DNA of 64,000 nucleotides from Candidatus Melainabacteria bacterium (GTDB lineage: Bacteria > Cyanobacteriota > Vampirovibrionia > Obscuribacterales > Obscuribacteraceae): NCBI GenBank assembly GCA_027451745.1, contig DAIDIP010000001.1:1-64000 (forward strand), in the 5' to 3' direction. The position numbers were made by a program, and so were the translations under genes. Each line of letters starts with the position of its first letter. The stretch's first letter is position 1. Below, piece by piece: positions 1 to 64,000 of the stretch. The notes beneath the pieces are model-generated. The model was not told the DNA's origin. It did not search any database and saw only the letters and a program-made list of their open reading frames with translations.

Positions 1-70
1 CTCTTTGGGTAATTCTGCTTTAACAACAAAATTTTCCAATAAAAAGTTCTCTTTGTCCCATCATTTATTC

Positions 71-96
71 AAAAAAATTGCCCTGTTTTGCAGGGC
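71..96 (-). terminator. Intrinsic terminator of the grpE-dnaJ-propeller unit
   Basis: A perfect 6-bp stem (GCCCTG/CAGGGC, 80-96, 5-nt loop) is followed on the minus strand by a run of seven T (71-77 on the plus strand reads as A). It begins 4 nt after the stop codon of the beta-propeller gene, so it should end transcription coming from grpE-dnaJ. Confidence 0.85.
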
Positions 97-99
97 GAA

Positions 100-1569
100 C
101 TAATTAAGCGGTACCCATAAACATTGGTCACTATTGTGCCCAACCGAAACTATTTTCTCAAATGTTTGAGTAGTAGTGTCAAATAGACCTAAAGCATCTG
201 TTGATTCACTGGTGACCAATATATGTTTATTATCAGGCAAAAGCATTAGTGCCCCTGGAAAATCAACATCCATAGGCAATTTAACATCAGTCACTTTTCT
301 AGAATTACTTAAATCAAATATTGTTATGGAATTGTCTTTAGCATTAGCAATATAAAGTCTATTCTTATTTGAATCAACCGCTATACCTGTTGGTCCTATC
401 CCCGTTTTTAAAATAAGAACAACAGCCCGGCGCACCAGATCGACAACCGATACTGTATTAGATACTCGATTAGAAATATAAGCTGTTTTGCCATTATTAT
501 TTATGGCTATTCCGCTAGGCAAAGATCCTACTGCAATTGTCCCTAGGAAACGTTGATTCTGGGTGGAAAGGATCGAAACCTTACTATCAGGCACACTGAG
601 TATTAAAAGGGTAGTCCCGTCGGATGTCACACCCATGCGCCCAGGAAAGCTATTCACCTTGGTTTTTACTAAAAGCTTATCGGTGTCTGTTTCAAAAACC
701 GCTACATCGCCAAGCATATTTTCCGAAACATAAATCAATTTACCGTCAGGCAGGGCGGCTACATCTTTTGGTGCGCTGCCCTTAGGCAGATTAATTTGTC
801 CCAAAAATATATTGCGATTAGGATCAAGTTTCAATATTCGATCTTTAGACTGATCAGCAATGTAGACCTTACCATTCGCATAGGCTACGCCACTGGGAGT
901 ACCCTCTATAGGAAATTCAATTATCTTAATTAATTCAGGATAGGAAAAGAGGCTAATTTTGCCAGTTGCAGGAGAGGTAATCAAAATACAGCCTTTACCA
1001 CTGTTAGATATTTTTTTTACGCTATGGGCTTGGGAATCTTTTTCTTCCACATTCGCCTTAACTGTATCTTTTATAGGAACAGAAGCACTACCGGCCACAC
1101 CTTTCAACAAAGGTGGTAAAGCAAAACGATCTGGAACAATTAAATCAGAAGCCAATTTAGCTGAAAATATAGCCTTTTGAATTTCTTGAGGCATCATATT
1201 CACAGGCGCAAATGTTTGTTGATGATCTATATTTATCACCTTAAGGAAACACCAACCGTTATCAAATAAAAGCGCTTCTGGAGCTTCTAGACTCGGGAAG
1301 ACTCCCTTTACTATAATCTCTTTCTTCGCATTCGTCTGAGCTTTTGCAGGCACCAGTGGTAAATAAAGGACATTATTTTTTGTTTCTATGGCACCATCAA
1401 GCCTTATCCGCGCCACAGGCAAAGTTTTTGTTATAGCTGATTTTAATTCACTGGATAATTTAAGCGCCCAGGAAGGTTGAATACAAGAAAATAAACATCC
1501 ACAAACTAAAAAACAAAGCCCATATTTGAAAAGGAATTTTGCTTGGTCTTTATAAATTACCGTTTTCAT
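100..1569 (-). CDS. Secreted YVTN-type beta-propeller protein
   Basis: A 489-residue exported protein. The N-terminus has a basic start, a hydrophobic stretch (about residues 13-35) and either a weak lipobox (LFSC) or a signal peptidase I site after SWA, so it is probably outside the cytoplasm. From about residue 195 to the end there are repeated 40-45 residue blades ending in patterns such as VYIADQSKDRILKLD and LYIANAKDNSITIFDL, typical of YVTN/NHL/SMP-30-like propellers. Such folds mostly bind ligands or proteins; no catalytic function can be read here. Residues 35-190 match nothing I recognise. It starts 10 nt after dnaJ with no clear ribosome-binding site, so it is likely co-transcribed and coupled to dnaJ, an unusual partner for a chaperone operon. 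Confidence 0.75.
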   Translation of the reverse strand: MKTVIYKDQAKFLFKYGLCFLVCGCLFSCIQPSWALKLSSELKSAITKTLPVARIRLDGAIETKNNVLYLPLVPAKAQTNAKKEIIVKGVFPSLEAPEALLFDNGWCFLKVINIDHQQTFAPVNMMPQEIQKAIFSAKLASDLIVPDRFALPPLLKGVAGSASVPIKDTVKANVEEKDSQAHSVKKISNSGKGCILITSPATGKISLFSYPELIKIIEFPIEGTPSGVAYANGKVYIADQSKDRILKLDPNRNIFLGQINLPKGSAPKDVAALPDGKLIYVSENMLGDVAVFETDTDKLLVKTKVNSFPGRMGVTSDGTTLLILSVPDSKVSILSTQNQRFLGTIAVGSLPSGIAINNNGKTAYISNRVSNTVSVVDLVRRAVVLILKTGIGPTGIAVDSNKNRLYIANAKDNSITIFDLSNSRKVTDVKLPMDVDFPGALMLLPDNKHILVTSESTDALGLFDTTTQTFEKIVSVGHNSDQCLWVPLN

Positions 1570-1579
1570 TGATCAAAAT

Positions 1580-2818
1580 TCAGACACTATCAGCTTTACT
1601 TTTAAAAGCTTCAACTATTTTATCAATAATTGAATTATCCATTTTATTGATCTGTGGATCTGTTTTTGTTTTCTCTTTACCAGAAACTTTTTTTGGTATT
1701 TCTTTTTGGTCTGATTTTTCTTCTTTATCCAAGCCCAGTCTCTCGCCACGAATTTGAGCCAATTGCTCAAATAGATTTCTTTCTTCTTTAGATAACTTGA
1801 TTGGTGTTTCTACATTCAATTGCACCAACTGGTCTCCCCTGCGACTAGGATTATTTAGGCGCGGAACCCCAAGACTTTTCAAAACTATTACCGTACCACT
1901 TTGCGTACCGGCAGGAACCTTTAAAAGCTTATCGCCATCCACAGTAGCAATATTAATTTCCCCACCCAGAGCAGCAAGAGCAAAACTTATATTCTGTTTG
2001 ATGAATATATTTTCTCCATCTCGAATAAATTCTTCATGCTCTTTAACCATGACAAATATAAATAAGTCACCGAAACCACCACCATGCCTGCCCTTATCCC
2101 CACCAGACGGAACACGTATACGGGTACCGCTGTCAATTCCTGCTGGAACTTTCACAGTAAAGTCGCTATTTTTCTTCAACAATCCTATGCCATGACATCC
2201 ACGACAAGGTTTTTCGATATGCTTACCAGAACCTTGGCACGATGGACATTCTGAGACTCTTATACTTTGTCCAAACCAACTGTTAATGACTTGTTGTACT
2301 TGTCCAGTCCCAGTACAAGTAGAGCAAGTAATAGTTTTGCTTTCTGGCTCAGCTCCTGAACCTTTGCATTCTTCGCACTCTTGCAAACGTTTAATGCTTA
2401 TCTTTTTTTCTACGCCAAAAACAGCTTCCAAAAAATCAATTTGTAATTCATATTGTAAGTGCGATCCTGGTTCAGGACCGCTGCGTCTGGAGGTACGAAA
2501 TCCTCCCCCAAAAAATGATTCTATTAACTCATCAATGCCAAAACCAGCAAAAGAGCTAAAGTCAAAATTATCAAAACTATGAGTACTGCCTTTAACTCCT
2601 TCATGACCATATCGATCATACAGAGCCCGTTTTTGATCATCTGACAGTACTTCGTAAGCTTCAGCTAATTCTTTAAAAGCAGCTTCGTCCCCGCTGTTTT
2701 TATTATCGGGATGCAAATTCCTCGCCTTTAGACGAAAGGATCGTTTAATTTCCTCGCTGCTAGATTGCCGCGAAACTTCCAAAATCTCGTAATAATCTCT
2801 CTTTGTCATAGAAGGCAA
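1580..2818 (-). CDS. dnaJ: Chaperone DnaJ (type I Hsp40)
   Basis: Co-chaperone that delivers unfolded substrates to DnaK and stimulates its ATPase. All class I parts are present: J domain (residues 5-70) with the HPD triad at 36-38, Gly/Phe linker (about 75-115), four CxxCxGxG zinc motifs (148-211) and the C-terminal substrate domains. A Lys/Glu-rich tail of about 60 residues (350-412) is extra. The start is a TTG at 2818: AGGGAGG lies 8 nt upstream of it, whereas the first ATG (2809) would be 17 nt away. It follows grpE by 54 nt; dnaK is not adjacent, and I see no CIRCE element upstream of the pair. Confidence 0.95.
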   Translation of the reverse strand: MPSMTKRDYYEILEVSRQSSSEEIKRSFRLKARNLHPDNKNSGDEAAFKELAEAYEVLSDDQKRALYDRYGHEGVKGSTHSFDNFDFSSFAGFGIDELIESFFGGGFRTSRRSGPEPGSHLQYELQIDFLEAVFGVEKKISIKRLQECEECKGSGAEPESKTITCSTCTGTGQVQQVINSWFGQSIRVSECPSCQGSGKHIEKPCRGCHGIGLLKKNSDFTVKVPAGIDSGTRIRVPSGGDKGRHGGGFGDLFIFVMVKEHEEFIRDGENIFIKQNISFALAALGGEINIATVDGDKLLKVPAGTQSGTVIVLKSLGVPRLNNPSRRGDQLVQLNVETPIKLSKEERNLFEQLAQIRGERLGLDKEEKSDQKEIPKKVSGKEKTKTDPQINKMDNSIIDKIVEAFKSKADSV

Positions 2819-2872
2819 AGATATATCCTCCCTATCTTGTTTTAACGTAGTAAAAACTAATCATAAGGATGG

Positions 2873-3664
2873 TCAGGGATTTTCGCTATCACTAGCAACC
2901 TTTGTTTCCTCACCGTCTTCTTCACTAGCCTGGCTTTCGTCATTAGAATTGCTCACAACATTTACTAATGCTGGACGAATCACCTTTTCACCCATTGTAT
3001 AGCCGCGTCTCAAATCGTGAGCAACTGCACCTTCGGGTAAATGCAGCACACTCACCTGTTGTACCGGCTCATGAAGACGTGGATCAAACGGTTGTCCAAC
3101 TGGATTAAGCGGTTTTACACCAAGCTGTTCTAAGCCCTTAACAAATCTATCAGCAATAAGCTTCATGCTTTCAATCACGTGAGCTAGTTCTGAATTGTCG
3201 GTAAAACTACCTTTAGCACGATCTAAATCGTCCAGTGCAGGCAAAATTGCCTCGACACCCTTTTGTACTCCTAAGCTAAGCAATTCTTCTCTTTCGCGTT
3301 CAACCCGTTTTCGATAGTTTTCGAAGTCAGCAGCCATACGCTTATACAGTCCTTCCATTTCACTGTATTTTGCTTCAAGTTGGTCAACATGCAAAGACAA
3401 ATTAGCGCACCCAGAACATGTACCTTGAGCACCAGGTGATTTTACCGTTTCTACATTCATGCCATATTGCCCCGCATTAATATCGTCCCCAGCATACATT
3501 GCCCTAAAAAAGGCTTTTGCAGCGTTCATTCTTGAACTATTTTCTTCACTGCTTTCCTGTTCGGCTGAAGCGTTTTCCTCAGCGCCAGTAACAGAATCTT
3601 CAGATGTTTTCTTGACATCTGCCAAAGATTTATCTGTCAAAATTTCTTCATCTTCTGACGACAT
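2873..3664 (-). CDS. grpE: Nucleotide exchange factor GrpE
   Basis: GrpE releases ADP from DnaK so that the chaperone cycle can restart. The family core (about residues 95-235) shows the long coiled coil followed by ADFENYRKRVERER, the LPALDDLDRA helix and the C-terminal beta wing with VRPALVNV. At 263 residues it is longer than most GrpE proteins because of an acidic, low-complexity N-terminus of about 95 residues containing a C83-x2-C86 pair, and an acidic tail. The ATG has a GGGAG-type site upstream. It is first in a grpE-dnaJ-propeller unit and faces a Fur-family gene across a 219-bp divergent region. Confidence 0.93.
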   Translation of the reverse strand: MSSEDEEILTDKSLADVKKTSEDSVTGAEENASAEQESSEENSSRMNAAKAFFRAMYAGDDINAGQYGMNVETVKSPGAQGTCSGCANLSLHVDQLEAKYSEMEGLYKRMAADFENYRKRVEREREELLSLGVQKGVEAILPALDDLDRAKGSFTDNSELAHVIESMKLIADRFVKGLEQLGVKPLNPVGQPFDPRLHEPVQQVSVLHLPEGAVAHDLRRGYTMGEKVIRPALVNVVSNSNDESQASEEDGEETKVASDSENP

Positions 3665-3883
3665 TCAGAATTGTCTCCCGATTTATTACCTTTTTACGTT
3701 CTTATTAATGCTGAATTAACTTATCGCTTGCCTCTTGCCTAATTTTACCCGCTTTCCTTGTAGTGCAGAAGGCTTGCTGCTTTTTTTATCTATACTTTCA
3801 TGAATCAAGATAAAAATCGATGTTTGCTATGCTAACAATACAAAGCTGAAAGAACTGTTAAGCAGATATTCATCAAAGCAAAA

Positions 3884-3897
3884 ATGATAAAAATCAT
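3884..3897. promoter_or_regulatory. Possible Fur-type half-site pair (autoregulation)
   Basis: ATGAT-AAAA-ATCAT is a short inverted repeat lying on the first possible start codon of the Fur-family gene. Fur and PerR boxes are A+T-rich repeats built on similar half-sites, so autoregulation is a reasonable inference. The site is short and could be chance in A+T-rich DNA. Confidence 0.3.
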
Positions 3898-4528
3898 CAT
3901 GAAAAAACAAGGTAGACCAAACGAATACGAAGAAGCGATAATTTCTATCATTAAAGGAGCCCCAAAAGGTACTCATTTAACCGCTCCAGAAGTTTTTGCT
4001 CAAGCCAAAGAACTTGGACTGCCTGTCAGCATATCCACAGTTTACCGTACCCTTCAGCGTCTCAAAACAGAAGGCAATATTAGTACAGTATCGGGAGATA
4101 GAAAACTTAGATATGAATCAGCTGAAGCAGGACCAGAGCACGATCACCTAATTTGTTTAGGTTGTGGTCTAACGATTGAATTTATAGATGACCGCTTGCC
4201 TCAATTTGGCCAAACAGTGGCCAAGCGCAAAGGATTCATTCCCCTTAAGAGTCGTTTTGATATTCTGGGCTACTGTGAATTATGCTCCAAAAATAGTAAC
4301 GAAAATAAAAGAATCAAATTAAAAGAACAATGGCAGCAGGCTTCTACCGCCACTATCACAGCACTCGAACTACTACGCAAATTGAGCAAACTAGATATAA
4401 CAGACAATAAAGCTCTTGCTTTATTAGCCGATAATGAACTTTTAATCGAGACTCTCAATAAAGCTTTGGAAAATTGTCAGGCAGCCGACAAATTACTTAA
4501 TAGAGGTCTTAAGCCCAACAATTTCTGA
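3884..4528 (+). CDS. Fur/PerR/Zur-family metalloregulator
   Basis: Metal-dependent transcriptional repressor. Residues 10-75 form the winged helix (SISTVYRTLQRLKTEG), and the dimerisation half has HDHLIC, C91LGC94 and C131ELC134, the structural zinc site of the family. Iron, peroxide or zinc sensing cannot be told apart by eye. A helical tail of about 70 residues (145-214) is beyond the usual 130-150 residue family length. Neither the ATG at 3884 nor the one at 3899 has a good ribosome-binding site; the later one matches the usual N-terminal length better. A short inverted repeat overlaps the first ATG. The 3' end overlaps the convergent glycosyltransferase gene by 36 bp. Confidence 0.88.
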   Translation: MIKIIMKKQGRPNEYEEAIISIIKGAPKGTHLTAPEVFAQAKELGLPVSISTVYRTLQRLKTEGNISTVSGDRKLRYESAEAGPEHDHLICLGCGLTIEFIDDRLPQFGQTVAKRKGFIPLKSRFDILGYCELCSKNSNENKRIKLKEQWQQASTATITALELLRKLSKLDITDNKALALLADNELLIETLNKALENCQAADKLLNRGLKPNNF

Positions 4529-5548
4529 TTCCTGACTAAACTTATTTTCTTTAATCTGTTTATGTAATAAAAGACGAGCTTTTTCAAGTTCTTCTTCTGA
4601 ACTAACTATAGCCTCTTTAAGGGCATGAATACTTAGCTTTCTTCTCCTATTAATGGAGTCTCTTTTCTTTAGCATTTTTGGCAGTAACGTAATTGCTTTA
4701 CCAATCCCTTCCAGCCAAGCTAATATTGAGCCCCCTCTTACAACAACAGCGGCAAAATAATATGACTGCCAAAAAACAATTTGCGGCAAAAACTCAAACA
4801 GCAAAGACAAAGGAATATTTTTGACCAAAACATTTATATTGTTACAACAAGACAAACGAACAACGAGCTTACTATAGCCACTGCCTGTAGAACCACATCC
4901 TAAGTGATACATAATCGCTTTAGGAGTATAAATACACTTATAGCCAGCACTTTGCCCTCGCAAAGCAATATCAACATCTTCTAAATAAGCAAAAAAGTCC
5001 TCATCAAAAAGCCCTATATAGTCGAGCATTGCTTTTCTGTAAAGAACAGCGCCGCCACAAGCACCTAATACATAACGTTCATTATCAAATTGTCCAACAT
5101 CTAATTGTCCATGACCTATCCTGCCTGGCAATCCACCCCGGCGCAAACCATCACCTGCTCCATCTATTATTTTAGGATTATCCAACGACAACATTTTGCA
5201 AGCAGCACTTCCGGCTTCAGTATGATTTGTCAAAGCTAGCATCATAAGCTCAAGCCAGTGCTCATCAGCTTTGGTATCGTTATTTACAAGAGCAACAAAA
5301 TTTCCGGTACTAGCCTCTATGCCCCTGTTCACAGCAAAGCTAAAACCGGTATTTTCTTTGAGAGGAATAACACGCACTTGCGGATAATTAGCAGCCAAAA
5401 ACTCTAGCGAACCATCCGTGGAACCATTATCAACAATAATTATTTCAATGTCTTTATAAGTTTGAGTAAGCAACGAATCAAGACAAGTGACTAAAAATTT
5501 CCTGCCATTCCAATTAGGTATTACAATACTAACTAAGTTTGCTGTCAT
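4493..5548 (-). CDS. GT2-family glycosyltransferase (rhamnosyltransferase-like)
   Basis: An inverting GT-A glycosyltransferase that probably adds a sugar to a surface glycan from a nucleotide-sugar donor. The hallmarks are in order: SIVIPNWNG (7-15), VDNGSTDGS (about 39-47), the DxD-equivalent VNNDT (about 93-97) and EDVDIALRG (about 187-195). A hydrophobic stretch (about 245-280) suggests membrane association, followed by a basic, helical tail. The acceptor and sugar cannot be predicted. It lies back-to-back with the next glycosyltransferase (28-bp gap), so the two may share a promoter region, and the neighbourhood (5577, 8080, 9347) looks like a scattered surface-polysaccharide group. Confidence 0.85.
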   Translation of the reverse strand: MTANLVSIVIPNWNGRKFLVTCLDSLLTQTYKDIEIIIVDNGSTDGSLEFLAANYPQVRVIPLKENTGFSFAVNRGIEASTGNFVALVNNDTKADEHWLELMMLALTNHTEAGSAACKMLSLDNPKIIDGAGDGLRRGGLPGRIGHGQLDVGQFDNERYVLGACGGAVLYRKAMLDYIGLFDEDFFAYLEDVDIALRGQSAGYKCIYTPKAIMYHLGCGSTGSGYSKLVVRLSCCNNINVLVKNIPLSLLFEFLPQIVFWQSYYFAAVVVRGGSILAWLEGIGKAITLLPKMLKKRDSINRRRKLSIHALKEAIVSSEEELEKARLLLHKQIKENKFSQESEIVGLKTSIK

Positions 5549-5576
5549 AAGTTTTTTATTTTAGTTCATTGGCTAA

Positions 5577-6935
5577 ATGAAATGGGAGCCCTCTTTGCCT
5601 GATAATTCATCCCCAAAAATATTGCTCATTACTCTAGAACCTATAGGGGCACAGATGGCTGGTCCTGCCATACGCTGCTTAGAACTTGGCAAGCAATTAG
5701 CAAAACGCTTCAAGGTTACTCTATTTTCACCCTATAAACCAAAAGAAATACCTTCTTTTGAGAATTGCGATTTACAATTCGCTTTGAAAAAATCTGATTT
5801 ATTAAAACTAGCCAAACAGCATGACATTTTAATTATCCAGGCAAATGTTTTAAAGCAATATCCTCAATTAGTCTCCTTAGGCAAATATTTAGTCGTAGAC
5901 CTATATGATCCCTTTCTTTTCAATATTCATTTGCAGTATGCCAACCATCCTCCATCAATAGCATCTGCAAGTTTTCGCCTCATGCATAAATTGCTAGAAA
6001 AACATATGTTATCAGCAGATTTTACTATCTGTGCCTCCGAAAGACAGCGTGATTATTGGCTGGGCAGATTTTGCGCCCTGGGACGAATCAACCCCGCTCT
6101 ACACAATTTCGATCCTTCTTTGCGCAAACTAATCGATGTTGTGCCATTTGGTCTTCCAGAAAAGTCTCCAATTGATCAAGGACAAGGACCAAGCACCTTA
6201 TTTCCCCAAATCCAACCGCAAGACCCCATCCTATTATGGGCTGGCGGAATCTGGGATTGGCTCGATCCGCTTACCATAATCAAAGCCGTAGGCAGGCTAA
6301 AAGATCAAGTCCCTAATATACGTCTTGTCTTCATGGGAAGAGTTTCTCCGAACCCTCAAGTCCAAGTAATGAGCATGTCTCATCAAGCAGAAGAATTAGC
6401 CAAACAATTGAACCTTTTAGATAAGAATGTCTTTTTTGCACCAAAATGGATTAGCTACGAAGAACGAGCCGACTTTCTTCTCCAAGCAAAAATCGGTGTC
6501 TCGGCTCATTTTGACTTACCTGAAACACGATTTTCATTTCGCACACGATTGCTTGACTATTTCTGGTCAAATTTACCCATTGTTACAACATTAGGAGATG
6601 AATTAGCTACAGTTATCGAAGCAAATGGAGCCGGGTTTGCTGTCAATTATCAAGACGTTAATGAATGGACAAGAGTTATGAGTAATTTACTGACAAACCA
6701 AGACCTCTACAATCGCTGCCAGGAAGGCAGCAAAAAGCTTGCTCAAGTCTTTAGCTGGAATCTGGCAGTCGTGCCTCTTTTCAATTACTGTGAAAATCCT
6801 TACCATTTGCCAGCTTATAGTAAAGTAACCATGCCCAGCCTCATAGAGAGAGCCTTTTCAATCTACCACCGTGGCGGCAAAAAAATGATTTTTGACAGAA
6901 CTAAACAAATGCTCAGAGAGATTTTGTTTAGCTAG
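5577..6935 (+). CDS. GT4-type glycosyltransferase
   Basis: A retaining GT-B glycosyltransferase, 452 residues. The N-terminal Rossmann half opens with ILLITLEPIGAQMAGPAIR, the acceptor-side pattern of the family. The C-terminal half has LLWAGGIWDWLDPLTIIKAV and a donor-site segment ETRFSFRTRLLDYFWSNLPIV, in which the usual EX7E motif is only partly kept. Part of lipopolysaccharide or other surface glycan assembly is likely; donor and acceptor are unknown. No signal peptide or clear membrane segment is seen. It is divergent from the GT2 gene and is followed by a purine-rich leader element before trxB. Confidence 0.8.
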   Translation: MKWEPSLPDNSSPKILLITLEPIGAQMAGPAIRCLELGKQLAKRFKVTLFSPYKPKEIPSFENCDLQFALKKSDLLKLAKQHDILIIQANVLKQYPQLVSLGKYLVVDLYDPFLFNIHLQYANHPPSIASASFRLMHKLLEKHMLSADFTICASERQRDYWLGRFCALGRINPALHNFDPSLRKLIDVVPFGLPEKSPIDQGQGPSTLFPQIQPQDPILLWAGGIWDWLDPLTIIKAVGRLKDQVPNIRLVFMGRVSPNPQVQVMSMSHQAEELAKQLNLLDKNVFFAPKWISYEERADFLLQAKIGVSAHFDLPETRFSFRTRLLDYFWSNLPIVTTLGDELATVIEANGAGFAVNYQDVNEWTRVMSNLLTNQDLYNRCQEGSKKLAQVFSWNLAVVPLFNYCENPYHLPAYSKVTMPSLIERAFSIYHRGGKKMIFDRTKQMLREILFS

Positions 6936-6975
6936 AAAAATTTTTGCCAAGCAGCGTTTATAATAAATAGAAATA

Positions 6976-7075
6976 GGAGAAATGAAGCGGACGGCGACAA
7001 TAAGGCGGCGGAAGCGAAACGAAGTAAAATACGCGCGTTGAGGCGAGGAACGAAGCTGAGGCAGCGCTTATAAAT
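6976..7075 (+). repeat. Purine/G+C-rich leader element before trxB
   Basis: A stretch of about 100 bp made of GAAGCGGACGGCG, GGCGGCGGAAGCGAAACGAAG and GAGGCGAGGAACGAAG-like words, quite unlike the A+T-rich neighbours. Similar elements lie directly upstream of rpsE (29485-29600, minus) and rplC (37742-37868, minus). An ATG at 6983 with AGGAG 2 nt upstream would give a very basic 18-residue peptide, but I do not call it a gene. Confidence 0.45.
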
Positions 7076-7081
7076 AGAACA

Positions 7082-8056
7082 ATGGCAATACGAAAAAAAC
7101 TAACGATTCTTGGATCTGGATCAGCTGGCTTAACAGCTGCTATTTATGCGGCTAGAGCTAATCTAGAACCACTTGTCATCCAGGGTTTGCAAGCTGGCGG
7201 ACAGTTAACTATAACGACTGATGTAGAAAATTTTCCTGGCTTTACTGATGGCATACAAGGACCTCAGCTTATGGAGCAGATGCAAAAGCAAGCAGAAAGG
7301 TTCGGCACACAATTTATATATGACAATGCGGACTCAGTAGATCTATCTAAAAGACCTTTTATAGTCCGTACTAGTCATGAAGAAATAATTACCGACACTT
7401 TGATTGTTTGTACCGGTGCTTCAGCAAAGCTATTAGGAATAGAATCAGAAACAAAATTGATGGGGCATGGTGTTTCAGCTTGTGCCACTTGTGATGGCTT
7501 CTTTTTCAAAGACAAAGAAGTATTTGTGGTAGGAGGCGGAGACACAGCCCTTGAAGAGGCAGTTTTTCTTACTCGTTTTGCTAAGCAAGTGACAGTAGTA
7601 CACAGACGAGACGCATTTCGCGCCTCTGCAATTATGGTCAATCGAGCAAAACAAAACAGTAAAGTCAAATTTATTCTTGATAGCGTTATCGAAGAGATTG
7701 AAGACATTAGCAAAGGTGAAGTAACCGGAGTTAAACTGCGTAATATTAAGACCAATCAAATAACACAACACAAAATAGATGGCATTTTCATTGCCATTGG
7801 TCACAAACCCAATACCGACCTTTTTCAAGGACAGTTAGAATTAACTGAGACTGGTTATATAGTCACTCAGGGAGTTAAAACCAGCGTTCCAGGGGTATTC
7901 GCAGCCGGAGATGTGCAAGACGAATTATATCGACAAGCTATTACAGCTGCCGGCTCCGGTTGTGCAGCAGCCTTAGAAGCACAATGGTTATTAGAGTCCG
8001 AAGAAAGTCATGCGCCTGCTGACAAAAAAAAAGTTGAAAAACAAGTGGTAGGCTAG
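7082..8056 (+). CDS. trxB: Thioredoxin reductase
   Basis: NADPH-dependent flavoprotein that reduces thioredoxin in the cytoplasm. Features of the low-molecular-weight bacterial type: FAD-binding GSGSAGLTAA (11-20), the redox pair C134-A-T-C137, the NADPH-binding GGGDTALEEA (about 151-160) and the closing FAD motif GVFAAGDVQD (about 277-286). The length of 324 is normal, with a short charged tail. There is no good Shine-Dalgarno sequence before the ATG at 7082, which follows the purine-rich leader element directly. The next gene, a glycosyltransferase, begins 23 nt downstream. Confidence 0.93.
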   Translation: MAIRKKLTILGSGSAGLTAAIYAARANLEPLVIQGLQAGGQLTITTDVENFPGFTDGIQGPQLMEQMQKQAERFGTQFIYDNADSVDLSKRPFIVRTSHEEIITDTLIVCTGASAKLLGIESETKLMGHGVSACATCDGFFFKDKEVFVVGGGDTALEEAVFLTRFAKQVTVVHRRDAFRASAIMVNRAKQNSKVKFILDSVIEEIEDISKGEVTGVKLRNIKTNQITQHKIDGIFIAIGHKPNTDLFQGQLELTETGYIVTQGVKTSVPGVFAAGDVQDELYRQAITAAGSGCAAALEAQWLLESEESHAPADKKKVEKQVVG

Positions 8057-8079
8057 TAAGCAAAAATTAGGATCCAAGA

Positions 8080-9309
8080 ATGAACACAGGCTTCACTAAT
8101 GCGAAGTCCAATATAGATAGTCGAACTGGCTGGAAAGATGTCAAAGTAGCCATGCTAGTCAGAAGTTTTTCCTCGCTGGGCGGACTTGAGTTATATGCCT
8201 ACAAGTTGATTCAGGAATTATTATCTTTAGGCCTGCATATAACAGTCATTTGCGAAGAATGTCAGACAGATCTTAAACACCAAAATTTAAAAGTTGTACA
8301 AATATCTCCTAGCCATAAAAATGCCAACAAAGTAGCTAAGATAGAACACTATATAAAAGAATTTTCTGCCGCAATACAAAAGCATGGTCCTTTTGATATA
8401 GTTCACAGTCAGCATCTAGGCGCTCATAACGTAGATGTAGTTACTTTCCACAATCATACTGTCACCCGACTAAACGAATGTGGAACATCATTTGAATCCA
8501 TTCTAAACAAACTAAAATTGTTATTACGTCCTGACTATATTATGCGCGATGAAATTGATGCAATGTTAGTTAAAGAGGCACAGGTACTCATTTTCCCATC
8601 ACGAATCTGCAAACAAGATTTTGTCGAGCGCTTTCAATTTCATAAGAAACAAAACATGGCGGCACTCACGGTAGCATATCCAGGTTGGCAGCTTGCAAGC
8701 GGCACCCATACAGCCGAAAACAATTCCGCCCAATACTTGGGCAACGGGTCGGTAGCAAAAGAAAAGACAATTATTTTCGTCGGTCGTGGTTATAAAAAGA
8801 AAGGACTCGATGTTTTACTTTCTGCCTGTTTATTGCTTAAACAACAAAAGTACAATTTCAAACTTTTAATTGCTGGTCTCAAAGAAAAACCTCTGGATAA
8901 ATGGCAACTCAGTACTTTTGGACTAACTGAGAACGTGAAATATCTGGGCTTTGTAAATGATATGGAAAAGGTATACCAAAGCGGCTCTATCATCGCCTTG
9001 CCTTCTCGCATAGAACCATTTGGCATGGCGGCACTACAAGCCATGAGCTATGGATTGGTGCCTGTAGTAAGTAAAGTTTCGGGAGTAGCAGAAATACTAC
9101 AAAATGATATTGATGCACAGATTATCGAGAATCATTTGGATAGCAAAGAACTCGCTAAACATCTAGCCACACTTTTAGACGATACAGACAAGTTAAAAAG
9201 AATGTCTGAAGCCGCCAAAGACAAAGCACAATCTGTTAGCTGGCAATCTACAGTTGAAGCCACTTTAAATGCATATCAACAAGTTTTCCAAAAACAATAT
9301 GTCATCTAG
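8080..9309 (+). CDS. GT4-family glycosyltransferase with altered EX7E motif
   Basis: A GT-B glycosyltransferase of 409 residues. The N-terminal half has SFSSLGGLELYAYKLIQEL, typical of the glycine-rich acceptor loop, then HSQHLGAHNVDVVTFHNHT. The C-terminal half has FVGRGYKKKGLDVLLSA and the donor site SRIEPFGMAALQAMSYG followed by VVSKVSGVAEIL. The second Glu of the EX7E motif, which usually helps to bind the donor, is Gln here, so activity or donor choice may be unusual. It probably acts in surface glycan synthesis. It follows trxB by 23 nt, and its 3' end faces the SGNH-type gene. Confidence 0.82.
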   Translation: MNTGFTNAKSNIDSRTGWKDVKVAMLVRSFSSLGGLELYAYKLIQELLSLGLHITVICEECQTDLKHQNLKVVQISPSHKNANKVAKIEHYIKEFSAAIQKHGPFDIVHSQHLGAHNVDVVTFHNHTVTRLNECGTSFESILNKLKLLLRPDYIMRDEIDAMLVKEAQVLIFPSRICKQDFVERFQFHKKQNMAALTVAYPGWQLASGTHTAENNSAQYLGNGSVAKEKTIIFVGRGYKKKGLDVLLSACLLLKQQKYNFKLLIAGLKEKPLDKWQLSTFGLTENVKYLGFVNDMEKVYQSGSIIALPSRIEPFGMAALQAMSYGLVPVVSKVSGVAEILQNDIDAQIIENHLDSKELAKHLATLLDDTDKLKRMSEAAKDKAQSVSWQSTVEATLNAYQQVFQKQYVI

Positions 9310-9346
9310 TATTGTCACTATTTCCAGAGAGTAGCGAACTATCGGG

Positions 9347-10396
9347 CTACCTTCCAGTATTGGAAGCTATAACTGATGTAAATTTATCAATTAGAACTTG
9401 TGCACCTTTATCATTCAGATGAGCAGTGTCAAAAAAGTCACTTTCAGGAAATTGTTCGTTGGCAAAATTTATCAGTTTTATATTTTTCTGACTACATATT
9501 CTTTGGACGCGATTCACATATAGTCCATAATAACTAGCTGGAAGTAGATCTTTATTTGCTTGCGTTAATGGCATAGTCACAACAACAATCGGTATTCTTA
9601 GGCTTGAGCAATAATCTACTAACTTTTCCAAGAAAATAAATTGCCTATTAAACTGCTCAGGCTCTAGATGACCATAACGCAAACGATATTCCAACAAGCT
9701 TTTCACTTTTGGTTCTTTTACCAACAGCGGATTTACAGCTTCCACACCCACTTTGAGATGATCAGTATTAACACTCTTATTTGCCTTTACCAACAAGGTT
9801 TTCAACCAAGTTTTAATTCTGTCCTCATGTTCGTGCAGGAAAAAAATTTGTTTGCATAGAGACTTTACTCTTTGTCCCAAATCCAAGCAGAACAAAGTTT
9901 TATCAACAATTAAGTCATGAGGTTTGAATAAACAATTAAAAGTCACAGTCTGGGTTTCGTCTGGAGTCAAAGTATCAGCAAAATCTCTTGGAGCAAGACA
10001 TAAAAAAATCAGTCGTGGCTTGTGACTAGTATTAATTGCCCTTTGTACAAAAAAATACAGGTCTGAAATCATAGCCCCATCAAGAGCCGCATCTGCAACC
10101 TTGGCGTCACAATTAAACTTTGCCTTCAAATTGTCTTCAAAACTTTTTACTTCAAAAAATTGATTATAAGCAGGAGTATCTTTATTACTGTGAAAATCAC
10201 GCATCCATAAAGGCAAACGGATAATAGACGAGCCCAGAAACAACACATCAGGCATCTTTTTCACAGATACAAGAGTTTCGATTATTCTCCTGTGTCCTGC
10301 ATTTTCTTTAAATACATGAATTAATAGAGGCCCAGTCAAAAACAAGAGCACATTAATCAGGACAAATGTTACAGTAGCAAGGATAAATTTGGACAT
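9347..10396 (-). CDS. Membrane-anchored SGNH/GDSL-like protein
   Basis: A 349-residue protein with one N-terminal hydrophobic helix (about 4-28) and an outward domain. FLGSSIIR (about 53-60) looks like block I with its nucleophilic Ser, and FFDTAHLNDKG near residue 325 looks like block V (DxxH), the signature of SGNH esterases. Proteins of this build remove or add acyl groups on surface polymers. Given the glycosyltransferases nearby I infer a role in envelope glycan decoration. Blocks II and III are not clear to me, so catalysis is unproven. The gene converges with the glycosyltransferase ending at 9309. Confidence 0.6.
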   Translation of the reverse strand: MSKFILATVTFVLINVLLFLTGPLLIHVFKENAGHRRIIETLVSVKKMPDVLFLGSSIIRLPLWMRDFHSNKDTPAYNQFFEVKSFEDNLKAKFNCDAKVADAALDGAMISDLYFFVQRAINTSHKPRLIFLCLAPRDFADTLTPDETQTVTFNCLFKPHDLIVDKTLFCLDLGQRVKSLCKQIFFLHEHEDRIKTWLKTLLVKANKSVNTDHLKVGVEAVNPLLVKEPKVKSLLEYRLRYGHLEPEQFNRQFIFLEKLVDYCSSLRIPIVVVTMPLTQANKDLLPASYYGLYVNRVQRICSQKNIKLINFANEQFPESDFFDTAHLNDKGAQVLIDKFTSVIASNTGR

Positions 10397-10449
10397 TTAT
10401 TTCACGCAACCTAGACAGTCATTATACAAGAGGTTAAGAGCTAATACAG

Positions 10450-12528
10450 ATGACAATACCTCCCAATCACCTAATTCACGAATCAAGCACTTATCTTTTA
10501 CAACATGCTTTTAATCCCGTTAACTGGCATGCATGGACAAAAGAAGCCCTGGTAGCTGCTGTATCAAAAGATAAGCCTATTCTACTTTCTATAGGTTATT
10601 CAGCCTGTCATTGGTGTCATGTAATGGAAGAAGAATCTTTTCAAGACAATGAAACAGCGCAACTTATTAACGATAATTTCATACCCATTAAAGTAGATCG
10701 AGAAGAAAGACCAGATATCGACGACATTTATATGACTGCTGTGCAATTAATGACTGGACACGGCGGGTGGCCATTAACCGTCTTCTTAACCCCTGAACAA
10801 AAACCATTTTTTGGTGGAACATATTTTCCTAAAGAAGATACATTTCACGGACAACATGTTCTACCGGGATTTAAAACAATTCTAAAAGCAGTTAGTCAAG
10901 CCTGGCAAGACCGACGCGAGGAGGCAGAAGCAGGTGCAGCTCATTTAACTGGAGCTATTAAATCAATCACAGATCAGCTTTCTAAAAATCCAAGCAGATC
11001 TCACAAACCAATCGATAGCGACTTATTGATTAATTGTACAAAAAAGATTTTGCCTATGTTTGATACCATTTGGGGTGGCTTCAAAGGAGCACCAAAATTC
11101 CCCCAAACACTTGTTTTAGAATTATGTCTGCAAGCAGCACTTTATACAAAGAATAAAGACAAGATCGAATCAGAATTGTTTTTGGACGCCGTTAGTTCTA
11201 GTCTCAACGGCATGGCTAATGGAGGCATTTACGATCATTTAGGAGGAGGCTTTGCCCGCTACTCTACTGACGAAAAGTGGCTCGTACCCCATTTTGAAAA
11301 AATGCTATACGACAACGCTCTTTTAGTAGGAATATACCTGGATTCTTTTACATACACCGGCCAAATCAAATGGCTCAATGTTGCCTGCGAAACACTTGAA
11401 TTTTTAACCCGTGAGTTAGCTAAAGAAGACGGTGGTTTCTATTCAGCCCTTGATGCTGATAGCGAAGGGGTAGAGGGCAAGTTCTATGTTTGGGAAAAGG
11501 CAGAAATAACAAAAACTCTCGGGTCCGATACTGAATTGTTTTGTAAGCATTTTGGCGTAACCGAATCAGGAAACTTCGAACACAATAATATTTTGCATCT
11601 CAGCAATATTTTGGAAGATGAGAAAGAGAAAGAAAAAATATTAGATTCAAAGAAAAAATTATTAGCAAAACGATCAGATCGAATTCGCCCAACTAGAGAC
11701 GATAAAATGTTAACCAGCTGGAATGGGTTAGCAATCTCAGCATTTGCTCATGGTTACAGGATCTCTGGCAACGAAAATTATTTAAAACAAGCACAAAAAA
11801 CTGCACAGTTTGTTCTAACTAAATTAGCAGACAATGAAAAATTAAAGCGCTCTTTTGCTAAGGAGACTGCCAAACTGTCTGGATACTTAGATGATTATGC
11901 ATTCTTCTGCCAGGCATTAATCAATCTCGCAGGCATTGACAGTAATCCAATATGGCTATCACAGGCACTGTCTCTTACCGATACAATGATCAAATACTTT
12001 TTCAGCGAAGAGACAGGTGATTTTTATTACACAGCTAGCGATGAAGAAGAACTCATTACCAGACCAAAAAACTTTTATGATGGACCAATACCATCTGCTA
12101 CTTCAGTAGCCATTAGCTGCCTGTTAAAGATGGAATTATTGACTAACAACAAGCTCTATAGACAAGTCGCTCAAACAAGTTTAGAAAAACACCAAGATCT
12201 CTTTTACAGTCATCCTACACAATATGCAAATATGATTAGGGCTTGGGATTTTAGCCAAGGAATGCCACTATCTTTAGTTCTCGTAACTTCAGGGAATCCA
12301 ATCATGGATAAAGACATGCTTTTAAATCTTTATAGAGTCTATAATCCCAATATGATAGTTATTGTTAAAGATAACTCCCATCCTAAAGAGCTCGATTCAA
12401 AATTTACTCTCTTACAACAAAAAAACACCCTGGATGGGAAACCGACTCTATACATCTGCCAAGAACAGAGCTGCCAAGCCCCAATTAATGATATTGACAA
12501 AATGAAAGCTATGCTAAAGAATTGTTAA
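10450..12528 (+). CDS. YyaL/SPATA20-type thioredoxin-domain protein (DUF255)
   Basis: A 692-residue member of the conserved YyaL/SPATA20 family. The N-terminal thioredoxin-like domain has the family block [19 protein letters not shown] and an active-site-like C53HWC56 within [14 protein letters not shown]. The rest is an alpha/alpha toroid resembling N-acylglucosamine 2-epimerases and cellobiose epimerases, with [29 protein letters not shown] and [11 protein letters not shown]. The biochemical role of the family is unsettled. Length and domain order are those of full members. It begins 53 bp from the divergent SGNH-type gene. Confidence 0.88.
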
Positions 12529-12660
12529 CAACCTGTCTTAAAAACTAAATTCTAGACCGAAATCATTTAATTCTGCCAAATCTCAGGAAATCACCATTTT
12601 GCCTTAGTTAACCCAAAGTGCCAGATGGGCAATATACTATTAATAAGAGAAGGCCTGGCT

Positions 12661-14220
12661 ATGTTTCAAGCTGAAATTGCTAAAAACACTTCAACGATCG
12701 AGAGGTTACAAGGGCTTATGAAAGTACTTGTAATTGACAATGTGCCTGTCGAAGAACGAAGCTTAAAAGAAGATCTCAGTAAGCTCGGACTCAAAGTCGA
12801 TTGGGCCCAGAACTTAGATGAAGGAAGTCAAAAAATTAAAAATGGAAATATTGATGTCATTTTGCTCAACACTACCTTGGCAGATATTAATGGCTTAGCC
12901 ACCATTAGGTCCGTACGGGCATTTAGTCGCAGTTTGCCGTTAGTTGTATATACAGATGAGAATAATAAATCCATAGCATTAGATGCTCTACGGATTGGCG
13001 CCCAAGACTATTTAATAAAGTCACAAGACACACCTAGTTCGATAGCACGCTGCTTGCGTTATGCCATAGAAAGGCAAAGAATTAGATACGAACAAATATT
13101 AGACGGGGAACGCTGCACCAGACTTATTTTAGAGAACTCATTGCAAGCATTTTTAGCCATGGATCAAAATGGCATTATTGTAGATTGGAACCTTCGTGCA
13201 GAAGGAGTTTTTGGTTGGAGTCGCCATGAAGCTATAGGAAAGCCTATTAAGGACTTGGTGCGTGCCACTCCTACCCGTGATGCATATATTAAGAACCTGG
13301 ATAAAATACTTTCTGACTCACCAGAAGGCATTCTAAACAAGCGGATGGAAGTCTACGCTATCCACAAAGATGGACATCAATTTCCTGTGGAATTTGGCAT
13401 ATTTCGTATTAAGGACAAATCTGATTATTTGTATTGTACCTTTGTTAACGATATAAGTGATCGCAAAGAAATGGAACGAAAAACCAAATTGCTAAACGAA
13501 CAATTGGAGCAAAGAGTACAAGAACGCACAAGTGAATTAATGCGATCAAACGAAGAATTACAGCAGTTTGCAAAAATTGCTTCTCATGATTTGCAGGAAC
13601 CCTTACGCGCCGTCCAAGGCTTTGCTCAGCTGTTGTCTCGCCGTTATAGAGAGAACTTAGACGCCGATGGTAATCAGTTTATAGATTTTATATTAGATGG
13701 TACTGAAAGAATGCAGAAATTAATTCAATCGGTGCTGGAACATTCCAATATTCGTACAAATGACCAAGAGCTTGAGTCTGTTGAGATTTCATCTATTATC
13801 AAAGAAGTAATGAAAAACCTTAATCAGGCTATTTCAGACAGTAAGGCAACTATTATTTTTGGCGAATTACCAGCTATAGCCATTGAGCGTTCGCAACTTT
13901 TACAACTGTTTCAAAACTTAATCAGCAATGCCATTAAATATGCCGGCAACAAAGCTCCATATATCGTTATCTCTGCAGAAAAAAATATCGACGAATGGCT
14001 CTTTTCGGTATGTGACAACGGGATCGGAATTGACAGTAAATACGCTAGCCGCATATTTGATATGTTTGCTAGGCTACATGGTAGAGTAAAGTATTCTGGC
14101 ACTGGAATGGGCTTAGCTATCTGCAAGAAGATTGTCACTGGTCACGGTGGCAGGATTTGGATGGAATCCGAACCAGGAGAAGGCTCTATTTTTTATTTTA
14201 CTTTGCCAGCAAAAAAATGA
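12661..14220 (+). CDS. Histidine kinase with pseudo-receiver and PAS domain
   Basis: Sensor kinase, 519 residues from the ATG at 12661, chosen because GAAGG precedes it; an ATG at 12625 in frame has no such site. Domain order: receiver-like (21-140), PAS (about 155-270), short coiled coil, HisKA with the H-box around H309 (ASHDLQEPLR), then HATPase_c with the N box NLISNAIKYA, DNGIGID and GTGMGL. There are no membrane segments, so it is cytoplasmic. In the receiver, the acceptor Asp is replaced by Asn (N70 in VILLNTTLADING) although T98 and K120 remain. The H-box is of the type found in cyanobacterial Cph1-like kinases, but no GAF/PHY chromophore domain is present. It lies 42 bp before its probable partner regulator. 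Confidence 0.88.
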   Translation: MFQAEIAKNTSTIERLQGLMKVLVIDNVPVEERSLKEDLSKLGLKVDWAQNLDEGSQKIKNGNIDVILLNTTLADINGLATIRSVRAFSRSLPLVVYTDENNKSIALDALRIGAQDYLIKSQDTPSSIARCLRYAIERQRIRYEQILDGERCTRLILENSLQAFLAMDQNGIIVDWNLRAEGVFGWSRHEAIGKPIKDLVRATPTRDAYIKNLDKILSDSPEGILNKRMEVYAIHKDGHQFPVEFGIFRIKDKSDYLYCTFVNDISDRKEMERKTKLLNEQLEQRVQERTSELMRSNEELQQFAKIASHDLQEPLRAVQGFAQLLSRRYRENLDADGNQFIDFILDGTERMQKLIQSVLEHSNIRTNDQELESVEISSIIKEVMKNLNQAISDSKATIIFGELPAIAIERSQLLQLFQNLISNAIKYAGNKAPYIVISAEKNIDEWLFSVCDNGIGIDSKYASRIFDMFARLHGRVKYSGTGMGLAICKKIVTGHGGRIWMESEPGEGSIFYFTLPAKK

Positions 14221-14262
14221 ACTAAATCCGAACAGTAAAGATAGCAGTAAGGAAATAGCAAA

Positions 14263-15102
14263 ATGAATGACAAAACGAGTGAAATGGATAACAAAATTTC
14301 TGACGATAAAATTCATATCCTTCTAGTTGAAGATAGTCCTTCGGATGTAAGGTTGACTGAAGAGGCGCTAAAAGACTCAGGCTTGGCTTACGAACTATCA
14401 TTAGCTAATGACGGCGAGGAAGCCATGAATTTTCTTCATCAGCAAAAAATGTCCGCGTTTAGCAAATTACCACACGTTATCCTCTTGGATCTAAACATGC
14501 CAAGAAAAAATGGGCACGAGGTTTTAACCGAAATCAAAGCCGATCCAAAATTAGCCACCATACCTGTTGTACTTTTAACGGTGTCACAACAAGAACGAGA
14601 TATCATGGAAGCTTTACGGTTAAAGATGAATTATTATCTCTGCAAACCGGTTGATGCAACACAATTAGCAGCTCTGCTAAAAGCAATTTTTGATTTACAT
14701 AAAGAGAAGTATACTGCCGATGATCATTCTTCATTGCCAAAAGAAGATCTGCATATACGTCTTGTTTTAGCCGGTAACCCACACACTTCCGGCTTCGTGC
14801 TTGCACGACTTGCTAAAGAAGACAACGTAAAAGTGCGCTGCCGAGTAGCGGAGAATCCCGCCACTCCTTCGGATGTATTATTGCTCTTATCCAAAGATAA
14901 AAGCGTCGAAGTCAGATTAAACCTGACAGAAAATCCTAATGCGCCAAAACAAGTGCTAGAAAAGCTAGCAATGGACGAAAGTGAAGACGTTCGTCTAGGC
15001 ATGGCTGAAAATCCACAAATGCCTGATGAAATTCTCCAATCGCTAGCTGCAGACGAAAACATTTTTGTTGCCACAAGCGCTGCTAAAACATTAGCCAAAT
15101 AA
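14263..15102 (+). CDS. Rcp1-like response regulator with LRV-type repeats
   Basis: A 279-residue protein. The N-terminal receiver (about 16-150) is complete: E23/D24, phospho-acceptor D76 in ILLDLNMPRKNG, T106 and K128. VEDSPSDVRLTEEAL and the long loop before the acceptor are typical of Rcp1, the partner of the phytochrome kinase Cph1. The C-terminal part (about 155-279) is four to five units of about 24 residues with the core NPxxPxxVLxxLAxDxxxxVR, which matches leucine-rich-repeat-variant (LRV/HEAT-like) repeats and probably forms a protein-binding superhelix. No DNA-binding domain exists, so output is likely by protein contact. AAGGAA precedes the ATG. It is probably phosphorylated by the upstream kinase. 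Confidence 0.85.
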   Translation: MNDKTSEMDNKISDDKIHILLVEDSPSDVRLTEEALKDSGLAYELSLANDGEEAMNFLHQQKMSAFSKLPHVILLDLNMPRKNGHEVLTEIKADPKLATIPVVLLTVSQQERDIMEALRLKMNYYLCKPVDATQLAALLKAIFDLHKEKYTADDHSSLPKEDLHIRLVLAGNPHTSGFVLARLAKEDNVKVRCRVAENPATPSDVLLLLSKDKSVEVRLNLTENPNAPKQVLEKLAMDESEDVRLGMAENPQMPDEILQSLAADENIFVATSAAKTLAK

Positions 15103-15110
15103 CAAATCAC

Positions 15111-17363
15111 TTATTTCTTTTTAGCTAGCGGATACAGTTCTTCAAAAGTAATCACTTCGCTTTTATCTTTTTTCAAAAAGTACATGGGGACTTTTTTGGC
15201 AATATTTGGATCAGCTGCCAGAGCTCCTTTCATAGCAATCTGTGCTAACGCATGCTTCCCTGCTGCTTCCAGAACAAAGCTTTTTACATACAGTATTTTT
15301 GGGTCGGCTGGACTTTTACGCCAAGTAAGCTCGATCCATTGTTGAGCTTCGCTCAAATGACCAGTAGCAAGAGCCGCGCGTGCCATAAGCAGTTCCATAT
15401 TACGAGTCTGACTGACTTTAACGCCCATTCTTGAAACGTTATAAGCTACATTTATCAAACTAGGACTACTTATACCCAAAGCACACTCGGCCATCGGTTC
15501 AATAAAGTCTGGATTAGTTTGATCATGTTCAAATGCTTTATTCAAAAAAGGTAGGGCAGCTAAATATTTTCCTAAACCATTTAAGCTTCGCCCCATAATA
15601 ATATTCAATGAATTACTATTTGGATTCATTAGAAGTGCCTGTTCGGCTATTTCTTTTGCTCTTGCATACTCGCCTAACTCGACCAGCACACCTGCTAACG
15701 CTCGCTGAGTATCAAAAAATGCCAGTGCGCCCAAATGCTGAGACTTTGCTAGATCTAAAGCTTTTTCTAATTCTTCTTTTGCCGCTTTGTAATTTTCAAT
15801 AGTTTCCGGTCTATCTTTCTTATTTGGTAGTAGAGCCATACCTATAGCTACATGAGCTGGTTGACAGTTTTTCTCCACTGCCACTACTTGCCTTGCTATA
15901 GCTAATCCTTTGACAGCTTTATGTTCCAAAACTAGTATTTGTCCTAACGTACCTTTTGCCCATAAGTCTTTCTCATTAGCTCTTACAGCCATTTTTAATA
16001 AATGAATAGCAGAGCGAAAATCTAAACTTCTAAAAATTGATCCTGTAATTAAAAGAGCGATAACCGCAAAAATTGCAGCACGCACCTTTAGGCTCGATTT
16101 CCAGCTAAAAAGCCACGGCTTTAACAAAGAAGCAAACGCCAGACAAATTCCTGCTAACGGTATATAGAATCTCCAATCAGCAGCAATTTCATTTTGAGGG
16201 AAAAACACAAAGGTCAGATAGCTCAAAATTGCTAATCCAATACCAAAGGCAATCAACGGCCTGTTTCTAAGTCTGCAAACTAAATAAGCACCCGCACCCA
16301 TGATTAAATATCCAACTATTACTAATGGATCTCCCAGTCCGTTAGCAACAGTATTTGGTGGAAAAATACTAAGCCCAATAGGCAAGAATAAACAGCGCAA
16401 ATAATAAATGATAAGACTTTGAAATTGGCTAGCTATGTATATTTGCTGTGATTGCAGGGGCAAAACATATCCGTTGCTATAATCAGCCGTAAAACCAGGT
16501 AATGCAATTAATGGCATAATTAGTAAGAGCACTACAATAACAATAAGCTCACCCCATTTTTCTTGAAACCATTGTTTAAAAGACAAGTCCTGAGGTTTAA
16601 GTAATACTGCAAGTAAAAGCATACAAGCCGGTAGAGCAAGAGATTGAATTCCACAAAATATTGCCTGCAATAAAAAAATAAAAGTAAGTACATAACCACG
16701 AAAAACATTTTTCATTTTAGTAGTCAGAAATGCCCAAACAAAAAAGTTCAAGGTCAAGAAAAAATTACAAGCAGTCATACTAGCCACTCGTCCACAAATA
16801 TGCGCCACTGATTCTGCACCCAATGGATGACAAGCAAATAAAGCCGAGGCGCAAAGCGCCAGCTCATGAACAGGTTGCTCCCGACCATCATCTTGCCAAA
16901 AGTACCTAGCTAATACATAAACTAATAGATAAAAATACAAACAACACAAAAGATGCAAAACAATATTGACCACATGATACCAACTTGACTCATAGCCAAA
17001 GTTTTGCAAATCAAAAGCAAAGCTGGTTGTAATTAAAGGCTGTGATAAAGGCTGGCTAATGGCTTTTACAACCAAATTGGACCAAAAGCTTTCCTCAGTT
17101 TGTTTAGGCACTAAAAAACTGAGTATGTATCTATCGTTATAAGCAAAATCACCTAAAATACTGACGCCATAAGCAGCCAAAACAATAAGACATAAGATTC
17201 CCGCATCAATAGCAAGTCTTCTATAACTAGTTCTTTGTTTGTGAGTTTCTTCAACTGTAACAACAGACGGTATTCTCGTTGGTCGTACACGCGATAGCTT
17301 CGAAATATCTATCCTGGTAATAAATTGTTTTTTTGATGGCTCAGAATTAGGTTTGTCCGACAT
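15111..17363 (-). CDS. TMTC-like membrane protein with TPR domain
   Basis: A 750-residue protein with a cytoplasmic basic N-terminus, roughly ten to twelve hydrophobic helices (about 55-460) and a C-terminal TPR region (about 475-720). The segment HPLGAESVAHICGRVASM resembles the conserved loop of TMTC-like glycosyltransferase-C proteins (HPxxxEAVxWISGR), and the membrane-plus-TPR build is the same. A lipid-linked sugar transferase acting on exported proteins or glycans is possible. I do not see a clear DxD/DE acceptor motif and would not assert enzyme activity. It converges with the response regulator (8-bp gap) and is divergent from the small membrane-protein genes at 17462. Confidence 0.65.
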   Translation of the reverse strand: MSDKPNSEPSKKQFITRIDISKLSRVRPTRIPSVVTVEETHKQRTSYRRLAIDAGILCLIVLAAYGVSILGDFAYNDRYILSFLVPKQTEESFWSNLVVKAISQPLSQPLITTSFAFDLQNFGYESSWYHVVNIVLHLLCCLYFYLLVYVLARYFWQDDGREQPVHELALCASALFACHPLGAESVAHICGRVASMTACNFFLTLNFFVWAFLTTKMKNVFRGYVLTFIFLLQAIFCGIQSLALPACMLLLAVLLKPQDLSFKQWFQEKWGELIVIVVLLLIMPLIALPGFTADYSNGYVLPLQSQQIYIASQFQSLIIYYLRCLFLPIGLSIFPPNTVANGLGDPLVIVGYLIMGAGAYLVCRLRNRPLIAFGIGLAILSYLTFVFFPQNEIAADWRFYIPLAGICLAFASLLKPWLFSWKSSLKVRAAIFAVIALLITGSIFRSLDFRSAIHLLKMAVRANEKDLWAKGTLGQILVLEHKAVKGLAIARQVVAVEKNCQPAHVAIGMALLPNKKDRPETIENYKAAKEELEKALDLAKSQHLGALAFFDTQRALAGVLVELGEYARAKEIAEQALLMNPNSNSLNIIMGRSLNGLGKYLAALPFLNKAFEHDQTNPDFIEPMAECALGISSPSLINVAYNVSRMGVKVSQTRNMELLMARAALATGHLSEAQQWIELTWRKSPADPKILYVKSFVLEAAGKHALAQIAMKGALAADPNIAKKVPMYFLKKDKSEVITFEELYPLAKKK

Positions 17364-17461
17364 AGGTTTAATAATAAGGACTCAATTTTTATACTTTGAT
17401 GTTACACGAGTAAAAAGACATAGATGTTACAATTTTAATCGCTAGACCCCAATGGAATCAA

Positions 17462-17716
17462 ATGACAAAAGGTTCTCAAACAGACGCCAAGAAAGCCGAA
17501 TCATGGCAAGCCTTAAAGGCTTTCCTAATTCCGGTCACTCTTTTTCTTGCTTGCGTTGCCTCCGCAGCTGGCATTTTTCTTGTTTACAACCAAGAGCCAC
17601 TTGGCTGGGTCTTTATCATTCCGGCCGGAATCACAATAATTCTAGATTTCATTGGCCTTATCCGTTTTCAAAACAAATTGAGAGCAAAAGGCGTCATGAT
17701 TAACGAAGAACAATAA
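17462..17716 (+). CDS. Small two-helix membrane protein
   Basis: An 84-residue protein I cannot assign. It has two hydrophobic helices (about 22-42 and 48-67) joined by a short loop, a charged N-terminus and a basic then acidic C-terminus, so it should be an inner-membrane hairpin. The start at 17462 has no strong ribosome-binding site. A frame starting 10 bp earlier is open too but gives no sensible protein. The next gene, also a membrane protein, follows after 21 nt and may be in the same transcript. Confidence 0.6.
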   Translation: MTKGSQTDAKKAESWQALKAFLIPVTLFLACVASAAGIFLVYNQEPLGWVFIIPAGITIILDFIGLIRFQNKLRAKGVMINEEQ

Positions 17717-17737
17717 TCATAAGCACTCGAAATCAAA

Positions 17738-18301
17738 ATGAATAACAATCTGAATAAACCAGAACAAACTTTCGAATCTGAAAAACCACAATTCAACTTT
17801 GTTCGTTTTCTAGTGTTATTGTTCGGACTAAGCTTCGATGCACCCCCAATCGAAATATACAGCACCAAGCAGCCACAGGAAGTCATCTCTCAACTCAAGG
17901 AGAATCTTGATTCTTCCTGGGGAAATCTCATTCTCACTTTTAAACCAAAATTTATCGGCAAAACAAAAGAGAACAAATTTGCCTTTTGGTGGTTTCAGCC
18001 AGGGCGAAGAAATTCCTGGGCACCTATTGTGAGGGGAGTAGTTGAACCAGCTCCTTCAGGGAGTGTAATAAAGGCTCACTTTGACGTTCATAATGCCGTC
18101 AAAATTTTTTCCATCTTTTGGATGGGGTCTCTACTAGCCATAAGTGTATTTATGTTTTTCATGCCCACGGGACACGGCATTTCTTTATTTCCCTTGGGAA
18201 TGATTTTATTCATGCTCTTATTAGTAAAAATAGGCAATGTTATGGGTAAACCAGACTGCAAAAAAATAATCGAATTGCTTGAACGGGTCAGCAAGCCATA
18301 A
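17738..18301 (+). CDS. Hypothetical membrane protein
   Basis: A 187-residue protein of unknown function. A short hydrophobic stretch (about 23-33) is followed by a soluble segment of about 85 residues rich in aromatic residues (NKFAFWWFQPGRR). Two hydrophobic helices (about 122-140 and 148-167) come next, and the tail is charged. The pattern resembles small membrane proteins with a PH-like domain, but I cannot confirm that. It follows the 84-residue membrane protein by 21 nt. Confidence 0.55.
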   Translation: MNNNLNKPEQTFESEKPQFNFVRFLVLLFGLSFDAPPIEIYSTKQPQEVISQLKENLDSSWGNLILTFKPKFIGKTKENKFAFWWFQPGRRNSWAPIVRGVVEPAPSGSVIKAHFDVHNAVKIFSIFWMGSLLAISVFMFFMPTGHGISLFPLGMILFMLLLVKIGNVMGKPDCKKIIELLERVSKP

Positions 18302-18629
18302 TTGTTCTAGCTGATCAACAATGCCAGCTCAATAAGAACATACAATTAACTTCCAAATACTAATCGTCCAGCATAGGGTATACAAAGGGCAGCGATGTTA
18401 AAATCACTCCTTTCATGTAAAGCCAATATTAGTTTTTTTGAACTCTCCAAAAGCCTCACCAGTAGCCACTTTTAAAATTCAAAAAGCCCCGAAACCCTGA
18501 TGTAATATAACTTCATTACGCTGGACAACCTTGACATCTATTTCTATTTTTATACCTATGTCCGAGTGTTTAATGAAGTCAGATCAGGAGTTATCAAACT
18601 GTTATTGACAAACAAACAAAGAATGAAGC
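18302..18629. other. Intergenic region with no recognised feature
   Basis: 328 bp between two convergent genes. I find no open frame of credible composition, no RNA gene and no convincing terminator hairpin for either flank. Confidence 0.5.
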
Positions 18630-19586
18630 CTAATTTGCTACGCGACACGGAATTTTCCCAATTAAAAATTCAGCAATAGATTCTATAGCCATTTCATAGG
18701 TGGCTGTATCAGCTTCAAAAGTTCTCCAAGCTACGTGAGGTGTAACAATAATTCTCTCCGGAATCATTTTTCGTAGTTCACTTACTGCATTCTCTTCTAT
18801 TTCATTTTCATAGAAACCATCAAACGCCACCTGCATTTTTGCATCGGCTTTTAAAGCTTTTAAAAGTGCTTTAGGAGAACAAAGATTGACCGGAGAAGTA
18901 TTGACTATAGTTACTCCCGCTTTCATAATGCCAAATTGATTTTCATCAAGAATCACGCCACTTTCACCAGGAACATGCAAGCTGATAATATCGGATGTAG
19001 CAATAAGTTCATTCAACTCTACAAACCCAGCTCCGCTTTTTGCCGCTTCGGTTTTTTTACCAGATCGACTCCAATACTGAACTTTAGTATCAAAGCCTTT
19101 CGCACACATTTGTGCAACCCGTTGAGCAATTTTGCCAAAGCCAATCAATCCTAGAGTTTTGCCAAACATCGTACTCGATGTCTCATAAGAACCACTCTCT
19201 TTTGCAAACGAAAGAATAGTTGACGAAATATGCCTCTGAGCATCAATCATCAAACCAACTGTAAATTCGGCAACAGAAATAGCATTAGCACCAGGAGTAT
19301 TGCATACTTTAATTCCTTTGCCAGCTGCTGCTTTTAAATCAATATAGGCACCACAATCAACGCCGAGAAAGACTATTAGGCACAGTTTATCGGAGGCTTC
19401 TAAAACAGCAGCTGTACCTGTCTCATAGCCTCCGCTAATATAAATATCAATGCCTTTAATAGCTTCTATAAACTTATTTTCGTCAACTAAATCTTTAGCA
19501 CCATATGTGGCTAAATCCAATCCCAAGCTTTCCAATCTCTGACGAGCAATTTGAGGCAACTCACCAGTGATTAATACTTTTGCCAT
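18630..19586 (-). CDS. D-2-hydroxyacid dehydrogenase-like protein lacking the catalytic Arg
   Basis: A 318-residue member of the D-isomer-specific 2-hydroxyacid dehydrogenase family. The NAD-binding fold is intact (LGLIGFGKIAQRV, 145-157), and the catalytic His is present (H284 in TPHVAW), as is an acidic residue in FYENE (about 259-262). The Arg of the family motif (V/I)NxARG, which binds the substrate carboxylate, is missing: the same place reads VNTSPVNL, with Pro at 232. The usual reaction is therefore doubtful, and a different substrate or a non-catalytic role is possible. It lies 16 bp after rpsI on the same strand, so it is probably read through from the ribosomal operon. Confidence 0.75.
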   Translation of the reverse strand: MAKVLITGELPQIARQRLESLGLDLATYGAKDLVDENKFIEAIKGIDIYISGGYETGTAAVLEASDKLCLIVFLGVDCGAYIDLKAAAGKGIKVCNTPGANAISVAEFTVGLMIDAQRHISSTILSFAKESGSYETSSTMFGKTLGLIGFGKIAQRVAQMCAKGFDTKVQYWSRSGKKTEAAKSGAGFVELNELIATSDIISLHVPGESGVILDENQFGIMKAGVTIVNTSPVNLCSPKALLKALKADAKMQVAFDGFYENEIEENAVSELRKMIPERIIVTPHVAWRTFEADTATYEMAIESIAEFLIGKIPCRVAN

Positions 19587-19602
19587 AAAGCACTATAAAG
19601 AG

Positions 19603-20001
19603 TTAGCGTTTCGAGAATTGGAAACGTTTTCTAGCTTTCTTACGTCCGTATTTCTTTCTTTCTTTTTCGCGTGGATCGCGGGTAAGAAAACCATCTTGAC
19701 GCAGAGTAGGTCTATTCTGAGGGATAGCTTGAGCTAGAGCACGTGAAATACCATGACGCAATGCACCTACTTGTCCACAAATACCGCCACCATCTACGAT
19801 GGCAATCACATTGAAGCGACCATTAGCATCTACAGCAGCAAATGGCTCGTGTATTTGTTTATCCAAACCGTGACGTCCGCCAAGATAATCTTCAATGGTG
19901 CGACCATTAATGGTGATTTCACCTTGTCCTGGAACTAGTCGCACACGCGCACAAGCTGACTTTCTACGTCCGGTACCATAATACTGAATAACACTCGTCA
20001 T
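19603..20001 (-). CDS. rpsI: 30S ribosomal protein uS9
   Basis: Last ribosomal gene of the long run. The 132-residue protein has the opening YYGTGRRKSACARVRL, the central GGG of the RNA-contacting loop and the basic tail GRKKARKRFQFSKR that reaches the P-site tRNA. It lies 28 nt after rplM, the usual partner order rplM-rpsI. Confidence 0.96.
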   Translation of the reverse strand: MTSVIQYYGTGRRKSACARVRLVPGQGEITINGRTIEDYLGGRHGLDKQIHEPFAAVDANGRFNVIAIVDGGGICGQVGALRHGISRALAQAIPQNRPTLRQDGFLTRDPREKERKKYGRKKARKRFQFSKR

Positions 20002-20029
20002 TTTGCTTTCTTCTTTCCTTTAGTCAACT

Positions 20030-20566
20030 TTAACTAGCTTTGGTCACTGTGTACTGTGTAGGGTTTTGCGCTTCATGAGGATGCTCAGATCCAGCATAAA
20101 CTTTCAACTTAGTGAATTGCTTTGCCCCTAAACGATTGTGAGGAATCATTCCTTTAATAGCCTTTTCCACAATAGCTACTGGACGGCGTCCGCGCAATGA
20201 GCGTAAAGTTTCTTCTTTAAATCCATGTGGGAAACCGGAATGTGAACGATACAATTTCTGTTCTTCTTTCTTACCAGTTACTTTGATTTTTTCAGCATTA
20301 ATGACAACAACGAAATCACCATTATCTACATGACAACTAAATTCTGGTTTGTTTTTACCACGCAACAAATTAGCGACTTGTACCGCCAATTTGCCAAGGG
20401 TTTGACCATCAGCGTCAACTAAATGCCAGTTTTTTACAACTTCATTAGTCGCCTTTTCTGCTTTTACTGGTTCTGATTTTGTTTTGCTAGCTGAGCCAGC
20501 GCCAGACTTGGTTGATTTAGTCTTTTTTGTTTTTTCGTTGTCTGGTTTTGCAGTATCGGTACTCAC
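20030..20566 (-). CDS. rplM: 50S ribosomal protein uL13 with N-terminal extension
   Basis: The L13 core (about residues 40-178) has [15 protein letters not shown], the [16 protein letters not shown] block and [21 protein letters not shown] Lys/Ser/Thr-rich N-terminal extension of about 40 residues is not part of the standard protein. The start is a GTG at 20566 with GGGAG 7 nt upstream. It overlaps the truA stop codon as GTGA, which suggests translational coupling. Confidence 0.95.
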
Positions 20567-21390
20567 TTAATATCTCCCTTTCCCTGTTTTGCCTTTTGAG
20601 CAAAGATATTGGCATAAGGTGGTGGGTATTTTACTGAAACCAGACATAGTCCAGAGGCTGGAGCAGTTGGTCCGGCTAGCTTACGTTCCCCACTCATTAA
20701 AGCCGTTTTAAGACTTTTGGGGTTTCTTTTCTTCAGCCCTATTTCAACTAAAGTGCCCACAATTATGCGGATCATATTGTACACGAAGTGGTTGGCAGCT
20801 ATCGAGAATTCAAGCTCTCCTTCACCTAAATTCAACAATTTGGCATAGTCCACATCGCATATGGGAGATACTTTATCTGAATTAGTAGACTTAAAAGCCG
20901 AAAAATCATGCCGACCCGGCAAGCAAATAGTGGCTTCCTGCATAGCTTTTACATCCATCGGGGTACGCAAAAAATAGTGAGTATTCTGAAACAGAGGCGA
21001 ACGCTGCTCACTATTTAAAATCCGGTAAATATATTGCCGTTGTATCGCACTGTAACGAGCATGAAAGTCGTCCGGCACCACTGCTACTTTACGCACACTG
21101 ATATCAGCAGACAAAATACCATTTAAACCCCAAGCCAACACTTGAGCATCAAATACATTCCGGTCAATAATCTGATCAGGAATATCAAAATGAGCCACTT
21201 GCCCGGTGGCGTGTACCCCAGCATCAGTCCGACCGCTAAGAATGACTCTTAATGGTTTCTTTGTTTTTTTTATCCTAAGCACAGTCGGAAGCGCGTGTTC
21301 TAAAACAGACTGAACAGTGCGAAGATCTTTCTGAGCCTGGCTACCGCTAAAATCTTTGCCTAAATATTCAAGCAAAAGAGCAATACGCAT
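20563..21390 (-). CDS. truA: tRNA pseudouridine(38-40) synthase TruA
   Basis: Converts uridines 38-40 of the tRNA anticodon stem to pseudouridine. The catalytic Asp is in [18 protein letters not shown], and the C-terminal family block [19 protein letters not shown] is present. The length of 275 residues is normal. It sits between rplQ and rplM, the order found in Cyanobacteriota and Bacillota, and overlaps rplM by 4 bp. Confidence 0.94.
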
Positions 21391-21435
21391 TGGCTTAATT
21401 GACCGTGCTATGAAGTACGAAGTCTACTCTTACAC

Positions 21436-21861
21436 CTACACCAATTGAATGATTGCCATTGGCGTAGCATCGCCGCGACGAAAACCAGCTTTGAGAATGC
21501 GAGTATAGCCACCCTTACGATCTTTATAGCGAGGAGCAATTTCATTGAACACTTTGTTAACTACATCGCGATCGTACAAAAATGCATTAACTTGCCTGCG
21601 CAAGTGCACCACCCGTGCTACCTGTTTTCTAGCCTCAACGTCTCCGCCTTTGCTCTTCTTCACAGTAGCTGGGTAATCAGCAAGATAGCCCTTTTTACCA
21701 CAGGTGATTATTTTTTCTACTTGTGGTCTCACTGCTTTCGCTTTAGCGACAGTAGTGATAATTTCATCGTGTCTAAGCAATTCTGTTGCTAACGCTCTTA
21801 AAAGCGCTTTGCGTTGATCAGCTGGCTTGCCTAATTGATTACCCGGTACTCTATGACGCAT
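21436..21861 (-). CDS. rplQ: 50S ribosomal protein bL17
   Basis: A 141-residue protein with the family opening MRHRVPGNQLGKPADQRKAL, the segment ELLRHDEIITTVAKAK and the ending GYTRILKAGFRRGDATPMA. It lies 18 bp after rpoA, the conserved rpoA-rplQ pair. Confidence 0.96.
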   Translation of the reverse strand: MRHRVPGNQLGKPADQRKALLRALATELLRHDEIITTVAKAKAVRPQVEKIITCGKKGYLADYPATVKKSKGGDVEARKQVARVVHLRRQVNAFLYDRDVVNKVFNEIAPRYKDRKGGYTRILKAGFRRGDATPMAIIQLV

Positions 21862-21879
21862 TGCTCTATTTCCTTCTGA

Positions 21880-22833
21880 TTAGCGATCTTTTGGTGTATC
21901 AACCAAATTGAGACCAAATTGCTTTAAGCGTTCAATCACTTCATCGGCTGATTTTTTACCGAAGTTTTTGATATTCATCAAATCATCATAAGACAATTTG
22001 AGTAATTCGCCTAAAGAATTGATATTTGCTCTTTTTAAACAGTTGTATGCGCGAACAGACAATTCCAATTCTTCAATAGAAATTGAACTGTGTTTGCCAT
22101 CAGTCTGAGCTGGTTGTGTGGCAACAGGCACCATTGGTTTGCCAGATAGCTCAGCAATTGGTACCAAATGTTCAATAACTTGTCTGGCGGCTTGAGAAAC
22201 TGCTTCTGTGGCATCAATAGAACCATTTGACCACAACTCTACTGAAAGCTTGTCATAGTCGGTTGATTCACCTACGCGAGTCGGTTCAACTGTATAGCTG
22301 ACTTTGCGCACAGGCATGTATACAGCATCAATTGGCAAAATATCAATTGCTTGCTTGTAGTGAGCATGAGCATCTGCCGGTACATATCCACGTCCGCGTT
22401 CTATAGTTACTTCAGCACGAATTCTTCCGCCTTCAGCTAATGTGCAAATTTGCCAATCTGGATTGATTACTGTGGCGTCAGCTGGACAAATAAGATCACG
22501 TCCAGTTACCGGCCCTGGTCTGTCCACATCCAATTGCAAATACTGTGGTTCGGCACTAAATGTTTTTACAACTAAACCTTTGAGGTTAAGCATAATATCA
22601 ATTACGTCTTCTACGACACCAGGAACTGTTGTAAATTCATGGGTTACACCATCTATACGTACTGCTGTTACAGCTGAACCATCAATTGAAGATAAAAGCA
22701 CACGACGCAAGGCATTACCCAAAGTTGTGCCATATCCACTTTCTAATGGCTCAATGACAAATTTGCCATAAATAGAACCGTCAGCACCGGTTTTGTTTTC
22801 AGAGCATTTAATTTTTAGTGGTTCCATCTTCAC
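21880..22833 (-). CDS. rpoA: RNA polymerase alpha subunit
   Basis: A 317-residue subunit. The N-terminal domain (about 1-230), which dimerises and nucleates core assembly, has FVIEPLESGYGTTLGNALRR. The C-terminal domain (about 245-310), which binds UP elements and activators, has LELSVRAYNCLKRANI and two helix-hairpin-helix turns. It lies between rpsD and rplQ as in many bacteria. Confidence 0.97.
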   Translation of the reverse strand: MKMEPLKIKCSENKTGADGSIYGKFVIEPLESGYGTTLGNALRRVLLSSIDGSAVTAVRIDGVTHEFTTVPGVVEDVIDIMLNLKGLVVKTFSAEPQYLQLDVDRPGPVTGRDLICPADATVINPDWQICTLAEGGRIRAEVTIERGRGYVPADAHAHYKQAIDILPIDAVYMPVRKVSYTVEPTRVGESTDYDKLSVELWSNGSIDATEAVSQAARQVIEHLVPIAELSGKPMVPVATQPAQTDGKHSSISIEELELSVRAYNCLKRANINSLGELLKLSYDDLMNIKNFGKKSADEVIERLKQFGLNLVDTPKDR

Positions 22834-22886
22834 TCCATATTTTGAATAAACGGATAACGATATTGAGGCCCTTTGAAAAATTGACT

Positions 22887-23513
22887 TTAACGTGAATAGT
22901 ATTCAACGATAAGTGCTTCTTTAATGGTTGGATCAAGATCCTCACGAGAAGGTTGATTGATAATAGAAACAGTTAAGTTCTCTTGATCAACTTTTAGCCA
23001 GCTAGTTGTAGTACCTGCAACTGGACTATTAGCAAGCATATCTTTGACAAATTTCTGACTTTTTTCTTTGATTGAAACTACTTGATTGGGCTTTAGGTTA
23101 TAAGAAGCAATAGCAACTTTTTTACCATCAACTAAAATATGTCCATGCAAAATCATTTGTCTGGCTTGGGCACGAGAAGGTGCCATACCGCTGCGATGAA
23201 CAATATTATCTAAGCGGGTTTCACAAAGTTGCAACAACTTCAGACCAGTTGGAACTTTCTTTTGTTTGGTGGCTGTTTCCATATATTTGGAAAATTGTCC
23301 TTCCAGCATGCCAAAAAATTGTCTGACTTTTTGCTTTTCACGTAATTGAATAGCAAATTCAGATTGCTTTTTTCGATTTTGGCCATGTTGTCCTGGCCCG
23401 TAACGACGTCTTTCTATGCCACATTTAGTGGTAAAGCATCTTGAGCCTTTCAAGAAAAGCTTAGTGCCCTCGTTTCGACAAAGCCGACAAACTGCATCTG
23501 TATATCTCGCCAA
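22887..23513 (-). CDS. rpsD: 30S ribosomal protein uS4
   Basis: Primary 16S rRNA binder that starts 30S assembly. The 208-residue form starts at a TTG (23513) giving ARYTDAVCRLCR, with AGGAG 7-8 nt upstream. An in-frame start 54 bp earlier would add 18 unrelated residues inside the rpsK end. CRLCR and the C-x7-C following it are of the zinc-binding S4 type, and the S4 domain RLDNIVHRSGMAPSRAQARQ is intact. Most cyanobacteria carry rpsD elsewhere; its place between rpsK and rpoA is the pattern of many other bacteria. Confidence 0.95.
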   Translation of the reverse strand: MARYTDAVCRLCRNEGTKLFLKGSRCFTTKCGIERRRYGPGQHGQNRKKQSEFAIQLREKQKVRQFFGMLEGQFSKYMETATKQKKVPTGLKLLQLCETRLDNIVHRSGMAPSRAQARQMILHGHILVDGKKVAIASYNLKPNQVVSIKEKSQKFVKDMLANSPVAGTTTSWLKVDQENLTVSIINQPSREDLDPTIKEALIVEYYSR

Positions 23514-23532
23514 TTTATTATCTCCTGTATCT

Positions 23533-23925
23533 TTATACGCGGCGACGCTTGGGTGGGCGACAACCATTATGAGGAATTGGTGTCACGTCTTTAATCAAAG
23601 TAATTTCGAGGCCAGCAGCCTGCAAGGCTCGAATAGCTGTTTCACGACCAGCACCTGGTCCTTTGACTAATACTTCTACTTGGCGCATTCCTTGGTCCAT
23701 CGAACGCTTTGCCACAGCTTCAGCAGCTTGCTGAGCAGCAAATGGAGTGCCCTTTTTTGCGCCTTTAAAACCAACTGTACCAGCTGATGCCCAAGCTACT
23801 ACTTGTCCTTGTGTATCAGTTGCGGAAACAATTGTATTATTGAAAGTGCTTTGAATATGCACTACGCCTTGTAATACAACACGGCGTTCTCTTTTTTTGG
23901 TTTTTGGTTTAACTGTCTGAGCCAT
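23533..23925 (-). CDS. rpsK: 30S ribosomal protein uS11
   Basis: Platform protein of the small subunit, 130 residues. It has [15 protein letters not shown], the [17 protein letters not shown] block and the family ending [18 protein letters not shown]. It follows rpsM by 19 bp. Confidence 0.96.
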
Positions 23926-23944
23926 TATTTTTACTACCTATTAC

Positions 23945-24334
23945 TTAGCCTTTCGATGGTGCTATTTTCTTGTTAGCGATAGTAACGCGTTTTCTACCAC
24001 GTCTTGTACGAGCATTTGTTTTTGTTCTCTGCCCACGAGTTGGTAAACCACGACGATGACGCTGACCCCGATAACAATTGATTTCAATCAAGCGTTTGAC
24101 ACTTAAACCTTCGACACGTCTTAAATCGCCTTCAACAGGCATGCCGGTTTTTTCAATTTCTTCTCTTAAGCGACCAATCTCGTCTTCAGTTAAATCCTGA
24201 ATTCTTCTTTCGTCTGGAACGCTAAGCTTATTGCAGATTTTTTCTGACGTACTGCGACCAATACCGTAAATGTAGGTAAGAGCAATTACCGTCCTTTTAT
24301 TTCTAGGTAAATCAATACCAGCTATCCGAGCCAT
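23945..24334 (-). CDS. rpsM: 30S ribosomal protein uS13
   Basis: Head protein that contacts the P-site tRNA. The 129-residue sequence has [32 protein letters not shown], the block [23 protein letters not shown]-like tail core and a basic end. It lies 77 bp after rpmJ. Confidence 0.96.
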
Positions 24335-24411
24335 GCGCTATTTTTTCCCTTTATTAACCTTATCCGCGGATACTTCTGACGTTTCGCCAGCTGCTTCTCA
24401 GCATCTCCTTA

Positions 24412-24525
24412 TCAACCCTGTCTTTGTTTATGTTTAGGATTTTCACAAATAATTGCTATCCGACGTTTTCGTCGAATTATTTTGCACTTTTCGCAAATTT
24501 TCTTAACCGAAGCTCTAACCTTCAT
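24412..24525 (-). CDS. rpmJ: 50S ribosomal protein bL36
   Basis: A 37-residue protein read directly from the minus strand (ATG 24525, TGA 24412). It begins [15 protein letters not shown] and has the zinc ligands C11, C14, C27 and H32 of the C+ type. A spacer of 260 bp separates it from infA, far longer than other gaps in this run. Confidence 0.95.
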
Positions 24526-24785
24526 GCTTTCTGCCTGTTTTCTTTATATATTCTTTCTTTTTGCCGACGATTTATCCTCGTCAGCAAATCCCGAGATGGC
24601 GAATTTAGCAGCGCTTCAGCCGCGTTGCCCGCCAAACCATCTATTGTACATTATTTCAAGCGCCAAGTCGCTTTCACTTTGTCGAGCCCCCTGCTTTTTA
24701 TATTTAATTGCCAAAATATTGTTTGGTTTTCAACACAAATATGCACATTTAGTACTGCGCACTATACGCCAAATAGTTGCGATAC
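24526..24785 (-). other. Long spacer between infA and rpmJ
   Basis: 260 bp with no credible coding frame on either strand, inside an otherwise tight operon. On the minus strand it contains a G+C-rich patch (about 24590-24640, GGCGGGCAACGCGGCTGAAG) preceded by TACAAT. It may hold an internal promoter or a leader for rpmJ-rpsM-rpsK-rpsD-rpoA-rplQ. I could not fix a -35/-10 pair. Confidence 0.35.
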
Positions 24786-25007
24786 TTAGTCTTTCACTCG
24801 GTAAGTAATTCTTCCTCTAGTAAGATCGTATGGGGTTAGTTCAACCTTGACCCGATCACCTGGGAGGATTTTAATAAAATTTTTGCGTATCTTACCTGAA
24901 ATGTGGGCCAATACCTTATGTCCGTTATCAAGCTCCACCCTAAACATGGCATTAGGTAAGGACTCTTTGATAGTGCCTTCAAATTCGATTACGCCCTGCT
25001 TGGTCAT
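24786..25007 (-). CDS. infA: Translation initiation factor IF-1
   Basis: A 73-residue single S1/OB-fold domain ([56 protein letters not shown]). It blocks the ribosomal A site during initiation. It lies 22 bp after map. Confidence 0.96.
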
Positions 25008-25029
25008 ATTTTTAGCTTCTTCCTATTCC

Positions 25030-25830
25030 TTACACTCTTATCACGTTGTCTAACACTTCGCTGGGGCGCTTAGTAAGTACTTCTACGCCGTTATCGGTAA
25101 CCAGTAAAGAATGCTCAAAATGAGCTGACGGCTTGTAGTCCTGCGTTACCACTGTCCAACCATCCGGTTTAGTCTTTACTCTGTCTCCCCCTTGATTAAA
25201 CATTGGTTCCACAGCAATTACCATACCAGTTTTTAGCTTAACCTTACTGCCGGTGCGATAGTTAAAAATAAATGGTTCCTCGTGATAACTGGGTCCAATA
25301 CCATGACCACCATAATCTCGAACAATTCCATAAGCATTTGCAACAGCAATGTCTTCAATCGCACCACCTATGTCATCAAGGGTATTACCAGATCGGCAAG
25401 CTGCCATAGCTGCATAAAGTGATTTTTGCGTATCCTTCAGCAATTGCTCAAGACTGGCTGAAATTTTGCCCACTGGCAACGTAATAGCAGTATCGCCTAT
25501 AAAGTCAAAGTCCTTACCATCTTTTTTTGTGCGTATCGTAACGCCAATGTCGATACTAATCACATCCCCTTCTTTTAAAACTTTCTTTTTATTTGGTATA
25601 CCGTGCACTACTTCTTCATTCACCGAGGTACAAATGCATGCTGGAAAGCCCCGATAACCTTTAAAGGTCGGAATAGCACCAGCTTCCGATATTGCTTTTT
25701 CTGCAGCTTGATCAAGCTCCCAAGTCGTAATACCAGGAATCACTAAAGAGCCGACATACTCGAGTGCTTTACCCGCCAGATTGCCAGCTTTACGAATCAA
25801 TTCAATATCGGATTGGTCTGTTAGTATCAT
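25030..25830 (-). CDS. map: Methionine aminopeptidase type I
   Basis: Removes the N-terminal Met from new proteins. The two-metal site is complete: H of NEEVVHGIP, D of ISIDIGV and FIGDTAITL, H of GGHGIGPSYHEEP, and the two Glu of AVEPMF and HFEHSLLV. The ATG at 25830 (MILTDQS) is chosen because it overlaps the adk stop as ATGA. A TTG 21 bp upstream would add seven unrelated residues. The length of 266 is normal. Confidence 0.95.
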   Translation of the reverse strand: MILTDQSDIELIRKAGNLAGKALEYVGSLVIPGITTWELDQAAEKAISEAGAIPTFKGYRGFPACICTSVNEEVVHGIPNKKKVLKEGDVISIDIGVTIRTKKDGKDFDFIGDTAITLPVGKISASLEQLLKDTQKSLYAAMAACRSGNTLDDIGGAIEDIAVANAYGIVRDYGGHGIGPSYHEEPFIFNYRTGSKVKLKTGMVIAVEPMFNQGGDRVKTKPDGWTVVTQDYKPSAHFEHSLLVTDNGVEVLTKRPSEVLDNVIRV

Positions 25831-26534
25831 CGTCCCCCAGCAGTAGCACAAGATCTAATGCCACCAATAAGATCGGTATATATTTCTTCTTGACTTCGAG
25901 CACCGTTAATTTCTTGCAGAACACCTTTATCTCTATAATATTGGATTACAGGTGCGGTTTGCTCTTTGTATACTTTCAATCTTTCTGTAACTATCTCAAC
26001 ATTATCGTCGCTGCGTTGTTTGAGTACGCTACCACAAACATCACAAATTCCCGCCACTTGTGGTGGAGAATTTTTTATGTGATAAACAGCACCACATTTG
26101 GAATTACTACAACTTAGTCGTCCGGTAGTACGTTCAATAATCAATTGATCGTCAACCATCAAATAAAACACACACGTTAACGGCAGTCTGAGTTCTTTTA
26201 ACATACCGTCAAGACTCTCAGCTTGCGGCACAGTGCGGGGATAACCATCCAAAATGAAGCCATGACCACAGTCAGGCATCATAAAACGCTCTTTAAATAT
26301 AGACGTAATTAAATTATCTGGTACAAGATTGCCTTTGTCTATATAACTCTTAGCTTGTAGACATGCGGGTTTGCCTTCTTCTATGCCGTGTCGCAAAATA
26401 TCACCTGTAGATAAGTGAGGCAAGCCTAGTTCAGCATGAAGGTGCTTGCATTGAGTTCCTTTTCCCGATCCTGGAGGCCCCAAGAAAAGAATTCTTGCAT
26501 CAAGCATTTTGTTAATCATCGTTTGATCTGACAT
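25827..26534 (-). CDS. adk: Adenylate kinase
   Basis: Interconverts ATP + AMP and 2 ADP. P-loop GPPGSGKGTQCKHL (about 19-32), AMP-binding STGDILR, and FILDGYPRTVPQAE. The lid carries four Cys (CSNSKC and CDVC), the zinc-binding form. At 235 residues it is slightly long, with an N-terminal extension of about 12 residues before the beta strand. Its stop overlaps the map start by 4 bp. The secY-adk-map order is the classical one. Confidence 0.96.
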   Translation of the reverse strand: MSDQTMINKMLDARILFLGPPGSGKGTQCKHLHAELGLPHLSTGDILRHGIEEGKPACLQAKSYIDKGNLVPDNLITSIFKERFMMPDCGHGFILDGYPRTVPQAESLDGMLKELRLPLTCVFYLMVDDQLIIERTTGRLSCSNSKCGAVYHIKNSPPQVAGICDVCGSVLKQRSDDNVEIVTERLKVYKEQTAPVIQYYRDKGVLQEINGARSQEEIYTDLIGGIRSCATAGGR

Positions 26535-26566
26535 CGTTAAATGCTCCGTTGCTAACTGCGTTTATA

Positions 26567-28018
26567 TTAGATATTCCGATTTTCTCTTGATTTAAATAGC
26601 CCACGCGCCTGATAACTGGCCGATAGAGCATGAGTGATAATTTGTCTTTGAGTATCTATAGCCACGCCGACCATGATAATCAAGGAGGTGCTGCCTAAGC
26701 CTTGCAATGTTTGCACATAAGTCGCTTGCTCGATATGTATAGGCAAAATAGCGATGATACCAACTGCAGTAGCACCAATAAATACCAATTTATTAATTGT
26801 GCTCTCTAAAAATTCTGCAGTCGGTCTACCCGGTCTAACACCTTGAACAGCTCTTCCGCTTCTTCGCAAATTCTCAGCGATATCGCGAGGTTGCAAAATA
26901 ATGGATGCATAAAAATAAGCAAACAAAAGTATCAAGCAAAAATACAAAAGTGAGTGTTCCCAATGATAGTAAGAGAAAATATTCGCTACTTCAGTACTCA
27001 AAAAGCTCCCCGCCTGCTTAACAAAATGTCTGTTCATCAGCGCACCGAATGTAGATTTTATCCACGGAATATTGCTAAAAACATCGCCCACATACTTAGC
27101 TGGATCAGACCGTCCTACAAATTGCATTATTGTGCTAGGAAAAATCAAAAGCGAAGAGGCAAAAATAATTGCCATAACCCCTGATGGATTGACCGGCAAA
27201 TAAATATAATCAGTCGGAGACTCGGCGAACATTTGTCTGCCAACATTACGTCTAGCACCTAAAACCAGAATTTTTCGCATCCCTTCCTGTAAGCAAACAA
27301 TAAGTCCTGCCAAAGCAAGAAATACAGAAACCATTACTACAACACCCCAAAGTGGTGTTTGTCCTGTCTGCACAGCCTCAGCTGTATTATGAATCATTAC
27401 CGGTAAGCGTGCGGCAATACCAATAAAGATAAGCAATGAAGCACCATTCCCAACCCCTCTTTCTGTAATTTGTTCACCCATCCACATTACAAAAACAGCC
27501 GAAGCAGTCAATACAATAACTGTAGTAAGAACAAATAAAGGTCCTGAAGTGACTACAACATCAGGATTGTGGATACTGTAAAGTACTTTCACCAAAGTCA
27601 AAGACTGCACTATACCAAGAACTATGGTAGCTATCCGCGTATATTGCTGCAATTGCTTACGTCCTTGCTCTCCAGAATTTTTCTGTAATTCTTCCAGCTT
27701 TGGAATAGCCACTGACAATAATTGCATAATGATGGACGCAGTAATGTAGGGGCCTATACCCAAAGAAAAAATAGATAGCTTGTTTAATGCACCACCGGTA
27801 AATAAATCAAGCATGCCAATAAAGCTTTGAGCCAATTCAGGGTGCTTGGTAAAAGCAGTTGGATCAACACCAGCTATTGGAATATGAACACCCAATCGAT
27901 ATAGCGCAATCATGGCAACTGTAAAAATAACGCGTTCTTTTAGTCCTGCTGCTGAAAGTAATTTCAACAGTTCTTCTGGTGCAGGAGCTTTATTGCTGCG
28001 TCGACCCGGACTTTGCAT
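26567..28018 (-). CDS. secY: Preprotein translocase subunit SecY
   Basis: Channel subunit of the Sec translocon, with about ten membrane helices over 483 residues. RVIFTVAMIALYRLGVHIPI, the plug-region start GGALNKLSIFSLGIGPYI, and the cytoplasmic loop ending RSGRAVQGVRPGRPT are typical. The 31 residues before the first helix and the inserted segment around 300-345 make it a little longer than the usual 430-440. It lies between rplO and adk. Confidence 0.96.
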   Translation of the reverse strand: MQSPGRRSNKAPAPEELLKLLSAAGLKERVIFTVAMIALYRLGVHIPIAGVDPTAFTKHPELAQSFIGMLDLFTGGALNKLSIFSLGIGPYITASIIMQLLSVAIPKLEELQKNSGEQGRKQLQQYTRIATIVLGIVQSLTLVKVLYSIHNPDVVVTSGPLFVLTTVIVLTASAVFVMWMGEQITERGVGNGASLLIFIGIAARLPVMIHNTAEAVQTGQTPLWGVVVMVSVFLALAGLIVCLQEGMRKILVLGARRNVGRQMFAESPTDYIYLPVNPSGVMAIIFASSLLIFPSTIMQFVGRSDPAKYVGDVFSNIPWIKSTFGALMNRHFVKQAGSFLSTEVANIFSYYHWEHSLLYFCLILLFAYFYASIILQPRDIAENLRRSGRAVQGVRPGRPTAEFLESTINKLVFIGATAVGIIAILPIHIEQATYVQTLQGLGSTSLIIMVGVAIDTQRQIITHALSASYQARGLFKSRENRNI

Positions 28019-28032
28019 TTAATAGGCTGTCC

Positions 28033-28533
28033 TTATTGCTGCGCTTTGGCTGATTTCTTTGATTGTTTCTTTTTAGAAGTGACAGGATTGCTTAGCAATT
28101 CAGTTTTACCACCTGCTGCTTCTATTTTTGCTTTTGCACTTGCAGAAAAATGATGTGCTTTTATGGTTAACGGAACTTTGATTTCGCCATTTCCTAATAT
28201 ACGCAAACTATCAGTAGTTTTGCGTAAAACACCTTGATCCACCAAAGTGTCAGCAGTAACTTCGCTGTTTGCAGCAAAATCAGCTAGAGCACTAATATTA
28301 ATAGCTACCCACTCACGAGTAATAACTTGGTCGAAATTATGGATTTTTGGCAAGCGACGGAACAACGGTGTTTGTCCGCCTTCAAAGCCAAAACGTTTGC
28401 TTTCGCCAGAACGCTGACCTTGTCCATTATGACCACGAGTACTAGTCTTGCCATGACCAGAAGCCCGTCCACGTCCTACGCGCTTACGATTGCGACGCGA
28501 TCCTTGAGTTGGTTTTAATTCGGTGAGATGCAT
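28033..28533 (-). CDS. rplO: 50S ribosomal protein uL15
   Basis: A 166-residue protein with the glycine/arginine-rich start GSRRNRKRVGRGRASGHGKT, FEGGQTPLFRRLPK and the C-terminal domain ending in HHFSASAKAKIEAAGG. A short Lys/Ser-rich tail is extra. It lies 14 bp before secY. Confidence 0.96.
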   Translation of the reverse strand: MHLTELKPTQGSRRNRKRVGRGRASGHGKTSTRGHNGQGQRSGESKRFGFEGGQTPLFRRLPKIHNFDQVITREWVAINISALADFAANSEVTADTLVDQGVLRKTTDSLRILGNGEIKVPLTIKAHHFSASAKAKIEAAGGKTELLSNPVTSKKKQSKKSAKAQQ

Positions 28534-28596
28534 GGTTTTCCTCTACTATTTCTGATCCTACTCGCTTTCGCTAATGCAGGTCAGATACTTGTTATT

Positions 28597-28836
28597 TTAT
28601 TTGCTTTTTTCAACAGTTTTCTTCGTTGTTTTTTTGCTCTCTGATTTATCGCTTGCAGCACACTCTTTTACAGTAACTAGATGGTGTACTTTATTGACCA
28701 TGCCACAAATACTAGGACTCTTTGAATGTTGTACTGTACTACCGTATTTAGTTAACCCCAAAGCGTGGACCACTTTGCGCTGAGTTTGTGGTTTACCCAC
28801 CAAACCTTTAGTTAAAGTAATTTCTAACATAGTCAT
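28597..28836 (-). CDS. rpmD: 50S ribosomal protein uL30
   Basis: A 79-residue protein: [33 protein letters not shown], and [13 protein letters not shown] cover the standard 60-residue L30. About 20 Lys/Ser-rich residues follow. Cyanobacteria usually lack rpmD, so its presence separates this genome from photosynthetic cyanobacteria. The spc order rpsE-rpmD-rplO is conventional. Confidence 0.93.
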
Positions 28837-28864
28837 AGTACAAATTTCCTTTTACTTTCAACAA

Positions 28865-29476
28865 TTAACCAGCTAGCATCTGTTTAAGACTCATGCCTCT
28901 AAGCCTTGCAGCTTGTTCAAAAGTTCTCAAATTAGACAAACCATTGATTGTGGCACGAGCAACATTGAGTGGCGCACGCGAACCCAATGATTTAGACAAT
29001 ACATCACCAACACCAGCTAATTCCAAAATTGCCCGTGCAGCACCACCAGCTATTACACCAGTGCCCTTAGCAGCTGGCTTCAATAGAATTCGGCTGCTAC
29101 CCTGTTTGCCTGTAAGTTCATGAGGAATAGTAGTTCCAACTAAAGGAACTTTGATTAAATGCTTGCGAGCATCACCAACACCTTTTTGAATGGCGTTGAG
29201 AACTTCAGCAGCTTTGCCTATACCAACACCGACTTGTCCTTTGCCATTACCAATAGCAACAACAGCACGGAAGCTAAGCTTTTTGCCACCTTTAACAACT
29301 TTAGTAACACGCCGAACTTGGATTATTTTTTCTTCCCATTCGGATTGTTGCTTGTTAGCATCATCAGAAGAAACCGCACCACGTCTAGCTTCACGATTAC
29401 CGCCGCCACGACGTCCTTTGCGTGTGCTTTCAGCGCTTTCCGGTTCTCCACCAATTATTTTTTCTTCCTTAGGCAT
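28865..29476 (-). CDS. rpsE: 30S ribosomal protein uS5
   Basis: A 203-residue protein. After an Arg/Gly-rich N-terminal extension of about 45 residues come the S5 double-stranded RNA-binding domain (RRVTKVVKGGKKLSFRAVV, GNGKGQVGVGIGKA) and the C-terminal domain (GVIAGGAARAILELAGV). It is preceded by a purine-rich leader element instead of the short spacers found elsewhere in the run. Confidence 0.96.
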   Translation of the reverse strand: MPKEEKIIGGEPESAESTRKGRRGGGNREARRGAVSSDDANKQQSEWEEKIIQVRRVTKVVKGGKKLSFRAVVAIGNGKGQVGVGIGKAAEVLNAIQKGVGDARKHLIKVPLVGTTIPHELTGKQGSSRILLKPAAKGTGVIAGGAARAILELAGVGDVLSKSLGSRAPLNVARATINGLSNLRTFEQAARLRGMSLKQMLAG

Positions 29477-29484
29477 CTTTTTCT

Positions 29485-29600
29485 AAACGCTCCATTCACT
29501 CACTCCTCGCTCATTCCGCTTACACCCGCTCTCACTGCGGACGTCTAGGCTTCGCATCGCCGCCCTTCGCTTCACTAACTTTACCCTAGTCTCTCCCTAA
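29485..29600 (-). repeat. Purine/G+C-rich leader element before rpsE
   Basis: The gap between rplR and rpsE (29477-29612) holds, on the minus strand, AAGCGAAGGGCGGCGATGCG and then AAGCGGAATGAGCGAGGAG close to TGGAGCGTTTAGAAAAAG before the rpsE ATG. The last part nearly matches the sequence before rplC (AAGCGGAACGAGCG, then TGGAGCGATTAAAAAG). Confidence 0.5.
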
Positions 29601-29612
29601 ACTCTCCATCCA

Positions 29613-29981
29613 CTAAAATTCAAGACCACTTTGACGAGCAGCATCAGCTACTGCAGCTACACGTCCATGATAAATATAGCCACCACGATCAAAAACTACT
29701 GATTGAATTCCTTTCTTGATTGCTCTTTTAGCTACCAATTGGCCAACTGCTTCAGCAGAACCTTTATCCCAGGTTTTCTTGAGTTTGTCAGTAAGCTCAC
29801 TATCCAAAGAACTAGCACAAACCAAAGTATGAGCCTTGGTATCATCAACAATTTGAGCATAGATATGCTTGTTAGAGCGGTAGATACATAGTCTCGGTCT
29901 TTCAGGCGAGCCTTCTACTCTTCTTCTAATGCGCATATGTACTTTCTTGCGCGCTTCTTTTCTCTTTACTTTGGTTATCAT
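29613..29981 (-). CDS. rplR: 50S ribosomal protein uL18
   Basis: 5S rRNA-binding protein, 122 residues, with [21 protein letters not shown] and the ending [21 protein letters not shown] 48-bp spacer with an AAGCGGAGGAGC word separates it from rplF. Confidence 0.96.
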
Positions 29982-30029
29982 TTTATAATCACTCCGTCGC
30001 TATCAGCGTCTTCAGCTCCTCCGCTTGTT

Positions 30030-30575
30030 TTATTTCTTCTTACTTGCTGCTTTACCAACTTTACGTCTAATAACTTCATTAGCGTATTTAACGCCTTTGC
30101 CTTTATAAACTTCCGGTGGACGCTTCCCTCTAATAAATGCAGCTAGATCACCAACTGCTTGTTTGTCAAAACCTTTTACTGCGATGGCATTACCTTTGCC
30201 AACTGTAATTTCTGTCCCGGCAGGTGGCTCAATTTCTACTGGATGAGAATAGCCAAGTTGCATAACTAGCTTTTTACCGTCCATCTGAGCACGATAACCG
30301 ACCCCAATTACTTCAAGATTCACTTCAAATCCATCAGTAACACCTTTGACCATATTGGCTATAAGTGTTCTGCTAAGACCATGAAGATTCCTGGACATGC
30401 GATCGTCATTTTGGCGAGAAACAACAATTGTCCCGTCTTTTTGTTCAATAAGCATTTCTGGGCGTATGCTACGGTTTAATTGGCCCTTTGGTCCTTTAAT
30501 AGACACTTCATTGCCCTTTAACTCTACCGTTACACCTTTTGGTACTACTATTGGTGCTTTACCTATACGTGACAT
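30030..30575 (-). CDS. rplF: 50S ribosomal protein uL6
   Basis: A 181-residue protein of two similar domains: MSRIGKAPIVVPKGVTVEL at the start and GKRPPEVYKGKGVKYANEVI near the end, the latter being the family signature near the sarcin-ricin loop. The 56-bp spacer from rpsH carries an AAGCGGAGGAGC word. Confidence 0.96.
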   Translation of the reverse strand: MSRIGKAPIVVPKGVTVELKGNEVSIKGPKGQLNRSIRPEMLIEQKDGTIVVSRQNDDRMSRNLHGLSRTLIANMVKGVTDGFEVNLEVIGVGYRAQMDGKKLVMQLGYSHPVEIEPPAGTEITVGKGNAIAVKGFDKQAVGDLAAFIRGKRPPEVYKGKGVKYANEVIRRKVGKAASKKK

Positions 30576-30631
30576 AACTCAATTACCTTTTTAATAAGCG
30601 TCCAGTTGCCGTTTGGCTCCTCCGCTTTCCC

Positions 30632-31033
30632 CTACCAAATTTGAGCTATGACTTCGCCGCCAACATTACTTCTTCTGGCTTGCTTGTCGCTCATTAAACC
30701 GCTACTAGTACTGATTATCGAAATACCCAATCCGCCGTATACTTTAGGCAGTTTTTTACTGGAACGATAAATTTTTAGTCCAGGACTGCTTATTCGACGA
30801 ATACCTTGAATTACTTGCTCACCTTTAGGTCCATATTTAAGAACAATACGCATTTTTTGCTCAGGTGAGCCTAGAGCTTTAGTTTCGAAAGACGAAATAA
30901 ATCCTTCATTGCGCAATAATTCTGCCAATGCAACACGTTGCTTAGAAGCAGGCATCTCTACAGCAGGAGCATGCGTCCTGGCTGCGTTTTTGATGCGTAC
31001 AAACATATCAGAAATTGGATCTGTAACCGGCAT
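30632..31033 (-). CDS. rpsH: 30S ribosomal protein uS8
   Basis: A 133-residue protein, MPVTDPISDMFVRIKNA to the C-terminal signature ISTSSGLMSDKQARRSNVGG. The ATG at 31033 is chosen because AGGAG lies upstream and the protein then starts as the family does. A TTG 21 bp earlier would extend it into rpsN. Confidence 0.95.
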   Translation of the reverse strand: MPVTDPISDMFVRIKNAARTHAPAVEMPASKQRVALAELLRNEGFISSFETKALGSPEQKMRIVLKYGPKGEQVIQGIRRISSPGLKIYRSSKKLPKVYGGLGISIISTSSGLMSDKQARRSNVGGEVIAQIW

Positions 31034-31047
31034 GTGACAACTTTCTC

Positions 31048-31254
31048 CTACCAACTAGATTTGGTGACGCCCGGAAGTAAACCACCGTGAGCCATTTTGC
31101 GTAAGCAACAACGGCAAAGGCCAAAATCACGATAAAAGCCTCTAGGTCTTCCGCATAAACGACAACGGTTATGCAAACGTACCATTGGATACTTACCTTT
31201 GGCAGCTAGTACCCTGCGTTTATTTTCTTTATCAATCATCGAAGTCTTCGCCAC
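31048..31254 (-). CDS. rpsN: 30S ribosomal protein uS14, zinc-binding form
   Basis: A 68-residue protein with [20 protein letters not shown] and [10 protein letters not shown], giving the CxxC...CxxC zinc knuckle of the short, zinc-dependent S14 type. It lies 1 bp after rplE and 14 bp before the rpsH start. Confidence 0.95.
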
Positions 31255-31255
31255 G

Positions 31256-31807
31256 TTACCTCCTAAATGGCATGCCGAGAGCAGCTAGAAGTGCTTGGGC
31301 TTCTTGGTTGCTGGTGGCTGTAGTGACAATAGCAATATCCATACCACGCGTTGCATCAATTTGTTCAAAATTGATTTCAGGGAAAACCAATTGTTCTTTG
31401 ATACCCAAAGAATAATTGCCGCGTCCATCAAAAGACTTATTTGATAGACCTCTGAAATCACGAATGCGTGGCAGTGCCACGTGAATTAGCTTGGCTATGA
31501 AGTCGTACATACGTCTTCCGCGCAAAGTAACGCTTGCTCCCACTGGCATTCCTTGTCTAATTTTAAAAGTAGCAATTGACTTGCGAGCTCTTGTTGTTAC
31601 CGGCTTTTGTCCGGTAATAGTGGTCAAATCTCTCAAACCACCTTCAATAGCCTTGGCAGAAGTTGTAACTTCTCCTAAGCCCATATTTACTACTATTTTT
31701 TCCAGGCGAGGTACTTGTAAATCGTTTGTATAACCAAATTGCTTTTTCAAGCTTGGCACAACTTCTGACTTATAGACTTCCTGAATATTTATCGCCTTAT
31801 TTTTCAT
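31256..31807 (-). CDS. rplE: 50S ribosomal protein uL5
   Basis: A 183-residue 5S rRNA-binding protein of the central protuberance: [36 protein letters not shown] and the C-terminal [18 protein letters not shown]. Spacing to both neighbours is under 10 bp. Confidence 0.96.
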
Positions 31808-31814
31808 TTTGAGC

Positions 31815-32225
31815 TTATCCTAAGTCTTCCTTCTTCCTAAATTCCGCCCGAACACCTTTTTTTGTTTTGGGGCTGTAGAGCATGACTTTGCTTGCAAATA
31901 TTGGGGCTTCTTCTTTCACTAAACCACTTTTGCCTGTGGCAGTACGTGGCTTCATTGCTCGCGTAGTCATATTGATTCCTTCCACCACCACTTTGCCCTG
32001 TTTAGGTAATACTTTTAAAACTTTGCCAGTTTTACCACGACCTAATTCCTTTGAACCGGAAACAACAATTACTAGATCGCCACGTTTGACATGAACTTTA
32101 GGCACAAGATTAGTGACGCCCTTTTTTACTAGTGCTTGAGAAACAACAGTTCTTGCACCCATCTTAATTTTTTGAGAGATGGGCTTTTTGGAGTAATTAA
32201 CTGTCTTTTTGCTTTGAACTGACAT
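31815..32225 (-). CDS. rplX: 50S ribosomal protein uL24 with N-terminal extension
   Basis: The KOW-domain core starts near residue 42 ([20 protein letters not shown]) and continues through [11 protein letters not shown]. About 40 basic residues precede it, beyond the usual L24. AGAGG upstream of the ATG at 32225 supports this long start, and there is no suitable later Met before the core except M22. Confidence 0.93.
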
Positions 32226-32226
32226 A

Positions 32227-32595
32227 TTAAAGTACCTCTGGGGCTAACGAAAGAATCTTGGTGAAGTTCTTGTCCCTTAACTCACGCGCAATGGGTCCAA
32301 AGACACGAGTACCTCTAGGGTTATTATCTTTTTGAACAATCACAACAGCATTGTCGTCAAAACGAATAGTTGAACCGTCATTACGTTTCACATGGTTACG
32401 AACACGTACAACAACTGCTCTTACCACTTCTGACTTTTTGACAGGCATATTAGGTAGCGCATCTTTTACTACGCCAACTATGACATCGCCAACCGTAGCA
32501 TAGCGGCGATTCGATCCTCCCAAAACACGGATACACATGAGCTCACGAGCACCTGTATTATCTGCTACGTTCAACCTGGTTTGTGGCTGAATCAT
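32227..32595 (-). CDS. rplN: 50S ribosomal protein uL14
   Basis: A 122-residue protein, [20 protein letters not shown] to [23 protein letters not shown], the standard length. Its ATG overlaps the rpsQ stop by 4 bp (ATGA) and GGAGG lies just upstream. Confidence 0.97.
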
Positions 32596-32870
32596 ACTCC
32601 TCCTACCTCATCAATTGCTGGCAAAACGCCTTCGCCTTTAGTGATATCAATAACAATCCAACGTTTGGTCTTAGAAAGTGGTCGACACTCTCTCAGCCTT
32701 ACCACATCACCAACTTTGCACTTATTCTCTGCATCATGAGCTTTGAATTTCTTTGTGCGAATAATTGGCTTTTCGTACTGTGGGTGAGAAAACCGTGTTT
32801 CTACAGCGACAACAACTGTTTGTTGCATCTTGTCTGAAACTACTTGTCCCACTAATTCCTTTCTTGGCAT
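32592..32870 (-). CDS. rpsQ: 30S ribosomal protein uS17
   Basis: A 92-residue OB-fold protein: [38 protein letters not shown] and the signature [18 protein letters not shown]. It follows rpmC after 50 bp and overlaps rplN by 4 bp. Confidence 0.96.
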
Positions 32871-32920
32871 ATTTTCTTCCTTACTCTAAACGCTCAGCAA
32901 TCGCGCTCAGTTTTTCTCCC

Positions 32921-33121
32921 TTACTTTGTATTTGCTTTACTTTGTTCAGTTTGTATAGTCAACAAACGAGCCAAAGTTTTGCGTGCTTGACGAATAGCTG
33001 CCACATTGGTCAATTTAGCAGTAGCTTGCTGAAAACGATTTTCAACAATCTGTTTGCGAGTTTCATAAATGCGAGCAGTTATTTCTTCTGCACCTAATTG
33101 GCGAATTTCTTTGGTCTTCAT
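32921..33121 (-). CDS. rpmC: 50S ribosomal protein uL29
   Basis: A 66-residue helical hairpin protein at the exit-tunnel rim, with [20 protein letters not shown] and [16 protein letters not shown]. Its ATG overlaps the rplP stop codon (ATGA), the standard rplP-rpmC coupling. Confidence 0.94.
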
Positions 33122-33540
33122 GCGCCACCTCCATGATGCCGCTCAAGTACACGACATTTGACCGGCAATTTTTGTGCTGCCAAACGTAATGCTTCATGAG
33201 CATCTTTTCGTGAAATACCAGCCATTTCAAACATAATGCGTCCTGGCTTTACTACAGCAATCCAAAATTCCGGATTACCTTTACCAGATCCCATACGAGT
33301 TTCAGCTGCCTTTTTAGTTACAGGTTTATCAGGGAAAATTCTAATCCACATTTGTCCGCCTCGACGAACGCTACGTGTCATAGCTTTACGGGCAGCTTCA
33401 ATTTGTCTAGATGTAATCCAGGCTGGTTCCAAGACTTGCAAACCGTACTCACCGAACGAAACTGCAACACCACGTGTTTCTACACCAGTCATGCGTCCGC
33501 GCTGCGCTTTTCTAAATTTTGTTCTCTTTGGCGATAGCAT
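33118..33540 (-). CDS. rplP: 50S ribosomal protein uL16
   Basis: A 140-residue protein: [19 protein letters not shown], the block [19 protein letters not shown] and [19 protein letters not shown]. It helps to form the A-site region of the large subunit. It lies 14 bp after rpsC. Confidence 0.97.
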
Positions 33541-33554
33541 TTTTAACCTATTCC

Positions 33555-34322
33555 TTAACCTGCTGCTTTTTTAGATCGGCGTCCGCCGGACTTAACCATT
33601 AACTTGTCTCTATCAGCGCCACCACGACCAGCTCTATCTCTATCACGATCTTGCTGCATCTTGATATTAGGTGGCGACCATTGACCACGTTCAAGTTCAC
33701 CTCTAAATACCCAAACTTTTACACCAATAAGACCAACCATTGTGTGGGCTTCAGTAAAACCATAGTCCACATCTGCTCTTAGTGTTTGTAGAGGAATACG
33801 TCCTTCTTTGCTCCATTCTGTACGAGCAATATCCGTACCGCCAAGACGTCCAGAAACCATAACTTTAATACCAACAGCTCCAGCACGCATACTGCGTTGC
33901 ATGGCTTGTTTCATAGCCCGTCTAAAAGCAACTCGTTTTTCCAATTGCTGAGCAATTGATTCAGCTACTAATTGCGCTTCGATATCAACTTTGTTGATTT
34001 CGAGAATATTGATACGAATATCTAAACCAGTCCGGTGAAGCATTTCTTTTACTTTGCCGTGCAGGACTTCAATACCCTGACCGCCTTTACCAACTACAAC
34101 ACCTGGTCTAGCTGTATAAATATCAATTTGGATCTGATCCGCTTTTCTAGAAATCTCAACTTTGGATACACCAGCATTGTTCAATTCTTTTTTTAGATAA
34201 TTGCGGATATGCTCATCTTCTTCAATGAGCGCAGCTAAATCGCGTTTTTGCACGAACCAATTTGAGCGCCATCCACGATGGACACCAACTCTAAAACCGT
34301 TCGGATTTACTTTTTGACCCAC
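33555..34322 (-). CDS. rpsC: 30S ribosomal protein uS3
   Basis: A 255-residue mRNA-entry protein: [20 protein letters not shown], the KH domain ([13 protein letters not shown]) and the signature [14 protein letters not shown]. An Arg/Asp/Gly-rich tail of about 40 residues is extra. Confidence 0.96.
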
Positions 34323-34327
34323 TTGCT

Positions 34328-34678
34328 TTATACCTCTACATCAGAAACTACAAGAGTAATATGAGTTGTACGCTTTACGATTGGCATGGCCATACCACGA
34401 GCTCTTGCTTTACGGCGGTACAAAGATGGACCTTGATCAGCAAATGCTTCTACAATCCGTAAATCTTGAGCCTGTTGTTCAGAAATAGATGACTTACCAT
34501 TAATCAAATTGTAGACAGCCGATTTGAGAACCTTTTCTATTTCTCTGGCAGCGGCAAACGGCATAAAACGCAATACGGTAAAAGCCTCACCAGCTGTAAG
34601 ACCGCGCACTTCGTTAATAACGCGTCGTGCTTTTCGTGGCGACATTCTGAGCCATTTTAACTGTACTTTACTTTCCAT
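34328..34678 (-). CDS. rplV: 50S ribosomal protein uL22
   Basis: A 116-residue tunnel protein ([20 protein letters not shown] to [11 protein letters not shown]). The ATG at 34678 lies inside the end of rpsS (11-bp overlap) with GGAGA 7 nt upstream. An in-frame start 90 bp earlier would lie in the rpsS coding sequence and add 30 unrelated residues, so I reject it. Confidence 0.94.
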
Positions 34679-34967
34679 CTGAAGTCTCCGTGCGTGTGGC
34701 TGTCTTGCCAGAACCAGCATGAGCTCTAAATTCTCTAGTCTTAGAGAACTCACCCAGTCTATGTCCAATCATCTGCTCGGTAACAAAAACAGCTCGGTGC
34801 TTTTTGCCATCATAAACAGCGATAGTGTGACCGATCATGTCGGGCACAATCATGGAAGCACGCGACCAGGTCTTGATCACTCGCTTTTCGCCTTTTTTAT
34901 TCATATCCTCAATTTTCTTAGCCAAAGAGGCATGAACAAAGGGACCTTTTTTTAGTGAACGAGACAT
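34668..34967 (-). CDS. rpsS: 30S ribosomal protein uS19
   Basis: A 99-residue protein, [20 protein letters not shown] to the signature [15 protein letters not shown], standard in every part. It contacts S13 in the 30S head. Confidence 0.97.
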
Positions 34968-34976
34968 TGCGCCCTC

Positions 34977-35807
34977 CTACTTGCTGCGCCGTTTGACGAT
35001 AAATTTATCAGAAATATTCTGTTTACCACGACGAGTCTTGTAACCCATAGCAGGTTTACCCCATGGGGTTTGTGGCTTACCACCAATTGGTGATTTACCT
35101 TCACCGCCACCATGTGGGTGATCGATTGGGTTCATAACGACACCGCGGTTAGCAGGTTTAATTCCTAACCAACGAGAACGACCCGCTTTACCAATTTGCA
35201 CGTTCTTAGCATCGGTATTACCTAATTGTCCAATTGTTGCCATGCACTCCAAATGGACCATACGCATTTCGCCTGACGGTAAACGCAAAGTACACATTTT
35301 GCCTTCTTTAGCGAGAACTTGAATTTGAGTACCGGCGCTGCGCCCTAATTGTCCACCTTTGCCGGCGGTCAATTCAACATTGTGCACCATAGTACCTAGA
35401 GGTATAGCTTTAAGAGGTAATGCGTTACCAGCTCTAATTTCAGCTTGCATACCAGACATAACTTTGTCGCCAACCTGAATCCCTAAAGGAGCTAAAATAT
35501 AGCGCTTTTCGCCATCATTATATTGAATAAGACAAATACGCGTGTTGCGATTAGGATCATATTCAATAGTTTTGACAACAGCTGGAATATCTACTTTGTC
35601 ACGTTTGAAATCTACCAAACGATAAAGACGTTTATGACCACCGCCTTGGTGACGAACAGTTATACGTCCCTTGTTATTGCGGCCAGCTGCTCTTTTGAAT
35701 GACTTAAGCAGTGTACGCTCAGGCACTGAGGTGGTGAGCTCAGAAAAATCTGGCAGAATTAAACCTCTGCGACCGGCTGATGTAGGATTTACTTTACGAG
35801 TTGCCAT
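34977..35807 (-). CDS. rplB: 50S ribosomal protein uL2
   Basis: A 276-residue protein near the peptidyl transferase centre: [20 protein letters not shown] and the signature [17 protein letters not shown] with the conserved His. Normal length. Confidence 0.97.
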
Positions 35808-35816
35808 ATCCGACTC

Positions 35817-36122
35817 CTATGCACTAAAAATGTCCAATGCATCACCAGATATGGTGACTATGGCTTTCTTACTATCTTTGGGGGCGCGTCCGTGTCTTTT
35901 CGAACGACGAATGCGACCACGGATTGCTAGTGTATTAACATCTAACACTTCACACTTATTTTTAGGATAAAGCGCGCTAATTAGCTCTTTAACTGCTTGA
36001 GCAATTTGCGGCTTGCTAGCTTCTTTTTTCACTTCAAAGGTATATTTACCTTCTTGAGCTAGAAGAGTGCTTTTCTCATTCATTAATGGTTTTAAAATTA
36101 CTTGGCTGAATTGCTCTTTCAT
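35817..36122 (-). CDS. rplW: 50S ribosomal protein uL23
   Basis: A 101-residue tunnel-exit protein that docks SRP and trigger factor: VILKPLMNEKSTLLAQEGKYTF-type start, KKEASKPQIAQAVKEL and the tail RGRIRRSKRHGRAPKDSKKA. It lies 2 bp after rplD. Confidence 0.95.
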   Translation of the reverse strand: MKEQFSQVILKPLMNEKSTLLAQEGKYTFEVKKEASKPQIAQAVKELISALYPKNKCEVLDVNTLAIRGRIRRSKRHGRAPKDSKKAIVTISGDALDIFSA

Positions 36123-36124
36123 TT

Positions 36125-37084
36125 CTATTTACCTTTGCCTTTATTCTGTGTAGAACCACTATCGCCGTCTTTCTTTGACTTAGGTTCTGCATTGCTTTCA
36201 GGCTTTTTACCTGAAGCAGCTTTTTCACCTTGAGGCGATTTTGTTTGTGCTTTTTCTGCAGTTTTTGTAGAATCTACAGCTTTTGTAGAAGTATTGGCAA
36301 TATTTTTCAATGCTGAATGAGCTTCAGTATTTGCCTTGGTTGTTGTTTTGCTTTCTTTCTTAGCTGGTTCTTGAGCTTTAGTTTCACTCTTAGTTTTAGA
36401 AGATTTTTTGCTACCGGCTAATTTTTCTTTTTTCTCCGGAGCCAGCCATTTTGTAATTACTTCCATTGCTGCTTGCGAAGTCAAAATAGCTTGGCAATTT
36501 AATAAGTCTTTGACACCAAGATTATTTGCTCTAACGATGGAAACATTTCTCAAATTGCGAGCGCTTAATTCAAAACGCTTCGCCTCTTCGCTTTGTGGCT
36601 CAATGACGACCAATACTCTTTTGTCGTCAAGCTTCAAGGCTTGTAAAACTTTTGCTGCTTCTTTTGTTTTGGCTTCTTTCAATCCACCAAAACTATCCAC
36701 TACCACAAGATTTTCAGCTTTTACAGCTAATGCCGATTTGATAGCACTTTGACGCTTTTTGGCTGGCATTGAGAAGCTATAGTCTCTTGGTTTAGGTCCA
36801 AAAACCACACCACCGCCTGCCCATAATGGAGAACGTCTTGAACCAGCGCGAGCACGACCAGTACCCTTTTGTCTCCATGGCTTAGCACCGCCACCTCTGA
36901 CTTCGGCTCTAGTTTTAGTATTTGCTGCTCCAGCTCTGGCATTACTTAGTTGACGAAGCAATGCAGCATGCATTGTATCTACAGCTTGGCCATTATCATC
37001 TTTGGCGCCAGCAAATATTTCGTCGTTGAGCTTAAGATCGCCGACCTGTTTACCTTTTAAATCTAATACTGAAGTTACTGCCAT
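36125..37084 (-). CDS. rplD: 50S ribosomal protein uL4 with long low-complexity tail
   Basis: Residues 1-215 are a normal L4 (MHAALLRQLSNARAGAANTK, RGGGAKPWRQKGTGRARAGS, the Pro/Gly tunnel loop and a C-terminal globular part). About 105 further residues rich in Lys, Ser, Thr, Glu and Ala follow without a frame break, making 319 residues. The tail is probably disordered and would lie on or near the ribosome surface. It is unusual for the family. Confidence 0.94.
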   Translation of the reverse strand: MAVTSVLDLKGKQVGDLKLNDEIFAGAKDDNGQAVDTMHAALLRQLSNARAGAANTKTRAEVRGGGAKPWRQKGTGRARAGSRRSPLWAGGGVVFGPKPRDYSFSMPAKKRQSAIKSALAVKAENLVVVDSFGGLKEAKTKEAAKVLQALKLDDKRVLVVIEPQSEEAKRFELSARNLRNVSIVRANNLGVKDLLNCQAILTSQAAMEVITKWLAPEKKEKLAGSKKSSKTKSETKAQEPAKKESKTTTKANTEAHSALKNIANTSTKAVDSTKTAEKAQTKSPQGEKAASGKKPESNAEPKSKKDGDSGSTQNKGKGK

Positions 37085-37099
37085 TTTCTTGTCCTAGTT

Positions 37100-37738
37100 T
37101 TAATTCCACTTTGTTTTTGTTGGTTTAATTTCAACGATTCCACCCTTACAGCCTGGAAGAGCGCCTTTGATCAAAACTAATTTTTTGTCTGCATCAATTT
37201 TTACTACTTGCAAATGACGCACACACACATTCACATTGCCCATCTGTCCAGGCATATGCAAACCTTTAAATACACGACCAGGAGTAGTACCTGGACCTAT
37301 AGAACCCATCGAACGATGGAATTTTGAACCGTGGCTCATTGGTCCACGACCAGCATGATAACGTTTAACCGTTCCTTGGAAGCCTTTACCAATTGAACGA
37401 CCACGAACATCTACTAGCATTCCTTCTTTAATAACATCTTCAATCGCAATCGGTTGCCCAATAGTGTATGAAGTACTGTCGGCTACCCGAAATTCGCGCA
37501 ATGGAGCTAAAGGAGCAACATTAGCTTTTTTAAGCACTCCCATTTCAGGCTTGTTTAGGCTTTTTTCTTTGGCACTAAAGCCACCAATTTGAATAGCTTC
37601 ATAGCCATTGTTTTCTTTGGAACGTTTATCAACAATAACGTTTTCTCCCAATTGCACAACGGTAACCGGTAAAGCGAGCCCTTCGGCATCGAACACCTGC
37701 GTCATTCCTAATTTCTTTCCTAATAAGCCGACGGTCAT
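37100..37738 (-). CDS. rplC: 50S ribosomal protein uL3
   Basis: A 212-residue protein: MTVGLLGKKLGMTQVFDAEG, the extended-loop block GFQGTVKRYHAGRGPMSHGS with RSMGSIGPGTTPGRV. The ATG at 37738 is chosen because the protein then starts as the family does. The frame stays open upstream to a GTG at 37801, but that part is the purine-rich leader element and would add 21 unrelated residues. Confidence 0.95.
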   Translation of the reverse strand: MTVGLLGKKLGMTQVFDAEGLALPVTVVQLGENVIVDKRSKENNGYEAIQIGGFSAKEKSLNKPEMGVLKKANVAPLAPLREFRVADSTSYTIGQPIAIEDVIKEGMLVDVRGRSIGKGFQGTVKRYHAGRGPMSHGSKFHRSMGSIGPGTTPGRVFKGLHMPGQMGNVNVCVRHLQVVKIDADKKLVLIKGALPGCKGGIVEIKPTKTKWN

Positions 37739-37741
37739 CTT

Positions 37742-37868
37742 TTTAATCGCTCCACTCACTGCATTCTTCGCTCGTTCCGCTTGTTCCCCGTTCGCTTCCA
37801 CCGGCTCCTCGCCGCTGTTCGCCCTCTTCTAATACGTTCTATCCTATTATTTGCTCCGTTCGACTTCG
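37742..37868 (-). repeat. Purine/G+C-rich leader element before rplC
   Basis: On the minus strand the 149-bp gap between rpsJ and rplC reads GGCGAGGAGCCGGTGGAAGC, then AAGCGGAACGAGCGAAG, TGGAGCGATTAAAAAG and the rplC ATG. The order and wording of the last 50 bp match the element before rpsE. Confidence 0.5.
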
Positions 37869-37887
37869 TCTCTTTCCACCCTTACGA

Positions 37888-38241
37888 TTAAAGTTTGACT
37901 TCAATATCTACACCGGCTGGCAAATCAAGACGCATAAGTGCATCAGCTGTAGTCGGAGTTGGGTCATTAATATCTATAAGTCTCTTATGAATACGAATTT
38001 CAAAATGCTCACGTGACTTTTTATCTACGTGCGGGGAGCGCAATACACAATAAACTCTTTTGCGAGTTGGCAGTGGTACTGGACCACAAACAGTAGCACC
38101 GGTACGCTTAGCCGTATCTACTATTTGATCGGATGATTTATCAATCAAACGATGATCATATGATTTCAAACGAATTCGAATTCGTTGAACTTTTGGTGAT
38201 ATCGTCGTTGTTTCTGCTTTGGCTGCTTTTGCCCGCGCCAT
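37888..38241 (-). CDS. rpsJ: 30S ribosomal protein uS10
   Basis: First gene of the long ribosomal run; 117 residues with [40 protein letters not shown] and the ending [14 protein letters not shown]. About 15 N-terminal residues are extra. Besides ribosome function, S10 takes part in antitermination with NusB. In cyanobacteria rpsJ is usually in the str cluster, so its place here is of some taxonomic weight. Confidence 0.96.
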
Positions 38242-38520
38242 AATTCTTACTCCACTTTATATTAAACGTGTCTTATACTTGAACACGTCACAAGCTGCCC
38301 GTTCCAAAGGACGGAAAGGATATTCTACCTAATAGGCAAGAAAAATAAAGAGAATATGCTTAGAAGAAATAATCTTTTACTAGTATATGCAATTTTTTGA
38401 CACTCTGACTTACTGTAACTGTGAACTGATGGCATTATTGAGCCCTTCTGCAAAATGTTTTTAAATTATGAAGATGATAGATTTTGCTTATAACTTGATT
38501 ACACAAACAAGAAATGATGT
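38242..38520. promoter_or_regulatory. Upstream region of the ribosomal run
   Basis: This region must hold the promoter for the minus-strand ribosomal genes. A 6-bp inverted repeat (ACGTGT ... ACACGT, 38266-38288) lies in the rpsJ leader about 25-47 bp before the start codon. I could not assign a -35/-10 pair with confidence; a weak candidate is TTTATT-16-TAGAAT on the minus strand near 38325-38355. No gene is seen on either strand up to 38520. Confidence 0.35.
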
Positions 38521-38718
38521 CTGTTTAAAATAAGAACAGCTATTTTCACCATCTTGCTTCTATTTAATTGCCAATCTAGTTTTGCTATGACTTTTGATTG
38601 TCAGGATAAAATGCATCAATTTTGGCATGACGTGAGAATGAAAGTGGAGTCACATTGGCATCCTGTAGATAGCAATCCCCACAAGGTTATCCAACGGTTG
38701 CAACTAATGGGACATTAA
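38521..38718 (+). pseudogene. Possible small secreted-protein gene split by the IS
   Basis: Reading the plus strand from 38521 gives FKIRTAIFTILLLF and then NCQSSFA, a good signal peptide (basic start, hydrophobic core, Ala at -1). About 38 polar residues follow, rich in Trp and His (MHQFWHDVRMKVESHWHP). The frame runs into the IS at the CTAA target site and stops inside it. Without the IS and one CTAA copy, the same frame would continue to 40061 and end normally. No ATG/GTG/TTG precedes the signal peptide (only CTG at 38521), and a terminator-like hairpin lies in the continuation, so the case for a former gene is moderate. Confidence 0.35.
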
Positions 38719-39965
38719 CAAAATTTCAGGCCAAACAAGGCTAAAAAGATCATACTGAGCGGTTGTTACCTGTAGCACCACCGGATGTATTTAGCTGGTT
38801 TGCTAGGTGACAGTGAACGTAAAAACATTTGGGCAATGGCTGAGGGCACTGTAGAAGGTAATTATCACAGCCTTCATCACTTTCTCCATGATGCGCCGTG
38901 GGAAGCAAGAAAAGTCAATGAGCGGCGTTTGGAAGTTGTTTCTTCTTGCAGACAAACACGAATAAAGTCTGGCTTTAACTTGATTATTGATGATTCCGGG
39001 CATCGAAAAAGCGGGGCAGAAACTGCAGGTATTGGCAGACAATACATTGGTCAGCTCGGTAAAGTCGATAACGGTATTGTAATGGTTACAAGCCATGCTT
39101 ACGACGGAGTAAAAGGCATCCCGCTTGATGTTGAGCTCTACCAGCATGCCTCTTCTTTGCCTGAAGGTAAAGAAAGCACTGAGTTTTTAAAAAAGCCTGA
39201 GATAGCACTCAAGCTAATAGATCAGTGCCTAGAACGCGCACTGACACCAGGAGTTGTTTTGTTCGATGCAGGTTACGGCAACAATGCGCCATTGTTAAAG
39301 GAGGTAGAAAATAGAAAACTAAAATATATTGCTGCCATAAGCAGGACCAGAAATATTTATTTCCAAATGGCGGAAGATACTCGCAATGAGAAGCACGGGA
39401 TTGAGGAAGTTGCTAAGACCCTTGCACCAGAACTTTTCAAACCGATTGAACTGCCATTGGATAAGCCCCGCACTGTGTGGGTGGCTATCTTAGAGGTATA
39501 CATGCCTCAAATGAGCGGTAAGAGAATCGTCGCTGTTCAGCTGGATGCACCTGTACTGTCTGAAGCAAAAGAAATTGATTATTTCATTACCAACGAATCT
39601 AAGGAACAGGCAACTGCTGAATGGATCTCACGTTCGTATTCAATGCGAAATTGGGTAGAGGTCTTTTACAGGGAAGCCAAAGGCTGGCTGGGTATCACAG
39701 AATACCAAGTCAGAGATCGAAGAAGCATTCACCGCCATTGGGTACTCGTTTTTACTGCTCATAGCCTGATTCAATGGCAGCAATTAACTGGTGGATTACG
39801 CAGATGGTCAACAGAACCAATTGAAACCTTTCAAGAAGCTCTGCGGGCTTACAAATCTGCTGTAGATTTTCTTTTGGTCAGATGGATATCATTATTCCCT
39901 GAGGCATTCGCCGCTCACAGACAGAATATTGGTCTGGTATGGTGCTAAAAAGTGTTAAAGTCCCA
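38708..39965 (+). mobile_element. Complete IS701-family insertion sequence
   Basis: The 1258-bp element is bounded by inverted repeats: left TGGGACATTAACA (38708-38720) and right, read inward, TGGGACTTTAACA, with 12 of 13 matching. It is flanked by the direct repeat CTAA (38704-38707 and 39966-39969), which fits the 4-bp YTAR target duplication known for IS701. It carries one intact transposase gene, so it looks recent and possibly active. It sits upstream of the ribosomal promoter region and outside the tRNA-bounded island. Confidence 0.9.
38785..39948 (+). CDS. IS701-family DDE transposase
   Basis: A 387-residue cut-and-paste transposase. The DDE site is visible: first Asp in LIIDDSGHRKSG (about 66-77), second in VLFDAGYGNN (about residue 152) and Glu in VEVFYREAKGWLGI near residue 300. 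The following YQVRDRRSIHRHW is characteristic of the family. The ATG at 38785 follows a stop codon in frame 15 bp upstream, and only 77 bp separate it from the left end. The N-terminus is therefore shorter than in some relatives, but nothing is truncated. The stop lies 17 bp from the right end. Confidence 0.92.
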   Translation: MYLAGLLGDSERKNIWAMAEGTVEGNYHSLHHFLHDAPWEARKVNERRLEVVSSCRQTRIKSGFNLIIDDSGHRKSGAETAGIGRQYIGQLGKVDNGIVMVTSHAYDGVKGIPLDVELYQHASSLPEGKESTEFLKKPEIALKLIDQCLERALTPGVVLFDAGYGNNAPLLKEVENRKLKYIAAISRTRNIYFQMAEDTRNEKHGIEEVAKTLAPELFKPIELPLDKPRTVWVAILEVYMPQMSGKRIVAVQLDAPVLSEAKEIDYFITNESKEQATAEWISRSYSMRNWVEVFYREAKGWLGITEYQVRDRRSIHRHWVLVFTAHSLIQWQQLTGGLRRWSTEPIETFQEALRAYKSAVDFLLVRWISLFPEAFAAHRQNIGLVWC

Positions 39966-39990
39966 CTAATCAATCAATTACCCACCCAAG

Positions 39991-40022
39991 AGAGCGTCAG
40001 TAGAAATACTGGCGCTTTTGTT
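39991..40022 (+). terminator. Intrinsic terminator right of the IS
   Basis: A 10-bp stem (39993-40002 with 40007-40016, one G-T pair) with a GAAA tetraloop is followed by TTTTGTTT. It would stop plus-strand transcription leaving the IS, and may have ended the gene that the IS interrupted. Confidence 0.75.
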
Positions 40023-40266
40023 TATCCTGTTTGCAATATAGAATTAGAAGCAACTTACTGAATAACTGCGAAACATAAGGCGCGGACTAGCGGTAAATAG
40101 ATTGTCGTTTGTTTCTAGCAGGGGCAAACGGCAATCGCTTTCTTTTGGTTGTAAAAACAAACGGAATTTGGAGAGTGATTGATTACACTACTCTCTATTT
40201 GACTACTCAGTTTTTTGGTTTCGTGCTGTCCTAATGCTGTCCAGAAATTCAGCCGATCCTTGAAAG
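40023..40266. other. Gap between IS terminator and tRNA fragment
   Basis: About 240 bp with no gene I can support. A minus-strand frame next to the tRNA 3' end is open for some 50 codons (NFWTALGQH...), but it has no start and no recognisable relative. Confidence 0.4.
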
Positions 40267-40320
40267 TGGTGGGCGGTATAGGATTCGAACCTATAACCCC
40301 CTCGGTGTAAACGAAGCGCT
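40267..40320 (-). pseudogene. 3' fragment of tRNA-Val(UAC): attachment site of the island
   Basis: Read on the minus strand, the segment gives the end of the D stem, an anticodon arm CTTCG-TTTACAC-CGAGG (anticodon UAC, valine), a variable loop, the T arm ATAGG-TTCGAAT-CCTAT, the 3' acceptor half ACCGCCC and the encoded ACCA. The acceptor 5' half and most of the D arm are absent; the sequence beyond 40320 is unrelated. This is what remains at the distal end of an element that integrated into the 3' part of a tRNA gene. An intact minus-strand copy is expected at the other end, which is not in the window. The repeated core could be up to 54 bp. Confidence 0.88.
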
Positions 40321-40331
40321 ATAACGTCGTT

Positions 40332-40352
40332 TGGGCGTTTAGCCCATCTTTT
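40332..40352 (+). terminator. Possible terminator just inside the island
   Basis: TGGGC-GTTTA-GCCCA (40332-40346) is followed by TCTTTT. Placed between the att site and the integrase, it could insulate the element from chromosomal transcription. Confidence 0.45.
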
Positions 40353-40515
40353 GTCAAGTGTTCTTTGTTTATCTCAGATTATCTGAAACTATGTAGCAGA
40401 GCCAATGTTAGGGCTTTTTGATCATAGCGCTGCCTATCTTTCATTTTCTGCCTTGAATAGAAGATGAATAGAAGATAGACTGTATTCACTTTCCGGTCAA
40501 TCGTGAGGTCAACCT

Positions 40516-41721
40516 ATGCCAAAAATTGCCAAGAACCAGCTTAACTTCACCAAGAAAGAACTTGACAAGATTTACTGTCCGCCTGAAGGTTACGTCGTCT
40601 ACCACGACACCGTGGTCAAGGGGCTAATCCTTATCGTTTATAGCCGCAGCAAGACGTTCCATATCTACAAGCTTGTGAATGGCAAGCCAATGAAGCCGAA
40701 GCTGGGTAATTTCCCAGACATGACTGTGGAACAGGCGCGCACCGAAGCAATTCGAATGCTTTCTGCCATCTCTAAGGGTGAGCCTGTCCACTCCCGAGCC
40801 TTATCAAAACCGTCTAGCCTAAGCTTGGGCGAAATATTCGACCATTATATAGATGAATATGCGCAATACCATTGCACCACATGGCAGGAAACCTGCAAGA
40901 GCTTTCGGCGATATTTTGGTGTTTGGTGGTCCAGGTCAGCGGACACCGTTACACGCGCGGATGTACAACAACACATGAACACGCTTGGAAAGGAGCGCGG
41001 ACATCATACAGCTAACCGTGCGTTTGATGATCTGCGTGCTGTGTATTCCTGGGGCACCAAATATGGTTACTACACTGGCACCAATCCCTGCACTGCCATT
41101 ACCAAGTTCAAGACTCGCTCTCGGGAGCGGTTTATTCGCCCCGATGAGTTCGAAATCTTTCTTGAAACTCTAAAAACTGAAACGAATATCAGCCTTCGCG
41201 ATTATGTATATTTGAGCCTTCTAACCGGTGCCCGTCAAGCAAATGTTCTTGGCATGCGCTGGGATCAAATCGATTTCGATTTGCATCTGTGGTACATCCC
41301 GATCACCAAAAACAAGGAATCCCAAACCTTACCGCTGACTGAACTGGCGATGCGTCTTTTGGAAGACCGCCATCAACGACGAGAATCTGACGAATGGGTT
41401 TTCCCCAGCCACAGCGTCAAAGGACATATTGTTGAACCCAAAGCTGGCTGGCGGAAGTTTCTTGATAAAACTGGCCTGCAAGATCTTCGCATGCACGACC
41501 TGCGCCGAACACTCGGAAGTTATATGGCCATGAATAACCAATCACTCCAGATTATTGGTAAGGTTCTCGGTCACAAATCCACCACTGCAACGCAGATATA
41601 TTCGCGGTTAGCGTCTGATCCGATCAAGCAGGCGATGGAAGCCGCTCAGGCATCAATGTCTCAGAGCGCAGATATTCTGCCTGCTGCTGTGAACAAGCGG
41701 CGGCTGAAGCGCGTGAAGTAA
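40516..41721 (+). CDS. P4-type tyrosine integrase
   Basis: A 401-residue site-specific recombinase of the tRNA-targeting kind. The N-terminal arm-binding domain (DUF4102-like, about 10-90, with GYVVYHDTVVKGLILIVY) is followed by the core-binding domain (100-195) and the catalytic domain: R240 in LLTGARQANVLGMRW, H327-x2-R330 in MHDLRRT, H353 in LGHKSTTATQIYSRL and the nucleophile Y362. All catalytic residues are present. It starts about 195 bp from the tRNA fragment and reads away from it, the usual layout. A GAGG-type site precedes the ATG. Confidence 0.93.
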   Translation: MPKIAKNQLNFTKKELDKIYCPPEGYVVYHDTVVKGLILIVYSRSKTFHIYKLVNGKPMKPKLGNFPDMTVEQARTEAIRMLSAISKGEPVHSRALSKPSSLSLGEIFDHYIDEYAQYHCTTWQETCKSFRRYFGVWWSRSADTVTRADVQQHMNTLGKERGHHTANRAFDDLRAVYSWGTKYGYYTGTNPCTAITKFKTRSRERFIRPDEFEIFLETLKTETNISLRDYVYLSLLTGARQANVLGMRWDQIDFDLHLWYIPITKNKESQTLPLTELAMRLLEDRHQRRESDEWVFPSHSVKGHIVEPKAGWRKFLDKTGLQDLRMHDLRRTLGSYMAMNNQSLQIIGKVLGHKSTTATQIYSRLASDPIKQAMEAAQASMSQSADILPAAVNKRRLKRVK

Positions 41722-41779
41722 GAGTTGGATATTGCTACGCACCAGATCCACGGAAATTATGAACCTGGAGGCATGTATC

Positions 41780-41901
41780 TTGACCGGACAAATCTATAAG
41801 ATTATTATATACTTAACCGGTCAACGTCAACCAGTCTTTGCGGTTGACACTGGCCGGAGAAACTTGTAGGATTATTATATGTTTAGCCGGTCAACGTCAA
41901 C
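41780..41901. promoter_or_regulatory. Duplicated operator/promoter of the abiE pair
   Basis: Two copies of a 48-bp unit (41784-41831 and 41854-41901, offset exactly 70 bp, about 40 identical positions) each carry CCGG...ATTATTATAT...CCGGTCAACGTCAAC. The first unit is framed by a perfect inverted repeat, TTGACCGG (41780-41787) and CCGGTCAA (41817-41824). It also contains a promoter, TTGACC-17-TATTAT. The second unit covers the abiEi start codon. AbiEi antitoxins are known to repress their own promoter by binding two inverted repeats, which fits well. Confidence 0.7.
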
Positions 41902-42694
41902 TAATAGCTGGTTTTTTGCTCGCCATCCAATCTTCACGATGGATGAGTTTGCTGCCTTCAATAAGCTGACCAAGCGTGAGTCTAAATACGCGCTGCTTGC
42001 CTACAAACGGCGCAGTGGGCGTGTGCTCAACATACGCCGCGGGATCTATGCTGTTGTACCAGATGGAGCAGAACCGCAGTCATACATGGTCAATCCATAT
42101 CTCGTGACAGCCAAGGCCACCAGTGACGCAGTTGTCGCTTATCATTCGGCGCTGTCCTTTCATGGTTACGCCTACTCGGACTTCAACTTGTTCACATACT
42201 TGACCAAGCAGAAGGAAGCAAGCAAGTTTACCTTCCAGAACAGCGAGTACGTTGGTGTTACCCAGCCGAAAGCACTTATGAAACAAGGACAGGAGCTTGA
42301 CGCTGTCGACGTCGTGGAGCATGGCGGCTTAGATATTCGAGTGACTTCGCTTGAAAGAACCTTGGTTGACTGCTTTGATCGCTTGGATATTTCGGGTGGC
42401 ATCGAGGAAGTCTGGCGTTCATTGGAGCTGGTGCCTTACCTGCGTATATGGCAAATCTTACAATATGTGGTGCTGCTCGATAATGCGGTTACTACCGCGA
42501 AAGTAGGTTTTTTCCTTGAGATGAACAAGCAGCGTTTCCACGTTGAGCAAAAGGATCTAGAATTTTTGTGCAGCCGTAGGCCGGCACACAAATCATATAT
42601 GTTCCGCATGGAGCGTAAAGGAAAGCTAGTCCGTGACTGGAACTTGATTGTTCCAAATGATGTACTGGAGCGAACTTGGGAGGAGCCACATTGA
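41879..42694 (+). CDS. abiEi: AbiEi-family antitoxin/transcriptional repressor
   Basis: A 271-residue protein. The N-terminal winged helix (about 13-60, FFARHPIFTMDEFAAFNKLT to RVLNIRRGIYAVV) is the AbiEi DNA-binding domain. The C-terminal part (VRVTSLERTLVDCFDR-like block at about 150-165) is the antitoxin domain found in this family. In type IV toxin-antitoxin pairs the antitoxin does not bind the toxin but counteracts it and represses the operon. The start is within the second operator repeat, which would make repression direct. It overlaps the toxin gene. Confidence 0.85.
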   Translation: MFSRSTSTNSWFFARHPIFTMDEFAAFNKLTKRESKYALLAYKRRSGRVLNIRRGIYAVVPDGAEPQSYMVNPYLVTAKATSDAVVAYHSALSFHGYAYSDFNLFTYLTKQKEASKFTFQNSEYVGVTQPKALMKQGQELDAVDVVEHGGLDIRVTSLERTLVDCFDRLDISGGIEEVWRSLELVPYLRIWQILQYVVLLDNAVTTAKVGFFLEMNKQRFHVEQKDLEFLCSRRPAHKSYMFRMERKGKLVRDWNLIVPNDVLERTWEEPH

Positions 42695-43674
42695 AAATTT
42701 CACAGGCAAGGCTCGCTGAGGTGGCAGCTGATACAGGGTTTAGACCGGATACACTTGAGAAAGTAATCCGGCTCTTGGACCTGCTCAATCAGATAAATGA
42801 AAATCCGTACCTCACATCTCGCCTCGCGCTAAAAGGTGGAACGGCACTGAACCTATTTGTTTTCGACATTCCCCGTCTATCCGTCGATATTGACCTGAAT
42901 TATATTGGTGCCGTTGAGTTAGCTGAAATGGAAGCTGAAAGGCCAAAACTCGAAGCCGAAATTCTTGGGATTTGTCAGCGTGCCGGATTGACGCCTAATG
43001 AAATTCCATCAGAAGATCATGCTGGTGGCAAATGGAGACTAGCCTACCAAAATGCATTAGGCGGGATGGCTAGCCTGGAACTGGATCTCAACTTCATGTA
43101 CCGGCTTAACTTTCATCCAGTAATCCGCCTCGATTCAAAAAAACTTGGCTCTTACCAGGCTTTGCAGATACCTGTCCTTGACACCAAGGAGTTAGCTGGA
43201 GGTAAGCTCTCAGCGATGCTGACCAGAAACGCCAGCCGCGATCTGTTTGACGCAACAAACCTGCTGAAGTTAGTTGATCCCGCTGACGAACAACTAAGGC
43301 TTGTATACGTCCTCTATGGTGCTATGAATCCACGCGCTGATTGGCGACAGGTTACGCCAGACAATCTATCGGCAAGTATTAAGGAGCTCAAACAGAAACT
43401 GATTCCGGTATTGCGAACGAAGAGTCTGCCTGCCAAAAAAGACGATGATGCTTTTGCTGCTAATCTAGTTGCTGAGTGTAAAAGTCTATTACTGCCGCTC
43501 TTTCCTTTGCGACAGAACGAGGTGGAGTTCATATCTCTGCTACGCGACGAAGGTGAGATAAAGCCGAGCTTATTAACTAAAAACCACAGCATGATAGAAA
43601 CCATCCAAAGGCACCCGGCTCTACTGAGACGAGCCTACTCTGCTAGAAAAAACAAACCTTCGCTGTTACAGTAA
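42691..43674 (+). CDS. abiEii: AbiEii-family nucleotidyltransferase toxin
   Basis: A 327-residue DUF1814 protein. The nucleotidyltransferase motif LKGGTALNLF, followed by LSVDIDLNYIG, gives the GG...DxD catalytic core. AbiEii and the related MenT toxins transfer nucleotides, in known cases to tRNA, and stop growth during phage infection. A TTG at 42691 is chosen as start: it overlaps the abiEi stop as TTGA and has GGAGGAG 5-6 nt upstream. An in-frame TTG 15 bp earlier is possible but would lie on that ribosome-binding site. Confidence 0.87.
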   Translation: MKISQARLAEVAADTGFRPDTLEKVIRLLDLLNQINENPYLTSRLALKGGTALNLFVFDIPRLSVDIDLNYIGAVELAEMEAERPKLEAEILGICQRAGLTPNEIPSEDHAGGKWRLAYQNALGGMASLELDLNFMYRLNFHPVIRLDSKKLGSYQALQIPVLDTKELAGGKLSAMLTRNASRDLFDATNLLKLVDPADEQLRLVYVLYGAMNPRADWRQVTPDNLSASIKELKQKLIPVLRTKSLPAKKDDDAFAANLVAECKSLLLPLFPLRQNEVEFISLLRDEGEIKPSLLTKNHSMIETIQRHPALLRRAYSARKNKPSLLQ

Positions 43675-43707
43675 TGGCTTTTCATATACCTGATGAACAA
43701 GTAACTA

Positions 43708-43905
43708 CTACTTTGGCCACATCTGTTTAACAGGCTCTAATAGCTTCACATGATCGGTGTCATCTTTTGATACCACTTCAATATTTTTGTTCTTGGTCCA
43801 TTTAACATCTTCTTTGGTTACTTCAAATCTGCCGCCTAATTTTCGTAAGGCAACAAGCAAAAATATTGTCAGTCGGTGACGCTGATCATCTGGTAGTCTA
43901 TACAT
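43708..43905 (-). CDS. Small hypothetical protein of mobile-element type
   Basis: A 65-residue acidic/basic mixed protein (LTIFLLVALRKLGGRFEVTKEDV). The composition and the pattern of a helix followed by a VEVTxEDV-like strand look coding, and I have the impression of similar short proteins in phages and islands, but I cannot name a family. No good ribosome-binding site is seen before the ATG. It converges with abiEii and is divergent from the DprA-like gene. Confidence 0.5.
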   Translation of the reverse strand: MYRLPDDQRHRLTIFLLVALRKLGGRFEVTKEDVKWTKNKNIEVVSKDDTDHVKLLEPVKQMWPK

Positions 43906-43913
43906 CTTTAATT

Positions 43914-43941
43914 ATTATGCCATAGATATGTATGGTATAAT
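43914..43941 (+). promoter_or_regulatory. Inverted repeat with extended -10 before the DprA/PRTase pair
   Basis: ATTATGCCATA (43914-43924) and TATGGTATAAT (43931-43941) form an 11-bp inverted repeat with one mismatch. The right arm contains TGGTATAAT, a perfect extended -10 box on the plus strand. A repressor site overlapping the promoter of the downstream pair is a fair inference. The leader to the 44104 start would be about 150 nt. Confidence 0.5.
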
Positions 43942-44103
43942 GCTAGAGTCTCAAGAATTCAGGAAAATTCAAGCCTTAAAATTGCTGATACAATCACTTC
44001 AACAACACCATATATGGTTGTCCTATTCTAGTTTTATTGAGATATTTGGAACGTATAAATTGTATTTAGACTATATAGACATTAGCTAAGGAGTGGATAG
44101 CCA

Positions 44104-45039
44104 ATGAGTAACGAGTCCAAATATCACGCCGTTAATTACAGCATATTAATGGGGCTGCTTAACTACTCACAATCTCGTCTTGAAAAGCTACAAGATAAGT
44201 TGGATCAACTTGTCTTTATAGATCATCTTGTAGATGCTTCACTTCTTAGAGACATTCTGCAGGTATCAAACAGTGAGATTCAAGCAACCGCATTAGCCGC
44301 GAAAGCGGCAATCGATAACCTAGAACTCGATGATGTTAACGTGATCAGCATAAAGGACGAACTTTATCCGCAGCTTTTAAAACAAGTGCGCCGCCCGCCT
44401 CAAATTTTATTTTATCGTGGCCTTTTAGAACTGGCTCACACACCATGCGTCTCAGTTGTAGGTTCACGTAACGCGACCGAGCTAGGTATTCTGCGTGCGC
44501 AGAAAGTCGCCCTAGTTTTGACTCAACATAATTACACTGTAGTTTCTGGCTTGGCTAAAGGCATAGATACAGCTGCTCAGACAGCCACCATAAAAGCTGG
44601 TGGTAAAACTATTGGTGTGATTGGGACTACCATTGATAAGTTTTATCCGAATGAGAATAAGCAACTGCAAAATCAAATTGCAGCTGGACATCTTCTAATT
44701 TCGCAATTCCCTCTTCAGCAACCTGGCAGTAAATATAATTTCCCCCAACGGAATCACACCATGTGTGGGCTCTCGACTGCAACTATCATAGTGGAGGCAG
44801 GCGAGACTAGTGGTGCCTTATATCAGGCGACTTCGTGCATCCAAGAAAACAGAAAGTTATTTCTCATGAAAAGCTTATTGGAGAACAAAAAGCTCGAATG
44901 GCCGCAAAAGTTTGTAAACCAAGGTGCAATCGTAGTGAAAGACCCGGAAAATTTGCTTGAAGAACTTGAGCGAGAAGACCGCCAAAAAGTCGAGACAAGC
45001 GCACAAATGAATATATTTGGCAAAACAGCGTTAGGCTAA
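44104..45039 (+). CDS. DprA/Smf-like nucleotide-binding (SLOG) protein
   Basis: A 311-residue protein. After a helical N-terminus (1-80) comes the DprA Rossmann-like domain: VVGSRNATELGILRAQ, VVSGLAKGIDTAAQTATIKAG, TIGVIGTTIDKFYPNEN, and the late blocks FPQRNHTMCGLSTATIIVEAG and SGALYQAT. Housekeeping DprA loads RecA on incoming DNA. This copy is in an island, lacks the usual SAM/winged-helix tail and is coupled to a phosphoribosyltransferase gene, so a role in defence or nucleotide signalling is more likely. AAGGAG lies 10 nt before the ATG. Its TAA overlaps the next ATG by 1 nt. Confidence 0.8.
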   Translation: MSNESKYHAVNYSILMGLLNYSQSRLEKLQDKLDQLVFIDHLVDASLLRDILQVSNSEIQATALAAKAAIDNLELDDVNVISIKDELYPQLLKQVRRPPQILFYRGLLELAHTPCVSVVGSRNATELGILRAQKVALVLTQHNYTVVSGLAKGIDTAAQTATIKAGGKTIGVIGTTIDKFYPNENKQLQNQIAAGHLLISQFPLQQPGSKYNFPQRNHTMCGLSTATIIVEAGETSGALYQATSCIQENRKLFLMKSLLENKKLEWPQKFVNQGAIVVKDPENLLEELEREDRQKVETSAQMNIFGKTALG

Positions 45040-46358
45040 TGTTCTTTACTATAACCTCTATTCAGAATGTCATTGTAGATGCGGGTTCGTTCCATGATGA
45101 TCCAGCTCTATTTGAAGAGGTACTCGACCTATTACAATCGCAAGATTTGCAAATAGCCTTGGTTAGAAGCACTCCGATGTCCCAGCTCAACACACGCGGA
45201 CTCGAGGTATTCTCGGCAGCCAGTTGGGTAGAAGCCATCATGTTCCAAAATACTATGAGACGGGCTATCACGAGCTTAGGTGGAAAGACAACAAAGACCG
45301 TATTTCTCACCGTTGGCGATTCACACCTGGAAAAGGCCAATAGCCTTTTGATTGGTACCATAGCGTTTGAAAAGTCTGATATTTCAGAACAACAAAAAAT
45401 AGATATACGCAAAAACTTCCCTGATTTTTGTGTCAGCTCAATTAAAGATCTGAAGCAGGTATTAACTGGTGAATTTATAGGTTATGGCGGTGAGTACTTC
45501 GCTGCTCCTGCTCCTCGAATATTTCAGAGCCCCGCTAAGCCGTCTGTGGAATATCAAACTGTTCCCAATGAAGAACATGCAGACTGCCCCGTCCACGTTT
45601 GTGGAAGATATTTTGGAAAGGAAGATGCAAGGCATAAGTTACACCCCCTTTCAGTCCGCATAGTAGGATCGAAAGGAAATCCCGAAAGACAAGCTATATT
45701 TTTTTCTAACCTTTATGCGCATGCGGTTCAATACGTCACGAGGGGAAAATTTGATTACATAACTTGCATACCTCCTCGGCCAGATGAAGAAAATCGAATG
45801 GAGCATTTTATGAAACCGATGCCCCAAAGTAAATTCTTTGCACAAAGCACCGGAGTCGCTAATAAGATCAGAGCTGAACTTCTCAAATGCACTAAAAATT
45901 ATCCAAAGGCAAAAAATCTTGGTTTTGCTGATCGCAAAAAAGCGTTAGAAGGAGCCTTCACAGCAACTGAGGATTTAACGAATAAGACAATTGTACTGAT
46001 TGATGATGTGAGATCGACTGGAAGCACCATGAATGAGGCCATTCGCGCATTGAAGGCTGCTGGAGCTATGCATATAAAGCCTTTGGTTCTTGGTTACCAC
46101 CCCCTTAAACTTACTTTGGCATTAGATGAAACAGAGGATCTTCATTGCGAAAGATCGAGTTGTAAAAAAATATTGATTCCCAGAACAAGGACCCGGGACG
46201 GAAATCCCTTTTACGGTTGTTCGGGCTATAGTCCCCAGGATGCAGTCGGACACACCAACAAGGATTTCAACCCGGCTGTTTTAAAAAAACTAACTAATTT
46301 TGAAAGCAAAGCTTTGCAGCCGGATCCTGAGCTAGAGTCGCTAGATATTGATTTTTAA
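45039..46358 (+). CDS. Degenerate HAD + ComF-like phosphoribosyltransferase + Zn ribbon
   Basis: A 439-residue fusion. Residues 1-150 look like a HAD fold (NVIVDAGSFHDD at motif I, VGDSHLEKANS at motif IV), but the catalytic DxD is not kept. The middle (about 175-360) is a phosphoribosyltransferase with the PRPP motif IVLIDDVRSTGSTMNEA. ADRKKALEGAF before it recalls the ComF consensus. The end (about 370-400) resembles a topoisomerase-type zinc ribbon: CERSSC ... FYGCSGY, with the last Cys absent. No transmembrane part is seen. With the DprA-like gene it forms a two-gene operon (1-nt overlap, TAATG). Function unknown; see findings. Confidence 0.75.
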   Translation: MFFTITSIQNVIVDAGSFHDDPALFEEVLDLLQSQDLQIALVRSTPMSQLNTRGLEVFSAASWVEAIMFQNTMRRAITSLGGKTTKTVFLTVGDSHLEKANSLLIGTIAFEKSDISEQQKIDIRKNFPDFCVSSIKDLKQVLTGEFIGYGGEYFAAPAPRIFQSPAKPSVEYQTVPNEEHADCPVHVCGRYFGKEDARHKLHPLSVRIVGSKGNPERQAIFFSNLYAHAVQYVTRGKFDYITCIPPRPDEENRMEHFMKPMPQSKFFAQSTGVANKIRAELLKCTKNYPKAKNLGFADRKKALEGAFTATEDLTNKTIVLIDDVRSTGSTMNEAIRALKAAGAMHIKPLVLGYHPLKLTLALDETEDLHCERSSCKKILIPRTRTRDGNPFYGCSGYSPQDAVGHTNKDFNPAVLKKLTNFESKALQPDPELESLDIDF

Positions 46359-46886
46359 AACATCTGCCGGGTAACCAGTTTCGCCTTCTATAAAGCGAAT
46401 TATCTAGTCATCCCAAAATATTCTTTCGCCCGGAAACCTTAGTTGCCTGTTCTCTAGTCCCAATATCTAAAGTCAAAAGCATTTCGCCTAGATCTACTTT
46501 GCGATAGATCGTTTCACGATTACTAATATCAATTATCGAATAATCTAGCGATTCAACCTTGAGCCCAATTGAATGAACAAACTATTCGAGTCTGGAATAA
46601 TTGTTCATTGCTGCTAAGGTCGGCTAAAAACAATGGATAAGCGAATAATTATATACCTAATTCTCAATTCCACAGCAAACGCGCCTTCCTTTTCCTGCCG
46701 GGCAACAAGCCTGCCGCTACGACGCCAACACAAAGGACCGTGAGCATATCCTCAGTCGCTGTGCTCCTTCCGGTATCCCTCCCTTTCGCTGCGCTTATCC
46801 TTGGTGCCGGTGCCACGTCTGCGCTAATTCGTGGCAGTGCGGCATGGGGGTGCGGCGCGTACTCCTGATCTTAGGAGGAATTGATA
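46359..46886. other. Gap with G+C-rich leader and hairpin
   Basis: The first half holds the interrupted reading frame 46408-46608 (minus). The second half (about 46680-46870) changes abruptly to G+C-rich DNA with CCTGCCGGGCAACAAGCCTG and a hairpin GCCACG ... CGTGGC (46812-46835), ending at the AGGAGG of the next gene. I read it as the transferred regulatory leader of that gene. Confidence 0.45.
46408..46608 (-). pseudogene. Short reading frame with an in-frame amber codon
   Basis: The minus strand from ATG 46608 reads MNNYSRLE, TAG, then a coding-like stretch including LKVESLDYSIIDISNR and EMLLTLDIGTREQATK, to a TGA at 46408: 66 codons in all with one TAG at codon 9. Composition after the TAG looks like a real protein. 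There is no ribosome-binding site. It may be a remnant, or a small gene starting at a non-standard codon after the TAG. Confidence 0.35.
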
Positions 46887-47327
46887 ATGACATTTTGTAT
46901 GACAGACGAGCTAAAAGAAAAATTTCAAGTGCTTGCAATCGAAAGAACAAGCCCATTTTGTTATGGCTGCTATAAGGTTGTTGGTAATGTAGGGGATGAT
47001 TCTGGATTATGCACCGGATGTGGTAGTGACGATCTTATGCGTCATCTTGACGGCGTAGGTGTCGAATATGGCTCAGAATGGGTGATAGAAAACTTAATTG
47101 ATGAAGAGTCAGAAAGCATAAATCAAGATGATATTTACGACGACATGCTAGATGACTGCTATGAGTCCGTTAAAATTGGCACCCTTGAATATTCAGTGTC
47201 ACACGTGCTTAAGTGCGTTGATCAAGTTGCCTATGATATTGGCAAACACGAATATTTTGATAGCCTGGTTGAAGATGGCGTTTATATAGAATTGAATGGT
47301 GAGTATTACGTGCCGGATATTGAATAA
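46887..47327 (+). CDS. Conserved island/plasmid-type protein with zinc-finger motif
   Basis: A 146-residue acidic protein. The N-terminal part has CYGCYKV ... CTGCGSDDLMRHLDGVGVEYG, a CxxC...CxxC zinc finger followed by a block I associate with uncharacterised proteins of proteobacterial plasmids and ICEs. The rest is rich in Asp and Glu (DDIYDDMLDDC). Its charge recalls DNA-mimic antirestriction proteins, but I cannot assign it. The ATG at 46887 has AGGAGG 8 nt upstream; a TTG six bases earlier would leave only 2 nt. It is followed at about 190 bp by a terminator. Confidence 0.65.
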   Translation: MTFCMTDELKEKFQVLAIERTSPFCYGCYKVVGNVGDDSGLCTGCGSDDLMRHLDGVGVEYGSEWVIENLIDEESESINQDDIYDDMLDDCYESVKIGTLEYSVSHVLKCVDQVAYDIGKHEYFDSLVEDGVYIELNGEYYVPDIE

Positions 47328-48060
47328 AGAAAACTATTGTTGCCGGCAGCTAATTAGTTTCCGGCAACATCATGATATAGACCAAGAAATATTTACTCAA
47401 CCTATTGATCGCGGCATTATCAGTCTTAGCAAGGCTCAAGATAACTGCGCTGGGGGATGTGTAGATGGAGCAGAAGATCGATAATCTGAAATAGGTGCAT
47501 AAATGATCAGCGACAATTAAAACGATTCGTCGTTTTTCATCAAACTAGCTGATGGTTCCCGGTCTGTCCGGGGCACAAAAGAGTCAGTCCAAATTGAGGC
47601 GATTGACCGTGAGTTTTTTTGACATGTTTGCTAATATTTAAGCAAAAACGTGTACTAGAAGATTCCACCAGCGGTAGGTTCAGCCCCGCATTCAGAAATT
47701 GAATCAGCTTACTGCAACATGCGTGCCTGCCTAATTCGGGATAATTGAGCAGCCATAACACAACCAGAAGATCGCCAGAACGATCTTTGAAATCTTTATT
47801 CTTAATCCACCCACAAAGTAAAGTGTTTTTTCAGGGATTTTATTTTCCAATCATATTTAATCTCGTTTCACGTCGATGTCACGGGATTGCCACGCTCAAC
47901 ATAGTACCTTCATGTTTGTCTCCCGCCGAAGCCAAATTCTGAAGCAACCACTTACTAAAGACAGTCTACCTTGAAGTGGCAATTGTCTCGGCTAGCGGCT
48001 TGAATTACGGTAACTCAATCTGAAGATCTCGTTGCCTTTTTTGCAATGATAGGAGTATTT
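47328..48060. other. 733-bp gap without a supported gene
   Basis: It contains the terminator at 47517-47540 and a second perfect hairpin, CCCGG-TCTGT-CCGGG (47558-47572), with no T run. The short open frames here have no ribosome-binding site or protein-like composition. The last 10 bp hold the AGGAG of the next gene. Confidence 0.5.
47517..47540. terminator. Bidirectional intrinsic terminator
   Basis: AAAACGA (47519-47525) and TCGTTTT (47530-47536) pair perfectly around a TTCG tetraloop, with A and T runs on the two sides. It can work in both directions. Confidence 0.7.
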
Positions 48061-48843
48061 ATGGCTCAGTTCACCCTTAATTTTGCTCATCACGCTGGTG
48101 AAATACAATTAGAAAAGACTGCATTTAGCCTATCGCCGGAAATAGAATACATTACTGTACGTGGTAAGACACCCGGCGCCTACAGAGGTGCAGGCTGTTT
48201 CCAATGGACGCCCGCGGTAAAAGCCATGTGCGTTCTATTCATTCAAGCTCTCGCTCGTAGCTTTGACGATGCTTATATCCCCGAGCCAACACTCTTCGGT
48301 GGACGCGGATCACTTGCTGCCTCGATCGATTATGCAATAGATAAAGGACCGCTATGGTTATGCGACATGTTTGGACTAGATATGTCAGGCAGGACAAATT
48401 TGCGATCGCTCATTTTAAGAACTAATTCGGGTAATAAACGTCCGGGTCCGGTATGCCTGAGTCTCAATGAATCGATTCTATCTCCTGAAAATATAACAGT
48501 AGTGGTTAATGCGATGCCAATTCATCGCAAGATACTTTTGCAAGCGATCATTGACATTCTCACGAATGAATCGCTTGAATTTATCGGGCCACCACCGCTA
48601 GAGTCAGGTGATTCGTCAATATCGCTTACGAAACAAATAACTGAAGCAAAGAAGCGCCTTCTTACGAATTTATCACTCGGATTCATCGAACCACCACCGC
48701 TAGAGTCAGGTGAATCGTCGATATCGCTTACAGAGCAACCAACTGAAGACAAAGCAAAGAAGAGCCTGATGTCTGCAATTTCAGCTATGAATCCTGATCC
48801 CGCTCCAGTGCTTATAAAAACAACAACCTTGGAAATGGTTTGA
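48061..48843 (+). CDS. Hypothetical protein with internal tandem duplication
   Basis: A 260-residue protein I do not recognise. Residues 1-160 look globular (FSLSPEIEYITVRGKTPGAY, VKAMCVLFIQALARSFDD) and there is no signal peptide. From about residue 165 a unit of 34-36 residues with the core PPPLESGxSSISLTxQ occurs twice in tandem, and the DNA of the two copies (about 48562-48663 and 48664-48770) is still closely similar, so the duplication is young. The ATG at 48061 has AGGAG 5 nt upstream; an ATG 15 bp earlier precedes that site. The gene converges with traM. Confidence 0.55.
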   Translation: MAQFTLNFAHHAGEIQLEKTAFSLSPEIEYITVRGKTPGAYRGAGCFQWTPAVKAMCVLFIQALARSFDDAYIPEPTLFGGRGSLAASIDYAIDKGPLWLCDMFGLDMSGRTNLRSLILRTNSGNKRPGPVCLSLNESILSPENITVVVNAMPIHRKILLQAIIDILTNESLEFIGPPPLESGDSSISLTKQITEAKKRLLTNLSLGFIEPPPLESGESSISLTEQPTEDKAKKSLMSAISAMNPDPAPVLIKTTTLEMV

Positions 48844-48880
48844 AATCATTCCGTCGCTTTTTTACGATCAGACCATCTCA

Positions 48881-49342
48881 TCAAAAAGGGAATGGCATTA
48901 TGCGATGGCAGATTGTGAATAATACATTCCCCAGGTATGAGCCAATAGTAAGGCACGCATACATCACTATAAGACCTATATTTACCCATGTACACCAGGA
49001 AGTCTGCCGAATTTTTGTCTCAGTTTCCGCAGCAGTTGTTTGTAGGCGTTCTTCCCAACGATGAGCGGCAACATCCAATTGTTTCTCAATTCTATCTCCT
49101 GCTTCTGAAATTAAGTTTTTTGCAATAGCTTCGGCATTTTGAACTTGCTGCTCTGAAGCTGCGGTCATTTGATAAAGTGTTTCATCTAGGCTTTGGCGCA
49201 TGAGATGAACATAGCTATCTAGTGCAATCTTGTTGAGGATAATCCCAACATACATGGGATCATCTTTTTGAACCTGCTGCTCGAATGGCAGTTGCCGATT
49301 GGTCTCGGTTAGCAATTTGTCAATATCAATTGTTTTATCCAT
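48881..49342 (-). CDS. traM: TraM-like conjugal transfer protein
   Basis: A 153-residue protein: a soluble N-terminal part (DDPMYVGIILNKIALD), a long coiled coil (about 55-110) and one membrane helix near the C-terminus (about 115-142, WVNIGLIVMYACLTIGSYLG). This is the build of the TraM proteins that follow TraK and TraL in IncP-like transfer regions; the precise role is not known. The ATG overlaps the traL stop by 1 nt. Identification rests mainly on context and architecture. Confidence 0.6.
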   Translation of the reverse strand: MDKTIDIDKLLTETNRQLPFEQQVQKDDPMYVGIILNKIALDSYVHLMRQSLDETLYQMTAASEQQVQNAEAIAKNLISEAGDRIEKQLDVAAHRWEERLQTTAAETETKIRQTSWCTWVNIGLIVMYACLTIGSYLGNVLFTICHRIMPFPF

Positions 49343-50169
49343 TAAATCGCAATAGCTAACTGCTCATAAATGCTTCTTTGCACAATTTTGATGCGCTGTT
49401 TTGACATCAGTTGGAAAGTTTCGCTTTTCAAGGCTTCATCAAAAGTAAGCCGACGTTTCAGCATGGTGGCAATATCCTTGCCATAGGTATTGTCGGTGCG
49501 TTTGGGAAGCCGGACGATGCCGGTTACACGATGCTTGTTGTCCAAATAGGCTCTCATCTCTTCAAAGAATTTGCCTTCGGACTCGATAGGTCCAAGGTGT
49601 TCATTTAGCCACACGACAACCTGAACACCGACGGGCAGTTGTGACGTAAGGGTTACAAAATCACTTACAGTATTATCCTGTGCCAATCCGCCTGCAATGA
49701 CTGAATGGACGATCACTTGCTTGCCGGCATCCTGGATGGTATTAAAGGCCTCGTTATCAATTAGGTAAGAGGACATAGGGACGTAAGAAGTGGCGCCATT
49801 ATCAACAACGACGTTGGAATCAGCTTCCAGAATCTGCTCCATCATGTCGTCAAAGCGGCGCTCGTTAATCATGTTGTTTTCTTCCAGCAGGACGATTGAA
49901 CGCACACCCAGAGATGGGAAGCTGGAAAATGTTGCATTGATAGGATCGGTATCCAAGCATAATACATGAGGGTCTTGCTGTTTAACAAATTGAGCAATGA
50001 TGGTAGACACGAAGCTCTTACCGATGCCACCTTTGCCTTGAAGAATAAAATGAACATTCCTTGTCGATTCAGCCTTTCTGTCTGCTGAATCAATAAAGTA
50101 GTTTTGGGTCTGGGAGTCTTGGTCCGGGTTTGAATTTGGCTGGACTTCCAGGAGCACTTGGTTTTTCAT
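49342..50169 (-). CDS. traL: TraL-like ParA-type ATPase of conjugal transfer
   Basis: A MinD/ParA-type P-loop ATPase, 275 residues from the ATG at 50169. The deviant Walker A is FILQGKGGIGKSFVST, followed by VLCLDTDPINATFSSF and VVDNGATSYVPMSSYLI. The later block VVWLNEHLGPIESEGKFFEEM is characteristic of the TraL group. In RP4-type systems TraL lies between TraK and TraM and helps transfer in an undefined way. The frame is open further to 50229, and no start has a good ribosome-binding site. The gene overlaps traK by about 80 bp, which suggests coupling. Confidence 0.75.
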   Translation of the reverse strand: MKNQVLLEVQPNSNPDQDSQTQNYFIDSADRKAESTRNVHFILQGKGGIGKSFVSTIIAQFVKQQDPHVLCLDTDPINATFSSFPSLGVRSIVLLEENNMINERRFDDMMEQILEADSNVVVDNGATSYVPMSSYLIDNEAFNTIQDAGKQVIVHSVIAGGLAQDNTVSDFVTLTSQLPVGVQVVVWLNEHLGPIESEGKFFEEMRAYLDNKHRVTGIVRLPKRTDNTYGKDIATMLKRRLTFDEALKSETFQLMSKQRIKIVQRSIYEQLAIAI

Positions 50170-50473
50170 TTTTTGCTGACTCTCGTTGTATTGGTGACCT
50201 AATGTCTGATGATATTTCAGTTGATGCAATGGATTGTGATGTTGGTTTGTCGTTGCCTCCTCGCCGTTGAGATATAGACGGGAAGTTTTTGCGGACGAGA
50301 AAGGTGAACTGGCTGTAAGAGACTCCGGCTAGTGAGTCTTGTGCCTGCTGATATATGGTGGTCAACGGCCAGTCTGCATCAAGCAGTTCTTTAATAGCCA
50401 AACGATTGGCGCGGAATGCGATGCGTGCCTTTCCCCATGCCGTCCGAGTGGAAGCGACTCTCTCTCTTTCCAA
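50090..50473 (-). CDS. traK: TraK-like oriT-binding protein
   Basis: A 127-residue basic protein. AWGKARIAFRANRLAIKELL and WPLTTIYQQAQDSLAGVSYSQF in the N-terminal half match the TraK pattern of IncP-like systems, where TraK wraps the oriT DNA. The C-terminal half is Pro/Ser/Lys-rich and probably disordered. The start is a TTG at 50473 with GGAGG 5 nt upstream. It reads away from the presumed oriT and is divergent from traJ-traI. Confidence 0.7.
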   Translation of the reverse strand: MERERVASTRTAWGKARIAFRANRLAIKELLDADWPLTTIYQQAQDSLAGVSYSQFTFLVRKNFPSISQRRGGNDKPTSQSIASTEISSDIRSPIQRESAKNEKPSAPGSPAKFKPGPRLPDPKLLY

Positions 50474-50950
50474 AATTGCCTCCGTAATAGAGAAGGTGCG
50501 TAACTTTATGCCGCTATTGTAGCCCTAGGTAATATCAGAACCTTCCAGCCATGGATACAGGAATGGATTCAGAATCCCGCTCCCACTGACTCTCTCCCCA
50601 GTCACTGCCGCACTCCCGGCAACTCCCAGCCGTACCCAGCAATTTCCAGTTTGTCCCAGCGTCCCGCAGCAATTTCCAGTAATGGTCTTGGAAGATTCCA
50701 GCACATCACAGCATCCCCCAGTACATCACAGCAGCTTCCAGCAAGTCACAGCATGTCCGAGAATTGTTGCAATTTGCTGGAAGAATACGTAAGATTTTGT
50801 AGGCAAGATGTGTGCTGTACCGGTACGCGACAAGTCGCCTACCAGTCCGGTCACAATTGCGGCAGAGCTTACTCGCAACTTCGTTTCTCGACGCGCAGTA
50901 TCTTTGGTGGCATAAAGAAACTTTTTTACGCCAGGGAGGAAATTATTAGA
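50474..50950. other. Presumed oriT region between traK and traJ
   Basis: This 477-bp divergent gap occupies the place of oriT in RP4, between traK and traJ-traI. It holds the 10-bp phased array (50545-50757) and, nearer traJ, the inverted repeat GCGAC-AA-GTCGC (50827-50838) beside ACCGGT. I could not find a sequence close to the IncP nick site (YATCCTG), so the exact nick position is open. Confidence 0.6.
50595..50757. repeat. Array of CCAG(C/T)-type words with strict 10-bp period
   Basis: Words of the form (C/A)CAG(C/T) or CCGGC end at 50620, 50630, 50640, 50650, 50660, 50670 and 50680. After a 22-bp break they continue at 50702, 50712, 50722, 50732, 50742 and 50752; CCCCAGT also ends at 50602 and TTCCAGC at 50549. 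The period equals one helical turn and is not a multiple of three, so it is not the result of coding. All words face one side of the helix. Confidence 0.8.
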
Positions 50951-51304
50951 ATGATGATTCGAGGAACCCGCCCACGAAAAAATCGTATTGAAGTTTGGTG
51001 CGATGATGATGAACTCGCAAAAATTAAAGCGAATGCAAAGGACACTAAGCTATCTAACTCTGAATTTCTGCGGAATCTTGGGAAGGGCTATGAGCCCAAA
51101 AGTGCCTTTGATAAAGAGGCGATCAGAGGGCTTGCCAAATTGCACGCTGATCAAGATCGCCTGGGTGCTTTATTGGCACAATGCCTTTCCGAAGGCAAAG
51201 GCGGCAGCTCACCGCTAAAAAATGTAGGACCTCTGTTACAAGAAATTGAAAGCCTACAAACATTCATTGCAAAACTGGTACTGGAACAGGCCCGCAGCTT
51301 ATGA
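50951..51304 (+). CDS. traJ: TraJ/MobC-like relaxosome accessory protein
   Basis: A 117-residue protein of the ribbon-helix-helix type: RIEVWCDDDELAKIKANAKD then KLSNSEFLRNLGKGYEPKS, followed by a helical region (LAKLHADQDRLGALLAQCL). TraJ binds an inverted repeat at oriT and guides the relaxase to its nick site. The ATG at 50951 has GGGAGGA 10 nt upstream. The open frame continues 300 bp further up, but that part is the oriT array. Its stop overlaps the relaxase start as ATGA. Confidence 0.75.
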   Translation: MMIRGTRPRKNRIEVWCDDDELAKIKANAKDTKLSNSEFLRNLGKGYEPKSAFDKEAIRGLAKLHADQDRLGALLAQCLSEGKGGSSPLKNVGPLLQEIESLQTFIAKLVLEQARSL

Positions 51305-53001
51305 TTATTAAAGTCATAGAGCGCAAGACGAGCGAAAAGTCGCGTTTTGACCGACTCGGGCGTTATATATTAAACGCTAAAGAAAACGAGTCTATATTGT
51401 TTGCGCGGACTGCTCGATACGTTATGGATGAGAAAGGAAATGGTGAGAAAGTTGGCTGGTATCGAATCTCAAACTGTCAATCAAATACGCCAGCAGTTGC
51501 AATTGCCGAGGTATTGGCCACTCAAGCTGAAAATCGGCGAGCTAAATCTGACAAGACGTATCATCTGGTTGTTTCCCTACCGCATTGGGAACAATTGAAT
51601 CGAGAGCAAGCGGAAGATATCGAAGATACGATTTGCGCCGGTTTGGGATTTGCTGAGCATCAGCGAATCAGCGCTGTACACGAAGACACAGATCATTTTC
51701 ACTTGCACATTGCCATTAACAAAATCCATCCGAACACATTTAGTTGTGTAGAGCCGTATTACCCTTACTACAAGCTAGATAGCTTAGCGAAAGCTCTGGA
51801 AATTAAGCACGGATTGTACCAAGCTAATCGCATTGGGCAGGGAACACGTTTTCCCAAAGTTGGTGAACTAGAAGCGCACCAGCAAGAAGAGTCTTTTATG
51901 AGTTGGTTAAATGAAAAGCTGGGCGACCAACTCAAGCAAGTGCTGAAAGAAGCCACGGGATGGCAAGACGTGCACGATTTGCTCGCTCCATATGGTGCTG
52001 TGATCAAGCCCAAAGGGGCTGGATTAGTAATAGCCACCGCAGATGGTACTGTTGGGATTAAGGCAAGTTCATTGAATCGGAAACTGTCTTTCAAATCATT
52101 GACTGACCGTTTTGGGATATATAAGCCGTCTCAAAACCAGGGCAAACCGCTCAAGCAATATCAACCGGGCTTGCATAAGTCGCTGGGTATGAATTCTCTG
52201 TATGCGGAGTTTCAAAAGGTTCAGGAAGCCAATCGTCAGGCAAAAACAAAAGCCCTAGCTGACTTGCGCTCTAAGCATAACGAGTACCGAATCGAGCTGA
52301 GAGACTGGTATCGACAACGGCGTAATTCGATGAAAATAAACACAAACTTGGACAAAAAATCAAAGAGAACCATCTATCACGAGCTTTCCCAGGAGATGAA
52401 AACAGACTTTGCCGAATTGAAACAGCGTGAACAGGAACAAAATAAGGTAATTCGAGAACAACTACATTCGCAGACGTGGGACCATTATTTAACCAGTCGC
52501 GCTGAAGAAGGTCATGCGGAGGCATTGCACATTCTAAGGCGGCGGAAAAACTACAGACGGCAGATCGCTCAAACATTGCTGACCATTGAAAGTTTTGAGG
52601 ATGCAAAGGATGTTATAAAAACTCAATTTAAGCCGACCGTTTTCAAAAATGGCAAAGTTATCTACCGAACACAGGACGGCGGTGTAGTTGCCGATGAGGC
52701 GACTGCAATTACCGTGCCAGAAGTAACAGAACTATCGACTTTATTGGCCCTATCATTGGCAGAAGAGCGGTTTCATGGACGGCCAATTGTTGTAGAAGGT
52801 TCGCTTGAATTCAAGCTCCTAATTGCAAAACTCTCTGCTATCGAAGGATTGTCCATCCGTTTTGCTGATCCGGCGCTGGAAGACAAAAAAGAACGACATA
52901 CTAGAGCAAATGACTTGAATCCAAAAAGACTCAAGGAAGGTATTGTGGCAACGGGCAAGCAACCGGTACACGATGCGAAGCAAAATTACCATAATCGATA
53001 A
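51301..53001 (+). CDS. traI: MOBP (TraI-like) conjugative relaxase
   Basis: Nicks oriT and pilots the strand into the recipient. A 566-residue protein; motif I has Y22 (LGRYILN), the same position as the catalytic Tyr of RP4 TraI, followed by GWYRISNC. Motif III is H127EDTDHFHLHIAIN with the His cluster H127, H132, H134. The middle is helical and basic (about 300-440). The last part (about 470-545, VVADEATAITVP to GSLEFKLLIAKLS) is an LPD7-type domain often found behind relaxases. The helicase/primase parts of larger TraI proteins are absent. Confidence 0.9.
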   Translation: MIIKVIERKTSEKSRFDRLGRYILNAKENESILFARTARYVMDEKGNGEKVGWYRISNCQSNTPAVAIAEVLATQAENRRAKSDKTYHLVVSLPHWEQLNREQAEDIEDTICAGLGFAEHQRISAVHEDTDHFHLHIAINKIHPNTFSCVEPYYPYYKLDSLAKALEIKHGLYQANRIGQGTRFPKVGELEAHQQEESFMSWLNEKLGDQLKQVLKEATGWQDVHDLLAPYGAVIKPKGAGLVIATADGTVGIKASSLNRKLSFKSLTDRFGIYKPSQNQGKPLKQYQPGLHKSLGMNSLYAEFQKVQEANRQAKTKALADLRSKHNEYRIELRDWYRQRRNSMKINTNLDKKSKRTIYHELSQEMKTDFAELKQREQEQNKVIREQLHSQTWDHYLTSRAEEGHAEALHILRRRKNYRRQIAQTLLTIESFEDAKDVIKTQFKPTVFKNGKVIYRTQDGGVVADEATAITVPEVTELSTLLALSLAEERFHGRPIVVEGSLEFKLLIAKLSAIEGLSIRFADPALEDKKERHTRANDLNPKRLKEGIVATGKQPVHDAKQNYHNR

Positions 53002-53427
53002 TCAATGCATTCCTTTTCTAAAGCATGCCAAGTATTTGCCGACCGTCTATACTGAATCCTTATTAAGAAAAGCAAATAGCCTGACAGTTACTATGGAGTT
53101 AGAATTGGGATCGAAATAATGCTTTGCTGCGCTGGAAGCTGAAAAAGCAGACTCGCTAAAACAATCTTGGTGGAAAAAATTATTCAATAGGTAAAATGCG
53201 CGAAATCGCTGTTCCCGCATTAAAATCACTCAAATCAACATCTTATTTTTTTACAACGGTTTTTTGGATAGGGGTCAATTCTCTTATGCAATTCCCGCGC
53301 GTGATAAATCTATTAAAGCTTTTGGCTTACTCAACTGTATAAATATCAATCTTACGAATCGAGACAGCTAGCTCTTCGACCTGTTGATTAGTTTTTTGAT
53401 CATCAATAGACACTGGCGCAGAAGTTT
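53002..53427. other. Gap after the relaxase, with a coding-like tail
   Basis: The last 100 bp (53327-53430, minus) read as coding-like sequence, LKTSAPVSIDDQKTNQQVEE to a TAA at 53327. It is in another frame than the secreted-protein gene that ends at 53428 and may be its shifted 3' end. The rest (53002-53326) has no gene or terminator I can support. Confidence 0.35.
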
Positions 53428-53868
53428 TCAACGAGCATTGCTTGATACTGGGTGAATTTTATTATCAATTGGTGGCGAATTATTAGGGTCGTATGGTCGG
53501 GATATCGAGTAGGGATTACCAGCCTCTTTAGGAATTGGTCTAACTAACTCAGCTTGGACTTTTCTCTGAATGTGACCTTTAAGTGCTATGGGTTGAGAGC
53601 GTTTAACGCATTTCTTAATACAATGAGTCGTGTGAAGTTCTTTCCCGCAGCTATGATGAATGTCACCAGTTTGCGCCGTAGTTTGCCGAGGATTTCTTTT
53701 AGCCCATTCGGGGGTCGGACTACTAGGACCTCCTTGCAAAGGCATAGTATCTGTTCCTACAGGCATAGGTCCAGCCAAACTGGGTATCAGAAACAAGACG
53801 CTTAGTCCGAATAGACTAATAACTGAAATGGAACTGCGCAATCGATAGAAACAATTCTCGGAAAACAT
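53428..53868 (-). CDS. Secreted protein with one H-x-C-x-K-x2-H-x3-C-x-K-x-C motif
   Basis: A 146-residue protein with a signal peptide (hydrophobic core about 14-30, probable cleavage after SLA). Around residues 70-92 it has the motif IHHSCGKELHTTHCIKKCVK, which also occurs twice in the protein at 53969. The rest is Pro-rich and probably extended. Closely set Cys, His and Lys in an exported protein downstream of a metal-efflux operon suggest metal binding, but that is inference. The gene may be frameshifted near its end (see 53327-53430). It is last in the minus-strand group. Confidence 0.6.
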   Translation of the reverse strand: MFSENCFYRLRSSISVISLFGLSVLFLIPSLAGPMPVGTDTMPLQGGPSSPTPEWAKRNPRQTTAQTGDIHHSCGKELHTTHCIKKCVKRSQPIALKGHIQRKVQAELVRPIPKEAGNPYSISRPYDPNNSPPIDNKIHPVSSNAR

Positions 53869-53968
53869 TTTTTACGCTCCATTTATATTTCTAACAGGGG
53901 CACGAGTAATTATCTGCTGAATCGGACACCATAATATAGTAGGCATTATCCCTTGGTATCTATGCATT

Positions 53969-54445
53969 CTACCTAGCTGGATTAGTCTTATTAATAATAG
54001 TTGCCTTTACCCGCTTTTTGCTATAAATTTCGTCCAACATTGTGTTTTCCGCTTGTTTATCGCGAACTGGGAACCCCTGACCTCCTCTTACATGCCATAT
54101 TGGCGGTGGTCCTGTGGGCTTAACTTCCGTTGTATTTATAACGCATTTTTTTACGCAATGAACATTATGCACATCTTTTCCACATTTATGAATTACACCA
54201 GGGGTGTCCACCGTATTCAGATTTTTTGCACAACGTTTTACGCAAGCCGCAGTATGGAGATTTTTGTTGCAGTTGTGTGCTATGCCTGGTGTTTGAGCGG
54301 TCGTGACGGTAGGATCGGGTACAACGTAAGCACCGTCATGCATCCCACCTCCTGCCCTAGCTGCCAAAGGCAGACTGAGTAGAGACAACACAGCCCATAG
54401 GAACCATGATTGTTTCAGTTCTCTTCCGCGAAAACAATGTCGCAT
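53969..54445 (-). CDS. Secreted protein with two Cys/His motif repeats
   Basis: A 158-residue exported protein: signal peptide about 10-32 ending in ARA, then a short linker and two copies of the motif, IAHNCNKNLHTAACVKRC and VIHKCGKDVHNVHCVKKC (about residues 53-75 and 85-107). The tail is basic. The shared core H-x-C-x-K-x2-H-x3-C-[VI]-K-[KR]-C is kept in all three copies of the two neighbouring genes. I know no family with this motif. Expression with the upstream efflux operon is likely from strand and spacing. Confidence 0.6.
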   Translation of the reverse strand: MRHCFRGRELKQSWFLWAVLSLLSLPLAARAGGGMHDGAYVVPDPTVTTAQTPGIAHNCNKNLHTAACVKRCAKNLNTVDTPGVIHKCGKDVHNVHCVKKCVINTTEVKPTGPPPIWHVRGGQGFPVRDKQAENTMLDEIYSKKRVKATIINKTNPAR

Positions 54446-54525
54446 AAGCAGCTCCTTCTCGATTAAAAATCAGTAACCGTTTTCCCACTGTAACCGCTCG
54501 TGATATCTGAGCATTTCTTGAAACA

Positions 54526-54933
54526 TCAATTTGCCTTGCTACGTTCAGCTTTTATACTGTGAATGCGAATGACTTTGCTTGCTTTATCAATTTGCCCTAC
54601 TACAACAACAGACCGCCCGGCGAACGGTTTCGCTTCGTTTTCATTGACAAAACCGTATACCTCGTTAGTCTTCCTTTCGACTAGGACAAGCTTCATGCCT
54701 TGTTGCTCGCATTTGTGAACACAGTCCGCTTCATTTTTTCCATACTGGCCACTTTTAATCATTGCACCATGATCCAGCTTGCACAGGCTGTCACTGACTA
54801 CACCATGGATATCAACGAGAATCGGAACCATTTTGCTGCTTGCTTTTTCTTCCTGGGCGAAAGATAGGTTGCTTGCTGCCATACAAGTCATTATTACTGC
54901 CAACAGGACTAAGCTTATTATCTTTTTTATCAT
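54526..54933 (-). CDS. Secreted DUF5818-like small protein
   Basis: A 135-residue exported protein; the signal peptide is residues 2-25 (IISLVLLAVIMTCMAASNLS, then FA). The mature part has GVVSDSLCKLDHGAM, NEADCVHKCEQQGMKLVLV and a small beta domain KPFAGRSVVVVGQID. This matches the pattern SDSxCxxxH...DCxxxCxxxG of small periplasmic proteins of the DUF5818 type, function unknown. The ATG at 54933 is chosen (AAGGAA upstream); the open frame extends 57 bp further but without a signal-peptide start. It begins 16 bp after the TolC-like gene. Confidence 0.65.
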   Translation of the reverse strand: MIKKIISLVLLAVIMTCMAASNLSFAQEEKASSKMVPILVDIHGVVSDSLCKLDHGAMIKSGQYGKNEADCVHKCEQQGMKLVLVERKTNEVYGFVNENEAKPFAGRSVVVVGQIDKASKVIRIHSIKAERSKAN

Positions 54934-54949
54934 TATGGTTTTTTCCTTT

Positions 54950-56374
54950 TTAAATAGAACCGCTTGCCCAAACAATCTGTGTTTGTGCAATTCGGTAGTT
55001 GTACACAGCTTCTAAAAGCGCAAGCTTTGCTCGGAAAAGTTTGAGTGCCGCTTCGAATTCTTCAAGCGCAATGGATTTGCCAATTTCATAACGTTGATGA
55101 ATTAATCTATAATCCTCTTCAGCAGAAGTAACTTGTGCTTTAGATAGCTCAATATTTTGTCGCGTCAAGTCAAGATCTACCCAAGCCGTCGAAACATCTT
55201 GAGCCACTTTAAGCTCTGCTTGACTATGAGCCAGTTCCGCTTGTCTAATCGCTTGCGTGGCTGCCCGAAGTTCAGCTGCACGTTGCCCAGAATCATATAT
55301 TGTTTGGTGTCCAACCACACTAACAAAACCTCCCCACCGACCTCGAGCGCTACCATCAGGTGAGCTGCCGGTTATATTGCTGCCCAATCCGTAAAGATCA
55401 ACATGTGGCGCATAGCTACTGCGAGCAATGATTTTTCTTGCTCGCATTTCCTCTAAACGACTAGTAGCTTGCGCTATTTCTGGACGATTAGTACCGGCCT
55501 TTATTAGAAAGGCGTCTAGATCTTCGGCTGTTTCTACAAATTCAAGTGAGTCTGCCAAATCTATCAATGAAGCAAGATTGATACCCATACTCGCTTTCAA
55601 ATTAATTAAAGATACGTTGAAGTCGCGATAATCTTTATTCAGTTGCACCTTGGATAGTGCTAATTCAGCTTCTTCTCGCAAATAGTCGGCTCTTGGAGCC
55701 TTCCCTTCTTTTATGCGTTGCTTCATATTAGCGGTCGACCCATTCCTAAATTTAACATAGTCGCTATCGACTCTTAATCGCGCCGCATTTAAAAGAACTT
55801 GCAAATACAATTGCTTGATATTTTTAGCAGTATCAATTTTTGCTTGTTGAAACTGCGCTATCGATTGCTTTTCCTGTGCCTTTACAGCTTTATAGTTTCC
55901 CCGCAAAGCGCCACCGGTAAACAAAGGCTGCACGCCTGCGAAGATAACACTGAAGGAAGTATTTTTCACAATCGGTTGCATTGGGGCGGCAACAGAAACT
56001 GCTCCATCGTTTGGATAGAACAACATTTGATTAAGAGACGATGTTGAGTAAAAGGTACTGGTTGATATGTTTGGGCCGAATTTTCCTAAAGCAGCTCGGC
56101 TTTTGAAACGCGATATTTTTGTATTAATTTCCGCCTGTTCATATTCCAGGTTGTGCTCAAGCCCCACTTTCACGGCTCGGTCCATGGTAAAAGGTCCAGA
56201 GTACTGCGGTAACTCCGAAGATGGGGCACTCTGAGTGATACTCAATTTGATTGGGTTTTGCAAAAGGATATCTTCAGGTGAGGTAGCGGTTAATTGTGAT
56301 TGTCCGTGAGCTGCTAGGAATAAATTAAGAAGCAAACTACAAGACAAGAACTTTAGAATAAGCTTTGGCTTCAT
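54950..56374 (-). CDS. TolC-family outer-membrane efflux protein
   Basis: A 474-residue outer-membrane channel with a signal peptide (about 5-24). Two OEP repeats are visible, each with long heptad helices: EHNLEYEQAEINTKISRFKS in the first and RPEIAQATSRLEEMRARKII in the second, followed by YEIGKSIALEEFEAALKLF. It should form the exit duct of the tripartite pump encoded just upstream, whose pump gene it overlaps by 4 bp. Confidence 0.88.
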   Translation of the reverse strand: MKPKLILKFLSCSLLLNLFLAAHGQSQLTATSPEDILLQNPIKLSITQSAPSSELPQYSGPFTMDRAVKVGLEHNLEYEQAEINTKISRFKSRAALGKFGPNISTSTFYSTSSLNQMLFYPNDGAVSVAAPMQPIVKNTSFSVIFAGVQPLFTGGALRGNYKAVKAQEKQSIAQFQQAKIDTAKNIKQLYLQVLLNAARLRVDSDYVKFRNGSTANMKQRIKEGKAPRADYLREEAELALSKVQLNKDYRDFNVSLINLKASMGINLASLIDLADSLEFVETAEDLDAFLIKAGTNRPEIAQATSRLEEMRARKIIARSSYAPHVDLYGLGSNITGSSPDGSARGRWGGFVSVVGHQTIYDSGQRAAELRAATQAIRQAELAHSQAELKVAQDVSTAWVDLDLTRQNIELSKAQVTSAEEDYRLIHQRYEIGKSIALEEFEAALKLFRAKLALLEAVYNYRIAQTQIVWASGSI

Positions 56375-59300
56375 AAACTATCACCTCGCTCAGCAAATCG
56401 CTTGCGCCATTTATCACGGAGCCAAATACTAAAATCATCTATATAGGCGTGCATAATAGGAATATCAAAAAGACTAAGAACAGTACCTACCAGAAGTCCG
56501 CCTATTATGACGGTACCGAGCGGTGAATAAGCATCCATGCCAGTCTTTGGAAAAAGTGCGACCGGTAACATAACGATAATGGTTATAATTGAAGTCATAA
56601 GAATTGGTCTTAGCCTAATTGGACATGCTTTTATAATCGCCTCATTGCGCGACATACCGTGCTCTCTAAAACGCAAAATTTGATCAATTAATAAAATGGC
56701 AGTTGTGATGTCCATTCCTGTTAGAATTATCACGGCCATAATAGAGACAGTAGAGAACGCCTGATGAGCCAGCCATAAAGCTGAAAACACACCAGCTAAT
56801 TCCAATGGTAAAGAAAAGACCATTTGTAATGGTTGTAAAAATCCTCTAAATTGCCCTATCAACAGAAGAAAAATGAAAAGAAGCGCAAGTTGTAAGCCTA
56901 CAAGCAAACGCCCAAAAGAATCCATCATTTGAGTCATATCGCCGCGCATCTCAATCGTATAGCCAGGAGGCCAATTGACTTTTGCCATTGCTTTCATCAT
57001 GACGTCCATACCGACATCCATCGAAGGCGGCTCACCAATACGGTAATAGCCCATGACAGTAATTGCCCGCCTCATCTGGTCATGATTAATCAACGTGGGA
57101 GCGTCACGATATTTAAGACTCGCTAATGTTTTTAATGGCACTTGCTTGCCATCTGGAGTGGTGATAGTCATAAGCAATAAATCTTGTGGATTTTTTCGCT
57201 GAGGCTGGTCATACCTTAGTTGTATGGTCCGCTGCCGAATATTAGGAAGTCTATAAAACTCATTGGTTAAGGCACCATTCATTGCGTAATATGCCTGTTC
57301 AGATATTTGTTGTGGTGTTAACCCAACTTCAAGAGCGCGGCGCGAATCAACTTTTATTTCCCAGTCAGGCTTAGACATTGCCCAGTCTGTTGCCACTTGA
57401 TGCATGCCCAAAGTGTTTTTGGCTATCTCTGCTACTTGTTGAGCCATTGCGCTCAGAATTCCCGCATCCGGTCCGGTCACCAAAATTGAAATAGGTGCTT
57501 GGGAGCTCGCCATAACATCTGAACCCATTTCTTTAATTTGAAAGCGCCTGATACTTGGTATTTCGGCAATTGCTTGTTCTTGAATACGATCTATAATTTG
57601 CCAAATATTTTTCTTGCGAGCATCCTTGTCACTGAATGTGATCATAAAAGTGGCTGTATTCACTTGCTGCATGCTATAGCCATTAAAGTATGTACCGCCC
57701 GGATCCACGCCTATCTCTGAAGACACATGTTGAATTTCTGGATATTTGAGCATGAGATTTTCAACTCGCTTCGTAATCTTTTCAGTTTGCTCAAAGGAAG
57801 AACTTGCGTCTGTTTCCAGCACTCCATATGCTTGACCTACATCGGCAAGTGGCATCATTTCGCTGCCAATGAAATTGTAAAAGGTAAAGCCAATAACTAT
57901 GGTTATTAGTATTCGCGTTAGGTTGAGAAAACGATGTTCAAGCATCCAAGCAATGCAAGAGGCATAACTATTCTCTAGCTTAGTCAAAAATCTATCGAAA
58001 GGTTCACTCACTCTCTCTTTTACCATCCTACCAAAACGAGTTTTTGCAGTCTCTGACTGGTCGTGTACCCGTAGTATTTTTTCTGCCAAAACAGCCGTTA
58101 AAGTGAGCGACACAAAGAAAGAGGCCAGTAGTCCAAAAATAATTGGCCAGACTAGTCCAACAAACATTTGCTCAACAATACCGCCACAGAAAAGAAGGGG
58201 TAGCAGAGCAAAAATAAGTACCATAGTAGAAGCCGCTACGGCCAGCCTTACTTCCGTAATACCATCAATCGTAGCTATACGAGGATCTTTACCCATACGC
58301 AAATGTCTTTCAATTGAATGGATATCAATAATTGAGTCATCTACCAATCGACCAATAGACAAGAGCAACCCTATAAGGGTTGAGCTATTAAGCGTCATTC
58401 CAAGTGGTATCAGACAAAGAACCGCCATTGACAACGAAATAGGTATAGTTATCATTGAAATCAGCGTGCCCCGCCAGTCCCCGATAAATAGGAACACAGC
58501 AATTCCAGTCAGCAACACCGCAATTGCAAGTTCTTCGACCATGTTATTCATTAGGATTTGAACAAATTTTGAATTATCGTAACTGGCCTCAAACTTGAGG
58601 CCTGGGTATTCTTTTTGTAGTTGTACAATTTCTTTTTCAATGCCGCGTATCACTTCAGGAGAACTGGCTGAGGGTTCTTGTATGATGCTAACTTCAATGC
58701 CTTGATCTATTTTGCCGTCATGCACGTGATGATAAGCTGCGCGCCGCTCCCAAAACGTATCCTCTACTCTGGCTATGTCTTTCACATAAATAATACGATC
58801 GCCGATAGCTTTTATTGGATAGTTTTCCACTTCAGTTGAATTTTTCGCTAAAGTATCTATCCTTACTATCGCTTCGTTTTCTTTTGTGGTCAGCCTACCA
58901 GCTGGTCTAGCAACATTCTGCTTATCCAAAGCATCGCGGACATCTAAAATCGAAAGATTGTAAGCAGTAAGTTTATTTCTATCCACCAATATTTGTAACT
59001 GCCGCTTAAAACCGCCAAATGTATAAATCGACCAGACATGCGGCACTCGTTTCAATCGGTTGGTGATTTCATTATCAGCAAATTCTCTAAGCCTCACCTC
59101 ATCCCAACCAGAAGCCGTAAAGTTGTATGTTAAAACTGGCAAATTGAGAGGATCTATAGGTAATACCCATGATGGTTTTAAATTAGCACCAGTCACAGGC
59201 AAGTCCGCTTGAACAACATTCATTAGCGCTTGCACATCAACAAGAGCGCGTTTCATATCTGTACCGTACGGAAATTCCAGCGAAACCATAGAAAAACCAT

Positions 59301-59637
59301 CTTGAGATGAAGAGCGAATATAACGCACTCCTTTAATATCAACCATCCGTTCTTCAATCGGCTTACTTATATAAAGCTCCATGTCTTCAGACGAAAGCCC
59401 TGGCTGCATTGTGATCACACCAATCATTGGACTCTCGACGTATGGCATAAGTCTTTTAGGCATATAAAAGCCTATTGCCGCCACCGCCAGTAGCACCACT
59501 GCCAAATAGAATGCTGCAATGGCATAGGGATGATCTATCGACCAAGCAGTTACGTTGAAGTGGTTTCTGTCCGGCTTCACAGACTCATTTATTTCTGGCG
59601 TATCGGTGAAATTTGTCATATCAAGGGATATCAACAT
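56371..59637 (-). CDS. RND-family efflux pump, inner-membrane subunit
   Basis: A 1088-residue proton-driven transporter with the RND two-fold plan: one N-terminal helix (about 36-57), a large periplasmic loop, six helices (about 365-560), a second loop and six helices (about 885-1070). LLSIGRLVDDSIIDIHSIER in helix 4 carries the proton-relay Asp pair. The adaptor carries a heavy-metal-binding domain and the operon a MerR regulator, so a metal cation is the most likely substrate. The helix-4 motif, however, is as close to the drug-type as to the CzcA/CusA pumps. The start overlaps the adaptor gene by 17 bp; an ATG at 59619 is an alternative. Confidence 0.88.
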   Translation of the reverse strand: MLISLDMTNFTDTPEINESVKPDRNHFNVTAWSIDHPYAIAAFYLAVVLLAVAAIGFYMPKRLMPYVESPMIGVITMQPGLSSEDMELYISKPIEERMVDIKGVRYIRSSSQDGFSMVSLEFPYGTDMKRALVDVQALMNVVQADLPVTGANLKPSWVLPIDPLNLPVLTYNFTASGWDEVRLREFADNEITNRLKRVPHVWSIYTFGGFKRQLQILVDRNKLTAYNLSILDVRDALDKQNVARPAGRLTTKENEAIVRIDTLAKNSTEVENYPIKAIGDRIIYVKDIARVEDTFWERRAAYHHVHDGKIDQGIEVSIIQEPSASSPEVIRGIEKEIVQLQKEYPGLKFEASYDNSKFVQILMNNMVEELAIAVLLTGIAVFLFIGDWRGTLISMITIPISLSMAVLCLIPLGMTLNSSTLIGLLLSIGRLVDDSIIDIHSIERHLRMGKDPRIATIDGITEVRLAVAASTMVLIFALLPLLFCGGIVEQMFVGLVWPIIFGLLASFFVSLTLTAVLAEKILRVHDQSETAKTRFGRMVKERVSEPFDRFLTKLENSYASCIAWMLEHRFLNLTRILITIVIGFTFYNFIGSEMMPLADVGQAYGVLETDASSSFEQTEKITKRVENLMLKYPEIQHVSSEIGVDPGGTYFNGYSMQQVNTATFMITFSDKDARKKNIWQIIDRIQEQAIAEIPSIRRFQIKEMGSDVMASSQAPISILVTGPDAGILSAMAQQVAEIAKNTLGMHQVATDWAMSKPDWEIKVDSRRALEVGLTPQQISEQAYYAMNGALTNEFYRLPNIRQRTIQLRYDQPQRKNPQDLLLMTITTPDGKQVPLKTLASLKYRDAPTLINHDQMRRAITVMGYYRIGEPPSMDVGMDVMMKAMAKVNWPPGYTIEMRGDMTQMMDSFGRLLVGLQLALLFIFLLLIGQFRGFLQPLQMVFSLPLELAGVFSALWLAHQAFSTVSIMAVIILTGMDITTAILLIDQILRFREHGMSRNEAIIKACPIRLRPILMTSIITIIVMLPVALFPKTGMDAYSPLGTVIIGGLLVGTVLSLFDIPIMHAYIDDFSIWLRDKWRKRFAERGDSL

Positions 59638-61579
59638 TTATAGTAGTAGTTTGATTATTGACGCGCAGAATAATTTGCCACAACCCGCTCATAAAGTTAG
59701 TCGTCAACTCGTAATTACCTTTTCCTTTTTCTATGGCTGACAGATCTGGTCCAGGCATCGACATAGCGGGCATTGTCGTTTTGGCACTAATCGAAGCTCC
59801 TATGACCGCTTTAGAATCCAGGCTTAAAATAGTGCATCGCAATTTATTGTTACTCCCTTTAGGTGGTTGCGGAAGCATAATCAAATGCAGATGCATGCCT
59901 TCTAGCTTTATATCATTTGTCCATTTATTATCCGAATCAAGACGATTAGTTTGCACTTTCGAAACAGTTGGCAACGTGACTGGTCCTGATTCTCCCCATT
60001 CTGTGGCAATTACCGGCAGCCCATTTTCGAGTGAAGAATAACCTTGATAAATAATTTGATCGCCTTCGCTCAGCCCAGAAGTTACCTCAGTATTTTGGTC
60101 ATCGGACACTCCTGTAGTTATTGCAGTAAGATGCGCTGATAAATTGCCTGATGAAGTCATAGGCACAAGCGTCATTCCACATATAGGACACTTTCCTGGC
60201 TTATCCGCTTTAATTTGTGGATGCATAACGCAAGTGTATTTGGTGTCATCAGTACCACCACTACCGACCGCTCGCCAAACCTGAGATTTCCCTTCGCGCC
60301 AAACAACCGCGCTTGAAGGAATAACCAAAGCATTTTCCTTTCCTGTGCTTATTCGCATAACAACATAGTCACCAGGAAGCAAGCGAAAAGATGAAAGATT
60401 TGGCAGAGTTCTGGAACTAGAGCCTTTGTCCGACAATCTGGGACCCGTATTATCCACCAACGCCTCAACAATCACGGTCCTTGTGCTGACATCGGCCGCC
60501 GGAAAAATTGACGTTATATTCGCTTCAATTTGATCATCAGCCAATTCAGAGCTTTTTATGTAGACAGTATTACCAACAGTAATTTTGTCCGCATCCACTG
60601 ATGCTACTTCAGCTTGAACACGAACCTTTTTTAAATGACTAATTTTGAGAATTAGCATCCCAGGATTAACTACTACCCCAGGACTTACCAACCGCTTAAC
60701 TACAACCCCGTCTGACTGGGCTTGAATGCGTGTATAGCTATGAGTTATGTCCGCTGTAAGTGTGGCGGCTTCCGCTTCTCGCGCCGCAAAGGCAATATGT
60801 CCGACATGGTGTGCGGCAGCTTCGTAAGCTGCATTCGCAGCTAATCTTGTACTTTTGGCTTGATTCTGTTTAGCTACCAGCTGCCTGACTTTGGCCGACG
60901 CCTGATTGTATTTATTTAACTCATCATCATACTCTTGCTGAGAAATTACCTGCCCCTTAAGCAAATTCACTTCACGCTTAATTTCGGGCGACCAATATTC
61001 CAAATCGGATTTCGCCTGTTGTAGCTCGTCCGCTGCTGCAGATTCAGCAAATTTAGCTGCCTCTAGTTCATATGATTTTTCAGACAACTCCTGGCGCGCA
61101 ATGCTTGCATTGTTCATGGCTGCTTCGCTAGCGTAGCGACTTTCAGATAATTTGCTTGCATATTCTGATCGGTCCGTAGGATCTAATTGGACTAATAGCT
61201 GTCCTTTTTTGACCGTATCTCCCGGATAAACAGGCATGGAAACAATACGACCGGTTAAGCGAGGAAAAACATCCTCATCTTCATAAGCTTGCACTGTGCC
61301 GGTATAAGTTACAGAACCTTCTATTGTCTCTCTTTCAACTGTTGCAATTGCAACAGGAACAGCTCCACGCGGTGGTTGCATAGCAGACATATCCATCGCT
61401 TGGGATTCAATAACACTCATTTGTCCAGGTTTTTTAAAATGTTGGACTATAAATGCACAGATGCCGATAACGGCTGCAAGGGCCATTAGCGACCAAAAAT
61501 TTTGCTTAATCCAGTCCCGAGAACGACTCGAAGCAGATGAGCGACTGATATCGTTTGGTCTATTTTGATCTAAATTCAT
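59621..61579 (-). CDS. RND adaptor fused to HMBD and YtkA-like domains
   Basis: A 652-residue periplasmic adaptor anchored by one N-terminal helix (about 28-46). The membrane-fusion plan is present: lipoyl half (VSMPVYPGDTVKKGQLLVQL), a long coiled-coil hairpin (about 130-270), the second lipoyl half and beta barrel. A heavy-metal-binding domain (YTCVMHPQIKADKPGKCPIC, then GM) is inserted after the barrel, at about 450-475. The C-terminus (about 555-652, MHLHLIMLP, TTMPAMSMPGPD, NFMSGLWQI) resembles YtkA/FixH domains rich in Met and His. Such a triple fusion would present metal to the pump. It is followed without gap by the pump gene. Confidence 0.85.
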   Translation of the reverse strand: MNLDQNRPNDISRSSASSRSRDWIKQNFWSLMALAAVIGICAFIVQHFKKPGQMSVIESQAMDMSAMQPPRGAVPVAIATVERETIEGSVTYTGTVQAYEDEDVFPRLTGRIVSMPVYPGDTVKKGQLLVQLDPTDRSEYASKLSESRYASEAAMNNASIARQELSEKSYELEAAKFAESAAADELQQAKSDLEYWSPEIKREVNLLKGQVISQQEYDDELNKYNQASAKVRQLVAKQNQAKSTRLAANAAYEAAAHHVGHIAFAAREAEAATLTADITHSYTRIQAQSDGVVVKRLVSPGVVVNPGMLILKISHLKKVRVQAEVASVDADKITVGNTVYIKSSELADDQIEANITSIFPAADVSTRTVIVEALVDNTGPRLSDKGSSSRTLPNLSSFRLLPGDYVVMRISTGKENALVIPSSAVVWREGKSQVWRAVGSGGTDDTKYTCVMHPQIKADKPGKCPICGMTLVPMTSSGNLSAHLTAITTGVSDDQNTEVTSGLSEGDQIIYQGYSSLENGLPVIATEWGESGPVTLPTVSKVQTNRLDSDNKWTNDIKLEGMHLHLIMLPQPPKGSNNKLRCTILSLDSKAVIGASISAKTTMPAMSMPGPDLSAIEKGKGNYELTTNFMSGLWQIILRVNNQTTTINVDIP

Positions 61580-61628
61580 TTAACGAATCACTTGCAAAAC
61601 AAGCGCCTCTTTTCGACTAAAAAACACC

Positions 61629-61651
61629 GCAAAAGCCCTTAAGGCTTTTGC
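61629..61651 (-). terminator. Hairpin between the Cys-rich gene and the adaptor gene
   Basis: GCAAAAGCC and GGCTTTTGC pair perfectly around CTTAA and are followed on the minus strand by GGTGTTTTTTAG. It should end, or attenuate, transcription after the Cys-rich gene, so the efflux genes may have a promoter of their own or depend on partial read-through. Confidence 0.65.
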
Positions 61652-61674
61652 AAGACTTAAGTCAAAAAGAGGAT

Positions 61675-62079
61675 TTAAATTCTAAGAACGCGATTTAAAA
61701 GATATAAATCTGCCTTGGGAGGACGCCACTGTGCCATTTCTAATACCTCAGTGCAAGACAAGGAACTAGCAATAACATTTATGAGCGGATTCATTGAGGA
61801 TAAAACAATCTTTACTACTTGCTCTTCAGCCAATTTCAGGCTCAAGCTAGTAATCACAGCTGAATGCGGCTGTGATGCACAGCCGCATTGCCCTATACGG
61901 GTTACGGGTTCAACTGTGTTGGAATTTTGACAACAACTACGCTCGCCCTTGCAACAACTATGAGCTGCTTGCTTCGAGTTAAGGCACTTATTTAGACACT
62001 CGGACTTCACAAGCTGCGCCGGATTTACCGTCAGCACTATTAAAGTAATTATGATTGTAGTCAAGCGGATGATGAACAT
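61675..62079 (-). CDS. Secreted Cys-rich protein of the efflux locus
   Basis: A 134-residue exported protein: signal peptide about 2-22 (IIRLTTIIITLIVLTVNPAQ), then a Cys-rich stretch (SECLNKCLN, HSCCKGERSCCQ, CGCAS) with nine Cys within about 45 residues. A plain segment with one more Cys follows, ending in PPKADLYLLNRVLRI. Short proteins with such an ending are often found before RND metal-efflux genes in Proteobacteria; their role is unproven. The clustered CC pairs suggest soft-metal binding. It lies 70 bp after the 57-residue gene. Confidence 0.6.
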   Translation of the reverse strand: MFIIRLTTIIITLIVLTVNPAQLVKSECLNKCLNSKQAAHSCCKGERSCCQNSNTVEPVTRIGQCGCASQPHSAVITSLSLKLAEEQVVKIVLSSMNPLINVIASSLSCTEVLEMAQWRPPKADLYLLNRVLRI

Positions 62080-62149
62080 GACACATCTTTTAGAGAATAT
62101 GGAACCGATTATATCAATAATATAGAAGCTTGAGAGATCCTTTAAATAA

Positions 62150-62323
62150 TTAAGCCTTATCTTCCTTACAACATGGCTTCCCAGCAGATGTATTATTGAC
62201 AGTTAGCTGACGAGATTTGAATACGCCTTTGCCGAAGCGCCCGAAAGCAAATACACCAGCCACAAACAATGGGATAGCGGGCAATAGCCCTTGGATGAAA
62301 TTTTGAATACAACACCATTGCAT
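62150..62323 (-). CDS. 57-residue membrane protein with CC pairs
   Basis: Read directly from the minus strand (ATG 62323, TAA 62150). AGGAG lies 8-9 nt before the ATG. The protein begins MQWCCIQ, has one hydrophobic helix (about 9-29, LLPAIPLFVAGVFAFG), a basic stretch and ends GKPCCKEDKA. A CC pair at each end of a single helix, in a metal-efflux operon, suggests a small metal-handling or pump-associated protein. I know no named family. It starts 12 bp after the MerR gene stop. Confidence 0.65.
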   Translation of the reverse strand: MQWCCIQNFIQGLLPAIPLFVAGVFAFGRFGKGVFKSRQLTVNNTSAGKPCCKEDKA

Positions 62324-62335
62324 AAATTTATTCTC

Positions 62336-62767
62336 CTAATTAATATCACTTTCAATCAATGGACAAACAATGCCCTCCTCCAGACCGCCTTCGCCTCGCT
62401 TTTTGCGCCAGGTTGTTCTCAGCTTTTTTAAATCCATTTTTAAAACCTCTAGGGTCTCAATACGTTCCTCCAATTCGCCGATATGCTCATCCAAGAGCTT
62501 TAAAACCGACTCACAAGGTACAGAACCGGATTGACGAATTTGGAGAATTTGTTGAATCTCTTTCACCGAAAATCCCAGCTGCAAAGCTCGGCGTATAAAG
62601 GCGATGCGTTCCACATTTTGAGGTGAATAGTATCTATAACCTGATTCAGACCTTTCGGTTGGATGTAATAGACCTTTTGATTCGTACCAGCGAATCGTTT
62701 TGGGACTTATTCCGAATTGTTGTGAAACCACCCCTATGAGCATAGGCTTATTGAAATTCTTGGGCAT
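62336..62767 (-). CDS. MerR-family metal-responsive activator
   Basis: A 143-residue regulator. N-terminal winged helix-turn-helix (IGVVSQQFGISPKTIRWYES) and wing (GYRYYSPQNVERIAFI), then the dimerisation helix with C85 in SVPCESVLKLLDEHI and a C-terminal C135 in GIVCPL. This is the arrangement of ZntR/CadR/PbrR-like metal sensors. The middle Cys of divalent-metal sensors is not evident, so the metal cannot be named. The ATG at 62767 has AAGGA 8 nt upstream; an in-frame extension of 19 residues upstream lies over the promoter. It heads the efflux operon. Confidence 0.85.
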   Translation of the reverse strand: MPKNFNKPMLIGVVSQQFGISPKTIRWYESKGLLHPTERSESGYRYYSPQNVERIAFIRRALQLGFSVKEIQQILQIRQSGSVPCESVLKLLDEHIGELEERIETLEVLKMDLKKLRTTWRKKRGEGGLEEGIVCPLIESDIN

Positions 62768-62809
62768 TAAAACGTCCTTGTGGCAATTTCTGTATGTCCG
62801 ATATATACA

Positions 62810-62840
62810 ATCTAAACCCTCCAACGCATTGGAGGGTCAA
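62810..62840 (-). promoter_or_regulatory. MerR-type promoter/operator with 19-bp spacer
   Basis: On the minus strand, TTGACC (62840-62835) and TTAGAT (62815-62810) are separated by exactly 19 bp. The spacer is filled by the perfect inverted repeat ACCCTCCAA-TGCG-TTGGAGGGT (62816-62837). The overlong spacer with a dyad is the mark of promoters that MerR proteins activate by twisting the DNA. It reads into the merR gene itself and the co-directional efflux genes. Confidence 0.85.
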
Positions 62841-63154
62841 TAGCTAAATAAAGTTATTACTCATCTGTTTGCTTCATGTCGTGTAGCGGCAAGTGTGGCT
62901 TTTAATGCTCAGCGCTTGTCACTGTTGTGCTTCCTGCGGAGCGATTAATGTAGCAGATTTTGACCAGCTGAAGAAAGACTATGAGCAGTCTGGTAAAGAG
63001 CTAGTGCGTAGCGGCAGCATGCAACAGTAGCAGAAAGCAGCATAGAAGCCGATCTGCAATCCGAGCCTCTATCCACCACTAGCGGTGCCCCTTTCTGCAT
63101 GCAAGAGATGAAATTACTATCTGTCATTGTTTGTTAGCGCTGTTTGGTTTAGAT
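62841..63154. other. Gap between the MerR promoter and the ArdC-like gene
   Basis: About 310 bp. The only point of note is a plus-strand frame of 41 codons (62905-63030) that begins MLSACHCCASCGAINVADFD. The Cys cluster and the following helix-like part look coding, but there is no ribosome-binding site. It may be a remnant of a zinc-finger gene. Confidence 0.3.
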
Positions 63155-64000
63155 TCAAATCTGTATGCCACCAGTGGATTGAACGAGATCTTTTTCAGCT
63201 GAAAAATGGTTAACCAGTTGTTTCTCTTCTTTCTTCTTCTGAACTTGTTCTTTTACTTTTGCCGCTTTCCGTTCCAGGGCTTCTGCTTCCAATATTGCCA
63301 CATCTTTGGTGCCAATCGAATTCTGTCGTTGTTTCGATTTCCACTTTCCTTCATAGCCAGTTTTGTAATTGTTGATGTAACCAGCTGGGTGACGATCAAG
63401 GAAACCTACATAGGAGCCAGACTTTTGCGAGTTTTCGTCGCCTTCGACTGAAACTCTATGCGATTTGCCGTCCATTATTGGCATTCCATCTAAAACAAGC
63501 CCAGCTAATTTAATGGCTTTTGCAAACTCTAATTCAGGATTTTGCGCAGGCTCAATATGCAGCGTTTGCTTTGGTTCCATCCATTGCTTAAACGGCTCTA
63601 GAGAAATATCAGCTGGCACGTACCAGGATTTCTCGGTCCGGTCCCACTTAGCTCCAAGTGCCTTGGCTGGATCTTTTTCTGCAAATGGTACATCCAGGTA
63701 AATGCGATCGGAGTTAGTTCTTAGGGGCATATCTATTGCAGACACCATCACAGGATTCAGGACTTGTTCGGTGATCTTTTGCTCTTCGACTTTTTCTTGC
63801 AGCATCTCTCTGCCCTGAAGATATTTTGTAATTCTTTCGGCGTCTGCTGAAGCCCGGAAGAGCTCTCGCGGATCATCTTGCAGCATCTTTATCCATGAGG
63901 CAATGTACGCAACGTGCTGCCCTGGCTCATGGTCAATACCAAGTTTTTCGCCTAGCATTAAAGAGGCGATTTCTGCGCGCAATTCTTCTTTTGCGTATCC
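63155..64000 (-). CDS. ArdC-like/DUF5710 protein, N-terminal part beyond the window
   Basis: The frame is open to the right edge (YAKEELRAEIASLMLGEKLG), so the gene is cut there. The visible 281 residues start in the end of a zincin-like ArdC domain (GQHVAYIASWIKMLQDDPRELFRASADAE). A DUF5710 domain follows (IYLDVPFAEKDPAKALGAKW, then WYVP), then a linker and a basic, helical end. ArdC proteins on plasmids protect entering DNA from restriction; the metal site (HExxH) would be in the missing part. Its presence fits a mobilizable element. Confidence 0.75.
   Translation of the reverse strand, partial: GYAKEELRAEIASLMLGEKLGIDHEPGQHVAYIASWIKMLQDDPRELFRASADAERITKYLQGREMLQEKVEEQKITEQVLNPVMVSAIDMPLRTNSDRIYLDVPFAEKDPAKALGAKWDRTEKSWYVPADISLEPFKQWMEPKQTLHIEPAQNPELEFAKAIKLAGLVLDGMPIMDGKSHRVSVEGDENSQKSGSYVGFLDRHPAGYINNYKTGYEGKWKSKQRQNSIGTKDVAILEAEALERKAAKVKEQVQKKKEEKQLVNHFSAEKDLVQSTGGIQI

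Follow-up and report, generated by a model that had tools for sequence, protein, structure and literature searches.

The window, the whole 64,000-nucleotide stretch of the Candidatus Melainabacteria contig DAIDIP010000001.1 (C1) that we analyzed, carries a transfer module in the order traMLK-oriT-traJI, in which an array of short repeats is flanked by traK on one side and by an IncP-type nic and inverted repeat on the other (Table 1). The nic-like sequence sits within the imperfect inverted repeat. A nic core of the form YATCYTG/Y, an inverted repeat, a relaxase and a ribbon-helix-helix accessory protein are all present, as in an IncP-type oriT with a MOBP relaxase, and CATCYTGC boxes equivalent to the nic of the window were found in nearly all relatives. 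The product of traJ also matched the TraJ model NF010451 with an E of 4e-16, under the curated cut-off. If RP4 is a guide, transfer of the strand cut at nic would start off through the array and traK.

Table 1. Features of the transfer module and its surroundings in the window (a slash in a sequence marks the predicted cut)
Feature	Positions	Strand	Remarks
Tyrosine integrase gene	40516-41721		
traM-like gene	48881-49342	-	Named by position; neighbors annotated TraM in relatives
traL	49342-50229	-	ParA/MinD-like ATPase; start codon uncertain
traK	50090-50473	-	127-aa product, candidate array-binding protein
Block II, traK-proximal	50611-50680	-	7 decamers; + strand words with their ends: CCCGGC 50620, CCCAGC 50630, CCCAGC 50640, TCCAGT 50650, CCCAGC 50660, CGCAGC 50670, TCCAGT 50680
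Spacer	50681-50692		Gives the 22-bp word-to-word step between the blocks
Block I, nic-proximal	50693-50752	-	6 decamers; + strand words with their ends: TCCAGC 50702, CACAGC 50712, CCCAGT 50722, CACAGC 50732, TCCAGC 50742, CACAGC 50752
Imperfect inverted repeat	50799-50842	-	Arms 50799-50811 and 50830-50842; presumed TraJ site
nic-like sequence	50802-50810	-	CATCTTG/CC, IncP type; predicted cut between 50804 and 50803
traJ	50954-51304	+	Ribbon-helix-helix (NikA-like); PF21983, E 2e-13
traI	51301-53001	+	MOBP relaxase; NF041893, 431.7 bits; PF03432
Heavy-metal efflux genes	54950-61579		

The integrase gene, the heavy-metal efflux genes and, past the end of the window (C1:64001-78000), frames that by reading rather than by profile resemble a trb/VirB-type secretion operon all lie nearby, suggesting that the module belongs to an integrative and conjugative element. 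Some 3 kb separate the integrase gene from a ribosomal-protein (S10/spc) operon (region 25030-41721), and the element therefore appears to be integrated near that operon. An IS-type transposase gene (38785-39948) lies between the two, an AbiEi/AbiEii-like pair of the type IV toxin-antitoxin or abortive-infection kind (41879-43674) adjoins the integrase gene, and no tRNA gene was found in the 64-kb window.

The array consists of 13 words spaced 10 bp apart throughout save for one 22-bp step (7 + 6 units), and in these respects, as in the ends of the words, the original prediction held. When 50541-50790 was laid out in rows of ten, the words fell in one column, and a word finder that imposed no spacing returned, in the direction of traK, 6 words, the 22-bp step and 7 words. 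Read in that direction, the core is (T)TGCTGG. The repeated word had been given as CCAG(C/T), a strict form that we found in 8 of the 13 words; the remainder read CACAGC (three times), CGCAGC (ending at 50670) and CCCGGC (ending at 50620). Because these five words depart from CCAG(C/T), we take the invariant part to be NCAG(C/T), which fits 12 of the 13. The span of 50545-50757 that had been proposed was too wide: the CCAG words ending at 50549 and 50602 are off-register and outside the array, and the true extent is therefore about 50611-50752.

We measured the periodicity of the array against 2000 dinucleotide-preserving shuffles. Self-match at lag 10 over 50600-50760 was 0.51 (z 6.45), a value reached by no shuffle at any lag from 1 to 40, and self-match was also raised at the harmonics 20, 30 and 40, so that the 10-bp excess over shuffled sequence expected from autocorrelation of the + strand was clear. 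The array is the top lag-10 site of the window, scoring 0.538 per 130 bp against 0.408 for the next best site and a mean of 0.252 ± 0.041 for 130-bp stretches. Three copies of YMCAGY at 10 bp matched six times in the 3.0-Mb genome, each time within the array, and the reversed control of this pattern had no match in the same genome. A coding origin of the array was rejected because 10 bp is not a whole number of codons and because the open reading frame over the array (50651-51304) is merely the traJ frame extended upstream.

We then compared traK-upstream intervals of relatives, 22 at first and then 36, with statistics computed on 20 non-redundant traK-nic intervals. Most of the intervals compared have a 10-bp array, and the words differ between elements. 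The combined z over the 20 intervals was 19.9, 15.2 and 9.4 at lags 10, 20 and 30, values that are weaker as family-wide figures because IncP-like intervals and a few without periodicity (G793, G823, Rhizobium) are absent from the set, and that come from intervals not fully independent, since they are distantly related to one another. At lag 10 the combined z was still 18.9 once the genome of the window was removed, individual z exceeded 2.5 in 18 of the 20 intervals, and the traJ side of nic, used as a control, gave a combined z of 0.5. The 10-bp period thus recurs in other traK-traJ gaps, with other words. Lags 41-70 peaked in class 2 modulo 10 (6.5, vs. 2.1 for class 0, 1.9 for class 1 and at most 2.1 for the others), which makes two blocks offset by 22 (or 32, or 42) bp a shared layout.

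The words were TCGCAT/TCGCGT in P. aeruginosa pJHX613, Halomonas and Pantoea, TTGCCT/TTGCGT in Citrobacter, E. coli, Xanthomonas and Acidiphilium, ATAATTTC in Azospirillum, ACGCAC in P. amygdali, TTTGCATTA in N. europaea and TCGCCT in a Synechocystis plasmid. Signals at 11 bp rather than 10 were seen in Acinetobacter L020, two further genomes and R388. RP4 was weakly periodic (z 2.3 at lag 10, 2.5 at lag 21), and RP4/IncP-1 intervals were for that reason rejected as strong arrays. A candidate promoter, TTGCNN-N17-TANNNT, placed so that the -35 falls within the step between the blocks and the -10 within block II, was found in five groups (pJHX613-type, Citrobacter-type, Sphingomonas, a Paenibacillus record and Acidiphilium) and in R388, whose own -35/-10 pair, TTGCAA-N17-TATGAT, overlaps the second repeat set. 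Such an overlap of promoter and array in relatives fits autoregulation; no sigma-70-like traK promoter was recognized in the array of the window.

A second, rearranged transfer module lies on the same contig (C1:131500-149245). Here the insertion of an IS66-like set and an RND efflux operon has parted traMLK-oriT from traJ-traI, which now lies 15 kb from traK (C1:132687-133064; positions 1185-1568 of locus L065, taken from this region). Between the two copies TraJ, TraL and TraI are 69-70% identical, TraM 62% and TraK 46%, TraK being the fastest diverging of TraK, TraJ, TraL and TraI. The nic/inverted-repeat core is identical at 61 of the first 65 aligned bases, and the N-terminal DNA-reading strand of TraJ (RGTRPRKNRIEVWC) is the same in both. 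The period of the second array is also 10 bp, with the word TTGCAAT vs. TTGCTGG in the window. In this comparison the array word has changed along with TraK, not with TraJ.

These data bear on the idea that the repeats are bound by the ribbon-helix-helix, NikA-like TraJ, as direct-repeat arrays are by ParR-type proteins of that fold. Ribbon-helix-helix proteins often sit on short direct repeats, and traJ is adjacent to the array. If TraJ read the repeats, however, the word should be kept when its reading strand is kept, whereas the words of the two copies differ although reading strand and inverted repeat are shared, and it is TraK that has diverged most. Furthermore, the TraJ site of RP4 is a 19-bp inverted repeat with no array (PMC7314908), and an array is present without an adjacent traJ both in the second copy and in R. 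rubrum, which keeps traK and array with no traJ annotated alongside. We consider binding of the repeats by TraJ very unlikely.

Among the relatives, the choice of word tends to go with one residue in the predicted recognition helix of TraK, a lead from a tally that ignores ancestry. The residue after a conserved QF in the last helix is T with TTGC words (window, second copy, E. coli group, Comamonas, Pseudomonas MF4836, Paenibacillus record, Acidiphilium, Rhizobium) and N or A mostly with TCGC words (pJHX613 group, Sphingomonas, Stenotrophomonas, P. viciae, Nitrosospira, Synechocystis); N. eutropha, Chelatococcus and Vampirovibrio are exceptions. An AlphaFold model of TraK has helices at 3-22, 24-32, 37-44 and 53-63 and a disordered tail, with a mean pLDDT per ten residues of 83-90 across residues 11-60, consistent with a helix-turn-helix domain in the N-terminal region. 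Because neither phmmer against PDB sequences nor Foldseek of the model against the PDB gave a convincing match, the evidence for this assignment is the predicted helices and the known relatives. No model in Pfam or NCBIfam matched TraK, and its similarity to TraK family proteins was seen by tblastn (E 1e-3) and alignment. A search of genome contigs with the TraK of the window alone found no match, and searches across the family and phylum of the host turned up no further clear TraK. The host is probably a non-photosynthetic member of the Cyanobacteriota (Vampirovibrionia): its 16S matched Firmicutes and cyanobacterial copies on the plasmids compared at only 82-83%, and members of its class have genomes of 1.8-2.2 Mb.

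Taken together, the position of the array, its covariation with TraK, its recurrence in 20 intervals and the precedents of StbA-stbDR and RP4 argue that the array is very probably the site that the TraK of the element itself recognizes, a phased operator or wrapping platform. This is in essence the platform of one unit per turn that the original prediction had offered, with binding being what we infer. Counting against it are the weak periodicity of RP4, whose TraK is proven to bind, the exceptions to the trend between residue and word, and the failure to recognize a sigma-70-like traK promoter in the array of the window.

The same prediction had offered a sequence-directed bend as another option. 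The phased words would then matter through their curvature, perhaps to IHF/HU-like factors, rather than as words specific to a protein. The 10-bp phasing would suit a bend, and when curvature was scored against shuffles by a wedge model, the array of the window was borderline (z 1.9, p 0.055) and the RP4 TraK site strong (z 3.5), the latter agreeing with published curvature. However, the arrays of the second copy, E. coli, N. europaea, the Paenibacillus record and Synechocystis were not more curved than shuffles. Because most 10-bp arrays other than that of the window were not curved, curvature was rejected as a shared property. What recurs instead is the word core and the spacing, and the word tends to track TraK sequence, which makes the bend very unlikely as the explanation. 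A functionless relic of tandem duplication or chance repetitiveness is extremely unlikely: tandem slippage does yield periodic DNA, and the array is periodic, but conservation covers only part of each decamer, the other positions varying, no indels interrupt the 7 and 6 units, and period and 22-bp step stay equal across the 20 intervals in spite of differing words.

A TraK recognition site of this form has a counterpart in R388 (IncW, MOBF11), and the view that oriT regions are without such arrays does not hold, since two sets of five 9-bp repeats with 2-bp spacing, that is, one every 11 bp, lie beside the R388 oriT (PMC3098194). These stbDRs are bound in vitro by StbA, and StbA, the stbDRs and the ParA-like StbB balance stability against transfer (PMC3098194). 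StbA also represses its own promoter about 50-fold (PMC3937220), and the TraK of RP4 was identified as a StbA homolog by iterated PSI-BLAST (PMC3098194). The window resembles R388 in having two sets of direct repeats about one turn apart beside oriT, in the TGC of the repeat core, and in the operon that follows the array, which encodes a small DNA-binding protein, a ParA-like ATPase and a third protein. Phased repeats in two sets, a position between oriT and such an operon (TraK/StbA, ParA-like ATPase, TraM/StbC) and a TraK homolog encoded next to them are all found, as expected of a TraK/StbA-type site. The window differs from R388 in the word, in having a MOBP relaxase with an IncP-type nic, in a TraK only remotely similar to StbA, and in a spacing of 10 bp with a 22-bp step vs. 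11 bp with a 41-bp jump, the latter partly read from degenerate repeats. Most TraK-clade intervals, like that of the window, have a period of 10 bp and not 11 bp, and we therefore file the array as a variant and not as an stbDR.

RP4 (IncP-1 alpha) shares with the window the order traMLK-oriT-traJI, the side of nic and the TraK family, and we read the array as corresponding to the RP4 TraK site. Its TraK binds srk, a curved oriT region of about 200 bp, and represses traJ and traK (PMC7314908), activities that the TraK of the window would share. Unlike the strongly periodic and weakly curved array of the window, the RP4 site is strongly curved and weakly periodic, with no clear decamer array. 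Ziegelin et al. reportedly found in 1992 that RP4 TraK wraps DNA. Mobilizable plasmids with TraK such as pMBUI2, pJHX613 and pMTY11353_3, which we take to be PromA-like, share the modules, the 10-bp arrays and the 22-bp step. They differ in their words (TCGCRT or TTGCCT vs. TTGCTGGRA in the window) and in having a probable -35 element within the step and a -10 within block II, neither of which was seen in the window. In ParR-parC of R1, two blocks of about 11-bp direct repeats lie on one helical face and are wrapped by a small DNA-binding protein; unlike the putative TraK complex, this involves a ribbon-helix-helix protein with an actin-like motor and is not beside oriT.

That all words lie on the same helical face, as had been proposed, is approximately right. 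Against a helical repeat of 10.5 bp per turn, units of 10.0 bp would each lag by about 0.5 bp, and the 22-bp step would regain about 1 bp. The 11-bp units of R388 would run ahead, with the inter-set jump read as 41 bp vs. 42 bp for four turns. Both layouts would thus keep the array roughly on one face.

How might such an array work? Each decamer would take one TraK subunit or half-site, read by the helix-turn-helix domain, and a spacing of about one turn would place the subunits on one face of the DNA, making contact, bending or wrapping possible. Bound TraK might then impose a bend or a wrap on the leading side of oriT beside nic. The resulting nucleoprotein could help TraJ and TraI to open and nick oriT, could repress the divergent promoters of traK and perhaps traJ, and could let the ParA-like TraL take hold of the DNA. 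A broader possibility, which we put forward tentatively and hold to be somewhat doubtful, is that TraK and its array form a fast-diverging, interchangeable, centromere-like identity module worked by TraL, in which the fixed 10/22-bp geometry is mechanical and the word a label that keeps the oriT complexes of co-resident elements apart even when their relaxase and nic are nearly alike.

The array is of a kind already known, and the family-wide 10/22-bp layout with its switching of words is apparently, and provisionally, undescribed in the literature searched, which leaves most subscription journals uncovered. If the array is read by TraK, the TraK side of an IncP-type oriT gains a readable code of 10-bp units, a 22-bp step and a word that tends to follow TraK; a phased array would explain how TraK can wrap DNA at oriT; and the RP4 TraK site would be linked to the R388 stbDRs, between which the earlier link was remote protein similarity alone. 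TraK sites could be annotated across many conjugative and mobilizable elements, and TraK-DNA specificity would become directly testable by swapping words or residues in laboratory plasmids. One record in the comparison stands apart in its host: Paenibacillus rubinfantis NZ_LN909059.1, a Firmicutes record, carries a proteobacterial-looking TraK/oriT module, for which contamination or very recent transfer may account.
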